This document shows, one piece after another, positions 1 to 64,000 of a stretch of DNA of 64,000 bases. The DNA lies in contig CM033110.1 in NCBI GenBank assembly GCA_019321725.1, forward strand, positions 7,185,278 to 7,249,277. Reading direction: 5' to 3'. Position numbers and translations under genes: made by a program. The notes beneath the pieces are model-generated. The model made no database searches. It was not told the origin of the DNA and saw only the letters and a program-made list of their open reading frames with translations. Source of the stretch: Paulownia fortunei. Lineage: Eukaryota > Streptophyta > Magnoliopsida > Lamiales > Paulowniaceae. Each line of letters starts with the position of its first letter. Position 1 is the first letter of the stretch.

Positions 1-2700
1 TGGTGCTCTGTGAGTATAAGACGGCTATTGGATGAACCATTTTTTATATTAAAGAAATTAGCATGTCTATGCGCATGCACTAAATTTTACTAGAAGAATG
101 ATCCAAACCCACAAGGAAGGCCCAAAGGCGATTGAACCCGCCCATGATGGAAGTTATAAAGAAAGAGATATTAAAGTTTCTTGATGTTGGGGTCATCTAC
201 CCCATTTCGGATAGCAAGTGGGTAAGCCCGGTCCAAGTGGTTTCTAAGAAGTCCAACATTACTGTAGTATAAAATGATTGTCAAGAGTTAGTACCTCAGA
301 GATCAAACTAGATGGTGAGTTTGTATTGATTATAGAAAGCTTAACTCTTCTACTCGTAAATATCATTTTCCTTTACCTTTTATTGATCAAATGCTTGAAC
401 GATTATCCAGTCATACTCATTATTGCTTTCTTGATGGCTACTTAGGGTACAATCAAATCGTCATTGCACCAGAGGATCAAGAGAGGACTACCTTTACTTG
501 TCCATTTGGTACATTTGCCTACCGGCGCATGCTATTCGAACTTTGCAATGACCGACCACATTTCAAAGGTGTATGGTGAACATTTTCTCTGAGTACATTG
601 AGAACATCATAGATGTATTCATGGATGATTTCAGTGTTTATGGAGATTCATTTGACAAATGCCTAAATATCCTTATACTTGTACTTCAAAGATGCATTGA
701 AACTAATCTTGTGCTCATTTGGGAGAAATGTTATTTTATGGTTGATCAAGGGATAGTGTTGGGGCATGTAATCTCTGCTAGAGGGATTGAGGTTGATAAA
801 TCTAAGATTGATCTTGTGTGTTCCTTACCCCCACCCACAAGTGTTAGGGAGATTTGCTCTTTTCTTGGATATACAGGTTTTTATCGTAGGTTTATTAAAG
901 ATTTCTCCAAAATAGCATTTCCCTTGTGTAGATTGCTTCAAAAAGATGTGACTTTTGAGTTTGATGATAATTGCATGACAACTTTTAGCACCTATCATCC
1001 AACCAATAAATTGGAAACTTCCTTTTGAACTTATGTGCGATGCAAGTGACTGCGTAGTTGGTGTTGTATTGGGGCAGAGAGTAGGGCGAACTCCTCATGC
1101 CATTTACTATGCATCGCGTACTTTAAATGATGCCCAACTCAACTATTCTACCACTGAAAAGGAACTTTTGGTGGTTATTTTTGCTTCAGAAAAATTTCAT
1201 TCATATTTGATTGCTGCAAAAGTAATTATTTATTCCAATCATGTAGCCCTTAGGTACTTGCTCACCAAGAAGGATGTCAAGCCATGACTTATTCGATGGA
1301 TCCTTCTTATGCAAGAGTTTGACTTAGAAATCAAGGATAAAAAGGGGTCCGAGAACTTGGTTGCAGACCATCTTTGTAGGTTGGTACACAAGAAAGATGC
1401 ATTGTCATTAAATGAAGGTTTCCCGGATGAGCAACTTCTAGCAATGAGTGTGGCAACCCCTTGGTATGCCGACATTGTTAATTTCTTAGTCACTAGGAGG
1501 TTGTCGGATGAATTGACTAAGGCATAAAAAGAGAAGATCAAGAGTGATGCTAAAAACTACATTTGGGATGATCCATACCTTTGGAAGCATTGTTCCGATC
1601 AAGTGATAAGGAGGTACGTGCATGAAAGTGATTTTATTTCCATTCTAAAATTTTGTCATTCCCTTGCATGTGGTGGACATTTTGGACCAAAATGAATTGC
1701 TCTTAAGGTGCTTGAAAGTGGTTTCTATTAGCCTTTATTATTCAAGGATGCCTATCACCATTGCAAGTCTTGTGATCGGTGTCAAAGGACAGGTAACTTG
1801 GAACTTAGGAATCAAATGCCACAAACTCCTATACTTATTGTAGAAATTTTTGATGTTTGGGGCATTGATTTCATGGGCCCCTTTCCCTTTCTTTTGGTAA
1901 TCTTTACATTATACTTGCTATCGATTATATTTCAAAGTAGGTGGAAGCCAAAGTCACTCGGACTAATGATTCAAAAACTATAGTACATTGTGTCAAGTCC
2001 CATATTTTTGCAAGGTTTGGCATGCCTTAGGCCATGATTAGCAATAGAGGCACCCACTTTTACAATAGGTCAGTGGAAACTCTTTTCAAGAAGTATAACA
2101 TCACACATCGAGTTTCCACATCATACCATCCACAAACAAGTGGGCAAGCAGAGGTGTCCAATAGAGAGATCAAGTCTATCCTTGAGAAAATGGTTAAAGT
2201 GAATAGGAAAGATTGGAGCATTTGCCTTGATGATGCATTATGGGCATATCGAATAGCCTACAAAACTCCCATTGGCATGTCCCCCTATCGGTTAGTTTAT
2301 GGGAAGCCTTGTCATCTCCCGATGGAGCTAGAGCATAAAGCATGGTGGGCAGTGAAATAATGCAATATGGAGATGGATGCAGCAAGGGAACAAAGGAAAA
2401 TTACAGCTCCAAGAGCTTGAGGAGATTCGTAATGATGCCTATGAAAATTCCCGAATCTACAAAGAGAAGACTAAGGTATTTCATAATAGGATGATATCAA
2501 GAAAAGACTTTGTCATTAGTTAAAAAGTTCTTCTATTTCATTCATGTCTTAAGTTATTTCCAGGTAAATTGCACTCTCATTGGGTTGGTCCTTTTATTAT
2601 TTCGAATGTCTCCCTCATGGTGTAGTTGAAATATGGACTTTGAAGATGGACAAGATATTCAAAGTAAATGGCCATAGGCCATTTATTGTTGAGTATGATT
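1..2700 (+). pseudogene. Ty3/gypsy (Athila/Tat-like) pol remnant, element A
   Basis: Decayed polyprotein of an LTR retrotransposon, already inside pol at the window edge. Reverse transcriptase is recognisable at about 330-1000 (FLDGYLGYNQ near 430, FMDD catalytic motif near 620). RNase H follows at about 1033-1400 (MCDASD, TEKELL). The integrase zinc-binding His/Cys region lies at 1650-1800, and the integrase core at about 1855-2360 ([18 protein letters not shown]). Stops and frameshifts occur throughout, for example near 300, 580, 1025, 1286, 1526, 1696 and 1981. The second catalytic Asp of integrase reads Asn (SNRGTHF near 2040). It is closely related to element C at 41576-55500. Not functional. 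Confidence 0.93.
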
Positions 2701-2986
2701 ATCGTGGAAGTATATTTCTTTTGAATAACTAATGATTAAATTCAACACTTGTTTGATTTCATTATCATATCGTTGGAAGTTAGAGGTCATAAGTGTTTAT
2801 GGGTATCACCACTGGAAGCCCTCACAAGACTACAACTCATCCTCTATGGTCCACTTAGGTGTTTAAAGGCTTGTTGCATGTGCTAAATGCAATTGTGATT
2901 TTCTACAAAAATGAACTAGTTTAGTTTGTGTTTATATCTTGTTTAATGTTTGCTCGAGGACAAGCAAAGTTAAATGTGGGGGAATT
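2701..2986 (+). other. 3' untranslated region and polypurine tract of element A
   Basis: Noncoding 3' region between pol and the LTR, ending in a purine-rich tract (AAATGTGGGGGAATTT, about 2972-2986). This tract would prime plus-strand DNA synthesis in reverse transcription. The stretch aligns by eye with 54636-54951 of element C, sharing phrases such as GCTCGAGGACAAGCAA just upstream of the tract. In element A it follows pol almost directly, whereas element C has about 3.1 kb of extra sequence at this point. Confidence 0.8.
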
Positions 2987-3550
2987 TAATAAGTGCATAT
3001 TTTTACATATTTTGTATCAATCCCTCTATGTCTTTCTTGCTTTGTTCTTGTTATTAATAGGTTTTTGTTAATGTTCTGTGTGTGATAGGAGTTTGGGAAT
3101 CAAAAGATCGATAATGAGCCAAAACGAAACAAGCATTATTGGGACAAATTGACAAGGTTCTATTGCGTTAATTTTTGTATTTTGGGTATAAATTTTTTAT
3201 CCAAAGCCCTATGGATCTGATTCTCATCTTATTGGAAAGATAAGGGATATATATACAACTTTTATGTTGGCAACGTTTCTCAATTCAATTGATTTCAAAT
3301 AGAAAAATTCAGTTAAATATTCAAACATTCACTGAAACTTTCAGATATGGGAATCTTGGTATTTTTGGGATAACTCTCTCCAAAAATGTGATATTGATCG
3401 AATTTAAGTGGTTATAGAAATATAATAGATAAGGCTACAATTTTTATGCATACACTGAAAGCTAATTCATTCTAGAAAGAGGTCAAAAATTAATTGAAAG
3501 GGGATGAACACTATCAGACTGTCATTCTAGAGAAGAAGAAAATAGTAGCA

Positions 3551-3615
3551 ACGGCGCCTAGGCGCCGTGCTTACTATCCTCTTCGGCACCTAGGCGCCAT
3601 ATTTTGGTGCCTAAG
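3551..3615. repeat. GC-rich palindrome cluster in LTR A
   Basis: A perfect 18-bp palindrome, ACGGCGCCTAGGCGCCGT, lies at 3551-3568. A one-mismatch version (GGCACCTAGGCGCC) lies at 3585-3598, and a decayed third version (GGTGCCTAAG) starts near 3606. These stand out sharply in an AT-rich LTR and could form hairpins. Function unknown. Confidence 0.85.
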
Positions 3616-3767
3616 TGTTGTCCGTGTAGGAAAATTGATTCCTTTGCTTGAAGTGGCGACCCTTTACACCTTTTGGAACATGTTTGTGATATATATACAC
3701 TAGATACATATATCACACCACACACATGACATATTTTACAACACATATTACTCACTTTACAAAAAAT

Positions 3768-3831
3768 ACACAACACACCTTACACACTTTACACCAAATG
3801 CACAACACACCTTACACACTTTACACCAAAT
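3768..3831. repeat. 32-bp tandem duplication in LTR A
   Basis: Two near-identical adjacent 32-bp units, each containing CACAACACACCTTACACACT. They are low-complexity CA/TA-rich sequence within the LTR and encode nothing convincing. Confidence 0.85.
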
Positions 3832-4959
3832 CACATCACCATCTCACACTTTATAAAAAGACACTATCATCTCAACACAAATATCAAATTTTTAGATTCA
3901 CTCACTTTCCTAGAAATCACACACATCTTTAGAAAGCAATCTTGGGGTCTTAGAGTATCAAGGAAGACAAAGTGGAAGAGGCTTGGAGAAAGAGACATCC
4001 ATAATCCACCATCAACCAAACTACATTCTTCAACCAATAAGTTTCTTGGACTCCCTGTGTTGTTAATTTTATTTTCTTATCATGTTAGGCTAAACTTCCT
4101 TCTTGGTTGAGGGTGATTTCAAAGCCCTAGACATAGGTTCTTGTAATTAAATATTTAATATTGTTGACCAACTTTCCAATTGAAGTTGTTTATGTTTTTC
4201 TATGCTTAATGTCTTATGGATATTTTCTTGCTTTGTTTGGGTGCGCAACCAAATTGGATTTGAAAACTCCCTACAACTAGAATAGAGATTTTAGATCCGT
4301 AACTATTTTGAATTTCTAATCATGTGTAGTAAATTGTGATTAATGATTATGGGATATTTTTATTAGAAAATATAACCTAAGTTAAATAACCCGAGCTTGT
4401 GTGGTTATTGCTTAGATCAATCTATTTTTTTTGTTTTAATGCATCCATTGGATTAAATTCAGAGAGCTTATTCTAGGTTGTTTGGTCGGTAGAGAATTAA
4501 ATAGAGAGCTTGTTCTATCTAACGAGCAACTAAGGAAAGATTGGGGTAGTAGAGCTTGTTATTACCTACGGTTGACAATTTCATTGACTAATTGTTCATA
4601 ATATTGATATGAAATTACAACCTATTGTCTAATGGCGGCGAATGAAGCCTCAACCTACTTTAATTACTTGTAGCTTATTGATTTAATTTTCATTGCTTTG
4701 AATTTTAATTAGTTTTAGTTTCTGCAACTTAGTTAATCAACACAATTCCTCCCAAACGTTTGTTGTTTATTTCTAGAGTTTGCTTGTTGAAGTCTTAGTT
4801 TTAGGTTAGTAATTTTGAAGTTAAAATTCTTAGTTAGTTGAGTTGATAGTAAATCAATTAGGCTTGATCCTCATGGGATCGACTCTTACTCGCTCTATAC
4901 TCATTAAAATTTTGTTTAAGAGTTAGGTTTAAATTTGGTAGGCCTACGACAACCGACCA

Positions 4960-7900
4960 AGTGGCTAGGGTTCTAAAGCTAATGACAAGTGATATTATCG
5001 TAGAAAGCTGAGATATTAGAAGAGGACCTACAGGGAGTATCTTGTAACTCGCCAGAAGGGTTCTAGTATATATTTTGTTCAAGTTAACCTTTTAGTTAAC
5101 GAGGCTTCTTGGATATTAGATACCTGTTGTGGTTTTCATCTTTGCAATAACTTACAGATTATGACAAGAAGTAGGAAGATGAGTAGGGGATTGATGACCC
5201 TGAGGCTAGGGAATGGAGCAAGAGTTTCAGCATTAGCCATAGATATCGTCTACTTAGAGCTAGGCGGTAGAGTTAGGATAGATTTAAATAATTGCCTTTA
5301 GGTACTTGAGTTAGTAAAGAACATTATCTCCATTCCAGTTTTGGATAGAGAAGGTTTTTTATTTTCTACAATATATAGAAGTTGTTCCATACATGAAGGT
5401 TCTCTTGAATTCGTGTTGGTACTTTGGCAAATAATTTATACTATTACACCCAAAAACTCCATCTTGCACATTCAACAAAATAAATATAAAATATTATTTT
5501 TTAGAAAGCTACCTATGCCTAGGTGGGGGTTTAGGTGGACCCTACCCATTTAAAATCTCAAAATAATTTCAATATTTTTACAAGACCATTAAAATGTTGG
5601 AAACAAATAAGGAGTACTACTCCCTAACATTATTTAAAGCAAAAAGATGGTAAATGAAGTTTATAAACCTTAACAAATACTGTGATCTCTCTAGAAAGTT
5701 GTTGTGGTTAGAAGACCTGCAAAGCACACATCTTGCAAGAAAAGTTTGCAAGAGCATCGCCGACTTGATCACCTTGACAATAAATATGAGTGACTCACGA
5801 TGTAAAGCATGCTAGAAGCATCTTAGTCCACGTGAGCTGTCCTTGAAGCTACCAACAAACTTTATGTGATAGTTGAATGAGCCGGATGATCACTTGAGAG
5901 TCAAGTTCGATCCAACCTTCCTCACAACAAAGGAAAAGATCTTTGAGAAGCATTGCTAATTCCACTTTCATGTTAGATACAACACCAATAAATTTTAACA
6001 ATGCAAACACCATATCATCATTAAAGTCTCTCAAAATTGTAATAGGTTTCGACCATCCCATATCTGGTTTGGACCATAAAACACAATGTATTCAATATAA
6101 TTGGAAAAAAGGCTGAACACGAATGTCAATTTCTGCTGCTGTCATACTATCGGATAGTGTTTGATATGTGCAATAACCCCTGAATTATTCGATGGAAGCT
6201 GAAAATATTTCTAGAACTTTCCATCATTTTTCTCTCTAGATAAACCAAAAAACCAAGAAACAAAGCACTAATTCAGTAAATTTGGAAGAAAGTCTCCAAT
6301 GTTGTATCCACAATATCAAATTGTGCGTATTAGGTAGCTGTAGATTGAAAAGTTGTCCAAAGATAGCCTAAACCTGGTGTGCTTGTTTCCTATTCAAGAA
6401 AAGGTGAGATGTTAGAGTAGGTCGTATCTCTAAAAAAAGAATTCACAAGTTGGCATAATTTCTTGGTCTCTAGACGAGCAATAAATGTCCATATGTGAAT
6501 CTTGTCTTAAGGGATGAACAAGTCACCATTTGTTAGACAAGTGCAGCGTGCTTCAAATTTCATGGATTTGATCCATACGAATGTATGTAGGCCACTAAGT
6601 GTTAGTGCTCAAGAAAACTACCACTACTTCGTTACCTTTATAGATGACTTCTCCAGGTATGGGTATCTGTATCTTTTGAGATACAAGTCTGAAGCATTTG
6701 AAAAGTTCAAAGACTTTAGGCATGAAGTGGAGAAATAAATTGGGTGAATTATTAAGATCCGATCGAGGAGGAAAATACTTGAGCTCAGAGTTTTTTGATT
6801 ATCTAAGAGAGAATGGGATTCTCTCGCAGTGGACTCCACTTACCACTCACAGATTAATGGAGTAGTTGAGTATAGGCACCAGACATTATTGGACATGGTT
6901 TAGTCCATGATGAGTTTCTCTAAACTTTATCTTTCATTTTGGGGCTTTTCTCTAGAAACGAAGGCATATCTATTAAATAGAGTGCCATCAAAGTTGGTGC
7001 CTAAAACACCATATGAGAAGTGGTGTGGCAAGACCCCTCATTATAAATACCTTAGGGTATGGGGTTGCCCTGCTTATGTGAAGCAAAAAGTGGGAGAGAA
7101 TACTTTGGATACTACTTCTACGACCCCTTAGAACAAAATGTGTTTGTTTAAAAAAAATGTCACTTTCCTTAAAGAGGCATTTTTAATGGATAGAAATGGC
7201 AAGATTGTAGAAATTGAAGAAACTCAAGACCCACAACAAGTCCCACAAGAGGCAATAGTGCTAGAACCACCCACAACTAACGCTTTCAATATGTAACCTC
7301 CTAGGAGATCCTAAAGTATCTCGAACCAACTTAATAGGTATGCCTTTTTGTCAAAGAACAATAAGGAGGGGCTACCTTTAGATAGTGATCCAATGAACTA
7401 TGAAGAAGTGATGTCTGACATTGACTCAGGAAGATGGCATGAAGCCATGCAATCTGAGATTGACTCCATGTACTCCAACAAGGTTTGAACCTTGTTGGAA
7501 CCACCATAGGATATTATATCCATTGGGTACAAATGGGTCCACAAGCGGAAACTTGGAGCAGATGAATAGGTGAAGACCTATAATTCATAACTGGTTGCGA
7601 AGGATTATACTCAAAGGTAAGGAACTGACTATGAGGAAACCTTCCACAATTAGCAATGCTTAAATCTATTCGGATCTTATTGGCTATATCTGCATAATTT
7701 CATTATGAGATATAATAGATGGATGTGAAGATCACCTTCCTTAATGGGAATACCGGGGAAGATATCTACATGAGGTAACCTAAGTGTTTCATATCTAAAG
7801 TAAGTGAGGAAAGGGTTTGCAACATCAAATTTATAGACTCAAACAAGCTTTCTGAAGTTGGGACATCCAATTTGATGAGGCAATTAAATCTTTTGGTTTT

Positions 7901-8919
7901 CTCAAGAATTCGGATGAACTTTGTATGTACAAGAAGATTATTAACATTTATTGTGCTCTATGTTGATGATATCCAACTCATTCAAAATGATATAGGGATG
8001 CAGTAATCAATAAAGGCTTAGTTGTCTACTCAATTCTCCATAAGAATTTGGGAGAAACATCTTACATTTTGGGGATGAAGATCTATAGAAGATGATCGGA
8101 CTATCGTACATAGATAAGATGCTAAAGACATTTAGCATTGAGGAATCCACGAGGGGATTTATGTCGATGAGTCATGGTATTTCTTTCTCTATGTCTATAT
8201 CCCCAATGACTCCTAAAAAAAGACGTAGGATGACTCATGTACCTATACCTCCACCATTGGAAGCATAATGTACAATATGCTATGTACTGGGTTGGATTTC
8301 ATGTATGCTCTGAGTATTACAAGCAGATATCAATTTAGTCTAGGCAAACAACACTGGAAAGCTGTAAAAATGATCCTTAAGTACTTAAGAAGGATTGAGG
8401 ATGTCTACTTGGTTAATGAAATAGAGAGTTGAAGCTAAAAGCCTTTATAGATTCTAACTTTTAGTCTGATATAGATGATTTGGATTCATATTTATTATAA
8501 ATAATGGGGCGGTCAGTTGGAGAGTTCCAAGCAAAAGACGACTACGGATTCCACCACCAAGGCTGAGTACATCGCTACATGTGATGCTGCGAAATAAGCT
8601 ATTTGGATGAGAAACTTCATCAAAGTGTTGAGTGAAGTTCTATCCGTTGTTGATCCAGTACCTCTCTACTGTGATAGTTGTGGGGAGATTGCACAAGCAA
8701 AGGATCCAAGATCTCATCAAAGATCTATGAACATTATAAGGCGATACCACCTGATTCGAGAGATCATTGGCAAGTATGATGTCAAAGTAGAGAGAGCTGC
8801 CTTGGCAAAAAACATAGTAGATCCACTGACCAAACCCCTAGGGTAAAGAGTATTCAAAAGATATCTTGAGAAGATAGGCCTAAGGTACATAGGTAATTTG
8901 CTCTAGAAAAGTGAGAGAT
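4960..8919 (+). pseudogene. Ty1/copia internal region, element 1 (truncated, decayed)
   Basis: Remnant of a copia polyprotein, lacking the 5' LTR and most of gag. Order: end of the gag zinc-knuckle and protease region (about 4960-5440), integrase (about 6510-7130, TFIDDFSRYGY near 6640), reverse transcriptase (about 7420-8250, YVDDI near 7960), and RNase H ending at 8846 with the copia-typical LIREIIGKYDV and NIVDPLTKPLG. It aligns closely with copia element 2 at 20440-22763. Many stops and frameshifts make it inactive, and a LINE fragment interrupts it at about 5490-6390. Confidence 0.9.
5490..6390 (-). mobile_element. LINE (non-LTR retrotransposon) 3' fragment inserted in copia element 1
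   Basis: This block has no counterpart in copia element 2, whose homologous sequence runs continuously from about 21680 to 21715. On the minus strand the frame at 6061-5849 and its continuation reads like the RNase H domain of plant LINEs: NMKVELAMLL, then EEGWIELDSQVIIRL, then DALANFSC near 5740. Stops interrupt it. Boundaries are estimated from the copia alignment, and I could not define a target-site duplication or poly-A tail. An RNase-H-like gene fragment of other origin is possible. Confidence 0.55.
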
Positions 8920-9897
8920 TGTTAGAGTAGTGCCCTATGAGCCATTAAGTGGTCACTTTTATACACTTGTAAAAATTGTCTTATTCGAAATATATTGGTA
9001 AAATTAGCATTTATTTATCTCCAATTGCACTTAGTAATTCGATATACTCCCTAGCCATTCTTAGCTATAGGGCATGGTAGCACATATGATGACGATAATG
9101 GAATATGCCTTTATGACTTTATCTTAAACTAGTTCCTAGTCAGGGTTTATTGAGATGGGGCATCAACAAGCCCGAAAAACTCATGCACATGATGCATGTT
9201 TGAAATAAGGATGTCTCGATAAGCACCAGCATGGTAATGCTAATATATGTGTGCGGGTGTTTGTTAGAGAACAAGTACACTGAATAGACCCGTAAGAAAT
9301 TTTTGATTGGAAATATTGTTCGTTGAATGAGAACTTTCAAGTTACAATAGTGCATGAATTAGTCCTTGGACTTAAGGCACCATTGTAATTTTGTGCACGA
9401 CATGTTTCACTTTGACATATGCCCTGATTGCTTGACAATCACAAGGGGAGTATGTTTGGTATAGCATCCTCATGTATGGAGGTAAATGAGTGGCCAACAT
9501 ACCTATATGGAAAAATAGATGAATCTTCTATTCATTCCATGGTCCTTGACTCAGAAGTCTTTAGACGAGAGTTTTCTAATGATTCACCAAAATTCAATAA
9601 GACTAGAAACAAAATTATAGTTATTAAGTTAATTATAGTTTTAACTAATAATTCATGCCCTAAACTTAATCGGGGGATTAATAGATAGAGGGTCCGGACT
9701 TTCATGGTAATCATATAAGAAATAGGTTCGCATGTTATTTCACCTAAAACTAGGTAGTCATGATGCACTACTAGGTACTTCCCATGACTTCTAAGGTTAT
9801 TGGAATAAATGAGTAATTACAAGATGATTAATTAATTAAATTAACTGATCAAAATATTTATAATTCGATTAAGTTGCAAGAGTTGCAAGCCTACTGC

Positions 9898-11026
9898 TAG
9901 ACCTGACCACGGTTCAAGAACCGCCGGTTACGGTTCGGAACCGCCGGTTCCACGGTTCAAGAAAATTTCGACCCTTAACCTTAACCGTCAAGGCCGGTTA
10001 CGGTCCGGGTTCTGGAATCGCCGGTTCCGGTTCCGGTTACGGTTCCGGTTAACCGCCGGTTCCGGTTCCGGTTCTGACCCTTATATTTTATTTTATTTTT
10101 TAAAAATTTTTTGAACTTAAATTTGCAAAAAATATTGTTACTTTTTGAACTTAATGAAAAAAAATAAACTTAAATTTGAAAAAAAAATAACTAAAATTTA
10201 AGCATATGATCCAAAACAAAAGTGACTAAATTAATTTTTAAAATTTTAAAAAAATATTTTTTTCATTTACACTGTATTGATAAAACACAATTTAATAAAT
10301 TTTAGTTTTTGGAGTTAATATTATCATATAAAATCGATTAAACATTACAATAATTTAATAATATTAAATGAGAAGTTGGGGAATAAACAGTAGATATTGT
10401 AAAGTAACATTATTAAATATTATTAAATAATTACAGATTTACTTATTATTAAAATAATTGTAAAGTAGCATAATTAGATAATTTCCAAAACTTTATTTAT
10501 TATTAAGATGAAATGTAGAATGCTTAAATATAGGACTTGATTTGTAATTTGCTGAAACTAATTAATTAAATTTAAAGAAGAATACAACACCAATTATATT
10601 AATTTTCAGAAACAAAACAAGTAATTTGAGGGGAAAAAAAATAAAAAAATAAATGATGAGACTTATTTATGCACTTATTCAAAATTATAAACATATGGTT
10701 CATTAGCTTAGTTGGTTAGAGTGTTCTATTAATAGTTTGGAGGTCACAAGTTCAAAACCTATATAACACACTTTTACACAATTTTGATAAAAAAAAATTA
10801 AAAAAATTAAAAAAATTAAAAACCGCCGGGTCGGGCCCGGCGGTTCCGGCCCGTGAACCGCCGGGTCCAACCCGGCGGTTCACGGACTAGATGAACCGTA
10901 ACCGGCCGTGAGTTCACGGCCGGTTCACGGTTCCGACCCGTGAACCGTGGTCAACGGGTTCTGACCCGTTGACCACGGTCCGGTCACGGGCCGGGTCCGG
11001 TTTGGACCCGACCCATGGTCGGTCTA
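9898..11026. mobile_element. hAT-like non-autonomous DNA transposon
   Basis: The element is flanked by identical 8-bp duplications, CCTACTGC at 9890-9897 and 11027-11034, the size made by hAT transposases. Its ends are imperfect inverted repeats: TAGACCTGACCACGG at the left, and TAGACCGACCATGGG as the reverse complement of the right end. Both subterminal regions (9900-10080 and 10822-11020) are GC-rich arrays of CCGGTT/ACGGTT-type motifs. The middle is AT-rich with no transposase frame. The related LTR at 22764-23915 has the empty site near 23780. A tRNA-like sequence lies inside. Confidence 0.8.
10697..10769 (+). pseudogene. tRNA-Ile(AAU)-like sequence inside the hAT element
   Basis: Matches the layout of a plant nuclear tRNA-Ile. 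An A-box-like TAGCTTAGTTGG follows the acceptor strand (GGTTCATTAGC), the anticodon loop region reads TATTAATAG (anticodon AAT), and a decayed B box AGTTCAAAACC lies near 10750. Most departures from a normal tRNA-Ile are C-to-T or G-to-A changes, and the acceptor stem (GGTTCAT against ATATAAC) no longer pairs well. Probably a non-functional fossil. It could be part of a tRNA-derived SINE head instead. Confidence 0.6.
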
Positions 11027-12064
11027 CCTACTGCTACCTTAATTATGAACCAAATAGGTCACACCCAAATTGGATAGTCCACTTCTAATCTAAAAGTAAT
11101 CCAAGGAGTTGGATTAAGTTAATTAATAAAGATTAATTAACTAGAGATAGAATTAATTCAAGAAATTAAATTAATTCTTCCAATCAAATAATAAGTTTAT
11201 TTATCTGGACCTAATTAAGATTAGGGTCTCACAGTGAGTGAATTAATTGATTGATTTGATCAATTAACTAATGGACTTAAATTAATTGAGCCAAAATTAA
11301 TAACATGATTACTTACGTTGGGGCTAATTTAATTAGTAGCCTTATGTAGCCAACTAACTAAATTGGGCTTGATTAATTGATGGAGATCAATTAGAGGAAA
11401 AAGTTAAGTTAATGGGCTCCTACGAGAGGCTCATTAGGAGTCTACAATTGGAGATTAAAAGGATTCTTATCTTTGATGGAAATAAATAAGATGAGGAAGG
11501 AAAGAGATATAATACAGTTGGAAAGGGATCAAAACCTAATTGGATTGTAATTAAAACAACATGTGTACATATGCACACATGATAGGGCCAAAAATGACAA
11601 CTCTATGCGAATCAATTTTTTGCCCCCCCTTTTAGTAGTCTCTCTTTATTTTCTTCTCTCAAAGTCTTATATATTTCCATCAAAATGTTCCACTCATTAT
11701 GATAAAAAGCTCAAGTCTTTATTCGTCAAGTTGAAATAAAATTTGAACTTCGCTTCCAACTTCTAGATTAGAAACAAAGATTGTCAATTTTCTAGCAAGA
11801 ATTGTTGATCCATGGACTCGCACGAGGTGTGGATACTAGTAGTGGGATGACGCATTGATTCTTGAGTTAATCAGTTTCTATACTGGGATATGATTTGAAT
11901 TGTTCATACATTATTATCAGTCGGAGTGCTTTATTTCAGGTATATTGCAAATCTTATATTTAATTTACTACAACAAAATAATTGCATGAAATCCGAGAGT
12001 ACATGTTTAAATTAGTTTATGCATGTACGAAAATTTTAAATTTCAGCTGTGTATACGTCCTACA

Positions 12065-13320
12065 ATTTTACAAGCCCAATATTTTTTACATCCATATAAT
12101 ACATCAAGTAAATAGTTTAAAACTTATACTTGAAGCTTCCAGTTGATGAAGATGTTCTAGAAACAACTCAAGTCATTATCTTGCACAAACTTCTTTAAAA
12201 CTCCAACCCCTTGGTGGAAACGAATCGACTAGAACCCTAAGTATTATTCCTCTAAGTGTATCCACATATCAGAAGGCCACATGCAAACGAACCTATGCTA
12301 GTACGTATCGAATCGATAAATCTATTCTAAGAAACATAGTGTATGAACAAGGATAAACTCACAATTTATCTTGGGCGTATTGATTCAATCTTAATTCAAC
12401 TTATGAAAAAAGAATTAACTAAATCACAAAACTAGAACTATGGTATTGTGGAATACTTGGACAAGAGAAAGAAGAAAGCAATTTTCTTGAAGAGAGAGAG
12501 GGAGAGGCTGAAAATTTCACAAGCATAAGCTTGTAATTTTGGCCCCATATGCTTGCTTATATAGCATGTGTGATTCCATCTATATAGAATCTCCTTTCTT
12601 ATCCAATTCTTATTCCTACAAGGCAAGTCTTGTACCCTAAGTACAAGATTATGATCTTAATTCATCTAGGAATTAAATCTCTATTTATTTCCTAATGAGA
12701 TTTCTACAAACCCATACCCAAAGGAGCTTGACCTAATTAACTAATTGGGTCTAATTTAATTGATCCAATCAATCAAATCAGTTTATCTTATGAATTAGAA
12801 GGCCCACTCTAATTAATTGGTCCAATCAATTAATTATTTGCTCCATGATAGGCTACCTAATCCTTTTTGTTAATTAATTAATCCAATTAATCAATTTAAT
12901 TAATTCAGCATTTGAATTAAATAAGCCCAATATAATTAATTTAATTCAACTCATGAATTAATTCTTATGCAAGAAATGGACTTGTCAAAGTTAGCGTGTA
13001 ACCCTTTAGGTTCACCCATAAGCTAGTAGTGGACTCACAACTCTTACGATTGAATTGAATAATTAATTATTTAATATTTTTATTAATTAATTCAATGGAA
13101 TAATCATTTTGGAATTAACTTATTAATTTTAAGAACCTCACCAATCATGGGTAGCAACTAGAAAAAAGACATGGAGACCTAGATATAGGTGAAAAAGGCA
13201 AATATTTCTAATTACGAATATCATGCAAGTACGACCCTACCATCAATTGATCTCTCGATTAAGCCTGGGGTATAAATTATTAGTTGAAACTAAAATACCT
13301 TAATTTTAGATACGTTTTTT
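12065..13320 (-). repeat. Copia-type LTR fragment in reverse orientation
   Basis: Read on the minus strand, this block resembles the LTRs at 8920 and 22764. The clearest match is near 13000-13050, where the minus strand reads CCACTACTAGCTTATGG then GTGAACCTAAAGGGT, against CCACTACTAGCTTAGTAG at 23774. It abuts the end of copia LTR 1 tail to tail. Neither terminus nor a target duplication could be fixed, so solo LTR versus truncated element is open. Confidence 0.65.
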
Positions 13321-13417
13321 TTATTTGTTTTTTCATTGCATGTTCAGTCTTCAGTTACTGTGATGAATGCTCAATTTGGGATTACTGATGCTATTGATGT
13401 GATGTTTGTCTATGCAG

Positions 13418-14615
13418 ATGTCATATTCCAGAAGATCAAGGTGTGCGCTAACTCCTTATTTTATCTTAATCTCCTTGTTGTAATTATTGATGCTAACTCC
13501 TTATTTTATCTTAATCTCCTTCTTGTAATTATTAATTCGGTATGTAGTTTCTACTTATTTGTTTGAAATACTTATTTATAGGTACTCTGATTCTCCTTCA
13601 CCTTACAAGCGCTACAGTAGGTCTGTCTCCAGGTCTCTGTCAAGGAGCAGGTCAAGGTAATTTGTGGACCTGAATTACTTCATTTTCATTTGCTTTGTAT
13701 GCTTGGATTTGCCTCTTTTTAATTAGGTTTGTATAAATGATGTTTCTTGTTGAACAACTGGTAGGAGTCATGATTCCAATGATGCTGAGAATCCGGAAAT
13801 AATTTATATGTGACAGGACTTTCAAAAGGTCACAAAGAGACACTTTGAGAAGCACTTTTCAATTGAAGGAAAGGTATGGGTGAAATGCTGCATATATTCC
13901 CTCCATTTTGTTAATATCATCAAGGTTGATTTGTCCGCACTATAAATTTCTCAAAATTTGTATAGTGCTCTGCAGATATGATAATAACATTGACTTGTGT
14001 AATGGTGTGTTTTGATGATGCTAAATTTCTGAGCAGCAATTGTTTGGTTTTTCAGGTTGAAGATGTTCGCCTTGTTGATCCATGGACAAGGGAATCTTGT
14101 GGGTTTGGTTTTGTGACTATGTCAACTTTGGAAGAGGCTAAACGCTACATCAAGTACTTGGATCGTTAAGTGCTTGAGGTAGGGTTATTACAGTGGAGAA
14201 AGTAAAAATTCTAGTTCATAGTCCTTTCTACATTGTCTGTCTGTATGTTCTCTTATTTATTACATTGGGTTTGAAAGTCATACTTTCTTCTTGCCTAAAG
14301 TTTCTTTGGCAACAGGGCAGCTGTGTGTAGCAGCTCTTCACCAAACTAACAAATTAAATCATGCAAATAGCAAACTGTTATTTCAAAGGGGTTGTATGCC
14401 CTGCATTTCTCTCTCTCTTGCAATTTTAATCTTATCGCCATTCAGTTGCTGCAGCTTCATCTTTTGCCCCTTGTTTACATAATATCAACTTAGACAATGT
14501 TGTTTGGTGTGTTGGAGGCAACTAAACTCATAGGTTATATTCGATTTTGCAGGTTAGAAGACGGAGGGCCGGACACCTACTCCAGGAAGGTATCTTGGGC
14601 TGAGAACAGTTCATG
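13418..14615 (+). pseudogene. SR45a: SR45a-like (transformer-2-type SR splicing factor) unprocessed pseudogene, 3' truncated
   Basis: Five exons of a plant SR45a-type gene, which encodes a nuclear RNA-binding splicing regulator, with introns still present. Exons: 13418-13440 (MSYSRRSR start), 13582-13656 (RS region, SVSRSLSRSRSR), 13765-13873 (start of the RRM), 14056-about 14201 (RRM with VDPWTRES and GFGFVTMSTLEEA) and 14553-14615 (RRRRG-like tail). Splice sites are GT/AG. It is dead: a frameshift near 13796, a stop at about 14167 in place of a Ser codon, and one-base losses near 14180 and 14568. RNP1 Arg is changed to Cys. The C-terminal RS exons are missing because element B abuts it. Confidence 0.88.
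13447..13536. repeat. 45-bp tandem duplication in intron 1 of the SR45a-like pseudogene
   Basis: Two adjacent 45-bp units (13447-13491 and 13492-13536), each starting GCTAACTCCTTATTTTATCT, differ at only two or three positions. This is a recent local duplication with no coding role. Confidence 0.9.
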
Positions 14616-14689
14616 GTGAGATGGATTGCTAGTTTTTGTCATTTTGTTGTGACTATTGTGGTTGTTATTGTTTTTATTAACCATTTTTA

Positions 14690-14734
14690 CTCAAAACTTG
14701 ACACCGTACACTTGCAATAGGATTTTCCATAACA
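14690..14734 (+). repeat. Truncated 5' LTR end of element B
   Basis: Last few tens of bases of an LTR, containing CTTGACACCGTACACTTGC and ending CA at 14734. The same phrase occurs at the end of LTR D near 60330, so elements B and D are of one lineage. The rest of the LTR is gone, and SR45a pseudogene intron sequence lies directly upstream. Confidence 0.7.
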
Positions 14735-14740
14735 AGTTTT

Positions 14741-14758
14741 TGGTGCCATTGTCGGGGA
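14741..14758 (+). other. Primer-binding site of element B (tRNA-Asp type)
   Basis: TGGTGCCATTGTCGGGGA differs by a few transitions from the tRNA-Asp-complementary site TGGCGCCGTTGCCGGGGA used by Athila/Tat-type retrotransposons. It lies six bases after the LTR end. Confidence 0.8.
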
Positions 14759-17700
14759 TCTTACCAGTGCCACAACTGCAAACAAAGAGAGGAGTCTGGG
14801 ATTACTTTCAACTGACCACAAATTAGAACTATTTTGGTACTGCACGCCAACCGATCAATGCAAACAACTTTGAGCTAAAACCTACACACATTAGCATGGT
14901 GCAATAGAATCTGTTTGGGGGAAGAGCATTAGATGATCTTAATGTTCACTTGGCCATGTTCTTGGAGATTTGTGGCACAATCATGATGAATGAGATATCA
15001 GATGGAGCTATCAGACTTCGTTTATTCCCATTTCCTCTTCTAGACAAGGCAAGATTGTGGCTACAATCTTTTATACTAGGAAGCATCGTTAACTGGAACG
15101 GTCTTACTCAAAAATTCCTTCTAAATTCTTCCCACTGGGTAAGACCCTTCTATTGAAAATTAAGATAGCCCAATTCAGATAAATGGACTTTGAACCATTG
15201 TACAAGGCATGGAGCGATTCAAAGATATTTTGCCAACAACACGATTATGAGGATAGTCAACAAGTTGAGTACTTTTACAATGAGTTGAATGGTCAGACGA
15301 GGACAATGATCGATGCAGAAGCTGGTGGTACTTTGATGTCTAAGATCGCAAGTGAGGCACATATGCTACTTGAGGAGATGGCAACCAATAACTATCAATG
15401 ATCTTCCAAAATATTATCCGTTAAGAAGGCAGTTGGGTTTGTTGAGCTAGATCATTTGACTACTCTTGTTGCACAAGTCTTTGTCTTATCCATTAAGTTT
15501 GTCGCAAGGACTACCAATGGAATACCTCAAGGAGTGGATACTACTGCACCTCCTTCTTTCAATGCACAAGAGGTCAGTGAGCAAGTTAATTTTGTGAACA
15601 AGTAGAACTTCAATTCTAGGACTTCACAATCTAGAAAACTTATCTTATAGGAACAACATAAATGTGCTTCAACCCTCTCCAGGCTATAATAATCCATCTA
15701 GCTCTAACAATCAAGGGGGTGAGAAAAAGACATCCTTGGAGAATGTGCTTAGCACTTCTATTGGTAAGACAAAAGCCAGAGTTAATCATGATGAGGCTTA
15801 GCTTGACTAATTTGAAAACTAGATTGGATAGTTGACATCAAGTGTAAGAGCCTAGATGACTAGTGTGAGGGGACAGATAAAGCATTTGGAGACCCAAATA
15901 GGGCAGTTGGCTATGCAAGTGAACATCCAACAACAAAAAGGGGATTTTCTGAGTGACACTTAAGTCAATCCTAGAGAGCATTGCAAGGGGATAAACTTAG
16001 GAGTGGAACTGAGTGTAGAAGTCCACTATTGATAGGCTAAATCATTTGCTTATTTAGAGTTTCGAAGTGGAACCATCAAAAGAAAAGAAGATTCAACACG
16101 ATGAGTAAACAAGGGCTAAGAAGCTTAAATATATTTCTAAACCTGAAATCCACTCTAATGCTAATGTTCCCCTTCTATTTCCTCAAAGATTCCAAAAGAA
16201 AAAAACTAGATGCTCAATTTGCTAATTTTTTGGAAATCTTTAAGAAAATTCTAACATCCCTTTTACATGTGCCTTGGAGAAAATGCTAAATTATGCAAAA
16301 AAAATTAAGGATGTGATGTCAAGAAAAAGAAAATTGGTGAACTTTGAGACAGTCAAACTTACAGAGGAATATAGTGCTATTATTCAGAAAAAGCTACCTT
16401 AAATGTTAAAAGATTCAGAGAGTTTTACTATTGCTTGCACCATAGGAGGTTCTTTCTTTGATAAAGCATTTTGTGATCTTGGAGCAAGCATTAATTTGAT
16501 GCCACTTTATGTTTTTAGGAAATTAAGTCTTGGGGAAGTGAATCCATCAACTATCACCTTGCAGCTAGCAGATAGGTCGCTTACTTATCCAAGAGAAGCG
16601 ATTAAAGGCATTTTGGTGAAGGTAGACGAGTTTATATTTCTAGCAGATATTGTGGTGCTTGACATGGAAGAAGATCAAGAGATTCCTCTGATCATTGGAC
16701 GATCATTCCTTGTCACTGGTAGAGTGTTGATAGATGTGCAACATAGGGAGTTAATGAAGATAAAGTGATGTTCAATATCTACTGGGCTATGAGATTTCAA
16801 GAAGAACCCAACACTTACAGAAGGATAGATATTGAGGAGTAGTGCATGCATACCCACCTCATCAAACACATGTCTAAAGACCCCTTAGAAAGATGCCTTG
16901 TTCACTCCATAACAAAAGGTATTGATTATTTGGTTGATGAAGAGGATTTGGTACATTATGCATTTTCTCTTGACACATTTGAGGTTTAAACGAAGAATGA
17001 ACATTCTTTGGAGAAGTTGGAAAATGCAGCTACTAAGGAGATAACAAAAGAATTACTGGAATTGAAGGAGCTTCTTGAACACCTCCGGTATGCATTTTTG
17101 GGTGAGAATGACACATATTCAGTAATAGTTTGTCTCTTTATCTTCTTCAGAATTGGAAAAATTGCTTCGTGTTTTGAGAGAACATAAATATGCTTTAGGA
17201 TGTACTGTTTTGGATTGGAAAGGCATTAGTCCCTCCATTGTGATGCATAAGATTTTCATGAAGGCTTATACAAATCTTCAATTGAGCATCAAAGACGTCT
17301 CAATCCTACTATGAAGGAAGTTGTGAGTTGAAGTTCTAAAATGGCTAAAGACAGTTTTAATAGTTCTTGGGTTAGTCCAGTCCAATTTGTTCCAAAAATA
17401 GAGGGTTTAAACATAGTCAGGAATGAAAATAGTGAGCTTATTTCTACCAGGATAGTGACTGGTTGGCAAGTGTGTATTGATTATAGGAAACTGAATAAAG
17501 CTACTCGCAATGATCACTTTTTCTTCCCCTTTATTGACTAGATGTTAGATCGTCTAGCAGGGTACTAATATTGCTATTTTCTTGATGGATATTTGGGTAT
17601 AATCGAATTGCTATTGCGATGTTCACTTGTCCAAATAGTACCTTCGTCATTCGCATGATACCCTTTGGGTTGTGTAATGCTCGTACCACTTTTTAGACAT

Positions 17701-18200
17701 GTAAGATGACCATCTTCCATGATATGGTGGAAGAAATCATGGAGGTTTTCATGGATAATTTCTCTACTTTTGGCTCTTTCTTTTATCACTGTTTATATAA
17801 TCTTTCTCTTATTTTGTAGAGTTGCGAGAAGACTAACTTAGTCTTCAACCAGGATAAATGTAATTTCATTGTGAAGGAGGGCATAGTCCTTGGTCATCGA
17901 GTATTATCTGTTGGATTGGAAGTAGATCATGCCAAAATAGTGGCCATTGAGAGGCTTCCACTACCAATCAATGTGAAGGCTATTTGAAGCTTTCTTAGAT
18001 ATGTAGAGTTCTACAGTAGATTTATTAAAAAAATTCAAAAATTGTTAAACATTTATGAAATCTCCTGAAAAAAGATGTACCTTTTAATTTTGACGATTCT
18101 TGTTTGCAAGCTTTTGAGTAGATAAAGAAGACACTCATCAACTCCTATCATGGCGGTACCCAACTGGACCAACTCTTTTGTTGGGTTCGTGCAGTCCTAG
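14759..18200 (+). pseudogene. Ty3/gypsy Athila-like element B: gag, protease and partial RT
   Basis: Decayed retrotransposon interior. Gag is at about 14896-16300 (IRLRLFPFPL near 15015, and the lineage-typical GGTLMSK...LLEEMATNNYQ at 15327-15400). The retropepsin domain is at 16403-16768 (DLGASINLMP, LQLADRS, IPLIIGRSFL). Reverse transcriptase is at about 17340-18200 (CIDYRKLN near 17470, YFLDGYLG near 17580). The catalytic FMDD motif reads FMDN near 17750, so the RT would be inactive even without the many stops and frameshifts. The element stops after the RT thumb region. RNase H, integrase and a clear 3' LTR are missing. Confidence 0.9.
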
Positions 18201-20430
18201 AAAATGTATGCATAGAGTAATTTAAAATATTTCAATGATGAAAACAAATATTACATCACATGTATTTAAAAATGAATCCCAGAACCCTTTTGCAATTACT
18301 CACTTATGCATTTTCTGATATTTATATCGACTAATGAAGATGCAAGCAATGATTCAAATTTTTTTCTTTCCACAAACATGAGAAGCTCATAAATTGATAT
18401 ATTTTCGACACTCTCAAAAGTACAAATTTGGATGTTTTATCTCATATTTGATGGAATTGTGCCTTATCTTGTGATATATGTTCTGTAAGTACAAAGTTGG
18501 AAGAAATGGGGTTGACATATGACAAATGCAAAAAAATTAAAAAAGAGGGGTCAGAGCCGTAACCCAGAAAATCCATGTCGTATCTCAATCTGATGAAAAG
18601 TGACAGTACGTTTCGAGCTACGACCTAACAATTCCATGTTGTGGCCCCAATGCAAAATTAGAAAATAGAAGGTTTTGAGTCGTGACCCCAAAATCTTGAG
18701 TAGTGGCTCTACTGTGCATAACAGAAAAATATTCTTCAGTGGGATTTTGATAACAAGGAGCAAAAAAAGGCTCAATTTGGCATCTTTCTTGTTTTTCACA
18801 CCTTAAATATAATACATACATCAAACACACCATGCGACACTTTATTAGATACACTATATACAAACAATTACATCATACAAATGAGAGATACACATATGCT
18901 TAAATTATTTTCTTGAACAACACAAAAAATACACAGCATTCGATATATAATTCATCACCCATACACGTTCTACACCTAAATTCTCAAACATTTTTTCTCA
19001 CCACCCAAAACACATATTTCTCCATACAACACATAAGAATACATACACCCATTACCAAGGAGCTTGGGATTTGATGATAAGAAGTAGAGGAGCTTTATTG
19101 GGCATTGAAGATTTTGAAGAAGAACTGAAGAATCACTTAGTGTAACCTTCTACTTTAATTTATTCTTTCATTTTATTTAGTTTGAGAAATATGTAACAAT
19201 CATGATGTTGGGAAACACTTGGTGCTTGCTTAATTTGAATATGAACTAAATCACTTTTGTCAAGGCTTGGAAAGCTATTTCGATGGAGTTATGAGTTGAT
19301 GTTTATGTTGTAATTAGAATGATGTTTTTATTATGATGAGAATATGCCATGTTTTTAATGCAACTTATGACTTGGCCAATTTCAAGTTGATTTTAATTAT
19401 TGTAATTAAGACCGAGAGGTGAGGTTGTAATAATGGATTGAGTAGTATATGCTATGGACCGACCTCTATAGAGATATTTGCAAAGAGAGTAGAATAGAAA
19501 GTGAATTTCTATTTTAAATTTTGTAAATGGAGAACGTTTGAAGAATAAAAGCCCATGCTTGTATGGGTTATTGAATGAAAATATAATTGAATAAAAGATT
19601 CAAGGCCTGTGAATGTATGGGTGCAAAATGAGATGTAATAGAATAGTTCTATATATTTCTACCATTAGATTGACTTTGACCTATTTTTTGGCTTAAATGG
19701 GTCGCACAAGTTGGCCACGATCATCTATCACTTTTTGCATAGGATGCATGTTAGATATTATTTAATGTTCTTACTTTCACAAATATGATGATGAGCATTA
19801 AATAACCCACCTAGTAATTTAATTGAGGAGGTCTTAGATAAACAACAAACCCCACTTAATTTATGAAATTAAGTAAAGAATTTTCTATAATTCGATTTCA
19901 AACAAAAATGAACAAATTAGATAAGACCTATTGTTCCATGCCTACTATCAAAGAAAGATACATAACGACGCTACCGCACTTGATCACTGGCTTTGATCTC
20001 TACCAAGCATAGAGATGCTCATGGAATGGAATCATCACTATGTTGTCCATGAGTCGTGGGACATTTTGATGCTTCATCTACATGAATGTTTGATGGGTGT
20101 TGTTTGACACTTAGTACCATACGTGCTCATAAAATTGGGGTATATGAGAAGAGGTGAGGCAAAAACAAACTTGAGGGTTGTATGGTGATATAATCATCAA
20201 AGAGTTGACCACCAATAAAAATATTTCATGGGCTCATAAAATTAGGGTGTGATATTTCCATTGGACCTCAAGCCCACTAGTAAATTTAATTTCCTAAAAC
20301 TTCCATTTGGGGTGATGGAGTTCAAATAAAATAGTGGGAGACATTTAGTTAAAGACCTTATATTAAATAAATATGATTTTCTCATATTTTACTCATTTTC
20401 TGCTTCTTGTATATTTTTTGTAGATTTTTC
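18201..20430. other. Unassigned noncoding, probably LTR-derived sequence
   Basis: No convincing coding sequence. At 18560-18720 a short phrase of the type GTCGTGACCC / CCATGTTGTGG recurs three or four times. Around 19400-19700 there are phrases like those in Athila/Tat LTRs (ACCGAGAGGTGAGG, CTTGTATGGGTTATTGAATG). A direct repeat, GCTCATAAAATTRGGG, occurs near 20128 and 20232. I could not define LTR ends. The last few hundred bases may be the leader of copia element 2. Confidence 0.4.
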
Positions 20431-20439
20431 TACTAAAAA

Positions 20440-22763
20440 TAACAAATAATCCACTAGCAACAATTCTTGAGCAAAACAAATTAACTGGACCAAACTTTGT
20501 CGATTAGCTAAGAAATCTTAGGATAATTCTTAAATTTGGGAAGAGGGCATACATCATTGATACCGCGCCTCATTCGGTTCTACTAGAGGATATTACTTCA
20601 GAGGCTTAGGCAGATTACCTACATCATGTTGATGATAATCTACAGGCTCGATGCTACATATTGGCATCGATGTCAAATGAGCTGCAGAGGCAGAACAAGG
20701 ATCAAGATATTGCTTATAGGATCCTCCTTCACCTACAAAAGTTGTATGGTGAACGTACTAGGCAGATGAGATATTAGATATCGAAGGATATTTTCAAATA
20801 TCGTATGACTGAGGGCTCTTCAGTCCATGACCATAGATTGAAGATGATAGCCCTCATTGAAAGGTTGACATCCCTTGGAGTCGTTATGGAGAACAAACTT
20901 TATACAGACCTTCTGCTGCAATATCTACCTTCCTCATTTGACACCTTTGTTGTCAACTTTAACATGCACAACATGGAGACTAGTCTCCCTGAGCTTGTAA
21001 ACATGTTGAAGACAGCTGAGTCCACTGTGAAAAAGGACAAGCCAATTATGCTTGTTGGATCCTCGTCTGGATCAAAGGTTGCAAAGCCCAAGAGAGGACA
21101 AAAGAAAGGAAAGGGTTCCTGCAAACCCAACAAGCTAAGGCAAAGGGTGGTGTCAACAAGGTTTCGTCTCAAGTTAATGACAAGTGCCATTATTGTGGCA
21201 AACCAGGGCAATGGAAGAGGAACTACAAGGAGTATCTTGCAAACCTGAAGAGTTCAGGTATATATTTTGTTGAAGTTAACTTGTCTGTTAATGATGCTTC
21301 TTAGGTATTGGATACCGGTTGTGGATCACATATTTGCAATGATTTGTAAATAATGACAATAAATAGAAAGTTAAATAGAGGAGAAATAGTCCTAAGGATG
21401 AGAAATGGAGTAAGAGTTGCAACATTGGCTATAGGTACCATTAAGCTAGCTTTTGAGAATGACTCTGTAATAGTTTTGAACAATTATCTTTTCATTTCAG
21501 ATATTATTAAGAACATTATCTCTATTTTGGTTTTAGATAGGGAAGGTTTTAGATTTACCATTGAGAATGAAAATTGTTCCATTTTCAAACATTCTAATTT
21601 TATCTATTCTGGTTCTTTAATAAATTATTTCTATATTGTTAAAACCCATTCTCACAATTCAACAAAATAAAAGAAAATTAGATAATCATAGTTCCATGAG
21701 CCTATATGGAATGTAAGATTAAGGCATATATCTAAGAAGAGGATTAACAAGTTGGCATAATTGTTTGACTAAAAGGACGGGCAAGAATTGCCAACATGTG
21801 AGTCCTGCCTTAAGGAAAGATGACCGAATCTCCATTTGTTGGACAAGTGGAGCGAGCCAAACATATATTGGATTTGATCCATATAGATAAATGTGGGCCA
21901 CTAAGTGTTAGTGCCCGAGGGAACTATAACTACTTCTTAACTTTTACCGATGACTTCTCTAGGTATGGTTATGTGTACCTTTTATGGTTCAAGTCTGAAG
22001 TCTTTGAAAAATTCAAAAAATTCAGAAACCAAGTAGAGAAACAAATTGGCTTAAGTATAAAGACTCTTCGATCTAATCGATGTGGTAAATACTTAAGCAT
22101 AGATTTTTTAGATTATCTAAAAGAGAATGGAATTCTCTCACATTGGACCTCTCTTGCTACTCCACAACTTAATGGAGTTGCGGAGCGCAAGAATCGAACC
22201 TTGTTGGACATGGTTCGATCTATGATGGATGCCATCTAAAGCTGTGCCTAAAAAACCATATGAAATATGGTGTGGTAAGACACTTTTCTATAAATACCTT
22301 AGGCTATGGGGGTGTGCTGCCTATGTGAAGTAGCAAGTGGGAGATAAGTTAGATATGAGATCCATCTTATGCAAAGTTGTGGGGTTTCCAAAAGAGTTTA
22401 TTGGATACTATTTGTATGATGCCTTAAAATAAAAAAAGTATTTGTTTAGAGGAATGGCACCTTCCTTGAAGAAGAATTTTTAGGGTTGGGTGTCGTTCCA
22501 TCCATTGTTGGTCCAGTAATAATTTACTGTGATAACAACAAGCAAAGGAGTTAATTTCTCATCAAAGATCTAAGCACATAATGAGACGATATCATTTGAT
22601 CAGAGAGATCATTGGTAGAGGTGACCTCGTTGTGGATCAAGTTGTTTCAGTAGAAAATATAGTAGACCCACTAACTAAGCCCTTTGCACAGAAGGTATTT
22701 GATAGATATCTTGAGAAGATAGGCCTTATATACATATAATTAGGACTAAGGCAAGTGAGAGAA
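20440..22763 (+). pseudogene. Ty1/copia element 2: gag, protease, integrase; RT deleted
   Basis: Gag begins near 20440 (NPLATILEQNKLTGPN), continues through 20805-21250 and ends in a zinc knuckle that has lost His and one Cys (CHYCGKPGQWKRNYK near 21185). A protease-like segment follows (LDTGCGSHICND near 21310). Integrase spans about 21820-22240 (DDFSRYGY, TPQLNGVAERKNRT). From about 22480 the sequence jumps to the C-terminus of RNase H (LIREIIGRGDL, NIVDPLTKPF, 22540-22740). The whole reverse transcriptase and most of RNase H are missing. Stops in gag (near 20508, 20607 and 20777) confirm decay. Confidence 0.9.
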
Positions 22764-23915
22764 TATTAGAGTATGATGACCAGCACCCCAATTAGATTGG
22801 GTGTATTATAATCCTTTCTTTTGTCAAATGATTTTATTGGAAATCATATTAATATAAAAGGCACTTTCTTTATCATATGTCTTGCATTTTCTTTCTGCAC
22901 ATTAGATAAAGCCCTTAGACCAAATATAGTTGCGGGGCATGGTCGTGTATATGATGGTGATCATAAACATGCCTCTATGGTTTTGGTCTTAAATAAGTTT
23001 CGAGTTGAAAGCTTTTTGAGATAGGACATCAAATAGCTCAATAGACTTGCGCATATGATGCATGCTCGCATGAGGAGAATATCTCATTCCATAGGCATTA
23101 GCGTAGTGTTGCAAGTGCATGTATGCGGGTGCTTGTTAGAAAATAAGTACACTGAATTAGCTTGCCATAAATTCTTAATTGTAAAAATCATTTATCGAAT
23201 TAAGAATCTCTATGTTACGATAGTGCGCGACTAGTTCTTTGACTTGAGGTACTATAGTAATCTTGTATATGTCATGTCTTACTTTGATGTATTCTCTGAT
23301 TGCGTGACAATCACAAAGGGATTGCGTTGAGTATTGCATCTATACGTATGGAGGTTAATAAGTAACCAACGAAGGATCCGTCACTTGTCCAGTAGAACAA
23401 GTGAATATCCTATGTTTTTATTATTCATAGCTCTGAAATCCTTGGCTAATGTATGATGAATGTCAGAAAAGGGTTTTTGATGATTCGTCTAGAGTCACTC
23501 GAACTTGAAATGGAATTATAGTTATTGAGTCAGTTAGGGCTTCTACTTTTATTCATACCCTAGACTCAATCGGTAGATTAGTTGACGGAAGGTCCTTACG
23601 TGCATGGCATTCATAATTGTAATAGGATCACTTAATATTTCACCTAAGACTAGTTTTCCATAACTTGCTAGGTGTTTTTATGAATAGTGAGGTTCTTGGT
23701 TTAAAAGAGTTAATTCCAAGTTGATTAATTAATTAGAATAATTATTATTCATAAGTTGCAAATGTTGCAAGCCCACTACTAGCTTAGTAGTGAACCTAAA
23801 GGGTCACGCATAATTTGGAATGAATAATCTCTATAAAATTATTCGAAAGAGTTGGATATAATTAATTAATTAAGGATTAAATTAATTCACATTAGTTGAG
23901 TTAATTATCTAGTTA
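22764..23915 (+). repeat. 3' LTR of copia element 2, cut by the assembly gap
   Basis: Starts TATTAGAGTATG after GTGAGAGAA, in line with the LTR of copia element 1. It is homologous along its length to 8920-9890 and 11035-11200, so it shows the pre-insertion state of the hAT site near 23780. It runs into the N block, so the 3' end is not visible. Confidence 0.8.
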
Positions 23916-24015
23916 NNNNNNNNNNNNNNNNNNNNNNNNNNNNNNNNNNNNNNNNNNNNNNNNNNNNNNNNNNNNNNNNNNNNNNNNNNNNNNNNNNNNN
24001 NNNNNNNNNNNNNNN
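23916..24015. other. Assembly gap (100 N)
   Basis: Exactly 100 N, the usual placeholder for a gap of unknown size. Flanking sequences belong to different elements (copia LTR on the left, AT-rich Helitron-associated sequence on the right), so an unknown amount is missing. Confidence 0.98.
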
Positions 24016-24399
24016 AAATTATGAATTAAAAGATAGTTCATGGCTTTGTTGCATTGTTAACTGCACAAAAAAATAAATTGTAATACCTTTTTTTATATTC
24101 TTAAAATACTTATTTTTTCATGTTAATTTTCATTCATCTTTCTTTTCTGGAGTTTATATATACTTTTAATTAATAAATTACAATAATTAAAATTATAAAA
24201 ATTAAAGTATCATCATTTATATACACTAACTGCATGATTTTGAAGTTATTGATATTCATCAATATGTCAATCCTAAAAAATAAAATGCAATCAACCATTA
24301 AATAAGATTTTAGATTTACTGGTTACGATAATGATATTGGTAGCTCTATATGTACTTTTACTGTCAAATATCTAGTTGAGCTACCTGAAATCTATCGTG

Positions 24400-25745
24400 G
24401 AGTGAACAAGGGTATATATTGTACATAACATATATGAGAGTTTTTTGGGATACATAACAATGTCTAAAGATTTCAAAAGAGAATCAGAAACCTCAATTGA
24501 ATACAAGTTGCCAAAATTTTGAAAAGTCATGAATTTTTTCTTAGAGAATATGGAAAAAAATATTAGTTCATATGATCTTCCAAACATTTCTATTGATATA
24601 AATAACATAAACAATAATTTTTCAAGAGATATACAAGATAAAATATCAAAAAGAAATACGTCAAGAAGATTATAAAGTATAGCTAAAGTTGAATATTGAA
24701 CAACATAAAACTTTTCTAATAATCATAGATTGCACACAAAAGGACAAGTGTTTCTTTAATGATGGGCCATGTGGAATACGAAAAAATATTTTATACCATG
24801 CATTGTTATCTCCTCTTAAATTCAAAAATCAAATAGCACTTGTAACCACAACATTTGAAATTGCTTTCGCAATAATATCAAGGGTAAAACAATACATTCT
24901 CGCTTCAAAATACCAATAGATGCAATTGAATCAAGTCAGTGCACTATGTCCAAGTAAAGTAGACCTACAGAGGTTTGACGCCAAGTACAACTATTTTTAT
25001 GGGATAAAGTAGCAATGACAAAATGATAGCTATCAAAAATGTTGATAAATTGAAAGACATAATGGGAAATGATGAGGATTTTGATGAAAAAATAGTAGTT
25101 TTTTGTGAAGATTTTAGACAAGTATTAACAGTTGTTCCTAGAACAATAATCTATCAAACCATTTCTGCAAGTTTGGTGAAATCATATTTGTGGCCCAAAA
25201 TGAAAATATTATTTTATCAAGGAACATGAGTCGATGAATGATTCAATGATTTTTACTTAGAATTGGAAAATATGAGAAACCAAGTGATACTAAAGGTAAT
25301 ATCAAAATTCCAGAAAAGATGATTATTAAGTATGACAATAAAGAAAATTCAATATTACGACTCATTAGGGCTATTTTTCAAACTTTAAATAAAAATGCAC
25401 ATTCAACTCATTATAGATTGGATAATGGTACAAGAATGGTATGCAGGACTTAAAGAATAACGTAATTGATGCAGAGATTGTGTTTGAGTAACATACTGAA
25501 AAACTTGTCTTTATAGCTAGAGTGCCACTTTCGTCAGTTGAAAATGAAGATTATTCATTTTAATTTAGACGTAAATAATTCCATATAAAATTTTACTTTA
25601 TAATGACAATCAACAAAGTTCAAGAACAAATAATTCCAAATGTTGGTATCTATTTATCTTATTATGTGTCTTCTCATGGCCAATTATATATTGCTCTCTC
25701 CAAAGAAATTTCAATATCTGTGATCAATAGTTGATTAAATAAGAC
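24400..25745 (+). pseudogene. Helitron PIF1-like helicase remnant
   Basis: C-terminal part of a Helitron transposase (SF1B helicase domain). Recognisable in order: linker before the helicase (about 24560-24690), Walker A region FFNDGPCGIRKN at about 24740-24800 (degraded from the usual GPGGTGKT), DKLKDIM then VVFCEDFRQVL at about 25030-25130, VKSYLWPKMKIL near 25180, and the late motif GQLYIALSKE near 25690. Frames are broken by many stops and the nucleotide-binding Lys context is altered, so it is inactive. The Rep endonuclease domain is not visible and may lie in or beyond the gap. Confidence 0.85.
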
Positions 25746-26548
25746 ACCTCAAATGTAATAAAAAGACATAAACTAAAAATATTATGTAGACAAGTTTTGA
25801 GTGTAGGTACAAATATTTTTTTTAAGTAATACATTATATATTATTAGTAGTAACTAAAATTTTATTTTTATTAGTAAAAAATAATATTGAAACATGATTC
25901 ACTGTAGCACAAAGTTTTGATACCTAATAATCATGTAATGTGAAGAAAATTCCAGTACACAAGTAATTAAAAAAATAATAATTTGATTACTTATAATGAT
26001 CATACTCAATTAAAATAGTTTAATAATATTATGGATAGGCCGCATGTACACCGAATAATATGTGAAAACTAATAAATAATTATGTAGATCCTTAAATATT
26101 GGATATTTATTTTACTTAATTTTTAATCCTACACCATAATCTTTTCACTAAGTTCCACATGTATTTATTATTAAAGAGGAAATATAGCTAAATTATAGTT
26201 TTATTTATATTCGTAAAATGGATATTTTTTAATATTAATTATCTATCTTGCTTAACATTTAGATTTTTTTAATTTGTCAAATTTCTTCAATATCTAGAGA
26301 ACAAGTATCGCCTACAAAGTATAAACCGGAAGAAAATCTCTTGCTTTGTAGGAATGTTATATCGATCAATAATTAGCTTATAAAATATTTTAGAATATTT
26401 TATTTTTTATTAATTATATTTTATTTAATATTTTTTAATTTATGAAGTACCTTATAATATATTAATTTTACTCAAATATATTATTAAATAATATAATTAA
26501 TTTACTAGAATTATATAAATCATGTGCAACGTACGTGTTACTTACTAG
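25746..26548 (+). mobile_element. Helitron 3' region and putative terminus
   Basis: AT-rich noncoding tail downstream of the helicase. It ends in GCAACGTACGTGTTACTTA followed by CTAG at 26545-26548 and then T. Helitrons end in CTRR preceded by a short GC-rich hairpin and insert between A and T. Here a palindromic core (ACGTACGT) lies about ten bases before CTAG. The 5' end (TC) would be in or beyond the assembly gap. Confidence 0.55.
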
Positions 26549-28847
26549 TTTATAAAAATATGAAATGCAAGCTTTGTTTGTCTTTATTTTGGGAAAATGT
26601 TTTCATTCCCTAGAAGTGAAACCAAAAATTTATATATTTTCATCTCTATTTCCCCAACATTCTTTAAAAAATTATATATATATATCAATTATTATATATA
26701 TTTTTGTTATATATTTCAATCATCGACATCAATAAAAAAAAATATAAATGTTTACATGTTCTATTCATTACATTAATATTAATATATACCTTCCAATCAT
26801 TATATAAAGTAACACGTAATACTATAAAATTTTGATATAACACCACTAACTAAATAAAAATTTTAATGTGCGGTAAAAATTGTATCATCCACTTTAAAAT
26901 AAAATCGAACATATATACTTTTAGTCTTCACACACCCTTCAACACATTTCTCCAAACTATTTTTCGCAGAACAACTCCAAAATAAAACAAACAAACCGAC
27001 TAACATATGACTTGTTTGTTTGATTAAAATTGGGTAAAATTCTTAAATGCTGTGATATATTGAAATTGCGAAAAAAGAAAAAAAAACATATGTTAAAAAA
27101 ATATCCAAAATACCCCTCATAATCTTAAAATTCTACATAGAACTCCCATTCTTTCAATACTTAACTATAGATACCCATGCACAACGTGAGAGTTAGGACA
27201 GATTTTAAAGCCAAGTGCAGATGTTCAAAGACTATTTTAGCCTTCCCATTTAAAATAAACAAAGAATCCTATTTTTAAAAAAGAAAATTATAATTTATTT
27301 TAATATGACTAGGATGGGTCAGGTTAGGCTTGGTGGGTCTGAATCTGATTCAAACCATTTTTCTATTTCCTTTTCTTCTTTTTTTTTTCTTAATTTATTT
27401 ATTTATTTTGAGTTAATTTTATTTTACACCATGTACTCTAACTCAATATCACTTTTATCTTTTGTACTCTCAACTGCATCACTTTAAAACTCTCTCTCGC
27501 CCCATGCAGTACTCTTGAAAATGCTCTAATTATTTATTTTCAATTATTGAATTGTTCCTACCCATTATTTTTAATGTGTAATTGACTCTGTATTAGTATT
27601 CTAATAATGTTTAAAAATTAATAGACTTGTATTTTTATTTTATAAATTTTAACTTAATTTATTAACACTTAGCAATAATTTTATTTGAACTTTTTTGTAT
27701 TTAAATCTTAATGACTTTTTTTTAAATATAATTTTTATTAAATTACTAGAATTCAACTAAAATTGAGAAATTAATTACTAATATTTTAAGTATTTAATAA
27801 AATATTATTCAATAATATATTACATAATTTAAAATTATGATGAGTATGAAATTTATAAGTAAAATATATTAATTAACAAAAGTATCTTACTATAGTAATT
27901 TAATAGAGATCAACTTAAATTCAAAAAGATAGTCATGAAAATTTAAATACAAAAAAATTACAAATGAATTTTACATTAAGTTTCAGTTCATTAAATTAAA
28001 AAAATATCAAAATATAAATACAAATTTACTAATTTTAAAATATGATTAGAATATTTATATAAAGTCAATTAAATACTAAAAATAATCGATGAAGGCAAAT
28101 TAATTATTTAAATAAATAATTAAAGTATTTTTAAAAGTACAAGCTATTAAAGTGATTTCAAGTCAGGAAGGTAAAGTGATTGCAATCAAAAAATAAAATA
28201 ATTTCAAATCAGAATTACGAGTAAAGTCTAAATAATTTTTTTTTCCCTCCCCTTCTCCTTCCCTAGCCCAATCACCGACCACCCGCCCCCCCTCCCCACA
28301 CGTGCCCAATCCTGCTACACCCCCATCCCTGCTACCACCCCTGCCGCAACACCCCCATCCCGCGGTACATTCGTCCCTCATCAAAGTGACTTAAGTTCCA
28401 ATTTTCTCCTTTCTGAGCGTCAAGAAAATTCTCATAAGCATTTGCTCATTAACAACAAAGTGCACTATTTCCCATAGTGCTGGTAAAACAGTAATTTCAT
28501 CTAAACACTTTCATCAATATTTATTAACAGTATCTGGTTAATCCACTAAATATGTGTACAAGATCCAATTAATTGTCAGGCCACTAGTTAGACAAATTAT
28601 TTTGCCAAATCATAGAATTCAAAATTTGCTCTACTTGGTTAGAGAGGAACTGCTACAGCTCCTTATTTTTCTTTTCTTTTTTTTTTCTTTTGATAATTAA
28701 AAACTGCTATAGCTTAATTTTACAAAGGGCATCTGTTACTGTAAGTGGCCTATGGAAATAATGAAGTAGCAATGCTTTTCTTCCAAGAACCTTAGTTTTC
28801 ATGGGATAACGGTTTGTTATGGCCTTCATGGCAATGACAGAGCAGCA
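26549..28847. other. AT-rich intergenic region downstream of COX11
   Basis: No gene seen. At about 26575-26995 there is an AT-rich block whose ends are loosely inverted (CTTTATTTTGGGAAAATG at the left, CCAAAATAAAACAAACAAAC at the right). It resembles 40815-41330 in content and may be a MITE family. A pyrimidine-rich C-run patch occupies 28235-28375. The COX11 3' UTR presumably occupies the right edge. Confidence 0.5.
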
Positions 28848-31800
28848 CTACTTGTCTTCGGAAACCTTGAAAAATGTGTAAGACAGAATCAAGTTGTTGA
28901 TACCATCCATTTTCGGATCTGTTTCAAACTCGGGGTCTATGTAAAAGAACACCTACAGAATTCATGTTATACATGTTAAAAAGGTCGCAAAAACCATTGG
29001 CATAAGGAATAGAATAGACACCACTTACCGGCATGTCAATCTGTTCTCCGGGAAGAAGTCGTTGCTCTTCAAAGCAGAAACATTGTATTTTATTGAAGTA
29101 AACTGCGGCCTGAAAATTTCATTGGTTGAAACATTAGTCTTCCACAGAAGCCACAAACTAAGACTAGAGAATAACAAATGATTCCCCTCACAGCATAGTA
29201 ATGATATAGAAACAACAAGATAACAATAAAGGAACCAGTAAAGAAAATGGTGGTCTTCCAAAATATCATGTACACATATGGTCACATCATTGGCGTCATG
29301 TTATGTGATGTCATCGTGGTGGTGTGCATAAAAAATATAAAAGAGAAAATAGATTTGAGCTGCTTTCATAGGTAAGCCCTCAAGTACACAAAATTTTCCT
29401 CAAATTTCACATCATCCCTAAAGCAACATTAGATTTCTATTCCATGATTATCCCCTTTCATTTGTTTTATTTCAAATCAACAGACAAGCAGTTGACATGC
29501 TTTAATGTTGGAAACTATAAAAATTAAAATATGCATGGCTCAAATGTTTGTAAGAGGAAAGAAAATTGACGGAATGCAATGTTTAGTGCCTCTTGATACT
29601 TGGAAAATATATAATTAATGAGAACTTTAATAGTCTGGGTGACTTGAAATAGTAGAAAAAGTACGGTGGGGGAATCAAAAAGGTTTCAGAAGCAATTATA
29701 AAGAAGCATGGTCCAGGCCTTTTACTCTTCCAATAGTCAAACTAGTATTTTTTATCAAACATTTATGCGTGATTTTTTATAGTAGATCATCATGCAACTA
29801 AGAAATAGACGTAGACCACATGACAACCATGCACAATAATATGCAGAATAATATAGTCACACTTAGTAATAACACATGAAAACAAGGAACCAAAAACATT
29901 ACTACGAGTGATAACATGATGACCAGACAGGCTTTAGCAGCAAACAGAAGACTGATAACCAAACCGCACATAGGCACAGGCTGGTTTACATAAAAAAGAC
30001 TACACAGAAAAGGGCAGACAACAAAGACTACAAATAGTTATATTTTATATATGAATTGACTCCAGTAGAAACCCCAAAGAAACATTATATTTAATGCATC
30101 AATAAACAATGGTGGGAGACAAATGTGCGAAGCAAGCATCTACCTGCATAACAGAGCACAAACATTTATAAAGCGCCAGAGCATGCACATGTACCAACAT
30201 CAGTCATATGGAAAAATCAGATATCAGTTTTTTCTAAGTTGTGAATTTGGCTATGGCTTGGATCTCACGAGTAAATATTTGGCTTCTAAGCTGTAGGAGG
30301 AAAATTGGGAAATTGATGGAGCAGATAATGGTTTATTTTTTGTCTTTGGTGGGGATGCGAAGGGTGTGCTGGCGAATGTACACTTAAGGCGGAGGAATGG
30401 GGTACATCATAGTTGTTACTGAATCCCTGTTGTGATTTAATAATAACTCTGGGTCTAAAGACAATAATCCTCAAATGAGGGTTGGACAGGAAGATAGGCA
30501 GAAATATAACTGAGCTTACACAGTTACACTCAGCCGGTAATACCCACACGAAACTGCAAATTTAAAAAGATGGATATGCCTGCACAGAAGGGTTAACAGA
30601 TAAGTGCTAATATAATGGTCATGCAGACTTGCTTAAGCAAATTGAAAGGCAAGACTGCACACAATTAAGACTTGAGAACACCCAAAACACTACACGAGAA
30701 CTTCCAGACTAAAGAAATCAAAATGGTAGAACACAAAAGATTTTATAATAGCTTTCTTATGCTGAATGAAGGTCCCATACATGCATGACACTGAATGCAC
30801 CAAGAAGCAAATAAATCTAATGGACTGCAACCACGTACTGCCTGCACATATGGGTATAACAGCACCAACGTAATACAGCACCAAGCATGAAATTGTGCAT
30901 ACCTCATGCACATATAGTAATTAACAATCACACTTGAAAAGCATTTTTCAATTTGTTCTTTAGTTCTAAAATTGGCACAGGCTAGTTCAAGAAGCAGATA
31001 CTGTTGCAACATGACAGTGGCAACTTTGCTTCCAACTTGAAGAAGGAACTCTTTGAGATTTAAATATTAAATACCACTCCTATCGAACAGCTAAAGCTTT
31101 TGATGAAGTGGGCATTCAATATGGTATCAAAGCTAGGCAAAGTAGAGGACTCAGTTCAAATCTCACTGCAATCCAATGATGAAAACGATCCCACATGTTT
31201 GGCCTCAAAAAGAATCGCTTGCATGTGAGGGGCATGTTGCATAAATGTTGAATGTCACTCCTCGTTAATAGCTCAGTTTTTAGATGAGACAGGCACTCAA
31301 TAGGAAGTTCAAAAAGTATTGGCTTGACAACTTGATGCATTCAATGGCATCACAAAGGATCTGTGCACGTATTTTGCAGCCAAGGATAGGAAGGATAGGG
31401 AAGCGCCAGGTACAAGGCAGGATTCAAATTACACTTATGTATCATGAGGTATTGAGCACTATCCTAAGTGTAAATAAAAACTCAAATGGAGATCCCATAG
31501 GCTGATTGATTCAACACCCATTCAGCTTTATGTGAATAAACACTTCAATGAAGATTCAAAGGCTTGTTCTCGAAGTTAAAACATACGAGTAAGGATCAAG
31601 AAGTGTTGACAAGGTTCTTAAGCGGATAGAATATAGGATCTTGTGCAGTCTATAAGTTTAACCTTGCAGATAAATTAAGGAATCTAGAAATCCCTCCGAG
31701 AAGCCCTTTAGGCCTCACATAAGCGCAAGAAAGCTGTAATATAATGTACAAAGCGTTATTGATTAACCTCCACTGAGATCTTGAAATTACATGCCTATTT

Positions 31801-34800
31801 ATAGGCCTCAAGATATCCCCTACCCTAACTAGGATTAGACTTTTATCAGGGAATAGAGAAGCTAATCCTACTAAGACTCAACCTACACTCTTAGCAAGAC
31901 TCCAACACAAAAGGAATAGGAATAAGACTTTGTAACCTAATAACAGAAAATATTCTGCAATTATAAAAGTACCAAAATACCCTTGACTTGACTAAATTGC
32001 TAAAAACCACAACGAATCCCAAACGAGTAAACTTAAAAACAAAACTAAATACTAATTATTCAAGTTCCCAAGTAAGGTTTCCATCACCCAAGTCACACCA
32101 AAATCAAAGCTAGAGCTATGGAAGTATCTTTCTCTTTCTTTTTTAAACCTTCACAGGTTGTTGCCATTTGTCTCTCTCACTGATGTGGCCTCAACCCACC
32201 AAGATTAGAAATTTTTTTTAATGAGCAAACTAGTTAAATTACCTCTTATAAAAGAATGGACTAACTAAACAGTACATTCTTAAAACATAAATTAGACACA
32301 GAATAAACGTACACAATCAACTCTGGGAACCTTCAACTTGTTACTCTACCTTCCTCATAAACCGTCATCCAAAAAGAAAAGAAAAGAAGGTAAACTATTT
32401 TTGCTTTCCACCATATTTCCCTGTATTTGATGAAAGAGTTTCCTAATATTTACTCCCTCTGCCCCCAAATATATAGTCCTGTTTGCTAACTGCTTAATCT
32501 TTTCACTAACTTATTACATTAAATCCATTGACAATTTTGATGTCACGACTTTCAAATCTTAATATTTGTTATTTTTTTTTTCAATATTATACAAATATAT
32601 TTTACATAAATCAAGTAATTTTTTCACTATTGCACATGAAATATTAATCAAGATGACAGGCAATAGAACCAACGGGACAATAATTTGGGGATGGAGGGGG
32701 TATACCTTAATTGCTTTAAGCTACATGTTTTGAAGGACATATAGCAAGTGAATGCCTACATGGGCATGCATCAAGATTGTGAAACTGGAAATACAGCCTA
32801 TACCTTACCTTTTTGGATGGTTAGCAGATTGGATAGTGCAAACATATTAATGTTAATGCAGATGCTAAAGGTGAAAGATGAGCATTTCCTTTCAATAGTT
32901 ACATTAGTAGTATTGTTAACAGAATCATCTAGGTTGTAGGTTCTGAAAAATGAACAACAATCAAATTGCAGCCAAATAAAACTTGACTTTTTCAATATTC
33001 AACTGCCTATAGAAGTGGTGATCTAGAGCAGGATCCATCTACTTTGCAGCTAGTACATCTAAGGTAAGGATCAGGATTTTAACAAGAGTCTACCACCCAA
33101 CAAATAGTATTTCAGAAATATAATCTGACCAGCTTATTCAAAACATCCCATTGTTTAAAATAACTAAATCAAAGAGTATATTGGATTAGCAGAGAGTATA
33201 TAGGTCCCCTGGAGACTTTCCTCTGTTGAAACAAAGGCGGATCTACAAAATAAGCTTGCCTTCGAGACTCAAAATCCTTATACTGGAAAGGTCAGAATCA
33301 GCTTTACATGATGCGGCCAGAGAGTAATTTAGGGGACCATGTTATCAGCTTCAGTTCTTTTATTTTCTTGTAGAACATAAAATTGACATCAAAACCCATG
33401 TGTTTGGTCATTCCTAACACGGTAACATCCCTTTCCTGTTATCTGTCCCCTTGTTTAATGATAAACTTCTTCCCAGAACTTTTAAGCAAGAGAAGCGGAG
33501 CAGGAAGGGAGTTGAAGCACAAAAGAATAGCTTCTGGACATGTCCTATTAACCACATTTATCACCTGAAGATGCTAACCAAGCTACACACCAAACAGGAA
33601 GATCACACAAAATCTTTGACATACAACATTGTTGACCCATCTTCTTCATCACTGCATGCGAACTTGAGTCTTATCCAAGATTTATTCCTTAGACCCTTAA
33701 TTATTTTAAGTTACAGATGACATAGATTGCCCATGCTAATCCACTTCTCCTAAATTTATCTACCAGTGATCTTTACATTCTTCTATCACCATGAGGTTTA
33801 AAAGCAAAATATAAGGTTTAAAAAAGGAGATGCCGAACTAGAATGCAAACGAAGACAATAAGAAACCGACTGAAACCTCTAGTGATCTTTATAAAGAATA
33901 GATTTATCCAGGCATCTGTAAAAAGTTTCAGGAATACAGTAAAAACGAGGAATTTGATAGAAATAAAAGAACAACCTGAAATGCAGTCAATACTGAAATT
34001 GGAAATAAACTCCTAAGTAAATAAGACATGGTCTTCATAGAGATATTGAAGTAGCATTATTGATTTTTGTATATTTTTAAAGTTGTTAGTTGGGTCCTTT
34101 TGTAGGATTTGTCGTCATATACACATAATTACTTCGCACTTTTTTGGATACTTATATTATTGTTATTTGAGCATATCTTCCGGAAGTTACTGACTTATTT
34201 AATTTCAACTTCCTTAACAAATTTATCCAAGTGGAAATTTTCGTCTGTTGCATAATTAGGGACTTCTATTGTCGTTTCCATTAGTTTTTTAGGTCGTAAC
34301 CACCTTCCACTCTATTTTCTCATGCATTACATTTCATCCAATTATCCTACGAAATCTTCTAGTGGTTTTTCATCATAATTGTTTCCTATTTCTTAGCACA
34401 TACGATCCATTATCTTATAAATCTTCCAATTCGTGACCATTCAAGTCAAATCGCAATGGAAATCTCCAGTCTGATGTTAAGTCTGAAGTTATTCAGATTT
34501 GAATTTCTGATAGATAGTCCCCATTCCCAATTGAAGTATCTCACCTCCACGTGAATTTTGGTCAAAGCCATTGGCATTGGCCCAACACCTCTGCGGTTCC
34601 CACAATTTGTCAGCACTGCACCTCAGTGGTTCTACATTCTGGTCCAAAATTCCTAAAGAGAGGTTGAGCTATGTTTACATTAGCTAAGGCTTCTTAATTG
34701 AAGGGCCCTAATTCAACTTAATATAATTATTTTTTCCCTTTGCATGTTTGCATCAAACGGTTTTCAAAAGTACTCCTTGTCTCATCCTCCATGCAACATA

Positions 34801-37800
34801 CTCAGCAGTCCGTATACAAATAAGAACCCAGCAATCAGACCCCCAACGTTCTTTTAGACCTCGTTCCAACCCAATCCCCCCTTTGGTTTTAGAACCCTAC
34901 AGCTGAAAGATAAAGTACCTTTTTCTATGCAAAACTCTAGTATTTGCTTCCCTAGAACAACCATGCTTTCCTTTTCTCTTCTCTCCTCAACTAGAGTTGT
35001 CCATGTTTAGGGCTTCTCAGATCACAGACCCAAACTTTCAAGACAACTCCACTTTCTTTAGGTTGAACAGACTGTCTTGTACAATATATTTCTTGATTGC
35101 ACCAAACATAAACTTTGAGTTCAAAGTTAAACGTATATATCATCAGAAAAGCCAGTACTGTTATCATGTCCAAAGATTACTAAGTAACGTAATACAAGAA
35201 AACATAACTAAAACTCGATAAAATTCCAAATCAACCACTATCAATCAGGCACTAATTAAAGATATGAAGGCACTTTATCAGGCTATATAACAGTAATAGT
35301 AGATTCCCATAGTCCTAATATAGGTTTCTGTATCTCAGTAGGGATCAGAGTTCTGGGACGGCAACACACAAATTTAAAGAACTGCCTAGCTCAGGAAACT
35401 ACCTGCAAACGATCTGATGCAGGACAAGAATGAATCGTTTTATTTCTATCCAGCACTTTCTCGATCCCTATCACCATCACTTTATCATTTATTTTAAAAT
35501 ATCCATGCCACTAACATTTTGTCCATTTTAATCAGCAAAAGGACCTCAGTGAAGAGAAGGGGAGGCGTTCACAGAATTTCATGCTGACAACTATCACAAG
35601 GCTAACTTCTTCTCTCTTGAAGAGAAAGTGTGCAATAATCAGAGACAAGTATGCATCTGTTCATGTTTCAAAAAGTGGAAACAAAGTGCATGTTTGGGAG
35701 CATTTTTGGAATGAAAGTCCATCTATAGAATTCTTAAGTGTTTTGGTAATGGTAAGTGTTTGGTAGAAATGTTTATGAGTATTGTTAAGTGTTTGGTAGA
35801 AATGCATATGAGCATTCTTAACTGTTTGGTATAAATGCACTTTATTGCTCATCTAGTAGGAGTACAAAAAAAGAAATTCAAAAGCCACAAATTTGCACTT
35901 CTCCAAAATGGACTTTTGAAGAAGTGACTTATTCTAAAAGTTCAGTCAAAGCCAAACACACAATTTTTTTACAAATGAACTTCTATATCTAAAAGTCCAA
36001 TTGGAATGGGATTCAAAACACCCTCATAATCATGGGTGGAAAAGAGAGGTGTGTCACACCATGCCTCAAAAGATGGGGATGCATTGGCAAAAGCTCAAAC
36101 AACAAAATCCAATCAGCAAAGAATTTCAAAACCAAGAGAATCTCATATAGTTTGGGGGAAAATCAAGAAAAAGAAATGAGAAGAAGTTTATCGAGAGAAT
36201 AGCAATTCTGAAAGAATTTAAAAAATAAAATAAATAGAAGGTCTTATGTCTTCAATATCCATACCTTCATTGGAGTAACATTGTAAGTAGATACACCAGT
36301 TATTGGAGTTGAACTTCTATTTTCAGCAGTGTAGAATGCAAGGGCACTCTCCCCTGGCTTGACCCTTACCTGTAAGTTAGATAGCACATAATTATGATAA
36401 AAGAGTAAAAAGCATTTAAAATGTCACCAAAATCTCTTTACAAATGATCTCCTGACATGCAAACAACAAGCATTTATCCTCATGTCCACATGGAAAAATG
36501 CATATTACTTAAGCACCTCTCTCTGTGTTGGTACAAACTTCCAGGGCATCCCATCAGCCACGTCAGCATTGAACTGCACAATAATCTCCCTGTAAACACA
36601 AGAACTAATGGTCATCCAAACACAATCTACCGAGGTTGAAGCATAACTATCTTCATTGACCCTAGAACCTTGCTATGCAGAAGAATCCAAGAACAATAGT
36701 AGTGATATTTACTAAATAATACGTCCTCGCCTTATTCAATTTTTAACTGAGAAAGCTATCGTATAAATACAGCTGTAAAAATAGGGAATACCCTACATAT
36801 GATGTACCAAGAAATATTGAGTTGCAGCCCACAGGAACAAAGTAAGTGGAAGCATGGTTAAAGTGGCTTCTACTACGCCAAAATGCAGCAGTTAAAAGTA
36901 TTGAGAAATTATAACTTCTTTCAAGTTTCCTCCTCACCTCTTCTTAGAAAATTACTCCCAGTCTTAGCAAACTATTGTCTTAGTCATACCAAATGCAATG
37001 AAAACTCAGTAGACATTTTGTAACTCCGATAGGAACTATAAGACAAAAAAACCCAAAAAAAAAAAAAAAGAGCCTAAAGAAATAGACTTGCCTGTTGCTT
37101 CTCCACCAAAAATTTAGTTTAACTTATGCATATGAGTTCCCTTGCGGGAAAAAAGAATAAAAAAATAATATTTAGGTCCGCCTTCCCTATTCCTCCTAAT
37201 TTTCTAAATATTGGCCTTTTAGTTAAAGATGAATGCAATTCTACCATTTCATAGAAATGAATAAAGCAGATCAGCATCTTTAAGCTATGAAATTCACACC
37301 TGGATGTAACAGTTCCATCCTTCGCATGACGAGCAATCTTTTCTTCAACACTCTGCAAAACACCAAGAGACAATGCATCTGTATCAATAATACAAAATGT
37401 ATAAGCAAAAACTAGCACCACAGATGAAATACAGTGAAACTATTTCACCTCCCGGCGCTGAACAGTACCCCCATAACCGGTAGCTTGACAAAACCTCCTA
37501 TATAGAGGAACTGCAGCGTAACTACACCCCACCATAGCAAAGACCAATCCAGTCAGGTATAAAAGCATCTTCTTAGATTTATTTTCCATAGTAGCATGAG
37601 TAGAATATTGCCGGCCAAAATTGACAGAACAGGATTCTCCCAGACTATAATTCCGCAAATTATTTCCATGCTTCGACATAAAACCCCGACAGTCAAATCC
37701 AAATGTTCGCCCGTATATATTGTTATTACTTGCTCCAACAAAAGAATTGCGTCTTGGACCCACAGCATCAAGGTGCCTTGATTGAAAAACATAGACAATA

Positions 37801-37973
37801 AATTTCTTAACAAACAATAACAGGTATTTAAGTATTCATATATGTGCAAAATTATCAAGATAAACAGATAGTAGCATTTGTGAAGTTAATTACCTGGATA
37901 AAAAGGGGGCTTGATGAAGAGAGCGTTTAATACAAGAAAAGAAATGGGCTCTAGAAAACCGGGAAAATGACAT
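28848..37973 (-). CDS. COX11: Cytochrome c oxidase assembly protein COX11
   Basis: Copper chaperone of the inner mitochondrial membrane that helps build the CuB centre of cytochrome oxidase. Seven coding exons on the minus strand: 37894-37973, 37449-37776, 37300-37352, 36517-36589, 36265-36369, 29029-29109 and 28848-28952. All splice sites are GT/AG, and the reading frame stays open for 274 residues plus TAG, close to the usual plant length. Features: basic, Ser-rich N-terminus suited to a mitochondrial presequence; one membrane span at about residues 97-116; conserved Cys123 just after it (RRFCQATG); copper-binding CFCF at 223-226; C-terminal [10 protein letters not shown]. Intron 5 (29110-36264) is 7155 bp and full of repeats. 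No disabling change seen, so the gene is probably functional. Confidence 0.95.
31030..31310 (+). mobile_element. TRIM-like mini LTR retrotransposon in COX11 intron 5
   Basis: A short terminal repeat of about 60 bp (ending TTTTGATGAAGTGGGCATTC near 31112) is followed by TATGGTATCAAAGC, which resembles a primer-binding site for initiator tRNA-Met. About 100 bp later there is a purine-rich stretch (GTGAGGGG near 31228) and a second copy of the repeat (TGTTGAATGTCACTCC through TTTTTAGATGAGACAGGCAC, ending near 31302). This is the architecture of terminal-repeat retrotransposons in miniature. The copies are diverged and the boundaries approximate. Confidence 0.5.
31600..32200 (-). repeat. LTR-like fragment in COX11 intron 5
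   Basis: On the minus strand this block carries a TATA-like CTATAAATAGGCATG near 31800, then a leader-like stretch with AATCAATAACGC near 31760. This arrangement is typical of an LTR promoter. No termini or internal coding region were found. It could also be an unrelated promoter fragment. Confidence 0.35.
32453..32700. mobile_element. Stowaway-like MITE (Tc1/mariner)
   Basis: 248-bp element flanked by TA on both sides (32451-32452, 32701-32702). Its left end is CTCCCTCTGCCCCCAAAT and its right end, reverse complemented, is CCCCCTCCATCCCCAAAT. These match the CTCCCTCCGTCCC-type inverted repeats of Stowaway. The interior is AT-rich and noncoding. It lies inside COX11 intron 5. Confidence 0.88.
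35753..35850. repeat. 33-bp tandem repeat, three copies, in COX11 intron 5
   Basis: Three adjacent units of about 33 bp (35753-35785, 35786-35818, 35819-35850), each beginning TAAGTGTTTGGTAGAAATG or a close variant. They may be part of a larger MITE-like block (about 35690-36030), whose ends both read roughly GTTTGGGAG / GTGTTTTGAAT, but I could not confirm target duplications. Confidence 0.75.
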
Positions 37974-39431
37974 GTTCAGTGAGAGTTGATCGTCTACTAT
38001 AATATCAGAACAAATTCAGCAGCATCTGCAAGACTGCGACCGGAAAGAAAAACAAAAAAACAAAAACAGGAAACCACTTATTAATTTCTCTTTGTAATTT
38101 TCTGAGAAAAATAATATTACTCTTCCACTCACGTAGCCGGAAGATCAAAATATAGTAAATATTACCAAAGAAATAGAGTTAATAGTCTTGGAAAGAAAAT
38201 GGGTCGGCATCAATATTCCCAAACCAATATAAAATAACAGAAATGAAGATTTTGGGAAGAAGACTCAACCTTCGTTTCAGTGTTTGGCGGCTTCACTTCA
38301 GCCGTGGGTTTTATTTCTCAAAGCCACGGACATGAAGCTTTGCGAGTAAATTGGGTAATTTGGATCGACTATTTTGAATGCTTGGGGTTACCGAGTAATT
38401 TCCAAGATCACATTGGGGTAAAACATATTTTAACAGTGGGGCTTGAGGGTGGGTTTTCGGGTTCGGGTATTTAGAATATTTTGTGGCCGTTTGGTTTCTT
38501 TTTCAAATTCATTTTGCATATTTCTAATACTTTTAGTTTGAAAATTTTTCGTAAAAATAAAAATATATTTGAATTAGTTATATTTTTATATTTGAAAATA
38601 AAAATATATTTGTTTTATAATGTCTTTTGCATGAAAACAAGTAAATTATTAGTAATTTTGAAAAAAACATTGGTAGGTGAAAGGATGCAAAATATTAGTA
38701 GGTTTAAAAATAATTTTAAAAATGAGAATAAATAGTATATCTAATAAAAATGGAAAAAACAAATGTATTTTTTAATTAGTAAAAATAGAAAGATTTTTTT
38801 TGAAAATAAAAGCAAACTCAATTTGCTATTCAATCTTGATCCAAAAAAGTCAGTACCCATTATATTGGGTCCGATTATTTCTATTATTATTGTTCAAATA
38901 AAAAAACTAATATCTAGGAAAAGAGCCAAAAATTTCAGATGTGGGAACTGGGCCAAACAAAACCTAACATCTTTTTTTTTTCCTTCTTTTTCTTCTTTTA
39001 ATTTTCATGTTGCTTCTTCTTTTCTAGTTCCTTTTCATCCTTCGCTTTCTTCCACGTTTCATCTGTAACTCAACCTCTTCCCCTCCCGCCTGTTAAGTTT
39101 TATCCTCCACCACTGCCATCTGCCCGTAGCAGCTACCTCATTTTTTTAAACAAAAATAGAGGTATTTAGCCTCTATTTTATTTTTTTCTTTTTAGGTCTA
39201 TAAAACAAAGACAGACCTCAACTTAATTTATCCTCTTCGGACCACTAAAATATGGTCAAAGAAAGATCTTACCGTCATTATATACAACAGCCACAGTAGC
39301 AATTGTTGCCATTGTTGTCATTAAAAAGTGTAATGGAAGCTTGGTCGATTGGGAAGAGCTTGGGAGTTGGGATAGAAATCACTAGACTGTGGTTAAATAA
39401 AAATGAAGTAAGTAAAAGCCCTAGCCCCTAA
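37974..39431. other. COX11 5' flank and AT-rich intergenic DNA
   Basis: Region upstream of the COX11 start codon. The first 100-300 bases presumably hold its leader and promoter, but I see no distinctive TATA box. An AT-rich block at 38475-38760 starts GGCCGTTTGGTTTCTTTTTC and looks repeat-derived. A T/C-rich patch lies at 38965-39065. No supported gene. Confidence 0.5.
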
Positions 39432-40542
39432 GGGCTCGATTAGTTCATCAGATGGGGATTGATTTGGTTGATTGCACTATTTAGGACAAGTTCTCCAAAT
39501 ACAATCTTGTGTATAGCACATAGGATAACAAAAATTGAATTGCAAGTTTAATTACTCATTTGTCCTTCAAGTGAAGAACACAATGAATCAAAAAAACGGT
39601 GTAATACATGCTACATTGGTTTATTATTTATCAGGTGCTTAGATGAAAATGTGACACTTTTTAATCATCCAAACATTCAGTGTATTGTCCACCGAATGTA
39701 GCATCTCAAGGACCCATCCCTACTGACCGCCATACCCACCATCTCCATTCTCCCCAATTGCCTGCCCCTCATCTCTAATCCAAACACACACCTCTCTCCA
39801 TTCTGCCCAATTGCCCACTCCTCCTCTCCAATCCAAACACACTCTCTTTCTCACTACACATACCAAAAAACACACACTATGGCGATCACCAACCTTTCCA
39901 ATTCTAATGGCAATTCCAACTATTTCTTTTTGGTTATATACGTATGCTCCAAGTTTTTTTTCTTTCCCAAATTCATAGAAAAAAGAAAATCATAGTGCCA
40001 GTATATGTGCTTAAAAAATCATAAAAAATGGAGACCCAAACCACTACCACCGGCTGTGTTTCACTTCTGATGTTCTCTACCAACAAATCCAAAGACCCTT
40101 CTTTAGGCGGCTCCTCCGCTTCTCCACTTCCCCCAAATGCCGTCTCTCTTTTTTCCCATCTTTGACCCTCCATCTTTTTCGCTACTACAATATCTAATCC
40201 TCCTTTTCTTCTGTGTGTAAAGATAACAATAGTAGTAGTATCAAAGAATGCAGTCTCAAGTTCGATTTTTTTGACTCTATCTTCATCCCAATTAAACTCG
40301 TAATGGAGAATTCATGCAGAGGTATAAAATTAAGGGCATACTAGTCAACAAGCGGGATTTTAATTTATAGATCCCATCAAATTATGGTATCATGCCACTT
40401 GTAGGTGGATACCCAATCAATTATTTAGTGGATAAGTTTAGGGGTCGGCCCAATAATGTCGAGCCACCATCAATAATCCAACTACTTAATTCAGCTAGAC
40501 AACTTTTCTTATCCAAGCTAATCAACCACTCTAATCAAGCCC
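39432..40542. mobile_element. PIF/Harbinger-like non-autonomous element
   Basis: 1111-bp block flanked by TAA on both sides (39429-39431 and 40543-40545), the 3-bp target size of PIF/Harbinger transposons. Its ends are inverted repeats: GGGCTCGATTAG at the left, and GGGCTTGATTAG as the reverse complement of the right end. No transposase frame is visible. With so short a TIR and TSD, chance is not excluded. Confidence 0.5.
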
Positions 40543-40955
40543 TAATTATATTTGTCTCATTTTTTTTCTTTAAACATTCCAATCGATAATCAGGTAGGAC
40601 AATATTATTGGATACTCAATCTAAAGTTTCAAGATCAAGGTGGGTAACCCAAAACTCAAAAAATTTCAAAGAAAAAGATTCGTTCTATTGAACCCAATCA
40701 AATCGAATCAGAAGCCGAAATACCTAACCCAAACCCCACCCTTAATAGGGAGATAAGTTAATTAGATTAGATAGAAAAAAGGGCTAAAATGAGAAATTTA
40801 AAAAATACATTTTAATCTTTTAAAAATAATAACATATTTGGAAAATGTATTTTGAGGGAATCTTATTTTTATTTACCAAAACATCCCCAAATTGATTTTT
40901 ATTTTCTCAAAACCCTTCTCTCATCTTTATATATCTTTCGATCATTATATCAAAT

Positions 40956-40993
<38 letters not shown>

Positions 40994-41378
40994 CATCCCA
41001 ACATTACAAAAGTATATAATATATATTATATCTTCCAATCATTGTCTTAATATAAATATTTTTTTTCTATCATTACATTAATATAATAACAATATTAAAT
41101 ACGATAAAAAATTAATGTTACACCACTATCCAAATGAAACCTTTATGAAATGACTTCTACATAGAAAATGTCAGTCCCAAAATAGAACACATTTTTCACG
41201 GGAATATATCACACCTTTGTTTCTCAATAACTCAACCAAAAATATTTACATTCACCAAACATTCTCCAATTCTACTGTCAAAACGTATTTTTCCAAAAAT
41301 ATTTCTCCCGAGACACCCAAAATAACATCACATGTAGAAGGTTTAAAAGAATTACACTAATAACATTAGCTAAATGTA
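40543..41378. other. AT-rich repeat region with an (AT)n microsatellite
   Basis: No gene. A pure AT dinucleotide run occupies about 40959-40987. The surrounding 40815-41330 resembles 26575-26995 in sequence (for example CACCACTA...AAATGAAA and CCAAAATAA near the right end), suggesting two copies of an AT-rich MITE-like family on either side of COX11. Confidence 0.5.
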
Positions 41379-41575
41379 CTCCCTTGCCCTAAAATTATAG
41401 CTCTCGTCATAACAATATAATTTTAAACTATTTAATCTTTGAATTAGTTTATTGTGTTGGTTTTTTTTAATCTTGCTATTATTTATTTATATCTTAATAT
41501 TTATTATATTATAATTAATTAAATAGAGAAAATATTTATTAAATTATTTATTATTGCACTCTTCAGCCCACTCCA
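41379..41575. mobile_element. Stowaway-like MITE, truncated by element C
   Basis: Begins CTCCCTTGCCCTAAAATTAT after TA (41377-41378) and shares interior sequence with the MITE at 32453-32700. It stops at 41575, where the 5' LTR of element C starts. The expected right end of about 50 bp is not found next to the truncated 3' LTR, so it was lost with that side. Confidence 0.7.
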
Positions 41576-43198
41576 TGATAAGTGCATATTTTGACATATT
41601 TTTCTATCAAATTCTTTATACTTTTCTTACTTTATTCTTGTTAATATTATTGTTTTATTATTGTTTTATTAATATTTTATGTTAGGGAATAAATGGAAGC
41701 ATGTTTCCAAACTTGTACAGTTTTTATAATTTGAGCATAACTTCATGATCAAAAGCCCTGTGGACCTGAAGCTTATTTCATTTGAAAGCCAAGAGATAGA
41801 GGTACAACTTTTCTGTCGGAAGCTCAGCCCAATTCAGTCTTAATGATAGCAGAAAATTCGTCCAAGTAGTTGTAGAAAATAGATCACCAAAATTCAGATC
41901 AGAGTTCAGCCCAATATTGATGTTTTTTACCAATTCGGTTATATATCATGAGCCTAAATTTATTTTAGGCTGAAATTTGGATATGTTATACCCAAGAGGT
42001 AAATAAACAAGTTTGCTGAAAACAAGATGGTGTGAAAATGTGTTGACATGGTAAAAACATAGGCTGCAAGTTGCTGCTGCTGTTAAAGGGCGGCTCTTGG
42101 ACATGACTCGGTAATTTGACCATATCTCCTTCATCCGACCGTAAAATTTGAAAAAAGATATATGAAAATATATCAGCGTTGAAAGATATACAATTTTTAT
42201 TCTTCACATGTCTTCAAAATCGGGATGTATCTAACCAAAAAATGTAATTCAATTTAATGGGTGAGAAATTTGTGTAACAACTTACCAACTCTTGGCAACT
42301 AGCATACCACTTGATTAACCCCTCCATTGTTTGTTTGGCCTCTAGCTTACTCCAAGTACTATAAATAGGCCATGTATTAAGCTTGTAAGAGGAGGGGGGT
42401 AGAGGGTTTCTTTAGGCTAAGTTATCTAGTTTGTATGTTTTCTAGTATTGTAAGTTTTCTAGTAGTAATAGAAATGCATTCTCTAGTTTCTCTTATATTT
42501 TTAGTCTTTGCTACTTTTATTATGTCTTTCTAAATTTTATTTTGCTGAGGAAAAAGGGTGAATCTCTTGATGGAGGAAGAGAAATGGTTATAAGGGTAGA
42601 AATTATTTAAGTATGTTGAATTATTATTTTTATTTTTGATCTAAACCTTACTTGTTTTGTGGTGATTCTTGATTTATGTATCTCCAATAGCACAACAAAT
42701 ACTTGGGTTCATTTAGCTTATTGTACGGTTTTACCCCACCAACTGCTAATGTGAAACCTTGATTTGTTATTGATGAAGGTGTGCATAAATGCTAGATCCC
42801 ATAAATAAGTGTTGACGTTAAGAAATAATTTGCAATAATAAGACAATATCATGATTACCTTATTGCATGAGTTACTTGATAATATCTTCCTATTGGAACC
42901 TTCATTATATATGGATTCCAATTGTGGCAATTAATAGAGGTAAAAAGAATAAATAATCATTTCTCTATCCAAAACTCAGGAGTAGATCCCTAATCCTCAG
43001 TACTTTTATTATTTCAGTTTTTCTTTAGTTACATCATTCATTAATTGTTCATATATTTTGATTCACATAAACTCCATCTTTTTAGAAATATAAAGTTGAA
43101 TTCTTCAAACAACTTCCTTGTGGATCGACCTCGGACTCACGAGAAATTTATTACTTACTACAACCTGCACTTGGGTTTGCAACCTTAAAGTTGTAGCA
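41576..43198 (+). repeat. 5' LTR of element C
   Basis: 1623 bp, starting TGATAAGTGCATA and ending GTAGCA just before the primer-binding site. The first 545 bases or so match 54952-55500. A TATA-like CTATAAATAGGCC lies near 42360, followed by a likely leader. The phrase CTTGTGGATCGACCTCGGAC near 43120 is typical of this lineage. ORFs here are chance frames. Confidence 0.88.
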
Positions 43199-43204
43199 AG
43201 TTTT

Positions 43205-43220
43205 TGACGCCGTTGCCGGG
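43205..43220 (+). other. Primer-binding site of element C (tRNA-Asp type)
   Basis: TGACGCCGTTGCCGGG, one base different from the tRNA-Asp 3'-end complement TGGCGCCGTTGCCGGG. It lies six bases after the LTR end, the same spacing as in element B. Confidence 0.88.
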
Positions 43221-44523
43221 AAGGCAAGGTAAGTATTCAGGTTTGTTAATATTTTTCCTTTGTAAATATAGTTTGTTTATTTTCTTTATGGATATATGGT
43301 TATATGGTATCGTAGTCATAATTCTTGACGTTTAGTAAGAAATAATTCCGAAACTTTGTTTGAAACTTTGTTTGAATCATCTCCACACACTTCCACCATG
43401 GTTGAAAATAAAAGTGTCTAGGATGAAAATGAGAATCAACAGGTGCGTACCATGCGTTATTACTTGCAACCTCCTCGAAATTCTTCTCCTTCTTGTTTCA
43501 TTTTTCCTCTAAATGCAAATAATTTTCGATTCAAGTCAGGTATGATCCCTTTACTTCCTAATTTTCATGGTTTAGACTCTGAAAGCTCTTACTTGTATTT
43601 AAAAGAATTTGATGAAGTATGTGCCACTTTTGATGATCAAACTTGCACAAATGAGATTGTTAAGCTCAAATAATTTCATTTTTCTTTAAAAGATAAAGCA
43701 AAAAATTGGCTTAATTCTTTAAAACCTAGGTCAATTGGCACTTGGCAAGAAATGCAAGCTGAATTCTTGAAAAATTCTTTCCAACTCATAAAACTAATGC
43801 TTTGAAAAGACAAATTCAAAATTTTTCTCAAAATTCGAATGAAGCTTTTTTTCAATGTTGGGAAAGATTTAAAGATTTGTTGAATTCATACCCATATCAT
43901 GGTTTTGAAAAATGACGCTTAATTAGTTTCTTTTATGAAGGTTTAACTCCTAAAACAAAATAATTTGTTGAAACAATGTGTAATGGTGAATTTCTTGACA
44001 AGGAACCTGATGAAGCCCTAGAATATCTAGATCATTTAGCAGAAAACTCTGAATCATGGCATAGTGTTAATTCTTTCGAAGGTTCTATTAGATCTAATCT
44101 TGCTAATAGTAATAAAGAAAAATATTACCTTAGCCAAGAAGATGATCTATATGCTAAGCTTGCTAGTTTAACAAGAAAAGTTGAAGCCATGGAACTTAAA
44201 GAAGTAAAGGAAATCAAATATGTGCAAGAGGAAGAAGTTTGTAGCAATTGTGAACTTTTGGGGCACTCCACCAATGAATGTCCAAACATTCCAGTACAAG
44301 CAAATTTTATGAACACATTCAAAAAACCTTTCCATTCTTCATATTCTAAAACTTACAATCCACAATGGAGAAATCATCCCAATTTCAGTTGGCGAGATGA
44401 TAACCGTGCCCAACTACTGCATTCACAAAAATTATCAAACTTTCATTTTTATCCAACTCCACATACAAAATCCATTGAGGAGACTTTGCAAGTATTTATG
44501 CATGAACAAACAAACATCAATAA

Positions 44524-47404
44524 TGTAACACCCTCATTCCTACACAACCATATATATTGTATAATTTGACATGATAGAACCTGTGTGCATGCATGGAATA
44601 TTTATTTATTTATTTAACATTTTAAGAAAAGCTAAATCACTTCTTACATACACAACCCTGTTTAAAATAGAAGGATCAGTATTTATATAAAAACACAACA
44701 CCCATAACGACCACAATATTTACATACTTATTTATAGTAAAGTGTTAAAAGAGAAATATAGTACCAATCTAAAAACATAATACACCAGACTCAAAATATA
44801 ACAAGCCAACAAAATAGCCCAACAGGTCGTCATCCATGTACACACTCCCTCAAACACCTGCAGGAGCTCCAACAGCCGACCAACCAGCCAAAGATGCTTC
44901 AAGCATCGTCGTACTCACCTACAATGCATAAACTATATGAGCTAACGATCAGCAAGTAAAGATTATGCATGTCAAAGAATAATCCACAATATCAAGTCAT
45001 GTAACTCAAAATGCTATGCTCACAATGCAATTTTATGCATCAAAATATTTCTCTCAAAATCATTTCTTTCTTGGGCCCCTGACCAACGCTACTATCCATG
45101 CACCGGAAAAGAGCTCTGTACACCGCCATAATCCAATGGCTAATAATCATATAAGCATGCAAATCCATGCATACTCATACGCATGCAAATCCATGCACGC
45201 GAACCTGCAAATCCATGCATAAAACCATGCAAATCCATGCATGCTTCGATGCACTAGTAGTGGTCAGCAAAACATTTTCCTTTCTCTGAATCATGCCGTG
45301 CAATGCAAGATTTATCACAATGCTCGTATATGATGCATGCACGTGCTAATGATAATGCCCATGTATGTATGCTCAATGGAGAGCCCTCTACTATGCACAT
45401 ATGATTTATGATATCACATATAATTCACACATCTACTATGTCTATGCATTGTGGTTGCAAATGAATCTTTACTTACCTTTCACTTGGTTGGTGGCTTAGT
45501 CTAAATTTGTTTAGTATTCCTCTCCAACCTTAGATGTAAAATAGCCTGTAATATTACCCAACATCAATCACCATTCCCAATTTGGCAAGTTGAAAGCACA
45601 AAATCTCATACTAGACCTTAAACACCAAGCTATAAGCTAACAATCAAGCTTTCACAAACTAGAACCCAATACAGCCCCTCAAATACCTCAATTTCTCATC
45701 TTAAATGCATGCAAACATCATGTAATTGAAGTATTATAACTCTAATAGCATGTACCTAATTGTTAACCCTCAATAGCAACATATCAAGGTTGAAACATGC
45801 TAAGTGATCAAATGTGGCAGATTCACATTTTCATATTTTCTTGCTGTCAAGTTTAGTTGCATGATAATTTTAACATCCCTAAGCATATCCAATCACTCCC
45901 AAATTTTTACCACACTTATATAACATGTATATAAATGTAACCATATCATATAATTGCTAAAAATTACGGATATAGCTTCCCAAGTTCAGCTCTCTTCACA
46001 ACATACTGAAACAGATTGTTTCCTACCGTGACAGTTTTGCACACTTCATGACATTAATGGTTTTGGCACCCTTAAGTATATTCAATCACTCCAACATTTT
46101 CACCATACTTAGATAACATATATAAGGAGACAAACAGGTCATATTATTACCAACAATAATGGATTTAGCTCCCTTAATTCAGTTTCCTTCACAGCACACC
46201 AAAACAGATTTTGCTATTTTGGCAGTTTGAGTGTTTCTCCAATATCATTCTCTATTTCAATTTCCAACTGATAAAACTTCATTCCAATACTCTTAACTCA
46301 TATATGGTCATGTAAATGGTAATAATTATAGGTTTTATTCAACATACCATACACTTTTGAAGCCTAAAACACAAGAAAACAGTAAGATGACAGTTTCTGC
46401 CACAAGTATTTCCTATTAAGTGTTTGTGATCAAAAACCCTTTCTTTGTGCACCAAAGTCTAACTAAAAACTTCATAACACTTTTATAAGAGATATTTAAA
46501 GCTTAATAAACCATAAAACCATTCATAATAATCTGAAAACCAAAGGCAAAACCGTAGATAAGTGTTACCTATGCAGATTTTGAGGCTAACTTGATGGTAA
46601 TCACTTTTTCTTTGCTTTTCTTGCTTTTATTTCAACTTGGAATCAATTTGGATCACTTGGAGACCTTAAGGTGTGTGTTTGGAAGATGAAAATGGATGAA
46701 ATGAGGGTCTGATCGTTTCTTAAGGGTGAAGGGTTGGAGGTGTTAGCTTGAGATGTTAGCTTAAGCTTAATAAGAAAGCATGAGGTGGCAAGTAAATGGC
46801 AAATCTGATTTTCTCCCTTATCTTGCAGCCCTAATCTTGTGTGTCTCATCTATTTTTATTTGGTTGCAACCTATCTTAATCACCATTCATTCCCATAGGT
46901 AATTCCTATGTCCGTTCATTCGATCTCCAAACCGATTCGCATCCGATTCTTAAAGAATTATCTAGTTTGCATTTCTAAAATCATATGCACATAAGGGCCT
47001 TGTAATATGACACTTAAATCATATTATATCATGTCCAATATCCCAAGTATACTAATTTACAAATATATACTTTTGAAATAACTTGATCAAATCAAATTAA
47101 ACCGTATAAGGTTACTAGTAACACTTTTAGCACTTCCAAAATTATAACCTATATATCCCATCTATATCTAATATTGATCCACCTCATTTTCTTCTTATTT
47201 CAATATAAAATCAACTACTTAGATTAAGAAATTCAATAACTAATATCGTGCAAGAGCTTCAGCATTAAGTTTAATATTCAAGAATGTCGTATAAAATAAA
47301 ATAAATTATGCAATGTCAATAGAAATGCAAATAGCATATAAAATTAACATGTAATGCATGAATCATATTTGGCCATGTGAGTAGTAAGAGGCTCGGGTAT
47401 CACA
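44524..47404 (-). mobile_element. Solo LTR of a Tekay-like retrotransposon nested in gag
   Basis: 2881 bp bounded by TG...CA and flanked by a perfect 5-bp duplication, AATAA, at 44519-44523 and 47405-47409. In the minus orientation it starts TGTGATACCCGAG. It is homologous to the LTR at 62865-64000, sharing AAAAGTGTTACTAGTAA and ATTTCAAAAGTATA. No internal coding region is present, so it is a solo LTR formed by LTR-LTR recombination. It contains a cluster of CATGCA motifs. Confidence 0.92.
45155..45244. repeat. Four-copy TGCAAATCCATGCA repeat (RY and octamer-like motifs) in the solo LTR
   Basis: The motif TGCAAATCCATGCA occurs four times in about 90 bp with spacing of about 20-25 bp. Three copies are extended at the left to CATGCAAAT. 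CATGCA is the core of the RY element bound by plant B3 factors, and ATGCAAAT is an octamer sequence. Another CATGCA lies near 45098. The role is inferred from motif identity only. Confidence 0.8.
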
Positions 47405-47960
47405 AATAATCAGATTTCACAAGCTATCAATGAGATCAGAAGCACACTTTCAACACTGACAACTTCTTTGCGTACTCATGAAAAAGGTAAATTTCCTTCT
47501 CAATCTCAACCTAATCCTTCCACTCAGTGTCATGTTTTTTCTTCAGGTGAAAATGCAGTCAAGGAGGCTAATTCAGTTACAACTCTTTGGAATGGAAAAG
47601 TTATTGACAAGACTATTCATCCCAAGGAGAAAGTTTCTAATCCACCTCTAGAAATAAAAAATGGAAACGGTCTTGACGACGAAAGTAAGTTTGAAGAAGG
47701 TAAGTGTGAAAATGATGAAAAACAAAAATATTTACCTCCAACACCCTTTTCTCAAAGATTGCAAGCAACTCAGAAATTGAACTCAAATGCCGAAATTTTT
47801 GAAATTTTTAAACAAGTCAAGATTAATATTCCATTATTGGATGCAATCAAGCAGGTTCCACCTTATGCCAAGTTTTTGAAAGATTTGTGCACAATCAAAA
47901 GAAAACATCATGTACAAAAGAAGGCGTTTTTAACTAAAAGAGTTAGTTCAATCATTCAAT

Positions 47961-48556
47961 AATTCACTCCACCCAAGTACAAAGATCCAGGTTGTCCAAC
48001 CATTTCATGTATTATAGGAAACACTAGAATAGAGCGTGCTTTGCTTGATCTTGGTGCTAGTGTAAATCTTCTACCTTTCTCAGTTTATGAACAGTTAGGT
48101 TTGGGAGAACTTAAAACAACTTCTGTTGTACTCCAACTAGCAGACCGTTCGATTAAAGTTCCAAAGGGAATAGTAGAAGATGTGTTGGTACAAATTGATA
48201 AGTTTTACTTTCCAGTTGATTTCATTATTTTGGACACAGAGCCTGTTGCACAAACACATACACAAATTCCTATCATTTTGGGTCGTCCTTTTCTTGCAAT
48301 TTCAAATACTTTGATCAATTGTAGAAATGGTATTTTGAAGTTATCATTTGGAAATATGACTTTGGAACTAAATGTGTTTAATGTTTGTATGCAACCTGCA
48401 GAAGATGTCGAAGTACATGAAGTGGATTCAATTGAGGAAGTTGTTCATGAATACTTTACTACTACTAACTCTTCAGATTCTTTGGAGACTTGTTTTGAAA
48501 GTGAAAGTATTTATAAAAAGGCACACACTAATACCATCTCTGAATTTTTGCAGTAA
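47961..48556 (+). pseudogene. Protease (retropepsin) region of element C
   Basis: Aspartic protease domain of the polyprotein. It begins after the stop at 47960 (TPPKYKDPGCPT), and the catalytic DLGASVNLLPF lies at about 48044-48077. The open frame from 48041 runs 171 codons. Further family features are LQLADRSIKVP, VDFIILDTEP and IPIILGRPFL. The domain itself looks intact, and the frame ends with TAA at 48554. Confidence 0.9.
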
Positions 48557-50140
48557 TAAGAAAAATATTTTTGGAAGCTAAGGTTCGAAGAACTTTCATT
48601 ATCAACAGTAAAATGTATTCCATTAAGTATTAAAGCTCCCGTGGTTGATTTGAAACCTTTGCCAATTAATTTGAAATACTCTTTCTAGGGTGAGAATGAG
48701 ACTTTTCTAGTAATAATTTTTTCCAAACTCGATTCATCTCAAGAAGGTAAGTTGATCGAAACTCTAACAATGCAAAAGAATGCTTTAGGATGGACCATTG
48801 CTGATATTAAAGGTATTAATCCTTTCATTTGCACACATAACATCTATCTAGAGGAAAATGCTAAACCTTCTAGAGAAATGCAACGAAGGCTAAATCCTAA
48901 TATGAAAAAAGTAGTGAGAAATAAAGACATTAAACTCTTAGATAATGGAATCATTTATTCTATTTCTGATAGCAAATGGGTAAGTCCTACTCAAGTTGTA
49001 CCTAAGAAATCTGGAGTTACTGTAGTCAAGAATGAGAATGATGAATTAATTCCAACTAGGACTGTTACTGGTTAGCGAATGTGCATTGATTATAGAAAAC
49101 TCAACTCAGTTACTAGAAAAGATCATTTCCCATTACCTTTCATGGATCAAATTTTAGAAAGAGTTGCGGGACATAATTTTTATCATTTTTTAGATGGATA
49201 TTTTGGGTATAATCAAATTGCAATTGCACTTGAAGATTAAGAGAAAATAACTTTTACATGTCCTTTTGGTACTTTTGCATATCGAATGATGCCTTTTGGA
49301 TTATGTAATGCACCAGCTACATTCCAACGATGCATGCTTAGTATTTTTAGTGACATGGTTGAACATTTTCTTGAAGTCTTCATGGATGATTTTTCTATTT
49401 TTGGTAATTCATTTGATGATTGCTTATCTAATTTAGAAAAGGTTTTGATTAGGTGCGAAGAAAAGAATCTTGTGCTCAATTGGGAGAAATGTCACTTCAT
49501 GGTAATAACTGGTATTGTTCTTGGATACATTATATCATTAGAAGGTATTGAGGTTGACAAATCTAAAATTGAGTTAATTGCCAATTTGCCAACACCAAAG
49601 ACTGTGAAGGAGATTAGATCATTTTTAGGACATGCTGGTTTTTATAGAAGATTTATCAAAGATTTTAGTATAATATCTAAACTTTTGTGTAATCTTCTAA
49701 CAAAAGACACTATTTTTGAATGGATTGAAAACTGTGAAAATGCTTTTGTTAAGCTTAAAAGCATGCTTACATCTGCTCCAATCATGCAGCCTCCAGATTG
49801 GACTTTACCTTTTGAAATAATGTGTGATGCTAGTGATTATGCTGTTGGAGCTGTCTTGGGACAAAGAAAAGATAAAAAACCATATATTATTTACTATGCA
49901 AGTAAAACTTTAAATGGTGCACAATTGAATTATACAACAACTGAAAAAGAATTCCTTGATGTAGTTTTTGCATTGGACAAATTTCGATCTTATCTTGTTG
50001 GCTCACCAATTGTTGTTTTCAGTGATCATGAAGCTTTGAAATATCTATTGTCAAAAAAAGATGCTAAACAAGACTGATTAGGTGGATTCTCTTACTCCAG
50101 GAATTTAATGTTACTATTCGAGATAAAAAGGGAGTAGAGA
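48557..50140 (+). pseudogene. Reverse transcriptase and RNase H of element C
   Basis: The RT fingers and palm start near 48880. CIDYRKLN follows just after a TAG at 49073-49075 that sits where Trp is normal, and FLDGYFGYNQ is near 49195. A TAA occurs at 49238-49240 where Gln is normal. The catalytic FMDD is intact near 49382. RNase H begins at about 49818 (MCDASDYAVGAVLG) with TTEKEF and SDHEALKYLL. The long frame 49286-50077 is open. A one-base loss near 50070 shifts the frame before the integrase. Confidence 0.92.
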
Positions 50141-51541
50141 ATGTAGTGGCTGATCATTTGTCGAGACTTGTTTGTGATGACTCAGTTCAAACCACACTTA
50201 TTAATGACACTTTCCCTGATGAACAATTATTTAACGTTTCTATTTTACCTTGGTTTGCTGACATTGTTAATTTTCTTGTAACAGGAAATATGCCATCACA
50301 TTGGAACTCTCAAGATAAAAAGAAGTCTTTGACTGAGGTTAAAAATTTTTATTGGGATGATCCATACCTATTCAAATATTGTCCGGATCAAATCTTTCGA
50401 AGATGTGTGCCTGACAATGAGATAGGTAATATTGTCAAATTTTGTCATTCAGAAGCATGTGATGGTCATTTTTCTGTAAAGAAAACTACTGCAAAAATCT
50501 TGCAATGTGGATTTTATTGGCCAACTCTTTTCAAAGATACTTACACTTTCTGCAAAAGTTGTGAAAATTGTCAAAAGTTAGGGTCCCTTTCAAAGAGAAA
50601 TATGATGCCCCTACACCCTATCCTAGTGATTGAAATCTTTGACTGTTGGGGTATTGATTTTATGGGGCCATTTCCATTATCATTTGGTTTTCTTTACATA
50701 TTGGTTGCCATAGATTATGTTTCAAAATGGATCGAGGCAATTCCTTGTCGAAACAATGATCACAAAATAGTGATAATTTTTTTGAAAGAAAATATTTTAA
50801 GTCGATTTGGAATTCCTAGATCTATTATCAGTGATGGGGGAAAATATTTTTGTAACAAAGTTTTTGGAACTTTAATGAAGAAATATGGAATCATACATAA
50901 AGTTGCAACCCCTTATCACCCTCAGACAAATGGACAAGTTGAACTTGCAAATAGGGAGATAAAATAAATTTTGGAGAAAACAGTTAACCCAAACCATAAA
51001 GATTGGTATCTTAGACTTACCGATACACTTTGGGCATATAGAACTGCTTTCAAAACATCATTAGGCATGTCTCCTTATAGGATAGTTTATGGAAAACCTT
51101 GTCATTTACCTGTTGAATTTGAACATAAAGCTTATTGAGCAATCAAAATGTTTAACTTCAACCTTGATGAAGCTTCAAAATTGCGCAAATTGCAAATCAA
51201 TGAACTTGAAGAACTGAGAAATGATGTATATGAGAATTCTAAAATTTATAAAGCAAGAATCAAAGATTTTCATGATAATAAAATTTCAAGAAAAATATTT
51301 GAGGTTGGTCAAAAGGTTTTTGCTTTATAATTCTCCATTGCATTTGTTTCCTGGAAAATTGAGATCAAGGTGGAGTGGTCCTTTTGTTGTAAAAAAAATA
51401 TATCCTTATGGGGCGATTGACATTGAGAATCCTAGAAATGGTAACATATTCAAAGTAAATGAACAAAGAGTTAAACCATTTCTAGAAAATCAATTTTCAC
51501 AAGAGAAAATTCTTTTTCTTTCTAACCCTTGTTATGATTAG
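50141..51541 (+). pseudogene. Integrase of element C
   Basis: Starts around VADHLSRL (50140). The zinc-binding HHCC region lies at about 50445-50575 (HSEACDGHF, CKSCENC). The catalytic core has all three acidic residues visible: GIDFMGPF near 50655, SDGGKYF near 50830 and the Glu in GQVELANREIK near 50945. Stops at 50965-50967 and 51136-51138 look like Gln and Trp codons turned into TAA and TGA. A frameshift near 51300 separates the C-terminal part (51335-51541, LRSRWSGPF). Otherwise well preserved. Confidence 0.9.
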
Positions 51542-51752
51542 TGTTGTATATATTCTTTTTTATCTGACATTATTTTTTATTTTTCTTCTTCTCTTCTTCT
51601 TCTTTTATTTTTTATTTTTTCTTTTGCCGGTTAAATGGCGGATAACGGTACTCCGTGGCTATAAAAGTCGGACTTGTCAGTTTCCCAAACAACTGAAATC
51701 CTTGTACAAATTTTCTTTGTTTTTCTCATTCACTTTTCTTGTTATTTTCAAA

Positions 51753-52310
51753 ATGGGTGACATTTTTCTAACTCTCAAGAAGCGATTTCCTTTTCTTCCT
51801 AAAAATGCAATTTTGAAAATTTATAAAATCAGGATTGAAAGATTGAGGATGCTTATGCACAAGGGCATCCCGGAGGACATACGATGGATAATTGAAGCAA
51901 AGGTAAGAGCAGGTGAGTTTTCACATGAGTTTCCAGATTTGCTTACTAGATACATGTCTGGTTTTGGTAAAAGCACATATTCAAAAAAACGAAGGGTGAA
52001 AAAAATGAAAGTTTGTCATATTTGTGCTAGATGGACTTGCAACACAAAGTGTCGTTCTTTAGGAATGATCTCTAAAAATCGAGAAGATAAACTTAAATTC
52101 ATTATGGATGGACTGAGTAAGGAGTCTTTAGATCACATTATATTGACTCTTGAGACATATTCATGTGGATTGGTACAACGTGCAATTCTTGATTTATGAG
52201 ATCGTTTTCGAAATGAATATGAGCTTTATAGTCTTGGGAATCTGACATTAAAAGACCATGTTTGCCAGTTTATAAGAAAACTGGATGGGAAGCATATCCT
52301 CGACCCATAA
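51753..52310 (+). CDS. Accessory ORF of element C, Cys-cluster protein of unknown function
   Basis: The ORF from ATG at 51753 encodes 148 residues to TGA at 52197-52199. The same frame then stays open to TAA at 52308-52310, and the TGA sits where Trp would fit (after LDL, before DRFRNEY). The protein is basic in its first half (LKKRFPFLPK, RIERLRMLM). At about residues 90-103 it has a tight Cys cluster, CHICARWTCNTKC (C-x2-C-x4-C-x3-C), which could bind zinc. The T-rich frame upstream (51534-51752) would add a hydrophobic stretch but is probably noncoding. It lies between integrase and LOG. I do not recognise the family, and it does not look like a typical Athila env-like protein. Whether it is translated is unknown. 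Confidence 0.55.
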
Positions 52311-52550
52311 AGGGCATTTAAGCCGTTACTGGACGTAAAACCAGAGGAAGATGTGAGCCACAATCACAACTACATGTACATACACGTGTTAGTAGGTAAT
52401 TTTTAAATTTCGTATGTGTCCTTTATTTTAATCTTTTTGACAAAAGAAAAAGACATGCAATAAATGTATTCCCTGTTCACACCTCAATAAATATCACCGT
52501 ACTCACTCTATTTTTGCACAACTTATTTTCAAAAAAAAAAAATAAAAAAA

Positions 52551-53199
52551 ATGGAAGTTTCTTCAACTCGCAAATTTAATTCCATTTGTGTTTTTTGTGG
52601 ATCCAATCTAGGAAAAAATGGTGAGTTTATAGGGGCAGCCAGTAATCTTGGTAGAACTTTAGCAGAAAGAAAAATTCATTTAGTGTATGGGGGAGGCAGT
52701 TTGGGGTTAATGGGGAGTGTTGCTATTTCTGCTTATGTAGGAGGAAAGTTCTGGGAGTTATCCCAAAATCTTTAACAGTACAGAATATCACAGGTATGAC
52801 CATTGGAGATGAGCTAAAAGTGTCACATATTCAGGACAGAATGCCTAACATGTTAAACAATGCGGATGCATTCATCATTCTACCTGGCGGTTTTGGTACA
52901 CTGGAAGAATTATTCCAAATTGTCTCTTGGGCACAACTCAACATTCACCAAAAACCTATAGGTATTCTTAATGTTAATGGTTTTTATGATGGTTTGCTAT
53001 CTTTTGTAGATCATGCTGTGAAAAAAGGGTTATTTCAACTTCTGCGAGAAGAATCATCATTTCTGCTCCAACACCTGACCAGCTGATTGATCAACTTCTA
53101 GCATATGTGCCAAAACCTGATCCAGCCTTGGCCAATGTGGATTGGTCCAATAGGAACAATGGTCGAAAACGCAAATTGAATTTGACTCTCAGTCTGTGA
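52551..53199 (+). pseudogene. LOG: LOG-like cytokinin riboside 5'-monophosphate phosphoribohydrolase, intronless copy captured in element C
   Basis: Plant LOG enzymes release active cytokinin bases from their nucleotides. Almost the whole protein is recognisable over about 216 codons: ATG at 52551, ICVFCGSN near 52584, LVYGGGSLGLMG at about 52680, the signature PGGFGTLEE at about 52883-52909, WAQLNIHQKPIG, ISAPTPDQLIDQL, and TGA at 53197-53199. Two single-base frame changes (near 52750 and 53040) break the frame, so as assembled it is a pseudogene. Host LOG genes normally have several introns and none remain here, which points to capture from mRNA. It sits in sense orientation between the accessory ORF and the 3' LTR. 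The C-terminal extension (KPDPALANVDW, RKRKL) suggests one particular LOG subgroup. Confidence 0.92.
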
Positions 53200-54951
53200 T
53201 ACTTATTGTTAATAATTTTATCTAATAGTATGTGTTTTTTTTTGTTGTTTCAGCTTTATTAGCCGCATTTCAGGTGATATCTTTCAAACTCTACTTTCCT
53301 ATCTATTTTTGACATTGGGGACAATGTCTCGATTAGGTTGGGGGGAGGGATAATTGATATCATGACTTGTATATTCAATGTGTTTTTTTTTAGTATTGAA
53401 AAAAAAATATAAAATATATATTATATATATATAATATATATAAATCAAGCGTGTTTTTTTTATGGGTCCGTTGAAAGCATGAAAAAAAGGTGGCTGAGTA
53501 AAGGGTAATTGTAACACTCTTGAGACGCATCCCTATTTTTTGCATAACATGGCAGTTTGTAAAGTTTTTAACAAGTATTTGTGAATTATTAATTTTTTTT
53601 TGAGTCGTATAGGTTCTTCCAACTTCAATGATTAAAATTAAGCATGAATAATATGGTTTGATTGATGATGGGTGTTGTTTTGGACTTTGATGTTGTTATT
53701 TGGTTAATATATTTTTGTGATAATTATACTCAAATTTTATTTTGCACAAATAGTTATGTTATTTAGTTTGAAGACAATCATGTCAAAATATATAGTTCTT
53801 ATGCCCTTGCTCTAATCATCACTTGAATCTTCAACATGTAGGGGTTGAGTATTAGAACTTTTACTTTTGGTCTGTCGAGGCGAACGACTGATAGTGCACC
53901 ACTAGAAAAATGATTAAGGCATTAGGCTTTCTAGCACCATTGCCAAATCAGCTTGTTCCCTATATGATGTTTAAAGAAAACATCCCCCTAGTAAACCACT
54001 TTGAGCCTTACAATAAATAAATATTTTTTTTGTAACCATATCTTTTTACCTTGCCTAAATACACTATTATCCAACCCTTGTTCTAAAAATGATTGGAGTT
54101 TAAGAGACATTCAATTGAAAGCTTGGACTTACAAAAGAAATTCAGGTTGGGATAGAAGATAAGTGTGGGGGAGTTTCTCTTAAAAAAAAAAAGAAAAAAA
54201 GAAAAAAAGAAAAACAATATAAAAAAAAGTTGCAAAGTGCTACAAGTTGCAACTAAAAATGAGATGTTGCAAGATGAATAAGAGGGGTCCAATTCAATAA
54301 CAATAGACTCCAGTGTGAAATTTGTGGAGTTGGAGAATTCTTCATCGATAAATTTTATGTCTCTAATTCCATGAAGTTTTTAGAACCTTTGTTGCATCTT
54401 ATCCTTTTATTTCTTAGCTAAATCACCACCCTTTGGCCCCATTACAACCTTTGTTAAAGACCTTTTAATTTCGTGTGGTGCTTTCAGTGTAGTTGAGATT
54501 TGCACCAAAGGAAGAGCCTATGATGTTTAACTTTTCTGTTAGAGATTGGGTGATGGTTTTGTAAGGTTTTATGAGAATTCACTTATTTGAAACATGCATA
54601 GTTTCATCACTATTGACAGTAACTGTCCACACACACACTTGAGTATGATTATTGTGGAAATGTATTGATTTTTGAATGACTAAGAGTTAAACTCAACACT
54701 TGTTTGATTTTATTTCCATATTACTTTGTTGCTTCATGAGAATAAAAGTTGGAAGATAGTTATTATAGGTGTTTGTAGGTATCACTGCTGGAAACCTTCA
54801 CGAGACTATAACTCATCCTCTATGGGCCACCTAGGGGTTTAAAGGCTTGTTGCATATGCTAAATACAATCGTGATTTCCTACGAAAGTGGATTAGTTTAT
54901 GTTTGTTTTAAGCTTGCTCGAGGACAAGCAAGGGTTAAGTGTGGGGGAAAT
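53200..54951 (+). other. 3' noncoding region and polypurine tract of element C
   Basis: Noncoding. Contains the phrase GGGGACAATGTCTCGATTAG near 53318, a type of sequence common in the 3' region of Athila/Tat elements (compare GAGGACAATGTTAATTTTA near 57370). A TA-rich microsatellite lies near 53400-53445 and an A/G-rich run at 54178-54230. The last 315 bases match element A. The polypurine tract AGTGTGGGGGAAAT lies at about 54938-54951, directly before the LTR. Confidence 0.75.
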
Positions 54952-55500
54952 TGATAAGTGCATATTTTGACATATTTTTATATCAAATCCTTTATACTTT
55001 TCTTGCTTTATTCTTGTTAATATTATTGTTTTATTAATATTTTGTGTTAGGGAATAAATGGAAGCATGTTTCCAAACTTGTGCAGTTTTTGTAATTTGAG
55101 CATAACTTCATGATCAAAAGCTCTATCGACCTGAAGCTTATTTCATTTGAAAGCCAAGAGATAGAGGTACAACTTTTATGTTGGAGGATTAGCCCAATTC
55201 AGTGTTGATGATAGCAGAAAATTCATCCAAGTAGTTGCACAAAATGGATCACCAAAATTCGGATCAGAGTTCAGCCCAGTATTGACTTATTTTACCAATT
55301 CAGTTATATATCTTGAGCCCAAATTTATTTTGGTCTGAAATTTGGAAATGTTATACCCAAGAGGTATATAAACACGTTTTCTGAAGACAAGATGGTGTGA
55401 AAATGTGTTGAAATGGTAAAACCATAGGCTGAAAGTTGCTGCTGATGTTACAGGGCGGCTCTTGGACATAACTCGGTAATTTGACCATATCTCCTTCATC
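54952..55500 (+). repeat. 3' LTR of element C, truncated
   Basis: Starts TGATAAGTGCATA after the polypurine tract and matches the 5' LTR to CTCCTTCATCC (55500). It then switches abruptly to unrelated sequence, so about two thirds of the LTR is missing. By eye roughly 40 differences from the 5' LTR over the shared part. Confidence 0.88.
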
Positions 55501-56280
55501 CCCTTCGTTGTTGATGGGGGTTGCTCGCCAGTAAGTTGCTGTATTACTGGCGGCATATGCTTGAGCTACGCGCTGCTCTCGCTACTGATTAGGGCTACTC
55601 CCCTATTGGCTACTGTACCATCGGCAGCTCAAGTGCATAGCTTGAGCTGTCCTTATCTGAAATCTGCCTTTTCGCATCGAGCATTAAGGTGCATCTCTTC
55701 GGGTTAACCTCTAGTTCAATGTTGAGTAGTGTTATTTCCTCAGCTTTTCACATTCCTCACAGTCATTTTCCTTGAGTGGTAGTCCAGTTGATCTTGCCTA
55801 TCTTAAGGATACTCTCCCAAAAGAATTGAGCCTATTCTTAGTCTTCCTGAGTATACCAATGAGTCTGGGGAGGATGAGGAGTTGGATGATTTAAGTGATG
55901 AGTCTTCTAAGTCAAGTAAGGTTGGAGTTTCTTTAGGATATGATAAAATCTAAAGGAGTGGGGGATCCACCCTCACGAGAAAAAGATGTCATCCGGAGCA
56001 TTAAATTCTACTTCCACAAACCAGTCCCACTTAGCCCATTCTCGTGTGATGGACATAGAGGGTTGGGATACTTTTTTGAGTCTTGATGATCTTAGATTGG
56101 TGTGTAGGAAGCTTTCTTTGTCTACTTGTCATAGGTTTGTTCTTCCTCTCAAGGGTCCTTGGAAATAGATTTTTCTTCATCTCTATTTTGCCTTGCTTGC
56201 TTCCATGTAACATCTTTGTAATGCGTCAAGTGCCTTTATCCAAGTAATTTGACTTCATTGCACTTCATTCTATGGCATCC
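55501..56280. other. Unassigned sequence between elements C and D
   Basis: Starts with a GC-richer stretch (TTGCTCGCCAGTAAG...) at the break in the 3' LTR of element C. A 60-codon frame at 55986-56168 (MSSGALNSTST...) matches nothing I recognise. Probably the 5' remains of element D or another repeat. No supported gene. Confidence 0.4.
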
Positions 56281-58806
56281 ACTAGCACTTCATTTATGGA
56301 AACTAGAGTTGAGAAAAAGACATCATTAGAAGATTTGTTAAGCACTTTCATTGGCGAAACGAGAGCCTGATTTAATAAGAATGAAGCAAAGATAGCCAAC
56401 ATCGAGACTCAATTGAGGTAGCTAGCTTCAAGTTTAGGAGCTCAAATGAATTCAATAGAAAATCAAATTGGACAGCTTGCAACTGAAATTAATGCTAAAA
56501 AACATAAAGAAAACTTTCCAAGTGAAATGGAAATCAATCCAAGGGAGCATTGCAAAGCCATTCAACAATAACAAATCGAGGAGTGCGAAACTATTGAAAA
56601 GTGCAATGCCATCTTGCAAGAGAAGCCACCTCAAGTGCTAACCAATTCAGGGAGTTTCATTATCCCTTATTCAATTGGAAACTCTACTTGTTAGATAACA
56701 TTATGTGATCTAGATGCAAGCACTAATTTAATTTCATTGTTTAATTTCAGAAAGCATACACTAGATGAAGCAATGCCTACTAGGGTGACTCAAGATATGC
56801 TTGGCAATGGTGACCAATTCTTGTGCCCTACAGATTTTTTCATTTTTAATATGGAAAAAGATAGGTACATCTTTACCATGTTTGGAAGACCATTCGCAGT
56901 AATAGGGGATACACTTATTGATGTCCAAAAGGCTCTTGATGCTACTCTAGATCATCCTCGCCTTGCCTATCTGGAAGGATCACTTGCACTCTTAGAGCAC
57001 ACAAAGATATGGCATGATAAACACTTATTTTTAGATCCAGGATGAGTAAAGAAGATAGTCAGGCTGACGACTATAAGCCAAGCGCTTATTGAGGCAACCC
57101 AAGCCCTTTTTTTCTTTTGCTTTTTAATAATTTCTTAGTTAGTTTTTGAAATATGTTTGCTTTCTAGATTTAGGCATGTTTAACTATTGCATTTCTTTGT
57201 CTATGTTTGTGTTTTTTATTGCTTTAACCCATAAGCTTTCATGCTTTCTTTTCTTGTGTAGGTGGATGTCGACTTGGTGATATGTGTGGATCTCTCATGA
57301 ACTCCAAGTGCATCATTTATTAAAAAGGGGAGTTTCTTATTTCCATCTCTTATGTGCTTTAATTCTTTAAACATTGAGGACAATGTTAATTTTAAAGTTG
57401 GGGATGGGATTTGTATTTTGTGTGTTTGAGCTTTATATGAAAAACTGAGACAAATTTTTCAATTTGTATTACCTATGTTGTGTGATGAATGTCCAAGAGC
57501 AAGCATACTTTGTTAACAAACTTAGTTAAGTTCATGTTTTGTGATTAAATGAATAACTTAATTACTGATTGCCTATGATGATACCTAATTGATATTGTAT
57601 AGAGTCTAGAGGAAAGAAATATTGCTAGTCTTGTGACATGGTGATTCATGTGTGTATATGATCCTTGTCATGAATGATGAATTTTTATTGTGCACATCGT
57701 GTTAAAATCTTTTAAATTACATGCTACTTGGTGTTGGATTTTGCTTCCAATGAGTTGTATTGGTCATTTTGTGGTGTTCTAGAACATGTTGGATTACTCT
57801 TTGAGGCAAAATTCTAGATAACTACAAATTTGGAAATGATTTAGGCCATCTTTGACTCATTTGTGCCATTCAAGCCTACCATGATCACACTTCTATTCAC
57901 TAGTTACCCCTTTGAGTTTCTTTTCAAAGAATGGTATGTGCAAGGCATATGAATGACCACCATTCGACTTCATTTCTTGAAGCTCACTATACCGACCCTT
58001 TATAGCCCGAAAAACCAATGATTGCCCCTAAAAGAGCTTAAAGTATGACATTTTGTGCACAATCTTATCAAGGGATCATATGGAGACATGTTGAGGGCGT
58101 GCCTGAATGTATTTGGGAGTATGAGCAAGGAAAATATGCAAACAAAATAAACCACAACTTATGTTGATGAAAACAAATAAGTTTGGGGGTTGTGAAAGCA
58201 AAAGAATAAGAAATGAAGCCTTGGGATTCATGAAAAAAAGAAGAAAAAAATTGTAAAAAAGAAAATAAAAGAAAAGCATGAATCCTAAAGAAAAAAATTA
58301 GGAAAAAGAAAAGAAAGGAGGAGAGTGAGATTCTATGTGCAATGTTTTATGCTCTCTTATGTTGTTTATCCCTATCTTTCTTTGTAAGCCAATGCCTAGG
58401 CCTTACGTTACAAGCTTATTAAAGTCCTTTTGATCCAAGTTTGCAAGTGTCTATATTAGTGGAGAATTTGTATGAAAAACAAGCCTATGGAACACCTAGA
58501 ACTCCTTTGCTTAGACCATGAGAATCATTGGTTGTGAAATTCATACCTAATATGCATGCATCGAACTTGAGCTTGACACTTCACACATATACATTTTGAA
58601 TTCATGACTAAATTAATGAAGCACAAGTTTTGTAGTGTGATTTGACTAGCTTTGTGACTAACCTTTATATTCATGTGCAATAAAATTTGATGAGGCATTT
58701 GATTTGGTTGATTAAGTTTAGTAATTCATGACCAAAGTATGAGCTTATGATTGTTTGATTTTGACTTTTCCTCGAGGACGAGTAAAAGGTAAAGTTTGGG
58801 GGTATT
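56281..58806 (+). pseudogene. Athila-like element D: gag end, partial protease and 3' region (pol deleted)
   Basis: At 56290-57040 there is a gag C-terminus (RVEKKTSLEDLLSTF, IENQIGQLATEI) and a protease remnant (CDLDASTNLIS, where the catalytic motif has decayed from DLGAS). It jumps straight to the end-of-pol phrase ACGACTATAAGCCAAGCGCT (57066), so RT, RNase H and integrase are deleted. The 3' noncoding region carries GAGGACAATGTTAATTTTA near 57370 and a polypurine tract AAAGTTTGGGGG near 58791-58802. Confidence 0.82.
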
Positions 58807-60345
58807 TGATAAGTTAGATTTAACTAATAATTCATATGCCTTTTTATTAACATTTGGTTTGTTTTCAAGTATTTTTGTAACTTTTTATGTATTTAGTTTG
58901 AAATCTTGTAGGTAATGACAAAACTGAAAGAAAATGGAAAGAAACCAAAAACTTGGTTGAAATGTTGAACAATCTGAATTGTGGTGTAACTGATGATAGT
59001 TTTTGTATTTCAATCATAATTCTTTGCTAAAAACTGATTTTGACTTGATTCTTGAACTAATAGAAAGACAAGAGATATATCTATAACTTCTATGTTTACC
59101 ACAAAATCCAATTCTATCGATATCAATAATAAAATCTGAGTTCAAGAGTCAGCACTGGGCTGCAATTTTCGGCTATGACATATCTTGGTATTTTAGGCAT
59201 AACTATCTCCACGGATGTCATAATTAGTTGATTCAAGTTCCTGTGGAAATCTAAGACATAGAGCAATAATTAAAATCTATTTTAGGTTATAATGTGGTCC
59301 ACAATGGGTTTAAAAAGGCTGAAGACACTCAAGATAGTGTCTAGCTGTGCCAGGCTATCCAGTCAGCGCCTACAGGTTGCCACACGGATAAAAGGGGCAA
59401 AATGGGTTTTTAGCCTTCTTTAGGGCTTCTACCATCTGATTTTAAGGACCCCAAAGAGTTTCTAAAGGTATGATGGATGTGAGGAGTTATTCTTGGATAG
59501 AAGAAGGCTGTTGGACAGTGAGAGCTTGCTACTGGGCAGAGAGCTATTCTTGGAGAGAAAAGTGAGCCATTTTGGAGACAAGGAGAGCTTCAACCATTTC
59601 TTCCATTTCACAAATTGGTGAACAATTTCCATGCTCTTTCTTATGTTTTTCTTGATGTTATTTTCATACATGATGAACTAAACATTTCTTTCTAGAGGAT
59701 GATGTAACCTTATTTGATCGTATATTTTGAATTCCAAATATTATTACTTCAAGTTATTCATCTTTTTTGTGTTATCTTATTTAGTATTGCATCTTGATTA
59801 TTTGGCCATTAATTGAGAGTGTTTGATGTATGAGATTCGATACTCGAGAGAGGGAATATTATACATAATCATAAAGATAACATAACCTAGGAATCATAGA
59901 GTTCAAAAACTTATGAAACCTTTGAAGTTTTGAAGAAGAATTCATTGAACTTTTGTAGAGTTTTACTCTTGAATTTTTATGGAGATATTGAAATTCATAT
60001 TAGAACTCATACTCGAGAGAGGGAATTGATGAGCTTAGGAATTCTTAACTTACATGTGTTGTTGACTTGAATTAGTATGTTTTGGAAGGAAGAACATAGG
60101 TGATACTTAGGTGAGTCATTCCTCTAGAATTTCTTATTCATAAAATGTTTGTTCTATTACTTCTAAGACCTGTAGTTTTATCTTTGTAATTTTATCTTAT
60201 TCTACTTTGTTTAATCATCACTTGATTCTCTAAATAAAATTGAGACTATTTGAACTACAATACTTGTTGTAATTTTTGATTACAATCCTTGTGGATACGA
60301 TATTCAACTCACCATTGTATTAAAACTTGACACCGTACACTTGCG
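58807..60345 (+). repeat. 3' LTR of element D
   Basis: Begins TGATAAGTTAGATT just after the polypurine tract and ends around CTTGACACCGTACACTTGC (60328-60346), the same phrase as the LTR end of element B. A repeated phrase, CTCGAGAGAGGGAATT / TACTCGAGAGAGGGAAT, occurs near 59842 and 60010. No primer-binding site follows. Minus-strand Tat gag begins next. Confidence 0.75.
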
Positions 60346-61737
60346 GTATGCAATATATGTCACGAACAATGAGATATGCCTCTGCTCTTTAGTTTGTTTT
60401 TTGCTCTTATTTTCCACATCTCTATGTTTGCACTTTACTCTTACTCCTTGTAGTGTGGTCTCTTCTATGCGAATGTATTTCTTCGCTCTGGTAAGGAGTT
60501 CCTCTAGTATATTGGGGGGTTTCCCCGTAATAGATTCCTTAAACCTCCCATGATGAAGGTTCTGCTACATGATGCTCGCGAGCAACTCATGGTTGACATG
60601 GGGAATTTTGTGCACAGTCTCCACGAAGCATCTGACGTAGTCCATCAAAGGCTCTCAATCTCTCTGGGTACTTTCAATTGATAGAAAATTGGTGCAAGAA
60701 CCCTGCACCAGCTATTCAAGGCTAGTTATGCTGCTAATAGGTAGTTGGTTGAACCACGATAATGTACTCTTTGAAAGCGTAGTGCAAATGATTTTATAGA
60801 AAATGACGTCACTTAAGTTATACAAGTCCAACTTAGCATAAAACTTGTTAATGTGCTCTTGAGGGTCACTAATTCCGTCATACTCAGTAAGGTTGGCAAC
60901 CTTAACCCTTGCTGGTAGGAACTCAGCTAAGATAGTGGGGGAGAATGGGCTGCGCCTAGATGTTGCTATAAAAAGCGGGAGATGATGCTCCACCTGCACT
61001 CGTAATCCGGCCAGGAAGTTTGATAGCATAGTAGGTGTTGTCTTAGTCTCCCCTTGTCACTTCGAGTTGTCCTCTACGAGGGATGTCCGGCTACTCACGT
61101 CCTTGTGGGTATCAGCCCCTCTACACCTCATCGCTTCATGCCTCTGCTCACTCCTATCGGAAGCAAAGTCTTGGCTTTTATGATATGACTATGAGTTGTC
61201 CTCTGGGAGGGATGCTCGGCTACTTACATCCTCATGGGTATTAGCCCCTCTGCACCTCGTCAATTCACACCTATGCTCAGTTCTATCGAGAGTCGGAGCG
61301 AAGTCTTGGCTTCTGTGAGATAACTGAAGTGGTTCTTGCTCTATGTACTAGTTAGTAGCAAATTGAGCTATTGCTTAAGCTGCAGCTTGGGCTGATGCAT
61401 CCTCGATCATTGTCCTCAGTACCTCTTGGGTTATTTGTAGAATGGCTGGTTGAGCTGGCTGCTCCTGACGCGGTGGTAGATCATGCTGAAGAAGTGGTTC
61501 CCACAACTGGTCTACTCTGTTATTGTCGCCTCTTCTTTCACGAGGTACGTCTTGAGCATTGGGGTCCCTCGCTCTAGTTCTGGTCTGCATCCTCAATGTC
61601 TTGCCAGTGGTTCCTATAGACGGTGCTAAAATGATGTGGTATGGATCCATATCTCCAAACATCAGCTCCTCGCGAGCCTTCGACTCTTAGATGTGTTCTT
61701 ACCTGCAACACACACAAGTCGTTAACGGCGCCAGGAT
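60346..61737 (-). pseudogene. Tat-type Ty3/gypsy gag with primer-binding site, minus strand
   Basis: The minus strand reads as a Tat-lineage gag. The N-terminal part lies at 61662-61375 (QPAILQITQEVL), and the core at 61029-60712 has LPARVKVANLTEYDGISDPQ and LSWFNQLPISSI. A degraded continuation to about 60400 includes HGRFKESI-like and LEELL-like phrases. Stops and shifts break it. The primer-binding site TGGCGCCGTTAACGA lies on the minus strand at 61719-61733. Protease and pol are absent, because the element is cut at the junction with LTR D. Confidence 0.85.
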
Positions 61738-61985
61738 TGTCCCAACAAAAACCCTCCGACACTCAAGTTAGAACTAGAGAGAGAATGATTGTATGAATAC
61801 AAAGAGTTTAGAATTCTCGCAATGTGAATGAATTACCTCTTTCTAAAGGATGAAAGAGCATTTTTAATAACTCCTGATGGGCTCAAGCCCATCAAGCCCG
61901 TAAGGATAGTTCAAATTAAATTGTGTTCTTAATAATTGGGCTTTATTGTGTTGGGCTTGGGTCATGTACCATCAGTGATGATGTT
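61738..61985 (-). repeat. 5' LTR fragment of the Tat-type element
   Basis: Sequence directly preceding the primer-binding site on the minus strand, ending GGGACA next to it. It contains GTCGGAGGGTTTTTGTTGGG (minus strand). The left end of the LTR cannot be identified, and the 61985 limit is arbitrary. Confidence 0.55.
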
Positions 61986-62400
61986 GTTACTAATATTTTG
62001 ATTACATAACCATGAATAATTCCTTCATATGAGCTTCCTTGTTCAAATCAGAAAACTGGAGATGACATATTGATTTTGCATTTTTTTAAGTAGTTGATTG
62101 GCTTGCTAACTAAGCTTGTTTTTGTCAAGCCGATAAAGATTGATCATGATTGATATAAGCCTATTCAGGGGATTATGAGACTGGACAAGCTTTATCTCTT
62201 TCCGTTTCAGACTTCAGATTCTAGAATGCTCTTTGATGAAATTATGGCAGACATATTCCACTTCAATTTATGCACTGGTAACCAGATTTTATCTTTATAT
62301 CTTTTGACATTCACTTGTTGTAAGGGGAGTTAGTAATCCTTATTTAAATTATTTTTGAGATTTCCAAAAATAAAAATAATAATAATATAATTTTTCTAAA
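61986..62400. other. Unassigned sequence
   Basis: No coding potential or repeat signature that I recognise. It may be decayed pol of the Tekay-like element that becomes recognisable further downstream. Confidence 0.35.
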
Positions 62401-62864
62401 AAAAATTCTTAGTAGCTTGACTCGATGATAAATAATTAGAAAATCCCTCGTTTATTTTCCATCTAACCTTGGCTAAGAATTTGGAGTCAAGTATAATGAA
62501 ACATATAGAAGATTCGCCTATTCATCTAAATATTGCCTACATACTTGATCTCCCTGCATCAATAGCTCAAGTGCACAACGTATTTCATATATCTATATTG
62601 AGGAAATATATTGCAAATCCATTTCATATTTTGAATAGTGAATAGAACTGGAAGCAAATTTGAGCTAAGAGGAGAGACCTGTAAAGATTCTTCTATGAGA
62701 GGAAAAACAACTCAGAAATAAAAAAATTTCATTGGTTAAAGTCATGGCAAAACCAGTCAACATGAGAAGCTACTTGGGAAAGGGAAGATGAAATAAGAGC
62801 TAAGTATCTAGAACTCTTTCGGTAAGTAAGTTTCAAGGGTGAAAATTTTATAAGGAGGGGAGGA
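62401..62864 (+). pseudogene. Tekay-like chromovirus integrase C-terminus and polypurine tract
   Basis: The frame around 62590-62640 reads LRKYIANPFHILNSE and at about 62765-62820 reads EATWEREDEIRAKYLELF. Both are typical of the integrase/chromodomain C-terminus of Tekay/Del chromoviruses. Stops interrupt it. It ends with a purine-rich tract AAGGAGGGGAGGA just before the LTR. Confidence 0.82.
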
Positions 62865-64000
62865 TGTAATATCTAAGCCTCAAACTACTCACTTAGCCAA
62901 TATGATTCATATATTATATGTTATTCATATGTTGATTGCATTGATATTAGCATGAAATAATTCATTTCATCCTATAATCCAATTTAATCATTAAATGTCT
63001 AAAACTCTTGTATGGGGTTGGTTGGTGATATTCCATAAACTAAGTAGTCAATTTTACCTTAAGATAAGACGGAAAATTAGGTTGATCAATATATTTAATG
63101 TTCCTGGATTATGTCATAGTTTTGAAAGTGTTAAAAGTGTTACTAGTAAGCTTATAAGATTTGATTTGATTTAATCAAGGTATTTCAAAAGTATAAACTG
63201 GTTAATTTCATACTTGGGAATAGACATGACATGTCATGATTGAAATGTGATACTACAAGCTTCATATGCATGTGAGATTATCAAAGTACAATTTTGACAA
63301 CCATGTATGAATCGAGTGTCAATCGGGTTCAAAATCGAATGAATGGTTAGGAAATAGGGTTGGAAGTATTTATAGAATCATGTGGTGATTAAAATAGGTT
63401 GTAAGTAGATAAATGTACATCTTAAAACATGTGATTTAGGCTTTTAATGTGGGCAAAAAATATGATTTTTACCATCAGTAGCCACCTCAAGCTCTTGCCA
63501 CCTAAGCTTAAGCACCTCATGCTACCACCTCAAGCTTTTCTTCACTCTTAAGCACTAACTCACGACTCATAACCATTTCTGAGTCATTTCACCTTCCAAA
63601 CACCTACCTTAAGCCCTCCAGGTTGTTCCTAGGTGATTTCAATTGAAAGGAAGCAAAGTGAAGTTGTAACTGCCAAGTTAAAGCTGAATTTGTGCATAGG
63701 TGAGGTTCACTCACGGTTTTGACATTAATTTAGATATTATTTGAAGGTTTTATGATTTCTAAAGATTATATTCTTCTTTCTAATCATGTTAGGGTGTCAC
63801 TGGTGATTGTATTATTCACAAAACACGGATTTTTTGTTGCAAAGTCTTAGTATGAGTCACTAAAGGCATAAACTGTGTAGTTGCTGATTTTGATATTTTA
63901 AACTTTACAAAAATGAGTAATACCTTCAGCAAAACCTATATTTTCACCATGGATGTGTTTATATATGAGTCTAGGTTATGGATATAAGTTTGGAAAGGTT
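62865..64000 (+). repeat. 3' LTR of the Tekay-like element, continuing past the window
   Basis: Starts TGTAATATCTAAGCC after the polypurine tract. It is the same family as the solo LTR at 44524-47404 in the opposite orientation, sharing AAAAGTGTTACTAGTAA near 63133 and TTTCAAAAGTATA near 63182. If it has the same length as the solo LTR it would extend about 1.7 kb beyond the window. Confidence 0.85.

What the first reader, a model, noticed from the sequence alone, without database searches (positions are those of the whole stretch)
51540..54951. A Ty3/gypsy retrotransposon carrying a captured LOG (cytokinin-activating) gene
Seen: an almost full-length, intronless LOG reading frame (52551-53199) lies in sense orientation between integrase and the polypurine tract of element C, inside the two LTRs. 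The signatures YGGGSLGLMG and PGGFGTLEE are present. Known: plant LOG genes have several introns, and LTR elements can capture mRNAs during reverse transcription. Inference: element C transduced a host LOG mRNA, and its relatives may spread a hormone-activating enzyme under LTR control. I know of no described LOG-carrying gypsy family, but I could not search. The two frameshifts may be decay of this copy only.
Basis: partly seen in the sequence, partly recalled or inferred. Interest (0 to 1): 0.88.

Follow-up and report, generated by a model that had tools for sequence, protein, structure and literature searches.

The report
Jumping gene carrying plant-hormone enzyme
A virus-like jumping gene repeated hundreds of times in the princess-tree genome carries its own copy of a plant enzyme family that switches on the growth hormone cytokinin, next to a second gene resembling a plant-virus protein; such hormone-gene passengers were glimpsed before in citrus and poplar, but their abundance, spread and companion gene appear new.

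Summary
The window is Paulownia fortunei. A plant LOG frame (52551-53199, two frameshifts) lies inside an Athila-like Ty3 element, between integrase and 3' LTR. It is no one-off: a 38-base LOG pattern occurs at 420 places genome-wide. In 20 of 20 copies fetched with long flanks the order is integrase, a second extra gene, LOG, LTR. LOG is open in 8 of 21 copies; one copy's LTRs differ at 3 of 1616 sites.

LOG relatives from Paulownia, Rehmannia, Orobanche, Reevesia, Diplodiscus and Populus form one clade, some in clusters of hundreds; 105 of the 120 best keep the catalytic Arg but lost the adjacent base-binding Lys.

LOG-domain Ty3 elements are not new: Citrus and Populus ones are in print. 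What seems new is the paired NABP-LOG cassette, its scale and the altered active site. Hormone activation is plausible but untested; the host parent gene was not found because the genome search stopped answering.

The parts
41576..43198 (+). 5' LTR (about 1623 b)
   Evidence: aligns without a break to the 3' LTR region of 16 of 20 fetched copies, in parts to the other 4; starts TGATAAGTGC
43205..43222 (+). primer binding site, two differences from TGGCGCCGTTGCCGGGGA read in another copy; tRNA-Asp type as reported for Athila-lineage elements
   Evidence: PMC1142308 passages; that the letters pair with tRNA-Asp is recalled
43422..44569 (+). gag region, in pieces, zinc knuckle match below its cut-off
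44525..47404 (.). nested insertion (44524 joins 47405 in the two copies examined)
47963..48556 (+). protease
   Evidence: Asp_protease_2 E 2e-6
49241..50077 (+). reverse transcriptase and RNase H
   Evidence: RVT_1 E 2e-16, RT_RNaseH_2 E 1e-32
50068..51541 (+). integrase (zinc-binding and core domains at 50068-50967, C-terminal part in broken frames); no chromodomain found
   Evidence: rve E 2e-15, Integrase_H2C2 E 1e-12; C-terminal pieces without a convincing match
51660..51666 (+). TATAAAA, possible internal promoter 93 b before the NABP-like start codon
   Evidence: GGCTATAAAAG exact in 19 of 20 copies; function inferred
51753..52310 (+). extra gene 1: NABP-like C4 zinc-finger protein, 185 aa, one in-frame stop at 52197 in this copy
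   Evidence: Carla_C4 E 2e-4 just above cut-off; 74 relatives; of 36 aligned, 35 match Carla_C4 and 33 Viral_NABP at E up to 0.1; open in 6 of 21 copies
52551..53199 (+). extra gene 2: LOG (cytokinin riboside monophosphate phosphoribohydrolase family), two frameshifts in this copy
53200..54951 (+). 3' spacer ending in a polypurine tract (about 54942-54950)
   Evidence: same order in 20 of 20 copies; sequence
54952..55501 (+). 3' LTR, first 550 b only; the rest was not found in the window

Best explanation
This is one copy of a large, recently active Athila-like LTR retrotransposon family of Paulownia fortunei whose own 3' coding block holds two accessory genes: a carlavirus-type nucleic-acid-binding zinc-finger protein and a LOG-family enzyme. 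Shown: both genes sit in sense after integrase in the copies examined and were amplified with the element. Inferred: LOG entered an ancestor as an intronless host transcript long ago, before Paulownia and Orobanchaceae parted and perhaps before rosids and asterids parted, and has been kept. Inferred mechanism: the two proteins are made from the element's RNA or from an internal TATA promoter; the NABP-like protein dampens small-RNA silencing and/or acts in the nucleus as its viral relative p12 does; LOG releases active cytokinin (or a related base) from the nucleotide in the same cell and pushes it towards division or a meristem-like state, where new insertions reach the germ line. The anatomy is near certain; I give the mechanism about 0.3.
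For: Copies: 40 of 40 scored DNA matches, the window's own among them, cover the frame at 97% or more; 420 pattern places against 0 for the reversed control; 150 of 150 scored protein matches are intronless and cover at least 170 of 197 residues, 101 without a stop by my count of the listing. Order integrase-NABP-LOG-spacer-LTR in 20 of 20 fetched copies; NABP-like gene upstream in 19 of 20 further, more diverged copies. Open frames: LOG 8 of 21, NABP-like 6 of 21, both 5 of 21. Youth: one copy with an LTR pair at K2P 0.0019. Age: Paulownia with Rehmannia and Orobanche in one clade at 100/99, the whole element-type group 100/99 apart from AtLOG3/8 and a Xanthoceras row. Retention: substitutions shared by copies lean to silent ones in LOG (omega 0.65, P 0.012, 41 copies) while private ones look neutral (0.97); 59-69% identity between the Paulownia protein and 18 chosen relatives over its length. 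The viral relative CVB p12 is a nuclear transcription activator and silencing suppressor (PMC7588395, part 1 of 3 of the text read).
Against: No expression, small-RNA or enzyme data. The active-site Lys that contacts the base (Lys100 of C. glutamicum LOG, PMC4979012 passages) is replaced by Met, Ile, Leu or Thr in 105 of 120 relatives, so cytokinin activation may be weak, altered or lost. Selection within Paulownia is modest; for the NABP-like gene it is not significant on 40 copies (omega 0.77, P 0.15), and its stops are as frequent as chance gives, 18 against about 15 expected, 8 of the 18 shared between copies. That LOG sits in a retrotransposon outside Paulownia rests on cluster sizes, one Xanthoceras gene model and published Citrus and Populus cases, not on flanks I saw. 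Branches joining the plant orders in the tree are weak. The host parent gene was not found. The NABP-like model was too poor for a fold comparison (pLDDT 58).
Confidence: 0.62

Rival explanations
1. The element LOG is a repurposed, not a cytokinin-activating, protein: base specificity changed or activity lost, acting for instance as a different nucleotide hydrolase or as a nuclear protein through its conserved basic and L-x-L-x-L tail.
For: Lys100 position lost in 105 of 120 relatives with the catalytic Arg kept; a further 10 of 120 do not read Arg there, 2 of which my simple rule may have misplaced; the C. glutamicum paper reports almost complete loss of activity for Ala mutants of its binding and catalytic residues, one exception named (passages; which residues were mutated is not listed there); 14 of 120 depart from PGGxGTxxE; tail KRK-LxLxL-like in 95 of 120 by my pattern.
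Against: PGGxGTxxE kept in 106 of 120 and both Glu in 102 of 120, Arg in 110 of 120; Xanthoceras forms keep Arg-Lys; a Lys to Met change is not Lys to Ala; the meaning of the tail (EAR-like) is recalled, and the tails of host LOG genes were not compared.
Confidence: 0.3
2. LOG is a passive passenger that spread with a successful element and does nothing for it.
For: Private changes in LOG look neutral (omega 0.97); within-species selection is modest; captured genes in one or a few copies are reported for plant LTR elements (PMC7264820 abstract and passages).
Against: Open full-length frames at 59-69% identity to relatives in other plants, 101 of 150 scored matches without stops (a sample biased to open frames), shared changes leaning to silent ones.
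Confidence: 0.12
3. LOG was captured several times by different elements, so the wide clade is a patchwork of captures from one host LOG subfamily.
For: The Xanthoceras LOG (P0120) falls on the AtLOG side and keeps Arg-Lys, although LOG and gag-like sequence are fused in a gene model there; no host LOG of the right subfamily is in the tree; branches between orders are weak.
Against: Shared loss of Lys100 and a shared tail across rosid and asterid forms; Lamiales branch order follows the species order (species order recalled).
Confidence: 0.3
4. A later, independent LOG retrocopy dropped into this one element.
For: None found.
Against: Same LOG at the same place in 20 of 20 fetched copies on many chromosomes.
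Confidence: 0.01

Closest known systems
Ty3/gypsy elements with a YgdH/LOG-family domain in Citrus sinensis, C. clementina and Populus trichocarpa (PMC9289625, citing Steinbauerova et al. 2011)
   Same: LOG-family domain as an extra domain of a plant gypsy element; the 2011 abstract as I recall it speaks of two Athila-like elements with LOGL4-like ORFs
   Different: There only a line in a domain screen; no copy number, age, companion gene, active-site or phylogenetic analysis of it in the section and passages read; Paulownia and the other genera found here are not named for it there
Athila lineage of Ty3/gypsy (env-like extra ORF after pol)
   Same: PR-RT-RH-IN order, no chromodomain found, tRNA-Asp type primer site, sense extra ORFs before the 3' LTR
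   Different: Extra ORFs are enzyme- and NABP-like instead of env-like; both (185 and 217 aa) fall under the 250-codon limit of the reference survey PMC6317226 (passages)
Orchid Ty3/gypsy elements with an AlkB-type RNA demethylase (PMC9289625)
   Same: Host-derived enzyme fixed as an extra ORF of a gypsy lineage
   Different: Other enzyme, reported from two Phalaenopsis species; shown active in vitro there (abstract)
Carlavirus nucleic-acid-binding proteins (CVB p12)
   Same: Pfam Carla_C4 and Viral_NABP, basic stretch followed by a C4 finger
   Different: In a retrotransposon, with 56-93% identity of 35 plant forms to one of them; silencing suppression not tested
NLR retroduplication by LTR elements in pepper (PMC5664825, search listing only)
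   Same: Host genes multiplied by retroduplication
   Different: A defence-gene family; not a fixed accessory gene of one lineage as far as the listing shows

Membership tests
Athila clade (Ty3/gypsy) | PR-RT-RH-IN order with two LTRs | tested here: met
Athila clade (Ty3/gypsy) | no chromodomain and no additional RNase H (aRH) as in Tat | tested here: met
   no such match in the pieces scanned; frames are broken, so a decayed domain could be missed
Athila clade (Ty3/gypsy) | tRNA-Asp primer binding site a few bases after the LTR | tested here: inconclusive
   TGGCGCCGTTGCCGGGGA just after the LTR of another copy, two differences in the window; tRNA-Asp use by this lineage read in PMC1142308; pairing itself recalled, not computed
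Athila clade (Ty3/gypsy) | placement by RT/IN tree | not tested
   no reference elements at hand
LOG phosphoribohydrolase family | Lysine_decarbox / TIGR00730 match and PGGxGTxxE | tested here: met
   TIGR00730 above cut-off in 5 of 5; motif in 106 of 120
LOG phosphoribohydrolase family | catalytic Arg99 and Glu122 (C. glutamicum numbering) | tested here: met
   kept in the window frame; Arg in 110 of 120 relatives, both Glu in 102 of 120; roles
LOG phosphoribohydrolase family | Lys100 of the adenine site | tested here: not met
   Met in the window and most Paulownia rows; Arg kept but Lys replaced in 105 of 120, Arg-Lys in 5 of 120
LOG phosphoribohydrolase family | release of active cytokinin | not testable with these tools
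   needs an enzyme assay
Carlavirus-type NABP | Carla_C4 / Viral_NABP profile match | tested here: met
   35 and 33 of 36 members at E up to 0.1, best 1.9e-7 and 2.2e-8; for the first member Viral_NABP is above and Carla_C4 just below its cut-off
Carlavirus-type NABP | same fold | tested here: inconclusive
   model pLDDT 58, no fold search made
Carlavirus-type NABP | silencing suppression or transcription activation | not testable with these tools
   known for CVB p12

The most novel reading that the evidence does not exclude
A retrotransposon lineage spanning rosids and asterids carries a two-gene host-manipulation cassette, a virus-type silencing suppressor or nuclear activator plus a hormone-activating (or base-altered) LOG enzyme, kept by selection for tens of millions of years because it turns host cells towards division and blunts silencing: a plant counterpart of accessory genes in complex retroviruses.
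Probability: 0.3. Interest if true: 0.88.

Novelty: new variant of a known kind. Interest (0 to 1): 0.66.

Why it matters
Accessory genes of plant LTR elements mostly lack a known function (PMC6317226, PMC7264820, passages read). Here both have named relatives with testable activities, in hundreds of copies, at least one with nearly identical LTRs, in a fast-growing tree. It would allow a direct test of whether a transposon changes hormone levels or silencing of its host to its own advantage. It also warns annotators: some relatives of the element LOGs carry LOG enzyme names in public gene sets, so LOG family counts can be inflated, and the 250-codon limit of the reference survey passes over both genes.

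Tried and rejected
Rejected: lone late retrocopy; bacterial origin (the listed relatives with organism names are plants and the two best structures are Arabidopsis proteins; plasmid matches in 5 records cover 18-30% of the frame). Viral contigs: LOG scan gave 3 loci at 40-44% identity at contig ends, not examined further; no NABP-like relative in two scans. Led nowhere: search for fused pol-LOG gene models (36 candidates, none at E 1e-10 or better); equal contig lengths of LOG and NABP-like hits as proof of linkage (chance coincidences, dropped); NABP-like model too poor for a fold search; target-site duplication not seen in the one copy with both LTR ends readable; the NCBIfam equivalog cut-off does not discriminate, since an AtLOG3 piece also falls below it; sequencing platform of the assembly not found; Steinbauerova 2011 not held, so its content rests on a citation read in PMC9289625 and on recall. 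Host LOG genes of Paulownia (short query) and a genome count of the NABP-like gene: not completed.

Literature: 10 searches in open-licence PubMed Central text only. Searches were listed in full (1, 1 and 6 papers); the other lists were cut, for example 8 of 618 and 8 of 43. None of the rows listed showed a carlavirus-type protein in a plant LTR element. Supplements were not looked at.
Full report
What was checked. The LOG frame at 52551-53199 is real. It is broken twice by frameshifts, near 52745 and 53034, and has no stop apart from these. The element spans a 5' LTR at 41576-43198, protease, reverse transcriptase, RNase H and integrase, and a 3' LTR that starts at 54952 but is cut at 55501; the true LTR is about 1623 b, since the window's 5' LTR aligns without a break to 16 of 20 fetched copies. 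A 2.9-kb insert (44525-47404) is absent from the two copies examined there.

Where it is.

Copies. DNA search with the LOG frame: 40 of 40 scored matches, the window's own included, cover the frame at 97% or more, out of 2323 first-look candidates. A 38-base pattern over the active-site motif occurs 420 times with up to 3 mismatches, the reversed control 0 times. AtLOG3 as protein query: 150 of 150 scored matches, from 3296 candidates, are frames without introns covering at least 170 of 197 residues; by my count of the listing 101 have no stop and 49 have one or two (the scoring favours unbroken frames). In 20 of 20 copies fetched with long flanks the order integrase, NABP-like gene, LOG, spacer, LTR is the same (in three of them integrase is only partly covered, and in one the LTR is interrupted). 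In 20 further, more diverged copies with about 0.8 kb upstream, 19 have the NABP-like gene.

The second gene. The frame 51753-52310 (185 aa, one in-frame stop in this copy) was not in the finding. It matches Pfam Carla_C4 just above its cut-off. Of 74 relatives found, 36 were aligned: 35 of 36 match Carla_C4 and 33 of 36 Viral_NABP at E up to 0.1. Named plants among the 74 are Paulownia, Orobanche gracilis, Xanthoceras, Rhamnella and Parasponia. A basic stretch precedes a C-x2-C-x4-C-x3-C finger. [quoted passage not shown] A TATAAAA lies 93 b before its start codon, and GGCTATAAAAG is exact in 19 of 20 copies; that this is a promoter is inference.

Decay or error. Among 21 copies LOG is open in 8 (one of these has lost its ATG) and the NABP-like gene in 6; both are open in 5. 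The 13 broken LOG copies show 19 deletions, all but one of a single base, no insertion and no stop; the NABP-like gene shows 18 deletions, 6 insertions and stops in 2 copies. In the youngest LTR pair measured, gap positions (6) outnumber substitutions (3) in 1616 sites. For LOG this looks more like assembly error than decay, though more diverged copies do carry stops. It is an inference; accurate reads would settle it.

Age and activity. One copy's LTR pair has K2P 0.0019, about 0.07 My at a recalled rate of 1.3e-8 per site and year; the window's pair, on 550 b, has 0.079, and a second copy's readable part 0.017 on 476 b. Median distances between copies: LOG 0.012, NABP-like 0.013, integrase 0.016, spacers 0.014 and 0.020, LTR 0.029.

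Selection. In 21 copies, substitutions shared by two or more copies gave omega 0.35 for LOG (14 changes, P 0.048) and 0.32 for the NABP-like gene (10 changes, P 0.07), private ones 0.79 and 1.6. With 20 older copies added, LOG shared 0.65 (137 changes, P 0.012) and private 0.97; NABP-like (40 copies) shared 0.77 (94 changes, P 0.15) and private 1.15, with 18 stops where chance gives about 15. The added copies were picked from a protein search, which favours unbroken LOG, so the low number of LOG stops there (3, about 13 expected) proves nothing. Selection on LOG before insertion is supported modestly, on the NABP-like gene not significantly.

Spread. The 120 best LOG relatives (of 7921 accepted) include Paulownia, Rehmannia, Orobanche (clusters of up to 328 sequences), Reevesia (44 of 120 rows), Diplodiscus, Populus and Xanthoceras, and many unnamed sources. 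Tree of 89 rows (3 fused gene models dropped, Reevesia thinned to 14 of 44, two Arabidopsis LOGs added): Paulownia, Rehmannia and Orobanche form one clade with 100/99 support, in which Rehmannia and Orobanche (with one unnamed row) group at 100/97; the whole group is set apart from AtLOG3, AtLOG8 and the Xanthoceras row with 100/99, while the branches joining the orders are weak and the root is drawn at the midpoint. A Xanthoceras gene model joins LOG to a piece like the gag-protease linker of this element (BLASTP E 2e-13). Outside Paulownia I did not see flanks.

Active site. In C. glutamicum LOG, Arg99 and Glu122 are proposed to be catalytic and Lys100 helps to hold adenine; the paper reports almost complete loss of activity on replacing such residues by Ala, with one exception (PMC4979012, passages). 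In the 120 relatives, 105 keep the Arg but have Met, Ile, Leu or Thr for the Lys; 5 have Arg-Lys (four of these Xanthoceras); 10 do not read Arg there, 2 of them possibly misplaced by my simple rule. PGGxGTxxE is present in 106 of 120 and both Glu in 102 of 120. Whether this changes the substrate is open.

What is known. The YgdH (LOG-family) domain was reported in gypsy consensus sequences of Citrus sinensis, C. clementina and, under a laxer filter, Populus trichocarpa (PMC9289625, section 12 read in full), citing Steinbauerova et al. 2011, which is not held. So the category is known. The standard survey counted extra ORFs only from 250 codons (PMC6317226, passages), which passes over both genes here. 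I found no report of the NABP-like gene in LTR elements in the searches named under Tried and rejected, whose lists were mostly cut.

Judgement. Anatomy and multiplicity are near certain. The old single capture is likely for Lamiales and open beyond. The hormone mechanism is a hypothesis with a clear assay.

Noticed in passing
window 166-3442: A related element: pol at about 65% identity to the element studied, followed almost at once (2689) by sequence like 54639 onwards, with no NABP-like gene or LOG between. A LOG-less relative, or a deletion.
   Followed up: partly
window 44525-47404: Nested insertion; 46296-47404 resembles 62865-63970 on the other strand at 67%.
   Followed up: partly
window 4972-9900 and 21167-23782: Another pair of direct, diverged repeats (66-82% identity), probably copies of another element family.
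   Followed up: no
LOG relatives P0001-P0120, C-terminus: Conserved tail KRK followed by L-x-L-x-L in 95 of 120 by my pattern; resembles a basic signal plus an EAR-like motif (recalled).
   Followed up: no
G000:C600:11541-12119 and 31160-31738: Two LOG matches 19.6 kb apart on one small contig with equal scores: a tandem or segmental duplicate, or an assembly double.
   Followed up: no
window 55502 onwards: The 3' LTR is cut after 550 b; the next 0.9 kb did not match the 20 fetched copies.
   Followed up: partly
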